From NCBI RefSeq assembly GCF_009730915.1, contig NC_052479.1, positions 30,753,610 to 30,817,609 of the forward strand: a stretch of DNA of 64,000 nt. Reading direction: 5' to 3'. The translations under genes were made by a program, and so were the position numbers. This document shows, one piece after another, positions 1 through 64,000 of the stretch. Position 1 is the first letter of the stretch. Each line of letters begins with the position of its first letter. This DNA is from Dioscorea cayenensis subsp. rotundata (lineage: Eukaryota; Streptophyta; Magnoliopsida; Dioscoreales; Dioscoreaceae). The notes below the pieces were generated by a model that worked only from the letters and a program-made list of their open reading frames with translations, ran no database searches and had not been told where the DNA came from.

Positions 1-164
1 GAATTTAAAAAGCGTGTGTTTAATTTTAATTGTTTAAATTTATTAAAGCCTTTATAAACATAAGCAAAATAATTTTTTATTGTGTTAGGAGAGACACATA
101 AATTGATAGTCACCAATGTAATGCTTTTATACTGATGGTATTTTTTCCTATATTGATTATCCAG

Positions 165-2510
165 GCACTCGAGGTTATTGAGCTTGATCAAAAAACAAGT
201 CTTGTCCTAGAACTTGATGGGCATGTTATGCAATGTGTGCGTGATCAGAATGGAAACCATGTAATCCAGAAGTGCATTGAGTGTGTACCAACAGAAAGAA
301 TTGGTTTCATCATCTCTGCTTTTCGTGGTCAGGTTGCAACCCTTTCAACACATCCATATGGATGTCGGGTTATTCAGGTAAACCAAAGTATGACTGATGG
401 CTTGTCATGTTTTCCTGCCATGCCCTGAAGCTGATTGGGTTTTGGTGATTAATGTAGAGGGTGCTGGAGCATTGTACAGATGAGATGCAAAGCCAATGCA
501 TTATTGATGAGATATTGCAATCCGCATTTCTTCTTGCCCAAGATCAGTATGGCAATTATGTTACCCAGGTGACTCTCTTTCCTACTTGTCTCATTACTAC
601 ACTGTTCCTATACTCTCCCCGTTTGTGATTAAGTTTGATTTACTCATTTGTCATTTTTTATTCTGCTGGCAATTATAATTGATGTTTTTTTTTATCACTT
701 TATGATTTTGGCATCATGGTACTGTACTATATGCTGGTTATTAAAGTTTGACAATGTCTTTGATATGATTACCTCAACTAGACCTGTCTAGCAGTTATAT
801 TTTCTTTGTGCAGCTATATTAACTGTTTGATTTTTATAATTATTGTTTTTGCATCAACTATTCACTATTTTATTTATTTCTATGCATGCATTGGTTTAGG
901 TGGATACAATCCATCCTGTACTTCAGAGGGATGTGCTTGTTGTTCTTTGGATGGATGTATCAAGGGCATTGCCCCTTTTGTGCTAAACCCTCATGAGTCA
1001 CACATTAGTCAACTTTAACTAGAAAAACTAAAGATTTCTAACATATATGTAATGTACTATTTTAGATACAGAAGACCGCCTGTTCACCTCCAATTGTTAT
1101 AAAGTTCCAATCTTCCAGAAATTAATGTTATAAAAATTATGATCTGCTCATGTCATGTGCATTCAATCATATGCTTTTTGATATATGCTCGATTTAACAT
1201 GATGTATTTTTGTGGTGGACTATGGAGCTGGTACTTGAGTAGATGATAGAAGTAGGTTGTTGTGGAGATAGAAGTTCAAGGTCATACTTACATAGACTAA
1301 CTCATGGAAGTAGATCGCTGTGGAAGTTCAAGGTGCTTATAGATTGAGTAGGCAATAGAAATAGGACATTATTGAGAATAGAGTTAAAAGTTATACTTGA
1401 TTTAGGACAATCTTTGTGGGTTCAGTTCTACGAGCTCAGGTAGATTTGATGGATAATACACTTATTTTTTGAAGAGTTAAATAACTGCTGTAAATGCTCT
1501 TTGAAATAAATTAGGAAGTTGCAAGTTTTATTAATGTATTTATTTGGTTCACATTTGAACTTGTCACGTCTTATTGTTTATATCTAATTAAGCAAATAAT
1601 TTTTTGTTCCTTATATGGGACCATGGAGTCTGACAATCAAAATCCTTGCAGCATGTTTTAGAGAAGGGAAAGCCCCATGAAAGGAGCCTAATCATTAACA
1701 AATTGGCTGGGCAAGTTGTTCAAATGAGTCAACATAAATTTGCATCTAATGTAATTGAAAAATGTTTGGAATATGGTAATGCTACAGAAAAAGAGCTTCT
1801 GATTGAGGAAATTGTGGGGCAAACAGAAGGAAATGATAATTTACTGGTAAGCTAAATTCTTTTTATTCCTTTCTTTTTCCTTCCATTTTATTTGTATTGG
1901 AGGGGTTTTTTTAATCTGTATATAATGTTAGACAATCCCCCACCCTTGTCTGATTGCATTACTTCATGCAATAGGTCTAGAGCTTGTTCTAATTTGATTT
2001 CATGCTTTTTCCGTATTATGTTTTTTAATCAAATTTACCATCTTTTGCCTTTTCTCTTAGACAATGATGAAGGACCAGTTTGCAAACTATGTGGTTCAGA
2101 AAATTCTTGAAACGTGCTCTGATAAACAGCGAGAAAGTATACTTGAGCGCATCAGAATTCATCTGCCAGCTTTGAAGAAGTACACCTATGGGAAACATAT
2201 AGTTGTTCGCGTTGAACAGCTGTCCGATGAAGGTATCTGGAAATCTAGATTTAATTTGAAGCTAACCATATACTGAATTCTCTTTGTTATGCTTAAAAAT
2301 CTATTTTCATTTAGATGGATGGCAATGCAATATATAGTACTATAAATGCTTTTATCATTTCTTCTATGCATACATCTAAATGTTTACACTCTTTAGATTG
2401 AACAATTATTACAATTTTGTCACATTATTAGTCAAATGATGTGATACTGTCACTCTCTTATGAAGATATATATTCCTTTCCTATGTGCAGAAGGTCATCA
2501 GGAGATGTGA
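165..2510 (+). CDS. PUM: Pumilio-family RNA-binding protein, 3' exons (partial, 5' end outside window)
   Basis: Cytoplasmic PUF proteins bind UGUA-containing 3' UTRs and repress or destabilise mRNAs. Exons joined at GT-AG sites: 165-377, 458-568, 1652-1846, 2061-2232, 2491-2510, ending in TGA at 2508-2510; all phases fit. Five PUF repeats are visible. Their RNA-contact pentads, in order, are NHVIQ, CRVIQ, NYVTQ, SNVIE and NYVVQ, which match repeats 4 to 8 of canonical Pumilio. The protein ends shortly after the last repeat, as in plant APUM1-6-like proteins. Bases 1-164 are the preceding intron, so the N-terminus and repeats 1-3 lie to the left of the window. The apparent ATG at 135 is intronic and is not a start. 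The family is certain; the individual paralogue is not. Confidence 0.9.
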
Positions 2511-4245
2511 AAACGACAAGCAATGGTTGCTGATGGCTGGTGTGTTAGTTAGTTAACATGGCACACATTGAATTGAAAACATGCTGGTGATGACAATGAA
2601 GAGTCAAAAATTCATGGAAGCCCTTGGCTATATATGATAGATGTTCTCAGTTGCACAGCAGGGCTTCTTTTGTTTAGGTCCTAGTTTATTATAACTGTAT
2701 ATCATCGTAGATAAAGATAAATGTGTTTGTTTCCATCATATGTGCTGCTGATATATATTATTAAATCATATTTTATATATATATATATATATATTGTGTT
2801 GAGCAGTGATCATAACAACATATATATATATATATATTATATACGTATAGCATATCTGAATTTGTTAGGTGCAAATTGGGAGTCGACGCTTATTTATTTT
2901 ATGAATATTCATGGCGCTTGGTGTTGCAAGGAAATGTCAATAGCAGCAACAGTATCATCATCAGTAGCACAATGAGCTAGTCGTTTTAGTGTTGGATGTG
3001 ATGTTGGTTGTGCTTGTGAATTAGAGCAGCAGTATCAATTTGAGTTCTTTGTTTGATGCTGATGCGGTTGTTTTTTTATTTTACATTTTATCGTTTTTAC
3101 TTAAGGTATCTGCTGAAGATCTCTCAAGTTTGTTTCACTGTGGATTGTATAACTAACAAGTTCTATCATCATGTTTGTTACTTTTGACTTGATATCAAGT
3201 AGAGCAGAGTGTCACAGGGGATTCAGTAAAACCATCATCAATTTATTGGACAATATATGGATCTTAAGAAGACTCATCACAATTTGAAAAATAATATAAT
3301 AAATTGTTCAGTCTAGTGTTTTGCTAAAGGATATTGACCGTTGATGAAAGAAGGGGAAGTGATAACAATAATAACAATAAAATACTTAATATAGGTGGGG
3401 GCACCAAATGACACAACCAATGATCTATGAAAACAAAAGGACAGACTTGGGGCCATGTGGACAAACAAGATTACAAGAGCATAAGCAAGAAAAAGGAAAG
3501 GCTAAAAGGAGGGGACAAGAACAAGATTAATTGCTTTTTGACAAATCAATCAGTCAGTCAAACCAAAAAAAAAAGGGGATGATAAAGAAGAGCCATTGAA
3601 GGAGTGTGTTATATATACAGAAGAGAAGAGCAACAAAATGAATGATATGAATAGAGAAACAACAATCAACAGAGGACCATTTGCCTCTTTTCCTACTATA
3701 TACTCTACACACTTATATTACTGCTAAAACAAACAAACCACCCTCTTTTGAATTTTGATCCCTCCCACCTTTCACTACTATTCACTCGATTTAACTCAAG
3801 TCAACACACACACACACACACAGAATGATCAAAACATCATAATGAAGAAAGAGAACAAAAGCTCATAGATGTTTCGCTTCTTTAAAGAAAATTAAAAAAA
3901 AAAAAAACCTTTTTTTCTCTTCTCCTTTTCCCACTTTTTACATATATAATACAAAGCAAACTCCTCCTGTGTAGCATTAGTCACCCAATCCCTTCTCCTA
4001 TCACTCTTCTACTCTCTATCTACCACTACTACTACTACTACTCTCACTCTCGCTTGATCTCTGCTTAGAAAGAAGCTACCGCTACCATTCTCTAAAAATC
4101 ACATTTTCATTACCCCCAACCACCCCTCCTTACTAACAAAACAAAAAACCCAAAAAAGAAAAAAGAAAAAAAAAATCATAATTCTAAAATCCTAGAGCAG
4201 AGCCCCAACCGTGAATGGAAACAAACGCAACACAACCTGCACGCT
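2511..4245. other. Convergent 3' intergenic region between Pumilio and GTE
   Basis: No coding exon is recognised. The left part should be the Pumilio 3' UTR and the right part, on the minus strand, the GTE 3' UTR. It holds (AT)n tracts near 2776-2793 and 2819-2836, a short (CA)n near 3807-3822 and A-rich stretches at 3895-3908 and 4150-4175. Short open frames here are low-complexity. Confidence 0.5.
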
Positions 4246-6110
4246 TTACGGGAGAGATGGCCTGGAGTCTGGTGCTGCTCCTCCTGGAGACTGCGCCTCA
4301 TCTTCTCCCCCTCCAGAATCACTATCGGACGAGCTCCCTGAATCCGAGTCTTATATATCATCAACAAAACAAAAAGCTCAGTATCAAAAGGCCGCATCTT
4401 GCTTTTAAAAAAACACCAAATTTGTATGCATACCACTAGAAGAAGAGGACGAATCACTGCCAGAACTACTCGAGCTACTGGCATTGCCTGTATCTTTCTC
4501 AATCTCCACTGATGGGTAATGCAGGGATGGCATCTCATCACCAATGTCCACATCCTCATCACCAGTCTCTCCTTTCTTGCTCCTCTTGGCTGCCGTTGGT
4601 GACTGTTCAATCCAAGCATTATTGGTTAGTGCTGTTAGTATTATTAACATTGATGAGACACAACAGCTGAATTGTCAATTACCTTATCACCATCATCCGC
4701 ATGCGCGGAGGCCGGTGCAGTGGAAGCTCCACCAGCTGCCGTAGCATTTGCTCCCGCCAAGGCCTCGAGCCTTCTCATCTTGCTCATCATCTTCTTGCAA
4801 TTGCCAACGAACCGATCCAATTCCCAAAGAGTCTCATTATCCATTGTTTCAAAATCAAGTAAAATCTCATCCCCATGCTGCATTGGGTCCCCGTTCCGCC
4901 TTCTCACAATCTGGATCACATGCTCCATCTTCTCATCTGGCAAGCTCTGTAGACCAAGGCTCAGCTTCTGCTTCTCGTCCAGCGTCATCGCCCTCTTATT
5001 GGGGTCCTTCGCCTTGGGTTTAGGTTGCTTCACCGTGCTAACCCTCCCCAGTCCGCCCATTTGTTGCTGTTGCTGCTGCTGCTGTTGCTGCTGCTGCTGT
5101 TGCTGCAGGGGCGGTGGCTGCTGCAATTGCTTGCCATAAGCAGGGGCTATGGGGGCTGGATTTGGCGGAGGGGGCGCTGCTGAAGTGATAGGCTCGGCTC
5201 TCCTTGTGTAATCTGTCACTGGAGACCAGGAATTCCCAATTCCTCTCTTCAGCTCCTCTTCCTCTTCTACCCTGCAAATAGCATTCCATTGCTTCTCATA
5301 CTTTTCATAAGAAGGGTAATAAAGCCCCTCAAAGATCTTCAGAAGCTGAGAAGCAACACGATGCACTTCATGCCCTTCCGGGTTATAGAGAAGGGCGTTC
5401 TCAAAGGTCAGCTTTAAATCAGCCGCAAACTCTGGCGGGCCTTGGTACATGCCCTTGTTAAGCTTTGTCTTCACAGTGCCGAGATCCATGGGGTTCTTAA
5501 TGATCTGATGATAGTCGTGGAGGCCCATCCCCACCACATCGACGGGGGTATTGAACCAGATGGCGCCCTTGTGCTTCATCAACTTGCTCAGGATCTGGCC
5601 GCACTTCTTCATCATGCCCGACAAGAGCTTCTCCGCCTCCGATCCAGGAGCTGGCTTCTTCGCCTTCTTGGAATCCGATCCCGATATGGGTTCCCGCGTA
5701 TGGTATCCGCCAGACCTAGCCGAAGCGTCGATCCGGCTAGCGACGCTCCGGACCCGCTCGAGCTCCGAGACGAGCCTTCTTTTCAGCTCCCTTAACTCTC
5801 TTCTGGAGTAGCTTGCTAGGTTGAAGGAGATATGACCAACAGAAGAGTCTCGATTCCGGCCAGGGCCGGCAGGGCGCCGGCTCAGCGATGACGAGTCATC
5901 AGAGACAGAGGCTGCTCCAGCAGCGATCTCATCCGGCTCCATCTGCCGAGTCTGATGGTGGTTCTCATGCCCACCGTCGAGCAAAAAACCAGGGTTGTTG
6001 TAATGGTTATGGATGCTAGGGTTAGGGTTAGGGTTAGGGTTTTTCCTCATGTACACTTTCGTCTCCCCCCAGTACGGCTCATTCCGACTCGCCAGCAGCG
6101 CCGACGCCAT
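4246..6110 (-). CDS. GTE: GTE-type BET transcription factor (bromodomain plus NET domain)
   Basis: This is a nuclear chromatin reader of acetylated histones (global transcription factor group E). Exons on the minus strand are 6110-4683, 4602-4434 and 4349-4246, giving 566 aa. The N-terminus carries YWGETKVYMRK, typical of plant GTE proteins. The bromodomain spans about residues 165-275; LYNPEGHEVH supplies the acetyl-lysine-binding Asn near residue 243. A polyglutamine run lies near residue 336. The NET domain spans about 375-440 (SLPDEKMEHVIQIV, then LDFETMDNETLWELDRFV). Exons 2 and 3 encode an acidic Ser/Asp-rich tail (SSSSSSGSDSSSSSSG). An Asn-Pro repeat at residues 24-31 is encoded by telomere-like DNA. 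Which GTE paralogue this is (GTE2-7 group) cannot be settled here. Confidence 0.93.
5061..5105 (-). repeat. Polyglutamine-coding CAG/CAA repeat in GTE
   Basis: Fifteen consecutive Gln codons (ten CAG and five CAA on the minus strand) lie between the Pro-rich linker and the NET domain. The CAA interruptions should damp slippage. Length could still vary between alleles. Confidence 0.9.
6017..6041 (-). repeat. Telomere-type repeat inside the GTE coding sequence
   Basis: The plus strand reads four copies of the unit TTAGGG, flanked by TAGGG and GGTT. On the minus strand this encodes alternating Asn-Pro (NPNPNPNPS) near the GTE N-terminus. The plant telomere unit is TTTAGGG, so this is a six-base interstitial variant kept in the reading frame. 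Confidence 0.85.
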
Positions 6111-7592
6111 CCCAGTCCTCAGATCCGCAGCAATCCGGCCATCTCATCCGATCTAGGGTTTCCAACAACGCTGGGTAACATAGAAACACCACAACAGCTC
6201 ACCGGACTGATCCAAGCTGAGGACGCCGCCGGCTATCGGAGAAAGAGGGAGGAGACGGCCGCGATAGAGCACCAGCGATCGGAAACCTAGAAAGAGAAAG
6301 AGAGAGATGAGAGAAACCCTCGATTTGGGCGAGCTTGAATGGCAGGGGAAGGCCGGTTCTTAAAGGCAACCAGATCTGCCCGTGCTTTTAACGGGCAAGA
6401 TCCTGACCGTTGATTCAATCTCAGATATTGATCTGACGGTGGTCAAGGTTTCTTCCTGCCCCAAAGGATCTGCCCATCCAATCTGTCACGGACGGCGATG
6501 CCGACCTCTGATGTACACGTGTCAAGCATCGGAGTGGGGACCGCATTCGGGGAGCTTTTCCTTTTCGTTTGGGTTTCGCGTGAATTTGGGCCGCTTGACC
6601 CGTGCGTTTCCCGCCCCCCATCCAATTATCCCAAAAAGCCCGTAAAACCGACATGAAACCCGACATTGTCTACGTGGCACTAGCAAGACGAGGTCCCACT
6701 AAAAACGGACCATTTCATTCAAGCTTTTATCTGGACCGAGAAAAGGGACCCAGAATGTGGGGCCCTGCCCTGTGGGTTGGGAACGTTCCACTGGACTGGA
6801 CAATATTAAAACTAAAGAAAAACTAAAATAAATGCATAAATATTAATAAATTATTTGTTGCAATAAGTGGTATGTACATCTCTGTCAATCCAGTTACAGT
6901 GGCATGGGGATGCGGGCATTTATAAACTATCTATAAAAATGTGGACAATATACATATATATATATATTTATAAACTATCTATAGTTCTTATGACATGATA
7001 AGCAGGCGAGAAGATGGTCGTTTTCGGGGGTTCACTGTTTGGGTCCACATAGGAGCGGGGTACTGAATCTTATAATTTTTCCCGCCAAATTTTTTGTTTT
7101 TGGGATCTGGGGAAGTTCAAAAAGGGAACAAATGTGTTTGACGGTGAGGTTACCGAGATAGGTGAGTTTACCCGACGGCGTTGGATGCTAATGATGCGCC
7201 TCCATGAGATGTTTGTGTTGATGATCTCGAGGCATCCGAGAGTACGTTTTTTACTTTCACCTAAAAAAGAATTCACCGAACGTTAAATTTGTTTTTCAGT
7301 TTTTTTGGGATCCAACTAAAAGGGCTTTTTTTTAATAAATTATTATTATTTTAAATGAAAATAAACACATCAGTTGTTGAGAATGAGATTATAAATTCCA
7401 ACAACCAGACCAATTAATTGATTTGACAATAACTCTTTTGAGTATAACTCTTAACATGTAATATGTTCCATCTAACAAGCCATTCCACCTATCACGTATA
7501 GATCTTATCAGAGAATCCAAAAACAATGACATGGAATTACATCTAATTGGAGAAGAAAATATATATATATATAAATGTTGTGCTTGTGCATG

Positions 7593-7624
<32 letters not shown>

Positions 7625-7907
7625 GTGATGGCATGATGTTAATGTGACATAAGAGGAGGCATTCCATGTGAAAAGCTGAGCAGCAACACAGCCAACATCA
7701 CCAAAGTGTGGGGCCAAGTAACAGCCCTGATTCACAGAATCACAAGTATCAACTCTATTTGGAATTTGCTTTTCAAATCAAACTAATTAATTCATCAAAA
7801 TTGGAACATAAATATAGAGAAAAGTAAGCATACATTACAGTGTAATTGATTGATAAATGACAGGTGTTTGTCTAGTAAGTGTGTTTTTTTTTTCAAAATT
7901 TAATTTT
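6111..7907. other. GTE promoter/5' UTR and UTP25 3' flank
   Basis: No gene is recognised. The first 200 bases upstream of the GTE ATG are purine/pyrimidine-biased and contain a telo-box-like TAGGGTTT at about 6153, consistent with a 5' UTR. A GC-richer stretch at about 6360-6780 could be promoter. (AT)n tracts lie near 6952-6966, 7559-7572 and 7594-7621. The stretch 7000-7310 is less AT-rich, but no family was recognised in it. The right end should be the UTP25 3' UTR. Confidence 0.45.
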
Positions 7908-10900
7908 TCAGCAGAAAACAAACATATCTTTGTCGGAGGAGAGCATCCTTTTTGTTGCATGAGTTCCTACAATTCTCTCCAGCTGAAATATTATGAAAAA
8001 AATAAAGTAGTTTTCATTTTCTATTATAAGAGTAGTAGTTAGGAGAAAACTGTAGCATAATAAAGAAAAATAAGATTCTTTTACTAATAAAGAAGAGAGG
8101 TATAGACTTACTCTAAGATGATCAAACCGTGAGAAAAGCACACTGCAAGCAATGTTTTTCGAGGCTTCAAGCATGTTAATAATCTGAATACAGACATCAC
8201 AACGAAAATCATATACTTGGAAGGATAGACGAAGACTTTAGAGGTTAATGTTGACCGTTGTTACCTCAGGGTAGAATTCCTTTCTCTCTGGAAGAGAGTA
8301 AACAATTAGATTCTGTACTCCACGAATCTGCAACAAGGTGGAGTCGGCATTTGTTAGAAGACTGTAAAGCTAAACATCATAGAATACAAATCACAAATTT
8401 TAAGGACATGAATGAATAGAAGGATTTCTCTAAGTTCACATGAAACAAGACAGGCTACAGAGTTATGGTTTATTGCTTTGCAAGGTGGCAACAATATCCT
8501 TGCTAACAAGAAATCAGACATGAACACAAACCTTGTATCTGTGATAGAAATGAGCTCTCTCAGTATAGAGCATGATCTTTCTCTTGCCCTCGAAAAACCA
8601 AACCCTTGCACGAGATATATCACTGGGCTTTGTGTACCTACACAATGGATTAACACGAGACTGAAATATTGAGCAGTTCTGTTGACATGTGAAGTTTTAT
8701 TGCAAAATTTACAACTGCGAAGAGTTGTGTCTGTATGTCAACAAAAATAACAAAGAAAAGAAGGTATTTCAATCACAAAATGCTGGCAAAGTTGTCTAGT
8801 TTAAAGTTGAGCAATTAACTTTCATGATAAAAAGGAGTCAGAGTGTTGTCTTACTCTCCAAGCAAACAGAAAGAAGCATTCTGAGACTTCAAGAAATTTC
8901 GTATCCTGACGAATTCAAAATAGGAACTTATAAACAGCATAGTTCCACCCTGTGTAAACATATTTAAGGCATTACATACCTATAGAGTATAGTGCACATA
9001 AATGGAAACATGTAAATAATATATACCTAGCCATCTAAACCAATTTGGGATTTAATTGAACAAAGAATAGATAAGGAGAAGGATGATACAAAAAATAAAA
9101 TTCATAAATAGTGGCAATATTATACACATCCACACAAAAGAATGTCATACCTCAAGTGAATCTTTTATCTTAGGGAACACCTGCACAACACAATCAACTC
9201 TATCAGGCATCAGTTGACCAGGACAAAATAAGAACCGGTGTTTAACAAACCAGAAATATATATAAGTCACAATCCACAATAATAAAGTCAGGGAGCAATC
9301 AACATAAAATTCTTCATATTACCCACCTCTATAGTCTATATAGTAAGAGTATAGTATGAAATATTACATTAACGAAAGCATAAATCATGAGCAATCATAC
9401 TAAGACTATATTATGTGAAAGTGCCAGCATGCAAGAACATAAATTCGCATAATTTATAATATGGGATTACACAAGTTGGGCAGTCATATCAAGGCTTGTA
9501 GAAATTTTTTTGTAAGGCAGTTGAGGCCCCCTGTGTTCTATTTATGGGTCCTTCTTTAATTACACTTCAATGTCAAAAGGAATAATTGCTCAGGTAAAAA
9601 AATGAAATATAAGACTCGCCATACTAAATATTATTCACTAACCTTCCCACAACTCTTCCTAATCATCCTGTGCATATAACTTTAAGATCTGCCCTACTGG
9701 AGTACTTTCAGACTCGCATTCATGTTTTTCAAATTTCAACCACAGTGCTACATAAAATGTATTCATACACATAACAATCGCGTTTCTCAGCACATTTTAA
9801 TAGTATGGGTGAAAAGTTGTAAGACTAACCCTTTTAGTGAAGTAATCTAGACGGGCATCATCAACTTCAGCAATTGAAGGAGCATCAAATTGTTCATACA
9901 CCTGAGTAATTGCAGAGTCAAAAGACAAACATCTACACAACAATTCATATCACAACAATACACAAGTTTGATCCGTGCTCTAGATGTGGATGAGCAAAAA
10001 TAGTTTTCACTACCTGCCTTACTTGAAGCAAAACTTTAGGTAGAACACCTTTATGCTCGGTTAACAGCTTGACCTTAAAAACAAAGCAACAGCTCTTGTC
10101 AGCGTAAAATCATATGAAAAACAAAATTGGGTATGACAAAGTTTTACAGATAAACAAACCTTCCCTTCATAATTAACACAAAGTCGGTTGAATAATGCAT
10201 TCATTTCTACAAAGTAGAAAGCAGAGAGGTCAGAGTGCTAGGAAATAAAAAAAAAATTATAGAAATTTGTCATACACCATATACAACAAATAAACTGCCA
10301 GCTTTAGAGGGTAAAACACATGTCCCTGTGCAGCCAAGTAGCTCTCTGAATATATAGATAGTTAACAGTTTACAAATACTTCCAACATCAATAGTAATTA
10401 AACGTTAGTTCCATACCTGGATTAAGAAATGAGCTTAAGAGTATCGTTTGCCGATAAAAGCGTGCCTGGCCATCCAGATACCTAATTAAGAAGCATAAAC
10501 AGAAGAATAAAATGCATTGATTGAGCATCATTGAAGAACCATTACATCTTCAAGCCACACAGGTAGATAACAAGAAAAATGTTTGCTCAGTCAAAATGGT
10601 GGAAGGTATAATATACATAATTTGGAACCTACCATGGTCTAATGCGCATGATGTCGGTGCCATGCTGCTTAGATGGTGTGCAGTTCAATTGTTCAACAAC
10701 AGTATTCACATGAGACCAGTTCTGCAAGTTCCACAGCAAGCATAAATAGATGGTATTCATCATTACAAAGCAGAAGGAAAATCTTGTGTTTGAAGTCAAA
10801 ATCCTTACCTGCATTGCTATAACATCTGCGTGATCAACAATAAGGACCTGGTTCAAATTACCACTTAAATTAAGACTATTAATTATTTCAAAAGAGAAGA

Positions 10901-13900
10901 AGAACATGCAGGTCATGAAGAAGCTGAGGACACGTAAATTCTGAAATGATAGACATAGCTATATACCTCTATTGAGGATAGGTAATCAACATCCTTATCC
11001 TTGTCAATCTCTGCCTCCCCAATTTTCTGACAGGAAATAACAACAAGACATGCAGACAATCAAACAGGTGCAAGCAACTTTGAAGAAATGCATGTAAATA
11101 AGTAGAGAAGTACACAAATTTAGGAAGCAGATGGCACATGTGAAAAACTTACAGTTACTAATCCAAGAGGAGATGCTACGATTATGTCAGAAGAATAAAA
11201 ATCACTGTACAGCTTAATACTTTTCCTACAAAAATAAAACAAACAAACAAAATGAATAAAATAATTTAACACTAATTCTAATACAACTATACAAGAGCAT
11301 TTGCTATTAGGAAAAGAAAAGAAAATTAATGAAAAACCTCATACACTCGAAGGTTAATTTAGTAATAGTTAGACTCAGCCACAAAAGAAGATAGTCTGGG
11401 TTGCGATGATGCAATGCTAGATAGCTAGTAGGCTTTTACCCCAGTTTTACAGGCCAAAAATTCTGTGGTTGGCAACAGAATGATGGATTGATGCAAATAA
11501 TCTCTGATCAGTAAGCTTAATTCTCTAGTAACATTTTAATAGTTAGTTTCTTTCCCACATGCCAGCAAGAGAAAAGATAGGAGAACATGCAAAATTTCAT
11601 GATTATTTACCATTTTACCCAATGGGCCTAGTACACCATATCATAATGCAAAATACAATAAAATGATTTCTTGTATAGTATGGAAATAAATTGAAGGGAT
11701 GTAAAGCACCATCACCAAGAAGCCTAATATTGTCATGAAACCTGTCAGTATAGTTTAATTTGCTGCCATAAGAAATCACTTAAATGATCTTTTATCTAAC
11801 TTAGCTTTTAAATATCACATCAGGGAAATTATGTCCTATATAGCCACATCAAGAACTTGATTACATTATAGCAAACACCTCTAAAACAGCAAAAACAAAA
11901 TGAGATTGCTCTAAAATAATTGCTTCGAATAATCAACAAAGCGGGGTGCATGTCATAATGAAGTGCATGGTCAGAATATACAAAGGCAGATCATGGAAAA
12001 ACTGTTCAGTAGATCCATATATTTATCCCTAATGAATACCAAGTATCAAGAACAAAAAATATAAAATCTGAACTAGTTTTCAGTAGTGAGAATCCTATAA
12101 ATAGTTACTTTGTGAATTTGATGCCAACCACAAAGTGATCATCATGGTTGCCACCAAAAAGAAGTTGGAAATCAGTAGGTTTTACAGATTTTTGAGATTT
12201 GGAGCTGGCATCATTATTTGATACATCATCCTCAGCATCTTCAGCTCCAAATTCTTCCGAAAATCGATCAAAGTACTCCACATTAGCCTGCAAAATAAAT
12301 TTATAAAGACGCCAATAATTAGAGTATCAAAGTATCTATTTACTCTAAATATTGAGACATAAAGGTCTCCAAGGTGAAGCTAGTTGCATACGCTTAACAT
12401 ACTTTATCTGATGAGGGAGTCAGTTGGATTAGCCTTTTGACAACACGTAGTGCTATGCTCCTAAGGGGTAATAGGAACATCACCTGTCAAAATACATTTT
12501 TCCTCGAATGAGCTTGATATGTAAACGGAAGCACAAAATAAATGGAGATTGTTTAATTTCTTAATGCCAAGTTTGTTTTTCGTTATTCTTAGCCACAAAA
12601 TGACCGAAAAACAGTATGAAATTCAAAATATAAATTATGAGTCTTTTATCACCACCTTCGCACGGGTAAAGCCATGGTCAAGAAAGCTGCCACCATAGAT
12701 AATATCTTCCTTTTTACCATCTTCATTCTTCTTCTGCTTTGCATCATTTTTAGTAACGAGATCCCTAGTTCTATATATATGATTTAACTGCAAAATAGGT
12801 TCAGTATCTCAAAAAACAAAGGAAAATAGTTATTAACTGTGCAGATAGGATGAGCACATACAGCATGCATAATATATGCATCCATAATACTTGAATCCTC
12901 TTCCCGGCCTTTGAGATAAAAAGGCTTCTTGTTGCAGTGCATTATATCTTGATAGCTATTGCCTTTGGTAGGAAGATAAAACAAAGTAAAACATATGTTC
13001 GCAGATAAATAAAAGCATCATTTCTTTCATTGAAATGTCAAAGAAATACTCACAAAGGGAAAAGAATAATCTCTGCTTTGACGAATGAAAATCACCAGAT
13101 CCTTGTGTTCCAAAAATGTTCAGCCAGTGCTTAAACAGCTTCTCCTTCAATCCATAGCACAAGTCACTGCTAACCTCCTAAAGGGTATAAGCATCATGAA
13201 TTTGGGGCAGGAATTTAATCGATGACAGGCAATACAAGTATCATATCTTAATACAACTCAAAAAACCACACAAGATATTGATGAACTTAACTGAATTCCC
13301 TATGTCAAATATCTAACTTTCGTGATAATTTGGTTATTACCAGTTATACATTTACTAGAAGCATTCCTTAATAAAACTATGACTAGTTAACAAAGTTGAA
13401 CAAGCTTCCCTCAAATTCAACAAAGGAGAGATAATCAAGTTCATAAAGTAAAAATAAAGTTGTACCAAATTGCTTGGTGAAGACATACCTTCATAAAATG
13501 TTCACTTGTTCCTACCCACTTTGACACTGGTATGTTAGTTGCAGGCATCTCCCATTTAAACTTCCATTTCTTTTTGGTCAAGTCATCAACTTCTTCACTT
13601 TTTAGTGTATGAGTCAAGTGAAGTTGGAATGAGCTGCACAAAGGGAATCAGCAAAATTTTCACAATTGACCAGACAACCTTCTCAAAGGTCATGCATAAC
13701 ACTAGGGAAGAGGGATGGAAAAAGAGGGCCATGTCCCCGCTTTTTACAAATTAATGACTATAGTATTAAAAAAATTATGTTTTTATGAAAACACCTATAA
13801 AAATTTATAGTTTAGCCCTTCTAGCTTTTTACAAATTAGTATATACATAGTATAATTGTATAAAAAGAAAAATATTTGTAAAAATCTATAGTTTGGCACA

Positions 13901-15689
13901 TAGCATTTTACAAATTAGTATATATAGCATAAAAAATTATATTTAAAAAAATTATAAAAATCTATAGTTTGGCATCTTGGGTTTTTACAAATTAGTATAT
14001 GGTATAAAGAAAATTATATTTTCAAGAAAATATAAGTAAAAATCTATATTTTGGCCCAAAAGCTTTTTATTAATTAGTATATATGGTAAAAAAATTATAT
14101 CCTTTGAAGAATATTTGAAAAAAAATCTATAGCCACTTGGATTTTTACAAATTAGTATGTATAATATAAAAAAAATTATATTTTCCGGAAAGTATTTATA
14201 AAAATCTATAATTGGGCCCCCTAGTTTTTTATGAATTAATATATTTAGTTAAAAAATTATATTCTTAGGAAAACATTTGTGAAAAATCTATAGTTTGTCC
14301 CTTTGTTTTTTACAAATTAGTATATATAATATAAAAAAATTATTTTCTTAAGAAAATATTTTTCCAAAAATTCTATAGTTTGGTCCCCAGCTTTTACAAA
14401 TTAGCAAGGTCAATGCAAGCAATAATTTGAGAAGGGCAGAATCAGGATGCTTAATAGGCATTGATCCATCTAACTCTCTACTTACAAGTGATCTACATTG
14501 GAGATATTTTTGGAGATAATCAAGACTAAAAAAAAAAAAAATACGTATAATCATAAAACCTTGTATCATTTGTCTTATTAGCAGAATCACAGTTATGTTC
14601 ATCATCATCTGCATCATCTCCATCATAAGATTCCTCTTCATCCTCGGATGCAGCTTCTTCACCATGATCTACATTAGCAGGCTCGGTGCCTGTGATTTCA
14701 TACCTTGCAGCCTTTCCGAAGTTAAATTTACCAGGAGATCCTTTAAAAAAAATAATAATAAAAGGGGAAAAAAGAGAAGGAGAAATAATCAATTATTGAT
14801 CACCAGAGACTACAAATCCAAAAGTTAAAAGTGAATTGATCTGAAAAACCTAAAATGAGGCCACAAATTTATTAACAGTTCAACACATACAGGTCTTTCA
14901 TCAAATAGAATGAAGGAAAAGTTCAGGACTACCTAGAATAAAATAAAACAAAAGAAAATAAACCACACCTTCACGGTCATCTTCTTTATCAGAAACACCA
15001 GCAGAGTCTGAGCCCCCATCTTCATCTTCTTCTTCTTCTTCATCACTTAAGCCTTCTTGCTCTCTTTGCCTAACCAAAGAAACAAAAAGATAACAGTTGC
15101 CAAACACTCAAATGTCCACACACACACAAATAAAGCAAGCATAAACTCAAGTTCATACAAAGACCAAAAAAATTCATGACCAACAAGCCAAATTCCAAAG
15201 ACAAGCAATGTGCATTTAACTTGCTCAATACCAGTTATGTTACTAAAAACTAAAAATTATCTTTTTGATCACACAACAAACATGAAAAAGCAAATATTTG
15301 CAGCAATAATAATGGACAAACCTCCTCATGTACAATTTAGCAAGCTTGTCACTACCAGACCCCAACGCCTTCAGCAAATTGTCATACATCGACGGTTCTC
15401 TATAAACACCGCCAATTTCTTCTTCCGAAACATCACTTGCTAAAAAGTCAATTCAACAAACAACAAACCTTCACATCAATAAATCCCACACACGTTTCAA
15501 CTAAATATGCAAAAGTTTTTCCTCTAATGATACTCAATACTGAAGCAAAATCAAACCTGAGCTAGTTGGCATGGGGACATCAATGATCTTATCATCAGGC
15601 CGACGTCTTTTGGCTGAGAATGAACCCTTCTTCGCATTCTCAGCAACCTTCGTTGCTTTTGGCCTCTTTCTGCTCTCCTTTCTCGCCAT
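7908..15689 (-). CDS. UTP25: UTP25 (digestive-organ-expansion-factor homologue), rRNA processing
   Basis: Nucleolar component of the small-subunit processome needed for early 18S rRNA maturation. Twenty-four minus-strand exons join in frame to 746 aa, the usual family length: 15689-15557, 15439-15322, 15069-14969, 14740-14560, 13633-13489, 13177-13054, 12962-12862, 12787-12656, 12483-12403, 12287-12109, 11225-11153, 11026-10967, 10847-10809, 10721-10633, 10481-10417, 10206-10160, 10073-10014, 9901-9830, 9180-9151, 8949-8855, 8637-8532, 8327-8265, 8183-8112, 7982-7908. The N-terminus is Lys/Arg-rich (MARKESRKRPK), followed by acidic stretches. The conserved C-terminal domain includes KWKFKWE, FLLPLRSIALRVVKRLI, GLDVDYLSSIE-like VDYLSSIEVLIVDHADV, and the end LERIVGTHATKRML. 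This domain has a helicase-like fold without the usual ATPase motifs. Motif recognition and the closed frame make the call secure. Confidence 0.93.
13739..14403. repeat. Tandem repeat of about 80 bp in a UTP25 intron
   Basis: About eight diverged copies each contain the words TTTTTACAAATTAGTATAT, an A-rich block with AAATTATATTTT, and AAAATCTATAGTTTGGC. The copies follow head to tail between exon 4 (14740-14560) and exon 5 (13633-13489). Units differ by small indels and point changes, so the array is old or drifting. It has no coding capacity. Confidence 0.85.
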
Positions 15690-15994
15690 CAGGGTTTAGG
15701 GTTTCCCTCAATTGAGAACTTGGAGGGAGAGAGGGGAGACGGGGGAAAGAGAGATTGATTTCGGATCGGATTATAAATAGAATCCGTAACCCGAAACCCG
15801 AAATCTTAATGAAGATGGGTTCCGGATCATAAACGGGCTCACCCGTTAACAGAGCCTCATACTTAACGGATCAGTTGGGCTTAGCGGAGCTTCATTTTGA
15901 TAGACGGGATCCGAAGAAGATCTAACGAAGTCTTATAGAGCGGAACGCGAAGGAGGATCGGAGGATCACCGGAGTTAGTATTAGGGTTTGGAGC
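15690..15994. promoter_or_regulatory. Shared promoter region between UTP25 (minus) and RTNLB (plus)
   Basis: The two start codons are 305 bp apart, head to head. Two AAACCCTA-type telo-boxes (minus-strand sense) lie at 15691-15704, directly upstream of the UTP25 ATG. A further TTAGGGTTT lies near 15980, before the RTNLB ATG. TGGGCT at 15876-15881 matches the site-II core, which often accompanies telo-boxes in plant ribosome-biogenesis genes. No TATA box is obvious. Shared use by both genes is inferred from spacing alone. Confidence 0.65.
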
Positions 15995-17721
15995 ATGGAG
16001 AGGGAGAAGGCGGAGGAGGGCGAGCGGGAGGGGAGGGGAGGGACGTTGGTGGCGTTGGTGTGTGGTACTCTCGTGTACTACCACTGCGGATGGCGGGAAT
16101 CGAGCGCTGTGTCCCTCGCTGCCGACGTTCTCATTGTCCTTCTCTGCTCCCTCGCCATCCTTGGCATGCTGTTCCGCCAGATGAATATCTCGTCAGTAAT
16201 CTTCACGCCTCCACTCTTTTTTTATCTTTTTTTTTTCTCGATTTATATCATGCGGAGAGTCGATCTCGCGGTAGATCTGGCGCCAGATCAAGTCTTTGTG
16301 GTTGCCGTAAATGACTTTTAGGGCATAGATCCGGTTGGTGGAGCGGTGGCGGATCATCCGGATGGGAAAGGGGCGGAGAGGGGAGGAAGGGGAACGGCGA
16401 GGGAGGGGTTGCGTTGTGGGAGAGGGAGGGCTAGGTCCGGCCGCCGGCGAGACCGAGATGGTGTGGAGGCACCACCGCCGGGAGCTATGGGTTTCATCGA
16501 AGAAGAAGAAGAAGAAGAAGAAGAAGAAGAAGATAAAGGTGGGCTTTTTATTGGTTCTCTATTGAGATAGATAAGAAGAAGAAGATGAAGAGGAGGAGGA
16601 GGAGGAAAAAGCTTGTTTTTTTTATTACTGGTTTTCTCAATAGAGAGATAGATAAGAAGAAGAAGATGAAGAAGAGGAGGAGAAAAAAGCTTTTTTTTTT
16701 TTATGAGAAATATACGCTTTTGGGATTATTCGGATTAAAAGGAATGCCGTCAGTTTTCAGCATGGTGGGATTCTATGTTTCTATATCAATGTTGCACTCG
16801 TTGGTCAGACCAAAATTTCCCTGAGCTAAAAGATGTGATACAGATCAAATATGTTATGGAAAAGGATTTTGTATTTCACATGACTTGTCTCTTGAAGGAA
16901 TGCCAGTTTCATAGGAACTTGTGCAAATTAATTGTTATTTTCATCAATTACTATTCCTGGGTTGTGATAATTAGGAATGCTAAAGTCTAGAGTTGTTATC
17001 ACCCTTTAGATTCATTATCCTTACATATTATTATTTGTGTTAGACTTGGTGTTAGATCTGTTCTGATATTGATTTTTGTTGGTTAATATGCAGGGTACCT
17101 GTGGATCCTCTTGAATGGCAGATTTCTCAGGATACAGCCAATAGCATTTTTGCCTGCCTAGCTAATACAATCGGGGCAGCTGAATCTGTCTTGAGGGTCG
17201 CTGCAACAGGACATGACAAAAGGCTATTCTTTAAGGTTCTTACTTTTTCAAATTTTCTGGCCTAATTTCCCAATTTAATTAAATAATGAAAGGTCTGGTG
17301 AAGTGCATTTAGTGAAGAAAACACCATAAGGCAATCTTAGGATTTTTGGCCACAGTCTCATCCAATGCATTTGGAATACTCAACTCTTCTTTTGCTGTAT
17401 CCATGCATGCATTTATAGTAATATTTGCACTAACCCTATAAGTAAAACTTATTATTGATCAGGTGATTGCTATTCTGTATCTCCTGGCATCATTGGGAAG
17501 ATTGGCATCAGGAGCCACTGTTGCATATGCTGGTAAGTGCACATGATAACCCATTATTATCCACTGTTTCTTGAAATATTTCTTAGTTCTTCACTGAGCA
17601 TTCTTGCACAGGATTATGCATATTCTGCTTGTACCTTTTGGTCGAAAGCTCCCAATTATTCCGTCACATCACTGCTCGGTTTTTCAGAACAAGAGACACC
17701 CTAAGCCAAGCTCAAGATTGA
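15995..17721 (+). CDS. RTNLB23: Reticulon-like protein (RTNLB22/23 type), 172 aa
   Basis: Reticulons are ER membrane proteins whose hydrophobic hairpins curve ER tubules. Exons 15995-16191, 17094-17235, 17463-17532 and 17612-17721 join in frame. A short Glu/Arg-rich N-terminus precedes one long hydrophobic segment (residues about 16-62: TLVALVCGTLVYY, then DVLIVLLCSLAILGMLF). A hydrophilic loop follows with VPVDPLEWQISQDTA and GAAESVLRVAATGHDKRLF. A second hydrophobic segment is VIAILYLLASLGRLASG. The loop strongly resembles plant RTNLB22/23. The protein is shorter than RTNLB1-type reticulons, as expected for this subgroup. The start is the first in-frame ATG after the shared promoter. Confidence 0.85.
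16497..16701 (+). repeat. Purine-rich GAA array and tandem duplication in RTNLB intron 1
   Basis: About ten GAA/AGA units are followed by two copies of a segment of about 70-80 bp, each with GATAGATAAGAAGAAGAAGATG, then GAGGAGG, AAAAAGC and a T-run. The strand is almost pure purine, then pure T. Such tracts expand easily. Confidence 0.7.
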
Positions 17722-18095
17722 ATATAGCAGTGTCAATGTTCTGGTAACCACATTTCCTGTATCTTCCGGCTAATGATTTTTGTAGCATTTTTTATATGAA
17801 GGTGAAAATAACACTAGTTCATCTTCATCCTGTAGTTGTTTGGCTTCTGAGTTGAAATCATTTTCAGCTCTTCAGTTTGTCCGTGAATTTAATAGTCTGT
17901 ATATACTTGGTTCACTGTACAACATGCATATGATACTTTTAGATTCATAAGAATGGGGCTCAACTTGCCACAGTTAGGACAACAAACAAACAAACCTTAT
18001 TGCAGTCACGAACAAAAGCCACAAGCAAATAACGTTGTTGTTTCACAACACCAAACAAAAGCTAAAACATAAACAAATGTTGGTTTGATGCTTAT
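17722..18095. other. Convergent 3' region between RTNLB and bZIP
   Basis: Only 374 bp separate the two stop codons. It should hold both 3' UTRs and their polyadenylation sites. No further gene is visible. Confidence 0.6.
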
Positions 18096-20404
18096 TTATG
18101 GCTCTGTTCTATCAGATGCCAGCTTGTCCCATGCCCGCACATCAGTTGCAGGCATATTTTCCAAGTTGAAACAGGTGCCCATTCCTGTACCCTGAAGCTG
18201 CATGTCTGTTTGCATGCTGCTGTTAAAAGCTTCTGCTTCCTCCCTGGTTAGTGGCAGGACTTGCTGCCCTTGTTGGAAGGGAAGGTGTGTGTTCATCATT
18301 GGAATTGACCCGTTATTGATGCCGATGTGGTTTTGAATTAGACTGTCTAAGCCGAATGTAAATGAACTCCGAACAACCAGATCTAGCATCTTTACCTTAA
18401 TTCTCAGAGCTTCGACACCTGATCTGAGTTCGTGATTATCCATCACAGCCTCACTGAACTGTTGGTTAGCATCTACGAGTTGTTTATTCAGTGAGGTCTT
18501 CTGTTCTTGTAGTTGATCAACCTGATAAAACATCACTATTATATATATATATATATATATACATTATCGATCTGATATACAATATGGAAGAGTATAATCA
18601 GTTTTGTTACCAGCAACTGAAGATTGGCCAGGTGAGCCTGCTTCTTCTCCCGGGATTTCCTCGCAGATTCACGGTTCGATTCCATCCTTAAAAAACACAA
18701 ATCGATTAGGACTTAAAATTAGGAGAAGGTAAATTATTAGAAAGGAAGGCTGAAATGTACATATGTAGTTTACCGTCTAATGCGTTTAGAATCATGCGTG
18801 AGTGTGCTCTGTTCAGAGGAAAAACCAAAACCAGTCTCAATTTCTATTGTTTCATCGTCTGATTGCTCTGAACCACTTGATCCTCCTATGCTACCTTTGT
18901 TATTTGGCTTCAAAATTGAAGCTGGACTTTCAACTATATATATATAGACAAAACCATCAGTGCAAATAATATAATATTAATATGCATGAACTAATAACAG
19001 CAATTTGTTAATTAAATTGGTCATCCTATGCTACCTTTGTTATTTGGTGTCACAATTTTTCTAATGCAGCAGTATGGATTAAAGGAGAGTATTGAGGGTG
19101 ATTAATGTAATGTATTTACTATTTAGAGAGCCTTTAATGTATTCACAGGAAGGCAGGAGGGTAGTCTTTATTATAAAGAATGACAAGGATTGGCTTTTTC
19201 TGGTGGTGTATATTAGATTTGGTGAGCTTGTAATTTTTTAATCTTTCAACAGATGAAATACAGCAAGTTGTTTTTATGAGTACAGTAATCATTTGAACTG
19301 CAATACTGGTAGGTTTTTATTGTGTAGATGGATCATGGATGTAAGTACTATAATCATTTTACATTGCTTGTAATACTGATGTAATACTGGAGAATGGTAC
19401 TAATATGTTGTGTGTTTTCTTGCTGTGGGCTTGACTAAAATGTACACACACACACACACACAAATATACAGACGTATGCATGTATGTATGATTATTAAAT
19501 TAATTAAAGAGATAAGTATAGTATTACCATTTATGTACTGAGTCGGAGACCATGTTTCAGTTTTTGTCACTGTTGATGTATCAACAGTATCTTCTAAAAA
19601 TATGTCCACTATGTCCTGTTTCACAAACATCACAAATCATTTTTCATAATTATTATTATTTTTTATTACAAAACTATATAAAAAAGCAACAAAATTATAA
19701 TATTTAGGTCATGTAAACTATAATTATATAACTAAACATACATAAGCGGAACACGAATCTTAATTAATTAGTATGATTAGCATGCCTCATCTATAAGAAT
19801 AATAATTAAAAACTTAAAATTATTTCTAATTAGAATAATCAAATATAAAACTACTAATATTTTATAATTTTAAATTCCTAAACTATTTAAAACTTTTGAT
19901 ATATATATTGCTACATAAAGATAAAGGGATATAATCTAATATAATACATTGAGATATGTTTTATAAGATGAAATAAATAATTAGGAGCATATTGAAAGGT
20001 ATATAACTACAAATGAAAAAGACCAATCAATATATACTGATTAATTAATATATATTTAAAAAAAAACCCCAATATTACGTGTGCAGCAACCAGCAATGAA
20101 GGCTATGAAGCACAAGCACGGAAGCACCAAATCTAAACATGTTGTGCATGCAGCATGCACGTGGCGCATGTTCAGGAGTTAATAAATAAAACCAGAGATA
20201 TATATATATATATATATATATTATATTATATTATGTAAAGCTGGATGGAGATGGAGATGGAGATGAACTACTACTAATACTACTCACCGTGTCGAAGTCG
20301 GCGAGGTCGAAAAGATCAGCTCCGGCGAGGTTCATCGCCGCCGGGAAGGACCTGAGAAACTCTTCCAACTCTTCCATGTCCCTTACTGATGAGCTTCTCT
20401 CCAT
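18096..20404 (-). CDS. Group C bZIP transcription factor (Opaque2/bZIP9-like), 288 aa
   Basis: Nuclear basic leucine-zipper factor. Group C members bind ACGT-core elements and dimerise with group S1 bZIPs in nutrient and seed-storage regulation. Minus-strand exons are 20404-20288, 19615-19528, 18933-18774, 18686-18611 and 18521-18096, with all phases closing. The N-terminus is acidic/hydrophobic (MEELEEFLRSFPAAMN). A Ser/acidic patch (GSEQSDDETIEIETG) precedes the basic region RIRRMESNRESARKSREKKQAHL at about residues 118-140, with the invariant Asn and Arg. A long zipper begins LQLLVDQLQEQKTSLNKQL and continues through VEALRIKVKML, typical of group C. No long upstream-ORF system like that of group S1 was recognised. 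The paralogue is uncertain. Confidence 0.88.
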
Positions 20405-20878
20405 TGCCTTGTTTTTCTTCTTCTTCTACAGTTGATGATGATAATAATAATAATAAGAACATGTATTTGTTTCTATATAATGTAGGTATCTTTATATTTT
20501 GGTGGGGATGGAGCTCAAGAGATGGAAAAGATAAAAAAAAGCAGGTGGAGGTGGGGGAAAAGGAATTCAAGTCTTTTCATCACCCCTTGTTTTCATTTTA
20601 ATTACTGTATGACACTAGCTAGCCGCCACAGGGAATGAAGGGTATTTTGGTAAATGTAGTTGTATGGCAATGGATGTCTCTCTTGCAAGTTTTGCTTCTT
20701 TTTCTTTTTTTTCTTTGCTTTTCTTAGCGACTAATCAAGATAAATAAATAAACCAATTTACATATATATATTAATTAAAAGAAAGAGGTCCAAGAATGGT
20801 GCAACCTTTTCAACAATTTAAAGCTTAAAAAGTTGTAACTTTATGTAGAAAAGAAGACGCCAATTTTGAGGGGAGAAC
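20405..20878. other. bZIP promoter/5' UTR up to the LINE insertion
   Basis: The bZIP upstream region is about 470 bp, cut short by the LINE at 20891. It contains CTTCTT repeats and a (TAA)n-like stretch near 20437-20456. If the LINE is recent it has pushed older promoter DNA to beyond 23739. Confidence 0.5.
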
Positions 20879-20890
20879 TGCTACATGATT
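20879..20890. repeat. LINE target-site duplication, copy 1
   Basis: TGCTACATGATT lies directly beyond the A-tail. It matches 11 of 12 bases of the sequence at the other end of the element. Confidence 0.75.
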
Positions 20891-23726
20891 TATTTTTTAT
20901 TTTTATTTTTATTTTTTTTAATGAAAAGTGGATAAACCACTAATTTATTGAGAAAGAAAAAAATAGTACATGGATAAAATTCTCTCACCAGAAGTGAAGG
21001 AGAAAGGTACAATAAAACAGAGAAAGGAAAATAAAAAGAGGTAAAAGTTTGTTCAGGCGGAAGACACCGTCTGGCATCTCAGGCCTGGTCAGAAGATCTG
21101 GTGGTGCGACAACTCCTATGGGGTGTCTTGATCGAGTTCGCCAGGAGGATTTGATGCTTTTGCGCTGAGAAAGTCAAGAGAGCGCTTGATTTTCTGTGAT
21201 GCTTCATTGAGTGTTTGTTGATGTCTATCCGCTGCTGATGAGAACCATGAAAGAAGCATATTAGAAGTTTTAAAGATTATGTTTAAATGTGGTAAAGCAG
21301 TCTGTTGAGTTCCTTTCAAGCCAAATATTCCATAAAATTGCACAGGAAATGAGGTCCCAGAGTGGTCGGAGTTGAGGTGCAAGGGACAGAATCCAGGAGG
21401 TCCACAAGAGCGGGATGGTTTGTAGGAGAGAAGATGAATCTAAGGATTGAGTAAAGAATGCCCAGATGCGTTTGGAGAATTCGCAATCGATGAAAAGATG
21501 TTGAATGTTCTCGGAACCGTTGTGACAGAGAACAGAGGTGTCAGTGGAATTTTGAAAATTACAATCTTTCTTGAATAAGCTAGAGAGAGTAAGGATCTTG
21601 TCTTCTCCAGCTAGCCAGCAGAACAGAGTGATTTTGCTAGGTTATGACTCTTCCAAAAAAGGGGGTACAGTGGGCTGCGGGTTTCACCATCAATAAGATA
21701 TTTATAGAAGGATTTAACTGTGAAAGTGCCACTTTCTTCAAGGTTCCAATTAAGAGAGTCATTCTGTGTGTGGGAACATTCAGGGATAATATCAAGAAGG
21801 GGAGATAGCGTGCCTTGCGTGGCGGTATGAAATATGTGGTATGTGTTATTAATAAATTGTGAGAATTGCCTGATTGTTATCCAAGGAGCTTTACAATCAT
21901 TGAAAAGGTCAGGCCAGCGGTCTCTTAGTAGGATTTCTACGTGCCAACGGTCAAACCAAAGATAGGTATTGGAGCCACTATTGATCTTTTTTGAAATACA
22001 AGATCAGAAGGAGGGAAGAGTAGAAGTCACACCCGCCCAGAAAAAAGATTTATTTCTAGGTGGGTTATGGAAAAGGATTCCGTTTATATCTCTAAAAGAG
22101 TAATTGGCATGAATAATTTTGGCCCAACCACAATTTGGGTTGCAAGAAAGTTTCCACCACCATTTTCCAAGTAAAGCATTGTTGAAGGTCTGAAGGTTAA
22201 CTATACCCCAACCACCCATATCTCGCGGTCTAGTAATCCTATTCCAGGCAATTAATCTGATTCTTTTGGGACCCAAGTCAGGGCCTCTCCAGAGAAAATC
22301 TCTCCGAATTTTGTCAATTTCCTTGATTACCCATGCGGGAAACTTGAAAACCGACATCCAGTACACAGACATAGAGGAGATGACAGAGTTTACAAGAGTT
22401 AAATGTCCACCAAGCGATAAATAGTTTGCTTTCCAGGAAGTAAGCCTCGAGCGTAATATGCCTGTGATAATAGCCCAGTCATTCCGTCTAGGTCGTCGAC
22501 CAGAGAGAGGAATACCTAAGTAAGGATTGGAAGGCTGCTACGGGAACAATTAAGGATTCTAGCAGAGGAGTGATGGGGTTGGAAGCTGTAGTTAGAGGAA
22601 AAGAGGCAGCTTTTAGAATAATTAATTGTCAAGCCAGAAGACCCCTCGTAAAGATACAATATAAGTTTAATGATTTTTAGGTCTTCATATCCTCCAGTAG
22701 AAAAGATTAGGAGGTCTTCAGCATATTGGAAGTGACAAATGCTATCAGCATGATTCAGAGGAACCCCAATCAAGACTTTGGATTTGAGCGCATGGAAGAA
22801 CATAAGGCTTAAAACATCAGTGACCAGGGCAAAGAGTAAATGAGAAAGGGGATCATCTTGCCTTAGACCTCTTTTACAACGAATGTAACCCTGGGTAGTT
22901 CCATTGATAATGAATTGAGCCTTTGCAGTGCTGAGAATAGAGTTGACCCAGGAGAGCCATTTAGGTCTAAAGCCTCTTGCAGCTAGGATTTCAAGTAGGA
23001 AGTTCCAGTCTACTGAGTCAAAAGCTTTTGCGAAATCAGCTTTAAAAATGTGACCAAGGCGTTTTCTTTTTTGAAGATTGAAAATGACTTCTTGAGCGCC
23101 AACAATATTGTCTGCAATACATCTGCCCTTAATGAAACCAGATTGTGCATCGTCAACCAGTAAACTGATTACTGTACTAAGACGATTAGCAAGTATTTTA
23201 GAGATGATTTTACAGGTGGAATTGATAAGGCTGATGGGACGAAAATTCGCAACATTGATAGGCGTATTATTTTTAGCAATAAGAGCGATATGAATCCAAT
23301 TAATACGCTCAAGATTAATGGTACCCTCGTAGAAGTCTTCGCAAAGTTTGACAATTGAGGGTTGGAGTATGGTCCAGTGTTTTTGAAAAAAGAACATGGG
23401 GAAGCCATCCGGACCTGGTGATTTGTCGGGGTTGAGACCAAAAACTGCAAGTTTAATTTCTTCAAGAGTGAAAGGAATTTCAAGCTGTGAGAGATCAATT
23501 CTTTCCTTATGATTAAAAAGGAAGTTCCAGTCAATGAGGAATCTGTTTGGTAACGAGGTGCCAAAGGCTGAGCGGTAGTGGTTTGTGAAGATTCTACCAA
23601 TATGCTCGTTGCCAGTTATCCAATGATCCTCCTGAAGAATACGAGGGATAAGGTTTCTATTTCTTCTTCCGTTAGCGACGTGGTGAAAGAATTTTGTGTT
23701 AGAGTCCCCTTCTCTAAGCCAAGTAA
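20891..23726 (-). mobile_element. 5'-truncated LINE (non-LTR retrotransposon)
   Basis: The minus strand encodes an ORF2 remnant. It starts just before WLREGDSNTKFFH and runs through reverse transcriptase to a zinc-binding zf-RVT tail. It ends in an A-rich tail (minus strand, about 20891-20920). Near-identical 12-bp sequences TGCTACATGATT (20879-20890) and TGCTACACGATT (23727-23738) flank it, as expected for a target-site duplication with one later change. Endonuclease and ORF1 are missing, which indicates 5' truncation on insertion. Confidence 0.85.
20950..23726 (-). pseudogene. Decayed LINE ORF2: reverse transcriptase and zf-RVT remnants
   Basis: The longest intact piece is 23397-22516. It has LSPGPDGF-type context before 23397, then NFRPISLINSTCKIISKILANRL, ADFAKAFDSVDW (motif A) and GLRQDDPLSHLLF. 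Motif C reads YAED instead of the usual FADD/YADD, so a catalytic Asp is lost. Downstream, 22372-22004 holds the conserved FLWRGPDLGPKRIRLIAWNRITRPRDMGGWGIVNL block. The zf-RVT region lies at about 21900-21100. Frameshifts and stops separate these pieces, so the protein is not functional. Confidence 0.85.
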
Positions 23727-23738
23727 TGCTACACGATT
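23727..23738. repeat. LINE target-site duplication, copy 2
   Basis: TGCTACACGATT lies at the truncated 5' end and pairs with 20879-20890. Its last bases may also belong to the element through microhomology at the 5' junction. Confidence 0.7.
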
Positions 23739-23761
23739 GGGTATATATAACTTTCTAGCTC

Positions 23762-23799
<38 letters not shown>

Positions 23800-26700
23800 T
23801 TTTTATTAAGGTTTAATTCACATTCAGAAATTTAAAATTAGATAAAATTAAAACTCGTCCTACTTTCATATTCGATATTCCTAGTTAAGTTAATTATTCT
23901 ATCTTAGTTTCTTGGGTTTGGCAATAGAAAAATGATTTTCACGTTTGATTATCTTCTGAGAGTTTTTTTTTATCAATTTTGTTTTATTTATTTATTTGTT
24001 CTTTTGGTGACCTTTCAAGACAAACCTATTTATTCAATGAATGGAATAGCTTTTGTTATTTTTTGTTATTTTTTGTTATTTTCATTAGTGCTAATGGAGC
24101 CATGGTTTATTTTCTTTTCTTAGCGACTAATCAAAAGGAAAACAACATCATTGAATTGAATGATAAAAAGATTTTTTTTTTTTATTGCATAGCACTATCA
24201 CTTTTTTTTTTGTTTTACAAAATTTATCACATGCTTATTATCTGGACAAAAGCAACTTTAGATGTTAAAAAAGCCAAGTTGGAGGGCTATTCTGGTGATA
24301 AATAAAAAAAAATCTTAATTTTGTAAGAATTTTGTTGTCCATTCTAAAGGGTCTTAGCAACCTCCAAAACAACCCTAGTGATTCTGACGTCTAATAGGAA
24401 TCTACTGTTTCAAATATCGTGTTTACCTTCTCAATTTTTCTTTTTATTTATTACATGTTATTTGTCTTTTAGTTGTTGTCTCGTTTGATATCTTTAATGT
24501 TTTATTTCTCCACTTCTCGTGGACTTGTAGTTGTTTTGTTTATTTCTTTTCATAGTTTGTCCTTTAGTTTAATTGTAAGTTTTGCTTTTAGTTTTATAGT
24601 CTATTATTATGTTTTCCGCTTAATAAATATAGTTTATGCACCTTCTTTAAGAATAAAATAAATAAATAAATAAAATAATTCAATTTATAATGCTTTAGAA
24701 AAAGCTCAAACCACAATGTTAACTTTTAAAATATTGAAGCTTAAAAGTTGTTACTTTGAGGAGACAAAAAGACAAATTTGTAAGGAAACACAATTAATTA
24801 ACTTAACAAGCTCATCATCTTTGTGCTTAAATCCCTAGTTTGACAAATGGCTTGACCCAAATGTGCCTTTTCTTGCTCTTATCTTCTCAGTCCTAATGGA
24901 CGTAATTAATTTCATACTTTATTTTAATTAATTCAGCAAACCTTTTCTTTTCTTTTTTTTTAATATAAAAAAATAGTTTATGAAGTTGTAACTAGATTTT
25001 AATATATATAACCATTCTGCCAAAATAAATTAAAGCCAATATGTATATATATATATATAATATTCATCTGATTCAAACTAGTAGCATCATGCATGTTTGT
25101 TGAAGTATAATAAAACAAAACAGAATAACAATAGCATATACTCTCAAATTCCTAAGCCAATAATGCATTCAAGATGCTATTCTTAATTATGTGAAAGACT
25201 TCATCTTTATTGGTTAAGGAATCAATATATATATATATGATTATAATTTTGAATCACTCACTGGAATATTACTGCATTGCTTTGGTAATTAAGTTTCTAT
25301 ATTTAGACCAAGTAGAATCATTAGTCTTAAAATTACTGCATTAATTTTTTTTAATTTAATTCATATTTAAATCTTAATCCAGAGACCTAAGATCTGGCCT
25401 CATTATAATTAAGAAGTCGATGTCGCCATACCGTGCTTGACCAGCTCGCCATTATTGCCACTTTTTAATCTTCAATAATGCTTTAGTTTAATCAACAAAC
25501 TTAATTAATCTTCCTTATTTTAGTACAATTATACAATGCAATGAAGTTAGTAGGTCATTAGTAATAATTGAGTAAAATAATCAGATTAGCAACTAATAAT
25601 GGAATTGAATAATCAAGTTAGCAGAAAAAAAAAATTATAGAAATGTCATAGGATCTCAAGGAATAGTTTAATGTACATGAGATTCCTCTTAAGATCAAAT
25701 GATTTCAATATCATAAGGTCTTAATAAGCCATGCAAACAGTGGCTCTTCATGTGTGTGTATGTGTATATATATATATATATATATGCACACAAACACATC
25801 CTATTAGTTCATTAAGGTACACTGAAATGCTGCTCTGTTCTTGTGTACATTTTGCCTTAATTCTTGGAATTCATGTGCATCATCATCATGATCAACTCAC
25901 TTGAGCTTCTTCTCCATTTATATCAAAGAGTGAGTGATTTTTATTAGTTTGTTTCATTATTTGTTTGTTTGTTTCATCTTGATTTATGAATTTGTATATT
26001 TAGTTTAGAACTCCAGAATGGACAATTACAGAAAAAATTGAAGCTTGTTAAGTAGTTATGTTTTTTTTTTATCAGAATTACATTAATGTCTGAGAATTTA
26101 GATTGTGAGAGGAGATGAAGAGTAGTTTGATGTCTGAGCATCAATTAAATCTGAAGAAGAAGAAGAAGATGACCATATATATATATATATATATATTTTT
26201 TTTTTTTTAAATGTGAGAATTCAAAATTTTGGTGAAGAAATCTTGTTTTAGATACACATATTTATGCAGAACATGCTCATTTGTCTTTGAAATAGATTTA
26301 GTTTTTTTCTAGGCAAAAACACATGAGTGTCGATCACTTAAGTCATGAACATTGACCCTTTTCTGAAGAAAAACTATTGTTTACAGCAGAAATCTTGGGT
26401 GTTTATATGTTACTAGCATCATCTTTTATGGAACAATAGTCCTCTTTTATAGATATAACAATCCATTTTCATCGATTTGATTTTTAGTGCAAATTAGGTG
26501 CTAAGAGATTCAAGTCATATAAGTCAAGTGATTGGCATAAGCACTATATAGCAGTGGTTGATGATTGCTTGTTATTATCATCAAGTAAAAGTTTTTGATT
26601 ACTTGTAATTGTTTAACTCTCAAATACAGTAATTAGATTGTTGTAAATTTTAAATACGAAATTTGAACTTCGACGATATTCTTTTAAATTTATGTTAGTA

Positions 26701-27182
26701 AGGCCGAGTCTGTTTATACAGTGGCAAATGTAGCAAACCTTAGGCCATTAAACTTATTAAGATGATGCCTAATTCTGCCACTGAGATGTTAAAGATAGAT
26801 AGTTTTTATAACAAAAGTGAACATGCAGGACATGCACTTCTGATTGATATATTAGCTTTACTTGAAAAAAAATAACAATTAGAGCTTAAACATTATAGAC
26901 AAATAGATAGCAGTAATAATTTGGTGAAAAAAGCAGTCTATTTTCTTTTCTTTTTCTTTTTCTTTTTCTTTTTTTATAACTGCATGTTCAATTTGGTGAT
27001 TGAGTTACATTACTGTTTTTTTCATCGCTTTGTTTTGTTGTCTCATTTGAACACTTGAGACATACAAGCATAGATATGTACACACTTACTTACAAGACTA
27101 CAAATCACAACATTGTATATTTGCATGCATAACAACAGATATGATCCATTTGGTAAATAATAAAATTTAATCAAACAGTAAA
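23739..27182. other. AT-rich intergenic region
   Basis: No coding exon, RNA gene or mobile-element family is recognised in 3.4 kb. It contains (TA)n tracts at about 23764-23798, 25043-25059, 25767-25784 and 26178-26193. TTTTGTTATT is repeated three times near 24054-24080. The open frames near 23.9-24.7 kb are low-complexity Phe/Leu/Ile-rich and do not look coding. Confidence 0.5.
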
Positions 27183-29270
27183 CTAAGATAAAATCCAAGC
27201 TCTGCCAGCTTCCATGGAGAACTTCTTAAGCCTTCCAAACAAGAGAACAAAAACCAAAATCAGCTTCCCTTTGTCACTCCACTTGCCTGACAGACTGATC
27301 CATTTGTCTTCACATGTTTGATCAGGAACTAGTTGTCTTTCACAGCTATAACCAGTTGAGAACCCAACATTTCCATATGCACTGCATTCATTCATTTCAA
27401 GCTTAACAAAATTAATCACAAAACATTTTACCATTAATTCAGTATAAATATTCTTAGTCAATGTTTCCCTTTCATGCATGGTTGGTACTTTCATGAACAC
27501 TACTATATATATATATATATTGGTGAGTCAATGGCTTTATTATTTATTGGTACTTTTGTCAATGGTCCTACTTTTAAAGTCTTAATTATGATTTGTGATT
27601 GATGAGAAGAATTTAAGCAGACAAAAGGAAAAGAAAAGAGAAGAAAAGAAAGGAGGATTAGTTGATGATGAATCAACTTGCCTTACTACTTCAAGAAGAA
27701 TGTTTAAGACAGGGAAATTGAGTGGGTCTTTGGATAGTTTCTTCCTCTCAGTGATGCAGATGGCCATCACAAATATTGCAAGGCATGTGATATGTGAAAA
27801 CACATATTTATGCACAAATGATTTTCTTGTACTCATTCTTTTTCTCTTCTTGTTCTCTGTTTCATCTTTTTCTGAAATCTTGTCAACTTCTTCTTCTTCT
27901 TCTTTGTCTTCTTCTTTTAAGTCAAAAGGTACATATGCAGTTGATCCTGGAAGATACCTGAAAAGGAAAAAAAAAAAGTAAAAAACAGTAAAATGCTACC
28001 AAGTTATACATAAAATGATCATGAAGCAGTGGTGCAAAATTAAGTAAGGAACTCACATCACTATGATGAATAGAATAAGAACAGAAGGAGCAGTGATGGA
28101 GAGATCAAGAGTGCCTTCACCAGCATGCCTCGAGTTCACTGCCATGAACAATGCGTTGACGATCTTCTGGTAAGAAGTCAGTCCATCAAACACTGCTGAA
28201 TTCCAATCCATTGCCCAGTAGAGTGTCACTTGCGCGACGATGAGCGAGATCACAGTCATAGCAAGGCAAACAGTGAGCTTGTTTGACATTAATCCAGAGT
28301 AGTTAACTCTTTTAGAGTTTCTCATAATGTAAGAAAATTGTTCTCTTCTTGTTATCTTTTTCAATGCCCAGAGGATCAGTCTTAGGAATACGGGAAACAA
28401 CGTGTTTCCGGCGAGGATTTGGGGGATAATAATGAGTAGAAGACCGGGGTTTTTCTTAAAGATGACCATGTTTTCATTAGTAGGAATAAGGCCAGCATTA
28501 GCAAAGGATGAAACAGTAACAGAGATGGAGAACAAGATCTTGGGAATACCTCTCCCATTCAGCACATCTCTGGCACTTGAAACAAGGCTCACATAGAGTA
28601 GAATGAAGATAGAACCACTCACATGAATCAAAAAGATGTAACTGAAAACTATGAAGAGAAGATACCGTATCGAGTTGTACTTCTTGTCCTTGTCAATGGA
28701 AGAAGATGAAGAAGAAGAGTTGTCTGAAGAAACAATAACAGCGATGTTTTGGCCAGCTTCAACATGAGTTATTGTATTCATGGGAATATCTCTAGGCTCA
28801 AGTTCGATGTCATTGGCATCGATGCGAGATTCAGTGTTCTCTGGTTTATTGTATTTGAGCTTCCTGAATAGAAGGCTAAGCATGGAAGTGAAAGCTTCAC
28901 CTCCCAAGAGCATCAAGAGAGTCAAGACCACAATTTGGGAGCTTGAGAAGTTCTCTAGTTCGACGCTGTTGAGTCCAGACACTGTCAATGCCGATGCTGA
29001 CATATACAACATATCGACGTATCTAGGACTAAAGGAAGGTTTGCTTGGTTTCAGTGTCATCATGGCCAGAGAGCCTAACAAGCACAGGGAGACAAAGTAG
29101 CATAGTTGAATCCAAAAAGGACTCACATGAAAGGCAAAAAAACGATAGAGCAACGACAAGACACTCCAAAGGTACTTAACGATGCGGGCGAAGCTAAATG
29201 TTCTTGTCGCAAGAATGTTTTCTGCGTCATTCTTCACACGAGCCATGGATGAACTACTGAAGATTGCCAT
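27183..29270 (-). CDS. HKT: HKT cation transporter A (Gly in first filter loop), 562 aa
   Basis: HKT proteins are plasma-membrane Na+ or Na+/K+ transporters of the Trk/Ktr/HKT superfamily, with four membrane-pore-membrane units. Minus-strand exons are 29270-28057, 27957-27682 and 27381-27183, all phases closing. Filter loops: TVSGLNSVE (Gly99, codon 28976-28974), [28 protein letters not shown] and [13 protein letters not shown]. Class I HKTs usually have Ser at the first position; Gly there is associated with K+ permeability in class II. Two in-frame Met codons (29270, 29246) could start; the first is chosen. Intron 2 begins with GC, not GT. Acidic inserts lie after loop 1 and in exon 2. The gene is a tandem neighbour of HKT B; K+ transport is inferred. 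Confidence 0.9.
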
Positions 29271-31388
29271 TCCTTCAGAGAATGGAGATATAGCTTGTTA
29301 TTGCACTGTGCAAGGAGAATGGATCTGAATGTATATTTATAAATAGGAATAGAGGTCTTGGTTTAAGTTTATATATTATTCAGAGATTTAGATTAAAAAT
29401 GAAGACAAGTTTACAATGTAAGAACTTTGTACAGTGATTAGGCGTGCATGCACACATCAACAGATCGATTAATCTTTGAACTGTTAATTTGTTATTTCTG
29501 CAGCATGACATAGATGAATTTGTCTGATACTTTATATAGTATTTCAATGTTTCAATTGGAACATTTAGCAGTAACTCCATTGACTATGGCTGAAGCATCG
29601 CAATATGGCATGGATTAACCTGATATGCTATTTTTAGTAATATGATGTTTCAGTTGAAGGTTATACTAAATTTAATAGTGGTTTCAGTAGAATGATTGCA
29701 TTAATTTAAGGAAAAATTAGGGGGAAAAAAAAGCAATTCTTCAGTGCATTTAGCTGTTGTTGCAATCTATGGTTACTCTACTTAATTTGCTGTTGTATGT
29801 TGAACAACCAACAGGAGACAATTTTGTGCCGACCATTTATTTTTTAATGCTCATTTGCTTGTCTATTGGTTTGTCATGGGATCTCACACTTAAACAAAGA
29901 ATACTTTTCCTTAATGTGATGAAAAGAGGGCATATTCAGTTATAACTTTGTACTCGTTGTCCTTTTTCATCCTATTTTTAGTGATTTGAGTACTATAACT
30001 CCTTTGTCTATAACATTGATCTTCAGATTCAGTTTTCTGTTATCTTATATGTGCTGCAAACATTCAAATCTGCAGGAAAAAAGAAAAAAGAAAAGAAAAA
30101 GAGCAACAACAGCTGAAAAATTCACCAAAAGAATGGAATAGTAGTCAATTAGCGAAGTTCCTGATTTTCGACTATCACTTCCATAAAAAAGTTGATGTCA
30201 TCTCTGCTCTATAAAAATTGTGAGAAAACTGTTTTATTAGCGTTGAGTTGTTTTGGTGCAACACTGCAGAAAAAGCAAGTCAGAGGATGGAGGAAAGCAC
30301 AGTATGTCCTTCACAACTGAGACAAAACTTGAATTTTTTTTTTCACTATGTTTTTAGTTGATTTATGTAGTTTTCTGATGCTACTGAATGATGATACATC
30401 CACATTTACTCACCAAACAATTAAAAAATAAAAAAAAAGGAGTTTGTATTGTACCTAGCATGTCCTTATTTTGTTTCAACTGAATTCTAGGAATTGTGAA
30501 GTTGATATTATAATTGAAAAGAGCATGATAGGTCTGACTTAAAAAACAAAAAGAAGGTACTATTAGTAAGTTCAGAGCCTTATCCTTAAATTTATATCCA
30601 TTTGTTATATATATATATATATATATATATACTTTCTGCAGTTCATGTCACAGCACATGAATTTAAATTATCTTCTTAAGACTTTGTCCTCCCTTTGCCT
30701 CTCTTAAAAACTTCATATTCTGAGAAGAGCCATAAATGGTTTGCTTGTTGATGTTGACCTTAGAATTCCACTCTTTCAATCTTACAAACAAAAAAACAAT
30801 GTAAATGATAACATGTTGACAAAATGCTTCCTTTGTTTCTCCTTCAACCCTTCCAATCAAACCGATTTATCGGCCTTTTTTTAAGATGAAAGGTTTATTT
30901 TTTGCCTTTTTATTTGATTGATTATAATTTTAATTTTTTTTTAACAAAGTTGATTGAATTGATTATGATGTTGCAGTGTCCAATAATGCAGTTATTCTAA
31001 CAACAGAGCTGACTTTAATATTTCCAAGATCAATAATGCTACTTGTTTAAAGTTGTGGACCATTCCAAGCCTCAATTATGCAGGTTTTTTAGTTCTTCTC
31101 ATGCCAATGCAGACCATACTGCCATTAAACTAGTCATATTTCTGAATTTTACTGCATTCATCTCTGCCAGCAAATATATTTCTTATATGTGTATACATAT
31201 ATAAATCCATGGAATAAAATTCACTCAATTAAGACAATTTATCTCAAATTAATGCGACAAATGTGATTGATTAACTTTAATTGTTCTCTGAATTCACCTG
31301 CCCCTTTAAGCACCAGAGGGACACTAAATCATCAATATCTCAACTTAAGTACATTCATTAGTTTATACATATGTATATGTATATAAGA
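29271..31388. other. Intergenic region between the two HKT genes
   Basis: About 2.1 kb holds the HKT A promoter and the HKT B 3' flank. No gene is recognised. An (AT)n tract lies at about 30609-30630. The frame at 30663-30860 on minus looks non-coding. This is the likely space for HKT A-specific control elements. Confidence 0.5.
29334..29341 (-). promoter_or_regulatory. Candidate TATA box of HKT A
   Basis: The minus strand reads TATAAATA about 64-71 bases before the ATG at 29270, a plausible distance for a short 5' UTR. HKT B has an equivalent motif at a similar distance. Confidence 0.45.
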
Positions 31389-31683
31389 TTAGCAAAGTTT
31401 CCAAGCTTTACCAGCATGCATGCTGAACTTCTTGAGCCTGCCAAAGAACATGATAAAGATGAGGATGAGCTTTCCTTTGGTGCTCCATCTGCCTGAGAAT
31501 CCAACCCATGAATCCTTACAATTTGGATCAGGTTTCAGTTGCCTTTCACAGCTATAACCAGTGGAGAATCCCACATTCCCATATGCACTGATCATGAATT
31601 CAAATTCATTAATTACCATGAAAATCATATTAACATTCCAAGACATGCATTAATATGTTACTGATTTGTTATGCTATTATTGC

Positions 31684-31719
<36 letters not shown>

Positions 31720-33107
31720 CCTGATGATTTCAGTGGCTATGTTTAGGACATTGAAGTTGAGAGGATCATGAGAGATGCTTTTCCTCTCAGTGATGCAGAT
31801 CATGATGGTGAAGATGGAGAGATTGGCTACTTGTGAGAACATCAAATTCTCAATCAAATTTAATTTTCCTTTATTTGCATCATCATCTTCTCCATCTACC
31901 TCTCTTTCAGCCGGGAGAAAACATGTATATGGAGGAAGATACCTGAAATAATAAACCAACAAACAAACAATTTCAATATATATATATATATATATATATA
32001 TTGATGGCCATGCATACATGGTTATATAACTTGTATATAAACACACATCATCACTAGATAGAGGACCAAGATGGCAGGGGAGATGGTAGAGAGGTCCACA
32101 ATGGATTCTCCGGCATGTCGGGAATTCACTGACTGAAACAGAGCTCCGACGAGCTTTTGATAAGCATTCAGTCCTTCCAAACCCTCTGAACTCCACTCCA
32201 TGCAACAAAAGAGTATCATTTGTATTACAATAAAGCCAGCCACAGTTAGAGCTAACATTAGCACTGAATGCAAACCAGGAAACAAGTGAGCGAAAACCCC
32301 ATTAGTTTTATCCTTCAAAATATAACCAAACTCTTCTCTTCTAGTGATTCTCTCAAGTATCCAAATCAAGAAGCTCAAACATGCAGGGAAGAGAGTGTTT
32401 CCAGTGAGAACAAGAGTGATGATCATGAGGAGAAATCCAGAGTATTTCTTGAAAACAATCATGTTCTCATTGGTTGGAATGAATCCACAGTTTGTGAAGG
32501 ATGAAACCACAGAGAAGATGGTGAATGTGTGCACATTGAGTCCCTTGCCATGCAACACTCGTCTTGCACTTGGAATCAAGCTCACATAAGCAATGATCAT
32601 TGCATAACCACTTGCATGGATCAGTATAAAATAAGCCAAGATAACATGGAGTAAATATCTCATGTATTTGGACTTCAAGTACTCTGAATTGGTTGTGAGA
32701 CTAATAATATTGTTTGTTTTCTGAGATTGTTTCAAGAAATACTTGTTATTGACATGTAAAGTGAGCATAGAGACAAAAACCTCTCCACCAAGTAGCATCA
32801 AGAGAGTGAGAACTAAGAGTTGGACATTGGAAAAGACTTCCATTTCAATGGTGCTCATGCTTGAGACAGTGCTGGCAGAGACAGCCATGAAGAAGACATC
32901 TAAGTTGCTTAGCTTAAGAGATGAGTGTTTGTTTGGCAGGAGTTTGAGAAACAGAAAGCCAATTGAGGAAATAAGTATGAAGTAGAAGAGTTGAATCCAA
33001 AATGGATGAAGTTTGACAAATATATAGTAACAGAGGAATGAAATATTAATGGAGAGATTTCTGTGGAGAGATGTAATTCTCTTATGAAGAGAAACAAAGA
33101 AGTTCAT
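31389..33107 (-). CDS. HKT: HKT cation transporter B (Ser in first filter loop), 493 aa
   Basis: Second HKT gene, upstream of HKT A on the same strand. Exons are 33107-32047, 31942-31721 and 31587-31389, all phases closing. Intron positions and phases match HKT A. Filter loops: TVSSMSTIE (Ser83, codon 32861-32859), [28 protein letters not shown] and [13 protein letters not shown]. Ser/Gly/Gly/Gly is the class I pattern, which is Na+-selective in characterised plant members; those retrieve Na+ from xylem. Conserved hydrophobic blocks include [23 protein letters not shown] and the C-terminal [25 protein letters not shown]. Both introns use GT-AG. The protein is more compact than HKT A, lacking its long insert after loop 1. 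Confidence 0.93.
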
Positions 33108-33155
33108 TGTTAAAAGAGTTTTTAAGCTGAAATTAATGTAAACTAGCTACAAGCT

Positions 33156-33168
33156 ATTTATATATATA
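33156..33168 (-). promoter_or_regulatory. Candidate TATA box of HKT B
   Basis: The minus strand reads TATATATAAATA about 50-60 bases before the ATG at 33107. Its position is like that of the HKT A motif. Confidence 0.45.
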
Positions 33169-33932
33169 TTATGAATGTGTAATAGCGGAAATTTTTTGGA
33201 TGTATGTAAATATATGATAAAAGAACCTAACATTTGTTGATGAGAAAACCAATCACAAATCTGCATGCTGCAAACATAAGTGCAAAATCATATGCTTTCA
33301 ATATTTATTTATTTATTTATTTTTTGGTAAAAAGTTTCAAATTGCAAGTGCCATTTCCTTTGTGATAGATAGATAGATAGATATGCTAAAGAAAGACGGA
33401 ACAAGATGAGCACTCACTAAAGCTAGTTTTGCCACTAAATATGTACCAAGCTGATAATAGCGCACTATATTACTGGACGTGTGTGGTACTGGTTTTTCAA
33501 CGTAATAAATAGCCACCCCCATAAAATTTTTTTTTAAAAAAAAAAAATTTACAATGAGGAATGAATGTGATATGTGCAAGTCGGTAATGGTGCTTGCAAA
33601 ATGCTAATAGAATTTATTCGGAGTGCCCAGGAAAGATATGGATTGCCCACTTGACAGATCATTGGAATGTGAATCATATAAACATACATGATTTGATTTA
33701 TTTGATCATATGACAAAAAGTTTTTGCTTAAAGAATGCAGCAACAACTGAATCCTATTTGCTTGAGTATCAAGCACAGGAATAAAATACAATGTGACCTA
33801 ATTTGACCTTGATAATGGTGGATTTATTTGATCAGAAAATAATAATAAAAAATAATAATAATAAGGAATTGAGATTACAAAATGCACTAAATCATGAGGC
33901 TTCCTTCCTCAAATGAAGGGCTTTGAGAGGAA
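33169..33932. other. Intergenic region between HKT B and galacturonokinase
   Basis: No gene is recognised. A (GATA)n tract lies at about 33363-33383, A-rich runs at 33535-33547, and (AAT)n near 33838-33863. It should hold the HKT B promoter and the galacturonokinase 3' UTR. Confidence 0.5.
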
Positions 33933-36900
33933 TCACAATATCTGGGCACAATCTCCAGCTTCACAAATCAATACAATCTTGTCTTGTTTAAGCTGGTTCG
34001 CTAGCTTGGGCTGAACTTTTGGGTATTCAAGTTTCACAAAAGATGCTGCTTCCTCGGCACGATCAGCATCCACCAATGCTAGGCAGCAGCCTCTAAATCC
34101 AGCTCCACTGAAGCGTGCTCCATAAACTCCGGGAGCCCTTACGAGGATTTGGTACAGTTGTATCATTGGCTCACAGCCTGAGAATAACAAACAAACAGAC
34201 AATGCTTGCTTCTTAAAGAACAATTTCAGTGGGATGACACATTGATTCACTACTTCAGGAGATGGAATTGAAACATAGATGATGGGTGATAGAAACTACT
34301 ATAAACAAAAGATTACCACATTCATAATTCTCTATGGAACTGAGGCCGGAAGCAGATATGAGCTTTCCAAAAGTTTCAAGTTCCCCAGATGCCCATGCTT
34401 TTAGTCCTAAGAAAAGGCAAAAAATCCAAGTTTAAATGTGAACCCAATCAAGGAATAATATCATAAAATCAAAGTTGAAATATAGTTGTGTACCTTCCTT
34501 AACCCGAAAATTTTCTGTGAAGTAATGCTTTGCTCTTTTTGCTAGATTTGGCTCTAATCCACCCTGAAACCAGAGGAAATAAGAATAAGAAGTAGATAAT
34601 ATGATGATCCTCTGATCATTTTATGCTAAAGAGACAGATTATCTTCAGCGGTTTTTATACTTTCACACATCTAGATTCAGAAACATAATGCACAAGTTAT
34701 TTTAAATGAAAGAAGTAAGAGAATCAGAATGATGATACAAAAAAACAATATATGAAATCCAATGGAGATGCAATGCACACAGAATTGGAGCTCGCCAATT
34801 ATCAAAATGTAGCATAATCTTAAAGATGCTACCACTAGCCATGGGATGAGCATAATGAAGCATGATAGAACACCTACCTTATGAGCTTCATATGTGCTTG
34901 GATCAACTGCCAAGATGATAATAGAAGTGGTCAGATTGACAATTACAAAGCATTTCTTAAAAAGTTAAGTTAAAAATTTTCTTGATTACCATTGCAAAGA
35001 AGAGGTTCAACATCCTCATCACCTGAAGCACTGAATGAAACACAAGGAGAACACATTGCAAGCTACATGAATTGTCAAAATAAATAAAAATAGACAAGTA
35101 ATAATATGCAGTAGTTCACCATCCAATAAGGGGAGCACTGATCACACTAACATCAAGTTTGTTAGATAAAATTATGAAATTGAGTCGATAAGTTTGTTTG
35201 TTAATCCAGGCTTAGTCGATAAGTTTGTGAGATGAAATTATCTACTTAATGCATTCTCTAAGTTAAATACTCTATTGTCCTGTGACAAAAGCAAAGAATG
35301 TTACCATAAAAGAAGTCGAGCGGCCTCTTGGCATTCAGAAACTCGAGAATTATATCCAGGGTTATTTGCTAAAGCATGCTTCAACCCTGAAAATGCCAAT
35401 AAAATCTTGTAGGCTCCGTGACCATTTAATCGTTGGTTTCCTTCCATCTCGAAAAGGCGCACAAGGTTGTGTTCCTTCGTCTATGCAAACAAAATTTAGC
35501 AATTCTCACAATCAACAAAGTGTTATAACATCAAATTAAGTCAAGAAACTTTTCTTGCATGCAGTGGCAGCTAACACTTGGTCAAGTAATAAACGCTTAA
35601 ATAGTCATTAATGGCCATTTTTCTCTCATGGATCCATCACCACTGCCACTAACATGGCTCAAATATAGCATTTTGGATATCTTGCGGGACTACAATATAA
35701 ATGAATGAGAAAGGCACCGCCTAAGTTAAAAGAACAGATGGTTTTGCTGCGTGTGAATGCCTTTATTTCAAAAAACATCAATATAGGTTTGGAGTTAGAA
35801 CATAAATTGTTGGCTTTCTTATACATGCTGTATGATGTAGAAGTGTGGCCCAATCGGATTTTTAGGATTACAGACTATACCACTGCCACACATAAGAACT
35901 GAAATGGCAATCTCGCCTTGCAGATGGGGAGCTCACCTTGCAGTTCATGCGCATGAGACAACCGTATTTAGAAAGCAGTACCGCTGACTGATCAAGAATA
36001 CCATTTCTCAGACCCAAGTATTCGTTTTCAATCAGTCTGCATGAACAAAAAGTCTTCATACCGTAAGCATGAAAATGTGTACCTTCTGCAAATAAAGAGG
36101 CTTTATTCTGTGCAATTGAAAGTGAAAAACCTCAAGTAACAGAGAGAGCATTAAGCTTAACCACGGTAACCTAAATAGTAGAAAATACATGCATGTGACC
36201 AAGTTTGTTCGCATACACATGAATGACAGAATTATATTGTGAGATCAAGGATCTATTTACTACCAGCTGAATCTTCTAGATAACGTCCCACAGAAGTGAA
36301 AGTCATATCATATAATTTTTGCAAAATTTAAGATGTTACCTGGCTGACAAAAGAAGAACACAGTATAAAACAACATTTTATCAAAGCCGCCACAGGTTAA
36401 TGTAGTGGACAAAGAACATTATTTTGACTATTATAAAAAGATCAAGAAAGAAACTTTATGGTAAAATTTTCTTCAAGATATAAAGTGACAACATTGGAAT
36501 TCAATCTGTTTGCAACATATGCACCAATGGCTACACAATAATAATCTCGGACCCAAAAAAAAAGTGGTTCTAATGTACGTTAGCCAAGCTTATGTTTAAA
36601 TTTTAAACAGCAAGAAGGTGTATTGGAAAGTCAAGTATCAAAAGAAACCAGTCAGAAACCATAGCCATAAAATGTGCTCAGTGTCATTCAGGTATAGCAG
36701 AAACAAGCATGGAAAAGCATTAAATGGCCAGAATGTACTGAACTAGTACAAACAACAGTTCCATCAAGTTGTACATGATTGTTAATACTTCTGAAAATAT
36801 TACCTGTCCAGCTCAATATTATCTGTTTGGGATACAATTAGACTGTTTGCATTTTCTAAAGCCAAAAGGTAAGCAACCCCAACCTGTTCATCAAGAAGTT

Positions 36901-39548
36901 AGACAGAATCAATTCCAGATATTATTCATAAGCATGCAAGTATGCAACAATAAAGGGAAAAGCTATACATAATTTGATTTCTATTGTTCTTTCTTTAAAC
37001 TTCTAGATACACACACTCAATTCATATCTGAGTGATCACTTATCATTCATAAACAAAAAAATGATGCAAGAGAATCTTAGAGGCCAAGGCAACAAAAATA
37101 AATAAATAAGTAGATAAATAAGCTTCACAGATCCTTCATAGTAGACCAAAAGATAGGTCCATACTTATCGATTAAAAAATTCTAGTAAATAAATCAGTAT
37201 ATAAAGAAGAGAATTGCTTCTTTGAGACAATATTTTTAAATTCTTTTTAATAGGTTCCAATGAATCTTTAGTGCGATGTATATGAAGATAAACTTACAGC
37301 TGCAGAAGAGCTAAGCCCAGAACTATCAAGCCCATCTGAGCCACAAATGAACCCAATAATACCCTGTAACATTTACAGTAAAAAGAATTAAAGATGGGTA
37401 GGAATAGGCGTTTCTTCCATGATAAAAACTGTAAGAAAAGAAAACCATTTTTTTTTAATGTGGATGCATTTAATTGTATTTATAAGATATGAATAACCAC
37501 AAAATAAAAAGCATTTTTAATTGCTTTCAAATAGAATATTGTTATAGAAGTTTGCACCAACGTATTCTGAATTTGCTAAATGAAGTGATGTAAATTAAGC
37601 CTGCAAATACCGGCTCTCAATATATGGGACTCACTAGATTTCATAAAATAGTGTGAAGTCTAATATATGGTCTTCAATGCCTCATAGACAAACTGCATTC
37701 AACGGTAAGTGGAGTTATTTCAGTTTTAATAAATCCATCTGCTTTGTTTCAACAATTCTAAGCCTTCCTTGTGCCTATTCTTAGATGCTGAGCAAGATGT
37801 GTTTGGCCCAATGCTCAATGCTCAACATTGATATGCTATAGTTTTTAATTGCAGAATGACAGCAGCAACAAACTATTATGGTATAACCAACTTTAATCTT
37901 ACTTACCCCAATGAGTCTACCAATCACTTCTCTTGGAACATAGCAAAAACAAAAGGAAACACATACACAAGTGCCTTAAAGGAGATGATAATTGTAGCTC
38001 AGATACAAAAACAGCAATAAAATATCTTGTCAAACCTTGTCTAGGTGAAACCCTCTCCTTTGCAATGCATAAACAGCACCTCTAGCATAACACCCCCAAT
38101 CCAACTCTTTGTTGCAACTTTTAGATGCACCATTCTCTTGGGCAGCTGTTGAACTCCTTGGTAGTTGTGAAACATCAACTCTGCAATTCCCAATACAAAA
38201 GATGGCACAATTAAATTATTTTTTTTATGGTTGATGATTTGGTTAAAACACATCACAATATGATGCTATAAAGATGGCACAATTAAAATTTTTTTCTTTA
38301 TGGTTGATGATTTGGTTCAATGAGATAATAAGTTGCAAATTATTTCATTTTTATTAGTTGGTTCTCATGGTTTGTTAACCCATTCTCCACATCTGTATAT
38401 GTCTTTTCAATAAGTTGATCATCCTTAGAGTTGTAGTAAAAAACATCTTACTTGAATCTCACATCTCCATCAAACTGACCAGACTGCAAAATAATCTGAC
38501 CATCATCAGAAGGAATAAAGCCAAGAATTATCCCCTTGTTGATAGTCATAGCTGAAACAATCCCACCCTGTAACAAATTGAAGAAATTAAGGAGGCGCTT
38601 GATGCTTGTGATTCTAGACAGACAGGAGAGAAGATTCTTACGTCTACTAGATTTGACCAATAATCATGAAAAAGCATTGCACTAAATAAGATAAAACAGA
38701 AGATGCCACTTGTAGATAATGGACATTGTGCAGGGATCAACTGACTACTCTCAAAATTGGAGGGCACTGCAGCAATGACATGATACCGATATAGCTACAG
38801 TAATGACAAATCTCACCAGGAAAAATAAATAAATAAATATTTACCAGAGCCTTAAAATTGTTGGTGATTAATTATAAAACATGATGATAGCATCGGAGTT
38901 ACATAAATGCAACTTAGACTGAAAATGGTGAACACACACAAAGTAAACAAAACAGAGTTTTTCAAAACTACATAGAACATTTATTTGGTTATGGAAAGCA
39001 AGGGGAATCACACTCCAATGGAAAATGTACACTCAAAATCTCATCTGCACACGCCAAATTAGAATAAACAGAACAAAGTAAGTAAATAAATAAATAAATA
39101 AAAACAATATGGCAAGTGACACTTTGAAACCTGGTGATCAATGTGGGCTCCCAGTGGGCAAATTCTGTATGGAGAGACAACAATCCTCACATCGCCAATG
39201 TTTCCTCCACTCATTTGGACTACCCTCTCTTTCACAGCATTTACCTGGCAATCCCACACAACACACCGTATCACTCCAACAAAATCACCACAGAACTATA
39301 AACGAAATCAATCAAATCACCATTAAAGACACGAAACTCAGCAAAAAACAACAAGTCATACGCCCGATTTACCATTTTTTACCTACTTTTCTAAAACCAA
39401 AAATTTGAAGAAGCATCATATATAATACGCTCATTGATCATAAAACAAGTATTAATCACAAGTAAATAACATTACAACAAGATCAAGATGGAGTTTTGGA
39501 TCAACGATTAGTTACCTCCACTGTTGATGGCCATGAAGAAACCCGCAT
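33933..39548 (-). CDS. GALAK: Galacturonokinase (GHMP kinase), 434 aa
   Basis: Cytosolic enzyme that phosphorylates D-galacturonic acid with ATP to galacturonic acid 1-phosphate, salvaging pectin sugar towards UDP-GalA. Thirteen minus-strand exons: 39548-39516, 39244-39131, 38567-38452, 38180-38036, 37363-37298, 36883-36804, 36036-35937, 35480-35305, 35030-34990, 34906-34878, 34563-34494, 34406-34317, 34177-33933. They close in frame. The sugar-binding motif RICPLGAHIDHQ lies at residues about 38-49. The GHMP ATP loop GLDSSGLSSSAA lies near 147-158. GARFSGAGFRGCCLA lies near 373-387. Galactokinases have a different N-terminal signature; the closest recognised family is plant galacturonokinase. 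The start is the only ATG before the first donor. Nothing looks broken. Confidence 0.93.
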
Positions 39549-40601
39549 TCTTCTCCTTCTTCTTCACCAGAGAAAGAAAGAGCTCGTCGATCGCCGCCGG
39601 GGATCTCTGAGATTTCGGGGCTTTTATACGAGGAGTGGAGCACGATAGGTTTAGTTATCCCCGCAGGACACTGGATCGCACAAATGAGGTGGCACCGGCA
39701 CGTCACGTAAATAATAGGATGCACCAAATCAAAAAGTTGTATTTCCAAGCTGTCGCTGTGATGGCCAGCTGCAAAGATGGCGAAAGCTTGCCAATGGATT
39801 TATGCCACGTGTCCTTACACCAAATCATTTTCTTTTCTTTTTTTTTTTTCTCTCTCTGATATGCTTTCTCTTTCACTTGCAATAAAAGCAAACATTACAT
39901 TGATTTAATTTTTTAAATTTATATATAAATATATATATATTGAATTCCCTGATTTTTTTTTTGGTGAAGTGGATTGGTTGAGGTATTAATTATTTATATT
40001 AATTCATATTTACATTTAAGAAATATGTATTTTTGTGGTCAAAAATTCTAGCTGACTGTTGGAATGAACCCCTCAATTAGTTAGTGCTTGTTCAAGCAGC
40101 CCAGTACTGCATTACATAATTTTGAAAAAAATAAAGTACCCTGTTTCTGTCTATACCTGTTTTTTTTTTTAATAAATTAATAATTTATCTATTTTATTAA
40201 AAATAAAAAAAAATTACAAAAGTTGTAATGAATCGAACACGTACCACCATGCAAGACTCGCTAGCTAGATAGTATATATTAATATGCAATTATGCATTGC
40301 ATGCATGGCCTTCAGTAATTAAGAAATTACAACAGTAAATGTTATATATCTTTGAACTTGAGTTTGATTGCAGTTGCAGTATATATATATTCTGTGTATG
40401 CATGGCTAATTGCATGTCAGAATTAAAAACTTCTTAATTTACATGTGAATTCCTCTGGTCGTTGAACATAATTAAAACACAGCACGCAAACATTAATTGC
40501 ACTAGCTAATTATTAACCATGCGTTCATGCATATATATATATATATATATATATGCATGGTTAATTATAAATATATATATATATATATATAATTAATTTT
40601 A
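39549..40601. other. Galacturonokinase promoter and DUF599 3' flank
   Basis: No gene is recognised. The first 100-250 bp upstream of the ATG are GC-richer, typical of a 5' UTR/promoter. The rest is AT-rich, with (AT)n tracts at about 40532-40552 and 40573-40590 close to the DUF599 stop. Confidence 0.5.
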
Positions 40602-43600
40602 TCATAGTACTACTACACGTACGTGATTACTGCAGCTAATTATTTGTTCATCTCCTACGACGTCAACAGCTCTTAATTTTCCAGTTGGTTCCCCAGGAAC
40701 AATGTCAAGCTTGTAGAGAATAAAAACCATGGAGATAGAACACAAGAACACCAAGAGTGGACCAAAGATCCACAAGAGAAGAGGGACAGCAGTGTAGAAG
40801 AGCCTATTCCCCAGTGTGCTCAAAACAAACCCTCTGTCCATCATGTCTAAGATGTACCACTCCTGCATCTCCGGCGACACACCGACATCATCGAGGAAGG
40901 TCACTGGAATGTTTATGAGGAAGTTAACTTGGTTGATGAGCCTAATAGAGAGAGTATAGAACAGGAATGCCAACAGGAAGATGATGAGTATCATCACATA
41001 TTTGAGGGCCATCATCAGCTCTCCATGAGCGCCAAAGACGATGTCATCGACCGCTTTCTTGACGGAATATGTGCTGCTGATGATGGCTGCCAAGCCGGAG
41101 CAAAAGAGGATGGATGTGGTTGCCATTAGCGTTGATCCCATGATGGCATTCCTTAAAGTTTGCACAGCCAATATGTTATTCTTCTCATTATCCTATATAT
41201 ATATATATATTATACACAAACATATATATATATATATATAGTGTCACGTCCCAGCCCCACAGCCGGGCCCGCGGACAGATCGGCCGCATCCAATGGGACT
41301 GGGCCCCACTGGGTGCAAGGCCTCAGCTAAAAACCTGGTCAGAGTCAACCCTAACAAGCAAATATGAATAGAACATAAAAGCACAAATAGGGTACTGAAA
41401 ACTGACATACTACAAGTACGGGCTTTAGCAGCCCTACAGAATACAAATACAATCCAACAGTTTGCATAGTACAAATACAGTCAGAAAACAAGTCTTACAC
41501 TCTCAAGCAGGTAATAACAAGATACTGATAACGCAGACAATACGACTCTCTGACACCCTCCCCAGACCTAAACTTGATCTTCTCCTGCGAAAACAGAATA
41601 CATAGAGTGCATGAGCCACAAGGGCCCAGTAGGATCGCAGATAAACAACATGTATAGCAGATATTGCAGAATAATAGTTCATGCTTCAAACAGAATACAG
41701 AAAATACGCAGAATACTGGAATAATCCAAAAACACGAAAAAATACGCAAATACATCTCCCTCGGCTAATAGCAAATCAACAAAGACGAGGTCGGATCTTC
41801 GACTATGAAGTCGGAACGAGCAAGCGAGTAACGAATATCAGCAGTAGTAGCCGGGATCTTCGACCGCGATCGGGGGTAGCGCTACTACGAAAAACATGTG
41901 CACATGGCTAGGGACTTACTCCTCCCTAGTCTGGGCGAGCAGAAATGGAGATGTACTAAAAACCGCAGAAAAATACTGGAATACAAATAGAGGAATTACT
42001 GAATAAATAATACAAATAAGAAAATAAATAAATAAACATAAATACCACGCAAATAAATAAATAAATAAATAAAATTATTAAACAATGCAATAATTAAATA
42101 ATAATTATTGCCAGAAATACGGAATTATACAGTGCGAGAGCCTACCTGGCTCCGAGCTACCAAGTTGGGTTCACCAAGTCCCGCGAGCTAAGACTCGCTA
42201 CAATAATCTAACCCAACAAAAATAAACTACACTCAGGGAATAATTCTCGATCTGGGCCTAACTTAACTATTGCCCAAACTTTACATAATAGGAATTAAAC
42301 AACAATCTCCTAATCACCAAGGGATAAATAATAACCATATTTCAAGCCATGATCGAACAACCATGAGTATAAAAAGTATTCACATGAAAAATAACAATAA
42401 CATGAATGATTAAAGACAATACCATGCTTATATAACAAAAATGTTAATAAATAACAATTAACTTATAACATGGTCTGCACACTCACACTTTCAAGTTTAT
42501 TAACATGAAAACGTATCTCTAAAATAATTTAGAGCATGAATGTTAGTTTACAGGTCCAAGTTTACATGATGCATATAAAAATATCATAACTAAACTAAAG
42601 AAATTCTTTGGTTTCATATAAATTAATAGCAAGAAAAAATATACTGAGATAATGCATTCTAAAGAAATTCATTATCCACTAAACCAAACATGCTTACACA
42701 GGTTGTATGTAAAAAAACTAAATCCGAAGTCATGATGATATAAAAATAAGAACATGATAAAGCAATTAAAGTGTGGAAAATTTTTAGAAAAATCAGATCT
42801 TAAAATTATTAAGCTCTTAGCACACTTCTAAAAAAATCTCATGCTTACGAGGCTTATAATTCCAATACAACATGATTTAAAAAAATCTGAAAATGTATGC
42901 ATGCTTTCATAAATATGTATATACATGTAACATCAACTAAAAAAACCCAATTAAAGCTTTTAACCATCATAAGATTCAAGCAACCAAGATACTACATGCG
43001 AGCACAATCACACTTGCAAAAAAACAAAAGATTCATTTACAAGCTATAATATAACCAATAATAACCCGACCAAAGAGAACCATAATAAGGATGAAAACCT
43101 TGAATCTTGGAGAAGAAATAAGTCCCAGTAAAACTCCGATTCTCTAGCGACCCTAAGAGTTCAAGGTGATGCAACCAATCCCTCTTCACAAATAAACTCC
43201 TTAGCCAAGAAAAACCAAGGTTTGGGTCGCTGAACAAGATGAAGAAGAAGGAGTTTATTCAAGAAGCTACACACACACTCACTGCCCAGACTTAACAACT
43301 CAATAATTGAGCAAACAGTAACCCCGACCAGATCCGCTAATCAAGGGATTAAGAAAAGTTGTGGGCTCCCAAACAAGCACAGTCAAAGTCAAAGATGAAG
43401 AAAAAAGGAATTTTACAAACCTTACAATCTTCCCCCCTTGAAAAGAGTTTAGTCCTCTAAACTCGCATCAAGAGTCGGGGAACAACTCGGGATAATGATC
43501 TCTCAAGTCGGCCTCTCGCTCCCAAGTAGCTTCATCCTTCGAGTGGTTACTCCATCTGACCTGGATTAATGGAATCACTCGGTTCCCTCGCTGTTGCTCT

Positions 43601-46600
43601 TTGTAGGCCAGAAACTCCGCTGGTTGCTCCACATAAGACAGGTTCTTCTGAAGCTCCACTGGTTCATGCTGAATGACGTGCGATGGATCTGACAGATACT
43701 TCCTCAGCATAGAGACATGAAAGACATTGTGGACTCGAGCTAGATCGATGGTAGGGCCAACCGATGGCGGCGACTGACTCGCTCCACAATCTCAAAAGGT
43801 CCGATATAACGCGGGTTGAGCTTCCCACGTTTTCCAAATCTCACAACACCCTTCATTGGAGATATCCTCAAGAAGACTGAATCGCCCATCTGGAACTCTA
43901 TGTCGGCGACGCTTATGCGCATAACTCTTACGTCGGCTACGGAGCGGTCTTCAATCGTTCCACGATCGGTTTCACTTTCTCTTCTGCAATTTGCAACAAT
44001 TCTGGACCCAACAGCTTCCGTTCTCCCACATCGCTCCAACATACAGGAGATCGACACTTCCGCCCGTAAAGAGCCTCATACGGTGCCATCTGAATACTAC
44101 GCTCGAGCCCGCTGTTGTTAGCAAACTCCGCCAAAGGCGGATAAGCGGTCCCACGAATCAGAAAAATCGAGGGCACATGCCCGAAGCATGTCCTCCAGAA
44201 TCTGAATAGTCCTCTCAGACTGGCCATCCGTCTGTGGATGAAATGCTGTACTGAAAGTCAATCTGGTACCCAAAGCTGACTGTAGACTCCTCCAAAATCT
44301 TGAGATGAATCTCGAATCACGATCAGATGTGATAGACACAGGAATCCCGTGCAGTCGAACAATCTCTCCAAGGTACAACTCGGCTAGCTTTTCAAGACCC
44401 AAACCAGGTTTCAAAGGCAAAAAGTGCGCTGACTTAGTTAGGCGATCTACAATCACCCACACAGACTCATACTTCCGCCGAGTACGGGGCAAACCTGTCA
44501 CAAAGTCCATCGTGATGTGCTCCCACTTCCACTCTGGTATCGGTAACGGCTGAAGGTAACCTGCCGGTCTCTGATGCTCTGCTTTAACCTGCTGGCAAGT
44601 AAGACAGTGGGCAACAAAAGTAGCTATCTCTCGCTTCATGTTGTTCCACCAGAAATGTTCCTTGAGTCCCCTATACATCTTTGTACCTCCAGGGTGGATC
44701 GTATAGCTTGAATAATGGGCTTCCTCCAGAATATCTCTCTTCAAATCAGGATCATCAGGGACGCAAATTCGATCTCCAAATCTGATAGTACCATCCTCAT
44801 GCACTCGGAACTGAGACAACTCTCCTTCCTGAAGTTTAGCACATAACTCTTGCAATTTGGGGTCCTGCATCTGAGCCTCTTTAATCCTCTGCAACAAATT
44901 CGGTCGAATGTGCATGTTGGCCAGACTAATCTCAGAGCTTGGCGGAACAATCTCCAACTCAAACCTTCTCATCTCCTCCAGAAGTGGTTTCTGCTCAGTC
45001 AAATCTGCGGCGGTTCCATAATTGTACTTCCTGCTTAGTGCATCAGCCACCACATTGGCTTTGCCTGGATGATAGTGAACACTGAGGTCATAGTCCTTGA
45101 TCAGCTCCAGCCACCGCCTTTGCCTCATGTTCAACTCTTTCTGAGTAAAGATGTACTTTAGACTCTTATGGTCTGTGTACACTTCACAGGGCTCTCCATA
45201 CAGAAAATGCCTCCAGATCTTCAGTGCAAAAACAACTGCTGCCAACTCCAGATCATGGGTAGGGTAATTCTCCTCATGAGGTTTCAATTGCCTTGAAGCA
45301 TAAGCAATGACTCTACCATTCTGCATCAGAACACACCCCAAACCTGTCCCACAAGCATCACTGTAGATCACATATCCACAACCACTTTCTGGCAAGGCAA
45401 GAATTGGTGCAGATATGAGCCTACGCTTCAACTCCAGGAAACTCTGCTCACAAGCTTCAGTCCAGGTAAAACGCGCACCCTTTCGGGTCAGTCTCGTCAA
45501 CGGTGCTGCTAGTCGAGAGAAGTCTTGTACAAACCTTCGGTAGTAGCCAGCTAAGCCAAGAAAGCTCCGAATCTCTCTAACTGTACTCGGTCTCTTCCAG
45601 TCCACGACTGCTTCCACCTTCTTGGGATCCACAGAAACTCCATCCTTGCTGATGACATGCCCCAAGAAAGCCACACAATCAAGCCAGAAGTCACACTTGG
45701 AAAATTTGGCATACAACTCATGTTGTCTCAAGGTCTCTAGTACTATTGTCAAGTGCTTCGCGTGCAGTTGCTTGCTTCGTGAGTATATCAGAATGTCATC
45801 AATGAAGACAACTACAAATCGATCCAAGTAGCGCCGGAATACCCGGTTCATCAAATCCATGAACACTGCTGGGGCATTCGTCAGACCAAACGGCATCACC
45901 AGAAACTCATAGTGACCATACCGGGTACGGAAAGCACTCTTCGGGATATCCTCACCCTTGATTCGAACCTGATGATATCCAGATCGCAGATCAATCTTGG
46001 AGAAGACTTGAGCTCCCTGCAACTGGTCCAAGAGATCATCGATCCTCGGCAAAGGATACTTATTCTTAACCGTCACCTTGTTTAACTCACGGTAGTCGAT
46101 GCACAATCTCAAAGATCCATCCTTCTTTTTGACAAATAGCACTGGAGCTCCCCAAGGTGACATGCTCGGTCGAATAAACCCTTTCTCCAACAGTTCCTCC
46201 AGTTGCTTCTTCAGTTCCTTCAGTTCAGTGGGTGCCATCCGGTACGGTGCTTTGGATAAAGGATCTGTGCCTGGAGCCAGATCAATGGCAAACTCTACCT
46301 CTCTCGTAGGAGGTAACCCGGGAAGATCCTCAGGGAAAACATCAAGGGAACTCGTGACGGCAGCAGTGCGTGCGCTCACGTGCATCCGGTGCGAGTAACC
46401 TCAGAGGCGAAGCCGGGAAAAGCCAGCGCAACCACTCTCGATCGACCACGAGCTTGCAAAGAAGAGATCTCTCGAACTAGGGTGTACCCCTTACTGCCAC
46501 TGAAGGTGAAATCTTCCTGGTCAGGAAAACAGAAGTGAACCTTCTTTCTGCGACAATCCACTACAGCGAACACCGAAGGCGACCCGGTCCATGCCGAGAA

Positions 46601-49600
46601 TGACATCGTAGTCTCGCAGCTCCATAAGATGTAAATCAGCGAAAAGTTCGCGCCCTTCAATGACAACGAGCAGTGGTGCTAACGATTACTCGGTTCTTAC
46701 CGCCAAGCTGGAGTGGCAACACGACGATGATGCAACAAATCCACAACATACGAGAGAATTCTTGCGAGCAAGCGAAGATGACACAAAGCGAGATGTGTAG
46801 CACCAGGATCAAACAATGCACAAGCATAGCAGGAATGCACTGAAATAATACCTGCAACAACGTCGTGGGATGCCTCAGCGTCCTCCCGTGTCAAAGCAAA
46901 TACTCGCCCACGAGTAGCGGTGTACCACGGTACGGTGGTCGGGAATAGGAAGAAGATCTGATGCATCGTAGGCGCCTTCCCCTCCTACCCTCGAGGTACT
47001 CTGCTGGGATCGGCTCGAGGCGCCCGTGTGTCGTGACCGTCGGGGCGATGCAGGGGTGCGCTCGGCAGGGTGCACTACGAGTCTGTCACCTCCCACGAGG
47101 CCAAGGCGGACTCTGCGGACCTGAGCAATAAAGTGGTCCCCTCTTGCCACACCGATAACATGCTCTGCGCTGCCTGAGCACTCTGCACGGGTATGGCGTC
47201 CTCCACATGTGGGACACTGAGCGTCCCGAGCCACGCTGCTAGGGAAGATCCTCCGCCACCGGAACGATGATGAGCACGGGGGGGTGCTGGCATGCAGGTC
47301 GTGATCGGTACTCTCCTCTAGTATTCCCTGAGCTACTCCCGGGAAGATTGACTCTTCGGGGGTTATGAGTGGTGCAGCGGGTGCTCATGTCTCGCCCCGA
47401 TCCTGCGTCTCCTTCCGGATGATCTCCGGGTTCTTAGCAATATCGACAATCTCAATATCGTCTTGTCCGGGGAATGGTGCGATGGCCCGCCTGATGTGGG
47501 CCCTCAAGCCATCTATGAAACGCCTAGATCCGGTGCTCTCATCGACACTAAGGTCGAAAGCAAGCTGCGATAGCACTGTCGAACTCGGACTCATAATCTC
47601 CGACACTCAAGGATCCTGTTTTGATTCGAGAATTGCCTTTTCCATACGTGCTCGTTGGCTCATCGGAAAAATACTTGGTGTTGAAAGCTTCCTTGAATTG
47701 CTTCCAAAGTCCCTGAAAGAACTCTCCCCTTTGAGGCGTAGTTCGTTCTCATACCACCAGTAGCTGCATGTCTCGTAACATGATAGTGGCCAACGACCTT
47801 GTCCACAGTCGGGCATTGTATAGATCGGAAGGTCCTCTCCATCCGGCTAATCCAATAGTCGACTCTTGTCGGATCGAGTAGCCCCGAGGCTCGTGGTGGT
47901 GCACATCGTTCAAACTCGGTCGGTGAAGTCTCGACCACCTCACGAAATATCTTCTGGCGCGAGCACGCAACAACAACATCACCTCCCTCATGATGCCGGT
48001 CATGGAAACAGGGTCTGGTTCCCCCTCTTGCTGCACTTCCTCATCTGACTGATAAGGAGCCTCTTGTTCTTCCTGCATGGGTTCCGGGGGTGGGCTTGCA
48101 GGCCCTCTGCGAGGTCGCCCTCTACCCCTAAGCATACTCCTGCAGTTTAAAAGACAGACGACGCTTTAGAACAGGTTACACTACCCAGACCCACTCTCAG
48201 AAAGAACACTCAAAGATTGACAGAATTTAAATCAGTAGGGTGACATCTAACAATTGCTCTGATACCACTTCATTCTGTCACGTCCCAGCCCCACAGCCGG
48301 GCCCGCGGACAGATCGGCCGCATCCAATGGGACTGGGCCCCACTGGGTGCAAGGCCTCAGCTAAAAACCTGGTCAGAGTCAACCCTAACAAGCAAATATG
48401 AATAGAACATAAAAGCACAAATAGGGTCTTGGACGACATACTACAAGTGCGGGACTTTAGCGACCCCTACTGAATACAAATACTGATCCAGCGGTTTGCA
48501 TAGTACAAATACGATCGAGAAAACAAGTCTTACACTCTCAAGCGGTAATAACGAGATCTCGATACTTGCGAGACAATACGACTCTCCGACACCCTCCCGG
48601 ACCTAAACTTGATCTTCTCCTGCGAGCAGAATACATAGAGTGCATGAGCCACAAGGGCCCGAGTGGGATCGCGGATAAACAACATGTATAGCGGATATTG
48701 CGAATAATAGTTCATGCTTCAAAGCGAATACGAGAAAAATACGCGAGAATCTTGGAATAATCCAAAAAAACACGAAAAAAATACGCGAAATACATCTCCA
48801 CGGCTAATAGCGAAATCAACGACCGCAGTGTGGATCTTCGACTATGAAGTCGGAGCGAGCGAGCGAGCGGAATATCATGACGCGTAGCCGGATCTTGACC
48901 CGCGATCGGGGGGTAGCGCTACTACAGAAAACATGTGCACATGGCTAGGACTTACTCCTCCTAGCTGGGCGAGCCAGAAATGGAGATGTACTAAAAACCG
49001 CAGAAAATACGGAATACAAATAGAGGAATTACTGAATAAATAATACAAATAAGAAAATAAATAAATAAACATAAATACCACGCAAATAAATAAATAAATA
49101 AATAAAATTATTAAACAATGCAATAATTAAATAATAATTATTGCCAGAAATACGGAATTATACAGTGCGAGAGCCTACCTGGCTCCGAGCTACCAAGTTG
49201 GGTTCACCAAGTCCCGCGAGCTAAGACTCGCTACAATAATCTAACCCAACAAAATAAACTACACTCAGGAATAATTCTCGGGCTGGGCCTAACTTAACTA
49301 TTGCCCAAACTTTACATAATAGGAATTAAACAACAATCTCCTAATCACCAAGGGATAAATAATAACCATATTTCAAGCCATGATCAGAACAACCATGAGT
49401 ATAAAAGTATTCACATGAAAATAACAATAACATGAATGATTAAAGACAATACCATGCTTATATAACAAAATGTTAATAAATAACAATTAACTTATAACAT
49501 GGCTGCACACTCACACTTTCAAGTTTATTAACATGAAAACGTATCTCTAAAATAATTTAGAGCATGAATGTTAGTTTACAGGTCCAAGTTTACATGATGC

Positions 49601-50702
49601 ATATAAAATATCATAACTAAACTAAAGAAATTCTTTGGTTTCAAATAAATTAATAGCAAGAAAAAAATATACAGATAATGCATTCTAAAGAAATTCATTA
49701 TCCACTAAACCAAACATGCTTACACAGTTGTATGTAAAAACTAAATCCAGAAGTCATGATGATATAAAAAAATAAGAACATGATAAAAGCAATTAAAAGT
49801 GTGGAAAAATTTTTAGAAAAATCAGATCTTAAAATTATTAAGCTCTTAGCACACTTCTAAAAAATCTCATGCTTACAGGCTTATAATTCCAATACAACAT
49901 GATTTAAAAAATCTGAAATGTATGCATGCTTTTCATAAATATGTATATACATGTAACATCAACTAAAAAAACCCAATTAAAGCTTTTAACCATCATAAGA
50001 TTCAAGCAACCAAGATACTACATGCAAGCACAATCACACTTGCAAAAAAACAAAAGATTCATTTACAAGCTATAATATAACCAATAATAACCAGCCAAAG
50101 AGAACCATAATAAGGATGAAAACCTTGAATCTTGGAGAAGAAATAAGTCCGGTAAAACTCCGATTCTCTAGCAGCCTAAGAGTTCAAGGTGATGCAACCA
50201 ATCCCCTCTTCACAAATAAACTCCTTAGCCAAGAAAACCAAGGTTTGGGCTGCCGAACAAGATGAAGAAGAAGGAGTTTATTCAAGAAGCACACACACAC
50301 TCACTCGCCACTTAACAACTCAATAATTGAGCAAACGAGTAACTCCCGACCAGATCCGCTAATCAAGGGATTAAGAAAAGTTGTGGGCTCCCAAACAAGC
50401 ACAGTCAAAGTCAAAGATGAAGAAAAAAGGAATTTTACAAACCTTACATATAGCATATTAATTAATTGCATTCACGCGCATGATAAGTACTTATATTAAT
50501 TTATAAAAAGTTAATGTATATATATATATACCTTGATGATAGAAAGAGCCCATTGCCTTCTTGCAGCTGAATTGATGCCAATGATGGTTTGAAATGGTTG
50601 TGATCTAACCTTGTGCCATAGCCATCCATGGTACAAGACTGAGCATACAATTCCCATGGGAACTAGCATCATATCCATGTACCCCTGCTTCCAATACTCC
50701 AT
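40602..50702 (-). CDS. DUF599 family membrane protein, interrupted by a retrotransposon-filled intron
   Basis: Two exons, 50702-50532 (57 codons) and 41192-40602 (196 codons plus stop), join in frame to 253 aa, the usual family length. The N-terminus has a membrane segment ([20 protein letters not shown]) followed by [21 protein letters not shown], the DUF599 signature. Exon 2 begins [43 protein letters not shown] and carries further membrane segments ([50 protein letters not shown]). The function is unknown. The 9.3-kb intron (donor CAAG|GTATAT, acceptor TATAG|GATAAT) holds a complete Ty3/gypsy element in the same orientation as the gene. Before the insertion the intron would have been about 130 bp. 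Whether it is still spliced out efficiently is unknown. Confidence 0.85.
41242..43426 (-). repeat. 3' LTR of the Ty3/gypsy element
   Basis: It is 2185 bp long. It begins TGTAAGG and ends GTGACA on the minus strand. It pairs with 48276-50448. The AT-rich half is nearly identical between copies; differences cluster at CAG/CTG triplets and homopolymers. Confidence 0.92.
43427..43440 (-). other. Polypurine tract (plus-strand primer)
   Basis: The minus strand reads CAAGGGGGGAAGAT directly before the 3' LTR, the expected place for priming second-strand synthesis. Confidence 0.8.
43468..44227 (-). pseudogene. Integrase C-terminus and chromodomain-like tail, frameshifted
   Basis: The pieces read [31 protein letters not shown], then [36 protein letters not shown], then [16 protein letters not shown] and [21 protein letters not shown]. 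This is the normal order for the integrase end followed by a chromodomain-like module that directs chromovirus insertion. At least two frame changes separate the pieces. Confidence 0.8.
44118..46385 (-). CDS. Ty3/gypsy pol: reverse transcriptase, RNase H, integrase
   Basis: The open frame is 755 codons and is not expected to start at its first ATG, being part of a polyprotein. The RT region has [20 protein letters not shown] and the catalytic FIDDILIYS. RNase H has [13 protein letters not shown] and TDHKSLKYI. Integrase has the zinc-binding HX-CLTC segment ([12 protein letters not shown]) and DFVTGLP, SDRDSRF and [10 protein letters not shown] of the DDE core. The frame breaks after [15 protein letters not shown]. 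Coding continues in another frame from 44227 to 43740, then 43710-43468. It is unclear whether this is real mutation or sequence error. Confidence 0.92.
46386..48135 (-). pseudogene. gag and protease of the Ty3/gypsy element, frameshifted
   Basis: The gag start is plausible at 48135 ([19 protein letters not shown]). Capsid-like text follows in shifting frames ([34 protein letters not shown]). A zinc-knuckle-like [13 protein letters not shown] lies near 47215. The protease motif ALFDPGATH lies near 46805. The link to RT ([15 protein letters not shown], disrupted) lies near 46610. At least six frame changes are needed. Confidence 0.8.
48256..48267 (-). other. Primer-binding site for initiator Met tRNA
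   Basis: The minus strand reads TGGTATCAGAGC, eight bases inside the 5' LTR. This is the usual plant Ty3/gypsy and Copia priming site. Confidence 0.85.
48276..50448 (-). repeat. 5' LTR of the Ty3/gypsy element
   Basis: It is 2173 bp long with the same ends as the 3' LTR. It should carry the element promoter. Compared with the 3' LTR, its 48430-48960 stretch has many CGAG, CGG or CG where the other copy has CAG. Confidence 0.92.
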
Positions 50703-51326
50703 ATATATATATATATATATATATATCTTCCTATATTTATGTCTCGATCTCTTTGATGGAATGCAGACATATCTATCGGCAAGATGAACATATATTTATA
50801 GAGGAAAATTATAGTCATTGGGCATGCAGGGAAGTACATGCATGTACAATACAAGAAGTGAAGAAGTTAAGGGAGAGTGTTGGATTAAGTAAAGATTAAT
50901 TGGCTAAATTTGTCAAATGAGATTGAGAAATAAAGCATTACTAGGCTAGGCTTACAATTAAAGTCCAAACTAATGTTAATATTGTTTAGTTAATTAGAAC
51001 TCCACATCACAAAATCAAGACTTAATTGAGATTTTACCAAACATATAACTAACTTGATTTTCATTCCTCTAGATACCCTGACTCATGCCTAACCGGCCAG
51101 CCTAACCATGAATCAATTTGAACGTATGTTTTGAGAGGCACCAACCTCAACAGCACCATATTATCCAAACAATTAATTATATACATATTTGATCTCAATG
51201 AATTTACACTTACGTACATATATAGATTTACCTTGTCTTAATTTGTAATGTCCAAAATTTTCTTGATCTACTTGGTTTAATTTGTGCATGTCTTTCTCTA
51301 TTTAACTTTTATTATTATTATTATTA
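50703..51326. other. DUF599 promoter/5' flank
   Basis: No gene is recognised. An (AT)n tract lies directly upstream of the ATG (50703-50726). (TTA)n at 51310-51326 marks the border of the Mutator-like element. Confidence 0.5.
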
Positions 51327-51500
51327 GGGAAAATTACTGTTCACCCCTTGTAATTTTCAAAACTTCCCAAAAACCCCCTCCAACTTTTACACACCCCGGA
51401 CAGCCCTCCGTTATATTTTACATTCCTTTTAACCCCCCGCCGGTAAGTTGAAGTGGGTCCACGATATGAAATTCCTTTTTTGCCCTTGCAAAAGGTGGGA
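51327..51500 (+). repeat. Left terminal inverted repeat of the MULE
   Basis: It begins GGGAAAATTACTG and includes CTTCCCAAAAACCCCCTCC and later TTTTGCCCTTGCAAAAGG. It corresponds imperfectly to the reverse complement of 57090-57264. The inner edge is approximate. Confidence 0.65.
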
Positions 51501-51711
51501 AAAATGGCGCCCAATCATAACTTTCTTTATGCATAGTTTTTCAATTTTTTTTTTGCCTCCTGCTTGCTTTTTCTCAAACAAAGTTTAGAAGGCTCATATC
51601 TTGTTCTTCTTGTTCTTGTTCTTGTTCTTCTTCTTCTTCTTCTTCTTCTTCTTCTTCTTCTTTTTTTCTTCTTCTCATTTGGTGTATTCAATTTTAGCTC
51701 TTCCGATTAAA

Positions 51712-52440
51712 TTATGGAGAGTTTTTGTGCTATTGCTAGATACAACGGGGAGGGACGAGTGCTAATGTTCACGTGACCGACTTCTTGGGAATCGATGTTA
51801 GTGAAATATGTGAGCGATGGGGTCTCGATATTTCCCGTGTCGAGGGTGAAGTTTATCACACCCGATGGACATAAAACAGTATGTCTCATATAAAAGCGAG
51901 GTTGACTTCCGCAGCATGTGTCACGTGCACTCCATCTTCAAATGTTACATTGTTGATCTTGTTGTTGAGAGCGAGATGATGTGGCATCGTATCCTCATCG
52001 AAAAGCGAGTTCTTCTCGTTGTAAGTTTCTTCTCGTTTATGTTTATATAGTTGTAGAAGTTAATTATTGTTTATTATCCCTGTCACTGTTTACATTTATC
52101 AAGTTTCCATTTAAACACTATTGTCTCCGATTAACTTATTAACTTATTATTTAACTTTTTGTTTTAACGTTTAAGATTTATGTTTATCGTTTAAATATTT
52201 TGTGTCTCTGTTTAAATATTGATCTTGTTCATTTAAACTAAAGTGTTGGCAGGAATTCAGAATCTGGCAGCGCTTCTGTTCCACATCATGGCGAGCCTGA
52301 GGGTGTGGCATGCCTTCCTTCCTCATCCGATCAAGCTGAAGTGTTGTCGTTGGATATTGGACAATGTTTTGAAGGCGTTGAACATTTCAGAGACGCACTT
52401 AGGAATTTTGCAATCAAAAGGAATTTTATTCTCTGTTTAA
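51712..52440 (+). pseudogene. mudrA-like transposase fragment (N-terminal part)
   Basis: Translated pieces read MESFCAIARYNG, TDFLGIDVSEICERWGLDIS, VKFITPDGH, then KTVCLIKSEVDFRSMCHVHSIFKCYIVDLVVESE, in shifting frames. This resembles the N-terminal, PB1-like part of mudrA proteins of plant MULEs. A second segment near 52250-52440 is open but not recognised. The catalytic DDE domain and SWIM zinc finger were not found, so most of the transposase is deleted. Confidence 0.55.
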
Positions 52441-52500
52441 CTGTTATTTTTATCGTTTAAAATAAATTTGTATCCGCTTAAAATGTACAACGGGATGGTG
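52050..52500 (+). repeat. Degenerate periodic CGTTTAA motif, plus orientation
   Basis: Words such as CATTTAAAC, CGTTTAAGA, CGTTTAAAT, CTGTTTAAAT and CCGCTTAAA recur every 15-25 bases in the non-coding part of the mudrA-side sequence. Confidence 0.6.
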
Positions 52501-52569
52501 CTAGCGGTTCCCCAAGCGTAATTAATACACGCTCGGTTCCCCAAGCGTTTCCACTCCCGTCACACATAA

Positions 52570-55500
52570 AAATCGGAACATTACATTACATTCTATAAGA
52601 GATTATTAAGTAATAAGGATATTTTAAACAGAAAATATTAAGTATATTTTTGTTGTAATTACATTGATATTATTAAATAATAAGGATATTTTTAAGCAGA
52701 AAAATATTAAATTTAAAGCAGAGAAACCTAAACTTAAATAGAAAAACGAAAGTTAAAGGGCAAAAGTTATCATTATACGGATTAAAATGAATGTTGATAT
52801 TAGCCGATAATGAAAATGAAAAATGAAATGCAGAACCCTACCCGATAATGTACCCTGCGGACTACAATATCATCCAACAAGAACGAGAACCTCAAAAGCG
52901 AAAGCAGAATGAATTTAATTGAATTTAGATACATGTACATTTACATTGACAAAATTTGTCATGTTCTTCGGAAAAAAATGAATTGAATTTAAAACCGGTT
53001 TACATTTGAAAACTATTACACCTATACAATGACTATGACCCCGCTTGCGTACACTCCCTCTCGGTTCGTTTTACAGGTAAAAGCGGAGTTTAAACAATTA
53101 CATTGATATTTACACAATGAACTATATACTTAAACACCGAAAGTGTATGTTAAACAATGAATCTGGATTATTAAAAGAAAGGATCGTGTATACAAATATA
53201 GAAAAAAATGACTAAGAACCCGCTTGCGAAGACTCCTCCGCTTTGTGATGCCTGGGTGCCCTCCCTCCCTAAGTATCCGGGAAACATACCTGTAATCGCG
53301 AGATAAGGGGACGTCGGTCTGCTGTACCGTAGCTTCTCACCGGCGAGTAGTCGCTCGATAAACCGCATGACATAGACGCACTGCGATCGACACTTCCTTT
53401 TTACGTCGTCGGGGCTTCGAGTGTCGTGAACAAGCGGGTACTTTTTTCGCTGCCGACTCGCCCAACTCCATGTCGATCATGAGGTCGAATAGGTTCCATT
53501 GTCGAGATATACAAGTTCATATTAGAATGCCGATTATTTACCGAACACTATTACACAAACACAAATTATTAAAGCACTTACCATTTCTAGCGCGTTTTTA
53601 TCGTATTCTTCGCTTTGGCATGAAGAATAATGCATGTATTCTTGTTTTTCATTGTCGAGGGACTGACGACATGGAAGTGGCCACTCATAATTATCGGGAG
53701 GATGACGATGTCCACTTCATGCAAGTTCGTGTGCAGCATCTCCAATCATAGCCATCGTGGATTCGTATGCGTCGTCGCCCTGCTTTGACATGAACAAGGC
53801 CAGTGACCGTGTGATGGAGGCGCGCCTCTTATAACGATATGACACTACGCTCATCGTCTTTTGCAAGATATATACGAATGCGTCCATCACATCATGCGCT
53901 GACCATCTCCTTCCCTCGAGCGGGTCGAATAGATTGGCCCGCGTGTGGTGCTGACGAGTCATTCTTCCACACGACGATCTGTGTGGTTGAACGGAACAAA
54001 GACATGTAAACAATGTTGTAAGTATAAAATTAAACGTTAAAGTATAAACTTTAAATTCTATATTGAATGTTTAAACGATAACGGTAATATTTAAAGGGTA
54101 TCACTTATAAGTTAAATGTTATCTGTAAATTTTAAACGTTAACGCTCCTACTTAAATGGTAACTAAAACAGTTTAAACAATATCATAAAAACTTCAAACT
54201 TACTTGTCCATAGGGCAGTTGAGGAAGATCCTTATCAACTCCTGCTCGTACTTATTGAGGCGCGATTGGCCAACGTATTTTTTTTTCTTCGGAATGAAGA
54301 CTTTCCGAAGTTCTTCTACTTTTTTATTGGCTTCCTTTAATGGGGGCACGACGGCAGCATCAACGGGAGACACTTCCTTACATGCTTCTTGTTCTTGTGG
54401 GATTGTATGCGCCCGATGCGAGCGACGGTCGACCGTTGGTTCCACCGTGAATTCCACTTCGTTGAGGATAGACTCAACGACCTTCTCAACCGTGAGTTCC
54501 ACGGCAGCAGCATCAATGGGAGACACAGCGTTGTGCGGTTGTTCTTCTTCATGGATTGTGTCCATCTTTGATGCCTTGACTGTCGGCGCCGGTTCCACCG
54601 TATGCATGATGTCGTCAACAGCGAGTCGACGATCTTTTTCCACCGCGACAAACTCGGTGCCATCTTCAATCTCCTCCACCGTGATGGGCATGTCATCAAC
54701 GTTAACAACATCGGCCAGCCGATGGTCGTCGCTGCCGATGGTGCTACTATTATTTCATCGTCGACCCGCAAGACGGGTGGAGACGGAGGCATTATTGTTT
54801 TTCCTCTTTTTGCAAGCTTCTTGAATGAGGCCGTCTTTGAAGGGCCACCCGATGATGTCCTCGTCGTCGAACTCCGACGGCGTATCCGTCCCGGTGTTTC
54901 ATTTGTTTGAAGGGAAGGCGCGATCGACTGATCGTGACCGCCTTCCAAACGCCTCCACTCGAGCGGCAAGCCCTAGGGAACTCGGTCATCAAAAATCGGC
55001 AAGCTCAGCATGAGAGTTGCGGTGACATCCTCGCTTAGTGCGTGGGAGCCGCCACGCTCGGGGGCCGACACGGTCGGGGGAAGCCACGGTCGGGCGGGGT
55101 GGGGAGGGCTTCTCCGGCCTCGACGAATACGTTTTGGCTTGGAAGCAGGAGAACGGCGTCCAGCGCGCAAGGAAGAGGTTGCCCTCTCATCTTGCCTTTG
55201 AGCAAGCGGTTTTCGAGCAATAGCATCCGAATCGACGGTTGGCTCGAACAAATACTTCTTCATCAAGATTCGTACGGAACCATTTCGAGGAAACTAGCAT
55301 GTGTAAAGCAAACAATCTTAGCGAAATTATTTAGTTTAAACAATTAAAACTATATTTACACATGTAACTCAGTATATTTAAACGTTATAACCTATTGTGT
55401 TAAACAGTAGAACAAACAAATTAAACATTAAACTAAAAAGTTTAAGCGGTAGTTGAACAAAGTTAAGCGGTAAGTTATAATGTTAAGCGATAGATGAATA

Positions 55501-56640
55501 AAGTTAAAGCGGTAAATGATATGGTTAAAGCGTTAACGTCTACGATTAAACAAAATATTTTTGAATTATTACCTCTTTTCCTTCGAGAGATGACAAACTC
55601 GTCTCTATCAGTCAGCTTGCTTCGGTAAAGTATTTTCACCGTAGTACAGACGATCCTTGGGATCTTGCAGAAAGCGGACTTTCTTTCCGGTTCCGGTCGA
55701 CTCAGTAAAACCGGATGTTAAGCGCCACTGCAACCCTTAACATACCCGGTGTTGGTCTTCTTCCCCGCGCATCTAGATTGACACTCGGGTAGCGGCTTGT
55801 GGTATGTCCTCCATAAGCCACTTGTGCGTCGCTTGCGCCCATGCGTGGCGCCCCCATTCCAGGTAGATCATCGACATAATCAGCGATCCGATTAGGGAAC
55901 CGAGCAGGGAGGTATTTGGGAAGAGGATTGTACCTGTGAGGTACACCATCGATGGTTTGGCAAAAAATTCTCCTCTTCTCCCTCCGTCCAACGAGTTCTT
56001 TGAATAGTGCTCTCGATGGAGTCTCCGTGCTCTCGTGACGTCTTCGATAAATACCTCTCTTGAAAAGTCGACCGTGTTTTCTTCTTCGAAACACGATCGC
56101 CTCCCCATCGCAACGCAGGCCAAGAACGATTGCCACATCTTGAGGGCCCGAAAGTCGACATGCTTTCCCGATCCCGAATTTATTGATGCGGTTATCGTAT
56201 CTACGCAACGGAGAGTCAAGAAGGGCCCGCTCTTGGTATACTGACTTCCAACTCAAGAAATGCTCGTGAACGGTGTCCCTTCGGATGATCTCCCAGTGTC
56301 GAGGGATCATGTGAACTTTCAATTCAGCCACGGTCTCCACTCACCGGGTGTCAAGTAGCATCGCCCATTAACTAGATTGACCGCCATAATCACAAGCTCG
56401 CGACAATAACGACACATTGTTAAGCGGAAATGTAATTTGTTAAGCAGTAAACACTCGGTTCTTAAACACCGATATCATTTTTAAGCGATGACGTATACTA
56501 TTAAACAGTAGATACAAATAATTAAACGGAGACGAACTAACTTAAAGCAGTAAAAGCTCATTGTTTTAAAAGCGGAGACCTCATTTTTACAAGCTGCAAC
56601 CATATCAGTCGAAAGGGTAAAGCGTAGATTATAAACATTA
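52570..56640 (-). repeat. Degenerate periodic CGTTTAA/CCGCTTAA motif, minus orientation
   Basis: The same motif, on the minus strand, fills the introns and flanks of the Ulp1-like gene: about 52600-52760, 53085-53165, 54005-54190, 55370-55560 and 56410-56640. Plus-strand words are TTAAGCGG, TTAAACAG, TTAAACGT and TTAAAGCAG at a spacing of about 20-22 bases. Confidence 0.6.
53180..56340 (-). pseudogene. Ulp1-like cysteine protease gene captured by the MULE, degraded
   Basis: The N-terminal part (56340-55700) contains FGIGKACRLSGPQDVAIVLGLRCDGEAIVF, then in other frames SIESTIQR, MVYLTGTILFPNTS and HKWLMEDIPQAATRV, a domain common to MULE-borne Ulp1 genes. An acidic linker (54691-54200) has repeated VSPIDAAA/VSPVDAAV motifs. 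The protease-like region reads LEGRRWSAHDVMDAFVYIL (about 53930), with the C-terminal CVYVMRFIERLL (about 53380), where the catalytic Cys would lie. Several frame changes occur within single exons. No intact reading frame is possible as it stands. Confidence 0.65.
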
Positions 56641-57089
56641 CACAAAAGCACAACAATCGGAAAAACCATTTCGATCAGTATACATGCGATCGAAAATGTA
56701 AAACAAAACAAAAAAACCCTAGACGAGACATCTCCCTCGGGACTAACAAAACCCCGTACCCGATTAATCCCACGAAAGCTTCGATGTCTTCCAACAAAAA
56801 AATAAATCACAAACCAAAACCGAAAAAAATGTCTCTTCGTAATGTGAATAGTTAACAAAAAACCATAATGAATACCTTTAGACGCAAAGTGACGAAATGT
56901 CGAATACTTGCACGGGACTTCTTCTTGAGACGCCGGTGGAAAGGGAAGAGTCGCGGTGGGAAGAGAAGAGCTGGAGACGCGAGTTGAGCTGGAGTCGCGA
57001 GTTGAGAGAAGTCAAGCAATTTGTAATGCCTAAGAAAAAAACCCACCCACTTCCTCTCACACTGCCGAAATGGGTGCAGCCCACGACTT

Positions 57090-57264
57090 CCGTGCAAGGG
57101 CATTTTCGTCCATAAAATTTTAAATACACTCCGTTTAATGCCGTTACGTACTTTGGGGGTTTCAAAATCATGGAGTTGAAAAGGAAGGGGTTTTTGGGTA
57201 TTCCGAAACTATGGGGGTTTGTTTGGCAATTTGGCAAAGTTGTAGGGTTTTTTTGGCAATTTCC
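57090..57264 (-). repeat. Right terminal inverted repeat of the MULE
   Basis: Read inwards on minus it begins GGAAATTGCCAAAAAAACCC and includes ATACCCAAAAACCCCTTCC and ATGCCCTTGCACGG. Similarity to the left end is patchy, so this is an old or fast-diverging pair. Confidence 0.65.
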
Positions 57265-57266
57265 AC

Positions 57267-57303
<37 letters not shown>

Positions 57304-57492
57304 TGTTGCTATGTGTGTGTGTATTAGTGTATATGTATATACGTGAGCGCAAACAAAAGTCAAGCGTACGTGATCAAAACATTAAAAATGTGGAGTTTAT
57401 GTTACTTATATGACACGCTAGCTTGACATGCATTGCATGTAAAGTGTATAAAATTTTTCATAATATAAAATATTATATATATATATATATAT

Positions 57493-57823
57493 ATAGGTAT
57501 AATACCCTAGTTGGTCCCTCTACTTTTCTCTTTCTTCCCTTTTGGTCCGTCTACTCAGAAATGCTCCCGACTAGTCCCTCTACTTTTTGAAAAATGTGCT
57601 CACTTTAGTTAAAAATGCTTCCAGGTCCCTCTACTTTTTAGAAATGTGCCCACTTGGTCCCTCTAGGGTGGGCACATTTCAAAAGTAGAGGGACTCATTG
57701 AGCATTTATGAACTATGGGACATTTTCAAAAAGTAGAGGGACTAGTCGAGCATTTCTTTAGCAGAGGGGCCAAAAAGGGAAAGAGAGAAAAAGATGGGGG
57801 ACTATTTTGGTGATTATACCTAT
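57493..57823. mobile_element. Fold-back MITE, about 330 bp
   Basis: The left arm (ATAGGTATAATACCCTAGTT, then GTCCCTCTACTTTT repeats) is the near-complement of the right arm (AGTAGAGGGACTAGTCGAGC, ending ATTATACCTAT). The arms meet near 57660 (CCCTCTAGGGTGGGC), so the whole unit can form one long hairpin. It lies inside an (AT)n tract. There is no coding capacity. The superfamily is not assigned. Confidence 0.8.
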
Positions 57824-58655
57824 ATATATATATATATGAGTGAAATGGGCAATGATTACGTACGTAAAGGCACAGAGCGCACCAAGCAAGGGCAATTAAG
57901 TTCAATGGGTGAACCTTAAGTCACTTTCTCATATCATGTCGGCATTTTTAATTACTTGCCTGTCGAACTTCATCTTAATTAGGCCAATTGAAACAAAGTA
58001 ATTAATACAAAAGAAAAATGTTTGAAATAGTGAGAATTACATAGTAGCAACTTCAAAAAGTTAATTGGATGATTTAGTTTTTTTTAGGTGGATAAATCAC
58101 AATATATTTACAACTAGAGGTACAAAGATGTTAGAGTTTTAAAATCAACAACAAAACATAGACACTAATAGAAAATACAACTTTAAAGAAAAGAGAAAAA
58201 AGACAATGAGTAACAGAACCAACGAATAAAGAAAGACTCCAATTAGTAATAAAAGGATAAATCAAAGGTTTTGCTTCTATATCCAAATGCATTGTATGTT
58301 CTTCAGGATTGCTCGCCTCTCTTGTGCCGGGATTTTTTTTCCCAAAATATAGATAATAAAAATCGTAATTAAATAGATTTAGTGACAATGAACACTAAAA
58401 GAGTTTTTTTAAAAAAATAATAATAACATATTTAAAATGTATTAAATGAAGGAAAGTGATAATAGGGGTAGATCCAGGAATGTAACATGCTAAGACAATG
58501 GCGTATAGTACATTTATTATACATCTCCCCCTCCTCTGAGATAGCTCTTTTCCGGCTATGAACTTAAATATATGAACTTTCTCGGCTAGTGTTTGAAAGA
58601 AAACGTCTCCCCCTCCTCTGAGATAGCTCTTTTCAGGTTGCTGGACCCCCCTGCC
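57824..58655. other. Intergenic segment left of the plus-strand LINE
   Basis: No gene is recognised. The stretch 58076-58130 (T-run, then GGTGGATAAATCAC and TATTTACAAC) resembles the tail-end border of the LINE at 20.9 kb, so a minus-strand LINE tail is possible. The 29-base word starting TCTCCCCCTCCTCTGAGATA occurs at 58524 and again at 58606, possibly 5' UTR of the following LINE. Confidence 0.4.
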
Positions 58656-60420
58656 ATGGCAAGTGGGGGTCAACCCCCATTTAGTACAAACAGGAGAAAG
58701 TCCTGGGCGGACGTCGCCGCATGAGCTCAAAGAAAACCAGTGGCTTCTCCACTGGTGGACGGCCCCGTCCTGAGTAAGCTGAAGGCGAATACAACGGAGT
58801 TCCTCCGGATGGATCATGATACTGTTAGTAGAGCGCACCAGCGTTTCCAGACGTCGCTCTATGGGAAGTTTTTCGGAAAATCGCCGCCATTCGAGCAAGT
58901 CAAACAAATATTGAGTGCAAAGTGAGATGATATAGGTGCATTCCAACTTTCTGACCTCCCAAATGGGTATCTACTGATTCGATGTGAGAATCAGGAGACA
59001 ATGCAGTGCTTGATGTTTAAAGGACCTTGGGCGGTTAACGGGATCATTCTGCAACTGGCTCCATGGCAGCCATATTTCGAACCAGCATTCACCAAGCTCT
59101 CTACAGCGGCTGTCTGGATTCAGCTGCACAACCTCCCCGTCCAGTTCTGGGAGGGGGAATCACTTGAAACTGTTTCTAGTTTATTCGGTAAATTGTTGAA
59201 AATTGATGATCTTACTTCTTCATTGTCCAGGTCCAGGTTTGCTAGGATTTGTGTAGAAATAGATCTTGCTAAGCCTTTGAAACAAGGTTTTTGGATTGGA
59301 GATGATGAGCATCGTGTTTTTGTTGTTGTCCTCTACGAGCGTCTCCCTACATTTTGCTACAAGTGTGGGATAGTAGGCCATGGAACCAACAATTGCAGCC
59401 ACCAAAGCTTGGGAAACTCGGAACCCACCTCTCCACCCCATTGCACTGACTCGAGGGGTCAGCAACGGCAGGGGATCAGGGAGGGATCTGAATCCCTAAG
59501 CGATGGTATGGAGGCAGAGCTGGCACCCAGGTCGGAGATCCCAGCGGAAGAGATAAAGGGAACAGAAGAGCTTCATAAAATGGATTACGGGCCTTGGATG
59601 ATGGTGACGAGACGCCGGGGTTGTGGTGGAGGCCGTGGTGGCACTGGTGGTTCCGGAGGTCAGGGATCACATGCAGCGCATACGATTTCACGTGACTTAA
59701 GCTCTCCATCCCAACGACTCGAATTCCATACCCATTGGCGCATGCGAGACACGTGGCACTATTTCCTGGCGTGGCAGAGGAGGCTCGTCTTCGGCAAGGG
59801 TTCGTGGCTCTAGGGTGGCAGACTCTAGAACGGTCACTTCTTCCGAAAAAGAGCTCTCCACTCCCCCAGAATTGACCCCTGACCATGTTGTTCTTTTGGA
59901 ATCTGGTCCGGAGAGAAGCACACCTCCTGAGGCTTGTCAGGGGTTGGTTCCCAAGGGGTCGGTGGCTTTGGAACCATCGTTGAGACATAAGGGAACAGAG
60001 CCGTCTGACAAGTCTACTTTGCCTTTTACCCAAGTCTCAATCAAAGGCAAAGAAATTACGATCTCTGAGACTTTGGACTCTACTGGACCTCTTCCCATTC
60101 TCCGAACTTCAAAGCAAGCCTTCAACGAGCGTGAGGATGAGGGTACTCTGGGAGCTCACCAAATGATAGTAGAGAGAGTTTCGTCAACTCTACAACCCTC
60201 TTTGACTGTGTCTAGTGAGCCTGATCAAGTCATGAGCGACTCAGACGAGGAAGATGGAGATTCCATGGAGAGTGAGGATCCTATGGAACCGGAGGATTCG
60301 ATGGCTCTGGTCCAATACCAAAGCAACCACCGTAAGGAAGCTCTAGCCCGCAAGATCTCTTCAGCTCAGTTGACTTCCCACAAGAAGGGAAGGGTGTTTA
60401 CTGAAAGGGAAGTCTCCTGA
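58656..60420 (+). pseudogene. LINE ORF1 (RNA-binding, CCHC knuckle), two nonsense codons and a frameshift
   Basis: It starts MASGGQPPFSTNRRKSWADVAA, the usual ORF1 opening. In-frame TGA codons lie at 58722-58724 and 58923-58925. The DUF4283-like domain includes GYLLIRCENQETMQCLMFKGPW and WIQLHNLPVQFWEGESLETVSSLFGK. The zinc knuckle CYKCGIVGHGTNNC lies near 59356-59397. The frame ends at 59813 and continues shifted from 59815 to the stop at 60420, with an acidic C-terminus. ORF1 protein normally coats element RNA. Confidence 0.85.
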
Positions 60421-60509
60421 TTCTTGTTGTTTACCTGTTTTCCTCATCTGTTTGCTGAATGTGCTTGATTATTCTGGGTTTCTTAGTTTCTGGGGTTCTA
60501 TTAAGTTTT

Positions 60510-63500
60510 TTCATGTTCATAGACTGCACTAAGATTATTTGCTGGAACTGCAGGGGTGTCTCAAGTCGCGACACTTCATCTAGGGTTTTTCATCTCGTGA
60601 AGAAGTTTAAGCCGGTTCTCATCTATTTAGTTAACACTCGGGCAAATGATGATAGACTTCAACGGTTTTGTTCTAAACTCCCAGCTGTCTGGAACTGGGC
60701 TGCTATTTTAGCTGAAGGGATTTCAGGTGGTATTCTTACTATTTGGAACCAAAATATTGGGTATGTTACCCCTCTGGTAAGGTCTAGGTATGCTCTCCAC
60801 CTGGTGGTTACCTCTAAACAGTCTAAGAACTGGATTATTTCGACGGTTTATAATGCTAACTCTATTCAAGGTCAACGTATTTTATGGAAGGAGCTTACTG
60901 GTATGAATTCTCTTAACATTCCTTGGTTAATTATGGGGGATTTTAACGCGGTGATTTCTCAGGAGGAGCACAGAGGCGGTTCTCATTATTATTATAGGAA
61001 TAAAGCTTCGGCTTTTGCAGAATTCATTGCGGTTAATAACTTGGTGAATGTTAATTTCGTAGGCTCTCAATATACTTGGTGCAATAATCATAGTGGTTTG
61101 GCAAGACGTTGGGCTCGACTTGATCGGTGTCTTGTAAATCTGGTTTGGTCTAATAATTTTGATTCCTGTGTTGTTAAACATCTTTCTAGATTTCTTTCTG
61201 ATCATTCTCCCATGTTGCTTTCTATTATGCCTAGTGATTTTAGTGATAAGAAGACTTTTCGTTTTGAGAATATGTGCTTAGAATATGTGGGCTGTCATGA
61301 GATAGTTAAGAAAGCATGGAATTTTACCCCTCATTCTAACCCAATGCATGCAGTTTCTCACCTTTTTTCTCATACCAGACATCTGCTTCTAGATTGGAAG
61401 GGCAATGGCCTCCAGCCTATTGACGCAGCTATTAAAAATTTGGAAAACCTGATTATGGAAACAGAGATTAAGGATGGCCTTGGACCTGGTAATGATTTGT
61501 CCCCCTCTTCTCTCACTATTCTTTATAATAATCTCTCTGCTCTTCATAGACAGAACAACACAAAATGGGCTCAAAGGGCCAGACTCCAATGGGTTCAGAA
61601 CGGTGACAATAATACTTCTTTCTTCCATAATGCAGATCATTTTTGTAATCATTATAATGTAATTTCTAATATTATGGATCCAAATGGAGAAGTGTTTTAT
61701 GATCATGCTAATTTTTCTAGGATTTTTAGTAATTTTTTCTCAGAGATTTGGAAGGACCAGTCTGGGATGCATTTCTAGCAGAGCTATGATATGCTCCCGG
61801 ATGAGCTTCCTCGTGTTTCTATTGGTGAAGCAGAAGATCTTCTTAAAGAGGTGTCTAAGAAAGAGGTATTTGAAGCTCTCCAAGCACTTCCTTCAGGTAA
61901 GAGTCCAGGTCTAGATGGTTTCAATGTGGAATTCTATCGTTTTTACTGGAATGAGATTGGGGATTCCATCAATCTAGCGGTCAGGTACTTTTTCTCTCAC
62001 AATGTTATGCCTAAGAATTGGGGTAGAACCTACATTGCATTGATCCCTAAGAACTCTAATCCTAAATGCCCTGCTGATTATCGTCCTATATCCCTGTGCA
62101 ATGTCTGTTACAAAATTATCTTGAAAATTTTGGCTAATCGTCTGAAAGGTATTCTTCCTAATCTTATCGGGAAAGAACAATGTGGCTTTGTTCATGGTAG
62201 TACTCCTTTCGATAATATTATTACCCTTCAAGAAGTGGCCCATTCTATTGACAACAACGCAAACCTCCCTAGGATGTTGATTAAATTGGATATAGCTAAA
62301 GCTTATAACACTTTGAGCTGGTCTGCAATTCTTACTACGTTGACCAAAATGGGGTTCCCTGGCAAATGGGTTGAATGGATTAAAACTATTATTAGTAGTG
62401 TTTCCTATGCCCTCCTAATTAATAAATCACCTACTGATTAGTTTTCAGCTAGTAGAGGTATACATCAAGGAGATCCTCTCTCTCCCTATCTGTTTATTTT
62501 GGTTGCTCAAAATCTCACCACTATGCTCAATTATGCTCTTCAGATTAATATGATTCCTGGTTTCATGAATAGTCTTCACAACAATTTCAACCATTTGATG
62601 TATGTTGATGATATTATTCTAATTATAGAGGCTTCTAGGAAATCTGCTAGGAATATCAAAAAGTGTCTCAATTTTTATGGTCTCATCACTGGGCAAAGAG
62701 TTAATAATGCTAAGTCTGAAATCATTTTCCTTACCCGATTTAACAAACATCTATCTAACAGAATTGCTAAGATTTTGGAGTACAAGATTGGCTCTTTTCC
62801 ATTTAGATACCTGGGGATTCTGATTTCTCTGAGAAGATTGGCACTCTCTTGTTTTACGTCTATGGTAGATAAGATTGAGAAGTCAATCTCTTTCTGGAAG
62901 AAATCCAGGCTATCCCCAGTAGGGAAGACCATTCTTATTAACTCCTCTATCATGACAGTCCCTCTGTATTACCTTTCAGTGTATCCAATGCCTAAGTTTG
63001 TTTTGGACCGTGTCTCCAAAGCTGCCAGGACCCTGTTTTGGGCCAAAGATAGCAATAGAAATGGCATCAGTTCGGTTAGTTAGGATGATATCACTCTTAA
63101 TCAATCTGAGGGTGGAGGGGTTGTCAATTAGGAACTTGGGTCTTTCTAAGACTTCTCTGATGGCAAAAAATGTTCTCAACAAACTTAATAATCATAATGT
63201 TTGGTGGATCTCCATTATGGATCAAAAATATGGCAAATTTGATATTTGGAAAGGTAATATTCCTGCGAAATGCTCTTGGTTTTATAGAGGTATGGTTCAC
63301 AATGCTTTGATCATTCGGTCTTTTCTTTGGATGAACTCTTTTAATCCAAATATGACCTCTTTTTTAAATGACCCCTGGTATTTTGAGATCCCTATTGCTT
63401 ATAAGCCAACTTTTTTAAATATGGATATTGATTATTCTATTTTTCAGATCTCTGAATTATTAGTTAATATTCATTGGGATATTGATCAGATGCATTTTAT

Positions 63501-64000
63501 TTTTGGCTTACATATCAATGATAATGTTCTAGGCCAAAGTTCCATTAGTTATAATCAAAGCAATCACTGGGTCTGGTTCCCCAACAGTAAAGGCACTAAA
63601 TTATCAGCCAAGATCTACTCATTCTTCAATCACAGAAGGTTTTTTGGTAATCATTGGAATGGTTGGGGTAAGATTTGGAAGCTCAAAGTTGCTCCAAGAG
63701 TTAAGCATTTCATATGGTTGTTGATGCATAATGCTGTCAAAACCTCAGATTATCTGTATAGCCTGAAGCTGGGTCCCTTAAATATGTGCCCTTTTTGCAA
63801 ATTGTTCCCTGAGACGGCAGAGCACTTGTTCCTTAACTGTTCAAAGACCCAACTGATCTATAATAATACTTGCTATATTATCCGCAAGCCTATTAATTTA
63901 GGACAGGGGCTTTCATCGGGTATTTGGTTGGATCATGAAGTATCAGGTAATGACAATTATATACAGTCGGTGATTGCAGCTAATGTGTGGTTTATTTGGA
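60510..64000 (+). pseudogene. LINE ORF2: endonuclease, reverse transcriptase, zf-RVT
   Basis: The frame opens MFIDCTKIICWNCRGV. Endonuclease motifs present are GGILTIWN, WLIMGDFNAVI, YTWCNN, ARLDRCLVN and LSDHSPMLL. The expected ETK/ETR motif reads VNTRA, so the catalytic Glu is replaced. RT motifs are GKSPGLDGFNVEFY, YRPISLCNVCYKIILKILANRL, LDIAKAYNTLSW, GIHQGDPLSPYLF and YVDD (near 62600). In-frame TAG codons lie at 61776-61778, 62439-62441 and 63081-63083, with a frameshift near 63110. The zf-RVT tail (CPFCKLFPETAEHLFLNC) lies at about 63789-63840. The end is outside the window. Confidence 0.9.

Follow-up and report, generated by a model that had tools for sequence, protein, structure and literature searches.

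A tandem pair of HKT genes in yam, probably derived from an old split of the family

We analyzed a window of 64,000 nucleotides from yam (Dioscorea cayenensis subsp. rotundata, contig NC_052479.1, positions 30,753,610 to 30,817,609) that contains two adjoining HKT genes, here called HKT A and HKT B. Dioscorin matches of 92–93% likewise point to a yam genome. We consider it probable (roughly 0.68) that they are a tandem pair derived from an old split in the HKT family, in which, judging from sequence, HKT B would be a class I Na+ transporter and HKT A a class II-like Na+/K+ transporter. Both belong to a known family as new members, and the way they are arranged is unusual.

Two adjoining HKT genes

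Both genes are encoded by the minus strand in head-to-tail order, and the span 27183–33107 runs exactly from the stop codon of HKT A through the start codon of HKT B. Each has three exons and an intact spliced frame; HKT A (29270–27183) encodes 562 amino acids and HKT B (33107–31389) encodes 493. The features, in positions of the window, are as follows.

18096..20404, minus strand: multi-exon bZIP transcription factor gene downstream of HKT A (bZIP_1, 36.0 bits); exons joined by eye without the middle exons, 5' end placed by eye
27183..27381, minus strand: HKT A exon 3, with the loop 4 filter residue Gly503, the last helix and the stop codon; class I-like sequence
27682..27957, minus strand: HKT A exon 2, which holds the pore helix of loop 4 (NILLEVV); acceptor TTTTCAG, donor GCAAGT (GC-AG type)
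28057..29270, minus strand: HKT A exon 1, codons 1–404 and part of 405, with pore loops 1 (Gly99), 2 (Gly260) and 3 (Gly384); based on its open frame and a splice model with GTGAGT as donor
31389..31587, minus strand: HKT B exon 3, with the loop 4 filter residue Gly434, the last helix and the stop codon
31721..31942, minus strand: HKT B exon 2, flanking introns both GT-AG
32047..33107, minus strand: HKT B exon 1, with pore loops 1 (Ser83), 2 (Gly208) and 3 (Gly333)
33933..39548, minus strand: multi-exon GHMP-kinase gene upstream of HKT B (GHMP_kinases_N 36.9 bits, GHMP_kinases_C 39.8 bits); exons joined by eye, 5' end placed by eye and uncertain

Both proteins show the plant HKT (Trk/Ktr/HKT) pattern of four pore loops with the filter S/G-G-G-G. 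The Pfam TrkH scores (148.1 bits for HKT A and 113.4 for HKT B, cut-off 27) and the best matches to HKTs of solved structure (E = 1.7e-157 and 2.3e-150, respectively) indicate that the family match is not due to chance. We saw no sign of a pseudogene, as both frames are intact; the donor of the second HKT A intron is GC. A scan for bacterial-type promoters upstream of HKT A gave 0 sites, which is uninformative for a plant gene. The GHMP-kinase neighbor of HKT B is, by name, presumably galacturonokinase-like. We also took a galacturonokinase to lie near rice HKT1;1/HKT1;4, but a literature search on those locus names found no paper, and this is not counted as evidence. No further HKT gene was found in the 584 Mb assembly, which is perhaps incomplete, when it was searched with Pfam TrkH and both proteins and the top candidates were scored. 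Among the matches listed in a literature search, there was no study of HKT in yam, and one review (PMC8775971) contains both words once each.

Class affinities of HKT A and HKT B

A preliminary description of this DNA had reported different first-filter residues in the two proteins and Gly in the other three loops of both, and each observation holds. In loop 1, TVSGLNSVE carries Gly99 in HKT A and TVSSMSTIE carries Ser83 in HKT B; the remaining filter residues are Gly260, Gly384 and Gly503 in the former and Gly208, Gly333 and Gly434 in the latter. NSVELEN of HKT A, which had also been singled out, is indeed unusual: four of its seven positions (Asn, Ser, Leu, Asn) are unlike all seven other aligned HKTs, every one of which has Met in place of Leu.

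The two proteins resemble different classes. A PDB search with HKT A listed eight HKT sequences, and the four of class II (including two forms of HKT2;1) scored 497.8–528.8 bits, all above the four of class I (337.2–437.8), with HKT2;2 as the best match. The order was reversed with HKT B (class I, 401.9–504.7 bits; class II, 381.4–397). When HKT A, HKT B, three class I chains and three class II chains were aligned, 24 columns were fixed within and different between the classes (three chains per class): HKT A has the class II state at 14, the class I state at 5 and neither at 5, and HKT B has the class I state at 16, the class II state at 1 and neither at 7. The unrooted tree separated HKT B and the three class I chains from HKT A and the three class II chains (100/100), and the grouping of HKT B with the class I chains was retained with the outgroup included (96/87).

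The best matches of HKT B were HKT1;5 (PDB 8y6n, presumably from wheat; 52.0% identity) and AtHKT1;1 (8w9n; 50.9%), with which it shares the SGGG filter, S-S-M in loop 1 (VSSM) and Gly-Phe in loop 2 (NCGF), all class I features. HKT A was 48.1–51.2% identical to the class II chains and 46.8% to the class I chain HKT1;5, a small margin. The ends of its class II range are given by PDB 8k69 (51.2%) and 8w9t (48.1%), which we take to be OsHKT2;2 and TaHKT2;1. HKT A is like these two in its all-Gly four-loop filter, S-G-L in loop 1, Gly-Leu in loop 2 and NAxFMxV in loop 3, and unlike them in lacking GEN and the Phe of NxIF and in having a class I-like last exon. Its loop 1 fits the class II motif [T,S,I]-G-L (PMC3410407); its loop 2 (NAGL) has Leu beside the filter Gly, and its loop 3 helix (NALFMAV) fits NAxFMxV, both described as class II features (PMC7918770). 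Two other class II marks are absent: the Asn following Gly-Glu in loop 3 (GEN) is replaced in GEG, and loop 4 has NILL rather than NxIF. Since the loop 3 Asn is lacking, we call HKT A class II-like and not a grass-type class II HKT. In loop 4, the ten-residue stretch of HKT B matches the class I motif EVxSAYGNVG except at Val; the nine residues of this motif are given as conserved in >80% of sequences, and the motif is described as highly conserved in class I (PMC7918770).

Age of the split and history of HKT A

HKT A and HKT B are 45% identical and their exon 1 synonymous sites are saturated, which excludes a recent local duplication. Loop 1 reads TGL in all four bacterial Ktr/TrkH proteins examined, and Gly is reported there throughout the non-seed plants, gymnosperms being the first group to show Ser (PMC7918770). 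These two observations indicate that Gly is the older loop 1 state; if loop 1 changed in either line, the change is more likely to have occurred in the class I line. The earlier proposal that one copy changed selectivity following a local duplication is not supported, given the low identity, the saturation in exon 1, the 100/100 split and the age of Gly. Based on sequence comparison, the pair probably represents an old split and not a recent change of selectivity.

To root the tree, we used four distant bacterial TrkH/Ktr proteins (H1, H2, H9 and H10) encoded on plasmids, where 13 plasmid records matched and nine were left unused. The Arthrobacter record was unannotated, so that the longest stretch between stops was taken, and it may include extra N-terminal residues. 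A scan of genome contigs with the HKT alignment yielded no nearer prokaryotic relatives for the outgroup, and a PDB profile search had five KtrB chains, all distant, among the matches listed. With the bacterial root, HKT A plus class II was the best of three rootings in all five set-ups, whose data overlap, with support of 86.5/79 in a free search. The unrooted tree places HKT B on the class I side and HKT A off it, but the alternatives for the rooted position of HKT A are not firmly rejected. A sister relationship of HKT A to grass class II is favored by these sequences but not proved.

HKT A could instead represent a third HKT lineage, one that branched off early and retained the old Gly in its filter, with the division between classes I and II seen in grasses arising later; it would still be expected to be K+-permeable, yet would fall outside class II. 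We regard this history as unlikely. The corresponding root survived the approximately unbiased (AU) test in each set-up (p = 0.206, 0.146, 0.230, 0.384 and 0.184), GEN and NxIF are missing from HKT A, and one review treats early monocots separately from classes I and II (PMC7918770). However, this root was best in none of the five set-ups. In addition, the residue following the loop 2 Gly is Leu in HKT A and all three class II chains, whereas it is Phe in the four bacterial proteins, the three class I chains and HKT B; the Gly-Leu of HKT A and class II therefore looks like a shared derived state.

A further history, in which local duplication of a class I gene was followed by reversion of one copy from Ser to Gly and a gain of K+ permeability, appears very improbable. 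It would suit the position of the two genes as neighbors in the same orientation and their 72% identity in exon 3, and the root uniting HKT A with class I was rejected at 0.05 in just two of the five set-ups (p = 0.026–0.151). Yet that root was never the best of the three, the overall identity and exon 1 saturation conflict with this history, and HKT A carries class II states outside the filter (Leu in loop 2, NALFMAV in loop 3).

The last exon may have had a history of its own. It is conceivable, though on balance we doubt it, that HKT A is a mosaic, namely a class II-like gene in which gene conversion from the class I neighbor long ago replaced the last exon, in which case the loop 4 filter and last helix would behave in a class I-like manner; this would supplement the old split and not replace it. 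Columns in which HKT A matches HKT B but no class II chain, relative to those in which it matches a class II chain but not HKT B, numbered 39:101 in exon 1, 7:12 in exon 2 and 12:7 in exon 3 (exon 1 versus exon 3, Fisher p = 0.0034), although this comparison was chosen after the pattern had been seen and omits exon 2. In exon 3, HKT A is most similar to HKT B (72% identity, against 60–64% for class II and 51–62% for the class I chains), and HKT A has Phe following the loop 4 Gly, where the bacterial proteins have Leu (three) or Met (one) and all three class II chains have Leu. Against conversion, the exon 3 tree joined HKT A with HKT B and HKT1;5 only weakly (88.6/57), and exons 2 and 3 combined gave a tree with HKT A outside class I (89.9/72). 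The exon 3 dS of 1.39 between the two genes rules out a recent event, and grass class II may itself have diverged in exon 3.

Predicted transport and significance of the pair

Under the old split, which we prefer, the simplest origin of the two genes would be an old tandem duplication. Ser83 should allow HKT B to pass Na+ and largely exclude K+, and HKT B is most likely a Na+ transporter; Gly99 would leave the K+-type filter of HKT A intact, so that it should pass both ions, and it is most likely a Na+/K+-permeable HKT2-like transporter, probably acting under K+ scarcity. Yeast is reported to grow at low K+ with AtHKT1;1 S68G or OsHKT2;1 S88G and not with AtHKT1;1 or OsHKT2;2 G88S, and exceptions to the filter rule are described for OsHKT2;1, TsHKT1;2 and OsHKT2;4 (PMC3821619). 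At the loop 4 −10 position, HKT A has Leu493 where wheat HKT2;1 has Phe463, and in the F463L mutant of the latter both Na+ transport and K+ affinity were lowered (PMC7918770); the K+ affinity of HKT A is thus perhaps weakened. Of the previously suggested Na+/K+ pair produced by local duplication and subsequent change, the side-by-side arrangement stands as a prediction, with a Na+-type filter (SGGG) beside a Na+/K+-type one (GGGG), and the sequence of duplication and change is not supported.

Tandem HKT genes are frequent (PMC12703196, PMC4181754), as in rice (HKT1;1/HKT1;4 and HKT2;1/HKT2;4), Amborella, Cinnamomum and Nymphaea. We follow the class naming of the majority of papers, as one passage of PMC12703196 swaps the two names. 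Each rice tandem pair belongs to a single class, and genes of different classes reportedly do not lie together there (PMC4181754), whereas the yam pair spans class I and class II-like. The tandem genes of basal angiosperms are likened to it by their arrangement alone, as the classes of the copies are not given in the relevant part of PMC12703196. HKTs of mosses and club mosses, a proposed third class that includes PpHKT1, have Gly in loop 1 as HKT A does (PMC7918770), and PpHKT1 admits K+ and Na+ into yeast (PMC3821619).

Two reviews (PMC7918770 and PMC5513949) restrict the known class II HKTs to monocots, and one of these reviews leaves open whether the split between the classes came before or after the origin of monocots. 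We tentatively suggest, as a scenario that is rather unlikely in its entirety, that the yam pair keeps the founding arrangement: the two monocot classes would have originated side by side through tandem duplication before the lines of yams and grasses diverged, grasses would have separated and multiplied them, and yam would have kept one of each, their proximity allowing the class I gene to overwrite the last exon of its class II neighbor. As a single class I gene next to a single class II-like gene makes up the HKT set found in this non-grass monocot, yam offers a simple system for dating the class split. HKT A naturally bears the loop 4 Phe-to-Leu change that is artificial in wheat HKT2;1, and the pair provides a chance to test, in a tuber crop, whether Na+ and K+ handling is shared between neighboring genes.

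The HKT locus and its surroundings

We examined two HKT cation-transporter genes on the minus strand of the window, which are separated by 2.1 kb: HKT A, a class II-like gene, and HKT B, a class I gene. The gene models and the other frames recognized in the window are as follows.

27381-27183, 27957-27682 and 29270-28057, minus strand: HKT A, three exons (transcribed in the reverse of this order), 562 aa
31587-31389, 31942-31721 and 33107-32047, minus strand: HKT B, three exons (likewise), 493 aa
4644-6143, minus strand: frame encoding bromodomain and BET domains plus a long run of glutamines
22517-23754, minus strand: reverse transcriptase frame (retroelement), between a bZIP gene and HKT A
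40602-41192, minus strand: DUF599 open frame (178.3 bits), beginning at profile position 46
44121-46400, minus strand: LTR-type element located beyond the DUF599 frame, its own frame encoding reverse transcriptase, RNase H and integrase zinc-binding domains
58926-59810, plus strand: retroelement frame with DUF4283 and a zinc knuckle
60459-61775, plus strand: retroelement frame, endonuclease-like
61779-62438, plus strand: retroelement frame, reverse transcriptase

The frames of HKT A and HKT B contain no internal stops, and intron positions match between the two genes. Three of the four introns are GT-AG; intron 2 of HKT A (27382-27681) is GC-AG (donor GCAAGT), whereas its counterpart in HKT B is GT-AG. 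The spliced models agree with the preliminary description in coordinates and in filter residues, one per pore loop (HKT A: Gly99, Gly260, Gly384, Gly503; HKT B: Ser83, Gly208, Gly333, Gly434). Its remark that NSVELEN in HKT A is unusual also holds, as four of these seven residues are absent from all seven other aligned HKTs.

HKT A is followed, about 7 kb past its 3' end, by the bZIP gene, and HKT B has a GHMP-kinase gene less than 1 kb upstream; a single neighbour type in common argues only weakly for synteny. The missing first part of the DUF599 frame could reflect an upstream exon or damage from the adjoining element. The GC content of the window is 37.9%, close to the 35.8% published for the white Guinea yam assembly (PMC5604175).

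We searched the assembly (584,211,761 bases, 2249 contigs) with the TrkH family and both HKT proteins. The TrkH family gave 2 matches and the protein queries 7 exon pieces each, all on contig C9 at 30.780-30.787 Mb, and none of the three queries listed HKT exons outside this locus. Since each protein query recovered the neighbouring gene (41-67% identity per piece), any additional HKT gene of class I or class II would be expected to appear as well. As far as found, this assembly therefore has an HKT set of two adjacent genes, one of class I and the other class II-like.

Elsewhere in the genome, pieces of alpha carbonic anhydrase/dioscorin-like genes, some with stops, cluster on contig C14 (~1.23-1.57 Mb) and also occur on contig C801. 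Dioscorin is the yam tuber storage protein. One translated carbonic anhydrase piece scored 105.4 bits against dioscorin, compared with 39.9 for the next chain listed, and a dioscorin fragment of known structure was 92% and 93% identical to two assembly pieces over 71 residues. These matches make it very probable that the genus is Dioscorea, which by lineage belongs to the non-grass monocots.

Class assignment

In a PDB search that listed eight HKT sequences, all four class II sequences outscored all four class I sequences for HKT A, and class I ranked above class II for HKT B; HKT2;1 accounts, in different forms, for two of the four class II entries, and three of the four class I entries are fusion constructs whose insert lowers their scores. 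A set of 24 diagnostic columns distinguishes three chains of class I from three of class II. HKT A showed the class II state in 14 of them, the class I state in 5 and neither state in 5; HKT B showed the class I state in 16, the class II state in 1 and neither state in 7. Overall identity separates the classes less (HKT A to class II, 48.1-51.2%; to class I, 41.3-46.8%; to HKT B, 45.7%).

Judged by published class features (PMC7918770), HKT A carries the class II marks Gly-Leu (loop 2) and NALFMAV (loop 3), but its loop 3 has GEG where class II has GEN, and its loop 4 has NILL in place of NxIF. HKT B carries the class I marks SSM in loop 1 and Gly-Phe in loop 2. Because some class II marks are present and GEN and NxIF are missing, we call HKT A class II-like and do not treat it as a class II HKT of the grass type.

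HKT A may be a mosaic with regard to its last exon. In exon 1, HKT A is nearer class II (47-51% identity; HKT B, 42%), whereas in exon 3 it is nearer HKT B (72%; class II, 60-64%). Columns shared only with HKT B versus only with class II numbered 39:101, 7:12 and 12:7 in exons 1, 2 and 3, respectively (exon 1 versus exon 3, Fisher p = 0.0034, a post hoc test omitting exon 2). Gene conversion from the neighbouring HKT B may be one explanation for this pattern, although resolution is weak in the exon 3 tree (88.6/57), a joint tree of exons 2 and 3 leaves HKT A outside class I (89.9/72), and the event would need an old date.

Both tandem HKT pairs and class II HKTs of monocots are already known. 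Our literature search found no dedicated paper on yam HKTs, and the portions of the literature it covered contained no earlier description of a side-by-side one-plus-one HKT set or of the mixed signature of HKT A. Since early-monocot HKTs are already set apart in PMC7918770, we make no claim of priority for HKT A as a class II HKT from a non-grass.

Divergence and direction of change

HKT A and HKT B share 45% identity over 521 residues; exon 1 has reached saturation at synonymous sites (pS 0.750), and dS for exons 2 and 3 is 1.5 and 1.4, respectively. An unrooted tree of eight proteins separated HKT B and three class I chains from HKT A and class II chains (100/100). This split cannot place HKT A, because a single node joins it to both class I and class II; thus, we added four very distant bacterial Ktr/TrkH proteins, out of 13 matching plasmid records, as an outgroup.

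In the rooted free search, HKT A joined class II (86.5/79). Among three fixed rootings, AU p was 0.852 for HKT A with class II, 0.0605 with class I and 0.206 for HKT A basal. HKT A with class II was again the best tree when the same data were rerun with another alignment, on gap-free columns, on exon 1 alone and under another model; in these four extra set-ups, AU p was 0.0256, 0.0413, 0.151 and 0.0621 with class I, and 0.146, 0.230, 0.384 and 0.184 for HKT A basal. Under bacterial rooting, the grouping with class II is favoured but not firm, because the outgroup is so distant.

All four bacterial proteins read TGL in loop 1, which suggests that Gly is the older state, in agreement with the report that all non-seed plants have Gly there (PMC7918770). 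The lineage that changed would then be class I, and not HKT A.

Predicted ion selectivity and roles

The four pore loops of HKTs build a single filter, and the accepted rule is that a loop 1 Ser restricts K+ whereas Gly lets it through. Swapping this residue in AtHKT1;1, OsHKT2;1 and OsHKT2;2 altered yeast growth at low K+ (PMC3821619). By this rule, HKT B should be a Na+ transporter and HKT A a Na+/K+ transporter. Two cautions apply to HKT A: the rule has exceptions, including OsHKT2;1 (PMC3821619), and its loop 4 −10 position is Leu, as in the wheat mutant F463L, which showed less Na+ transport and lower K+ affinity (PMC7918770). HKTs have published roles in retrieving Na+ from the xylem and in uptake when K+ is scarce (PMC5513949, PMC3821619); by analogy, the former would be the role of HKT B, and the latter may be that of HKT A.
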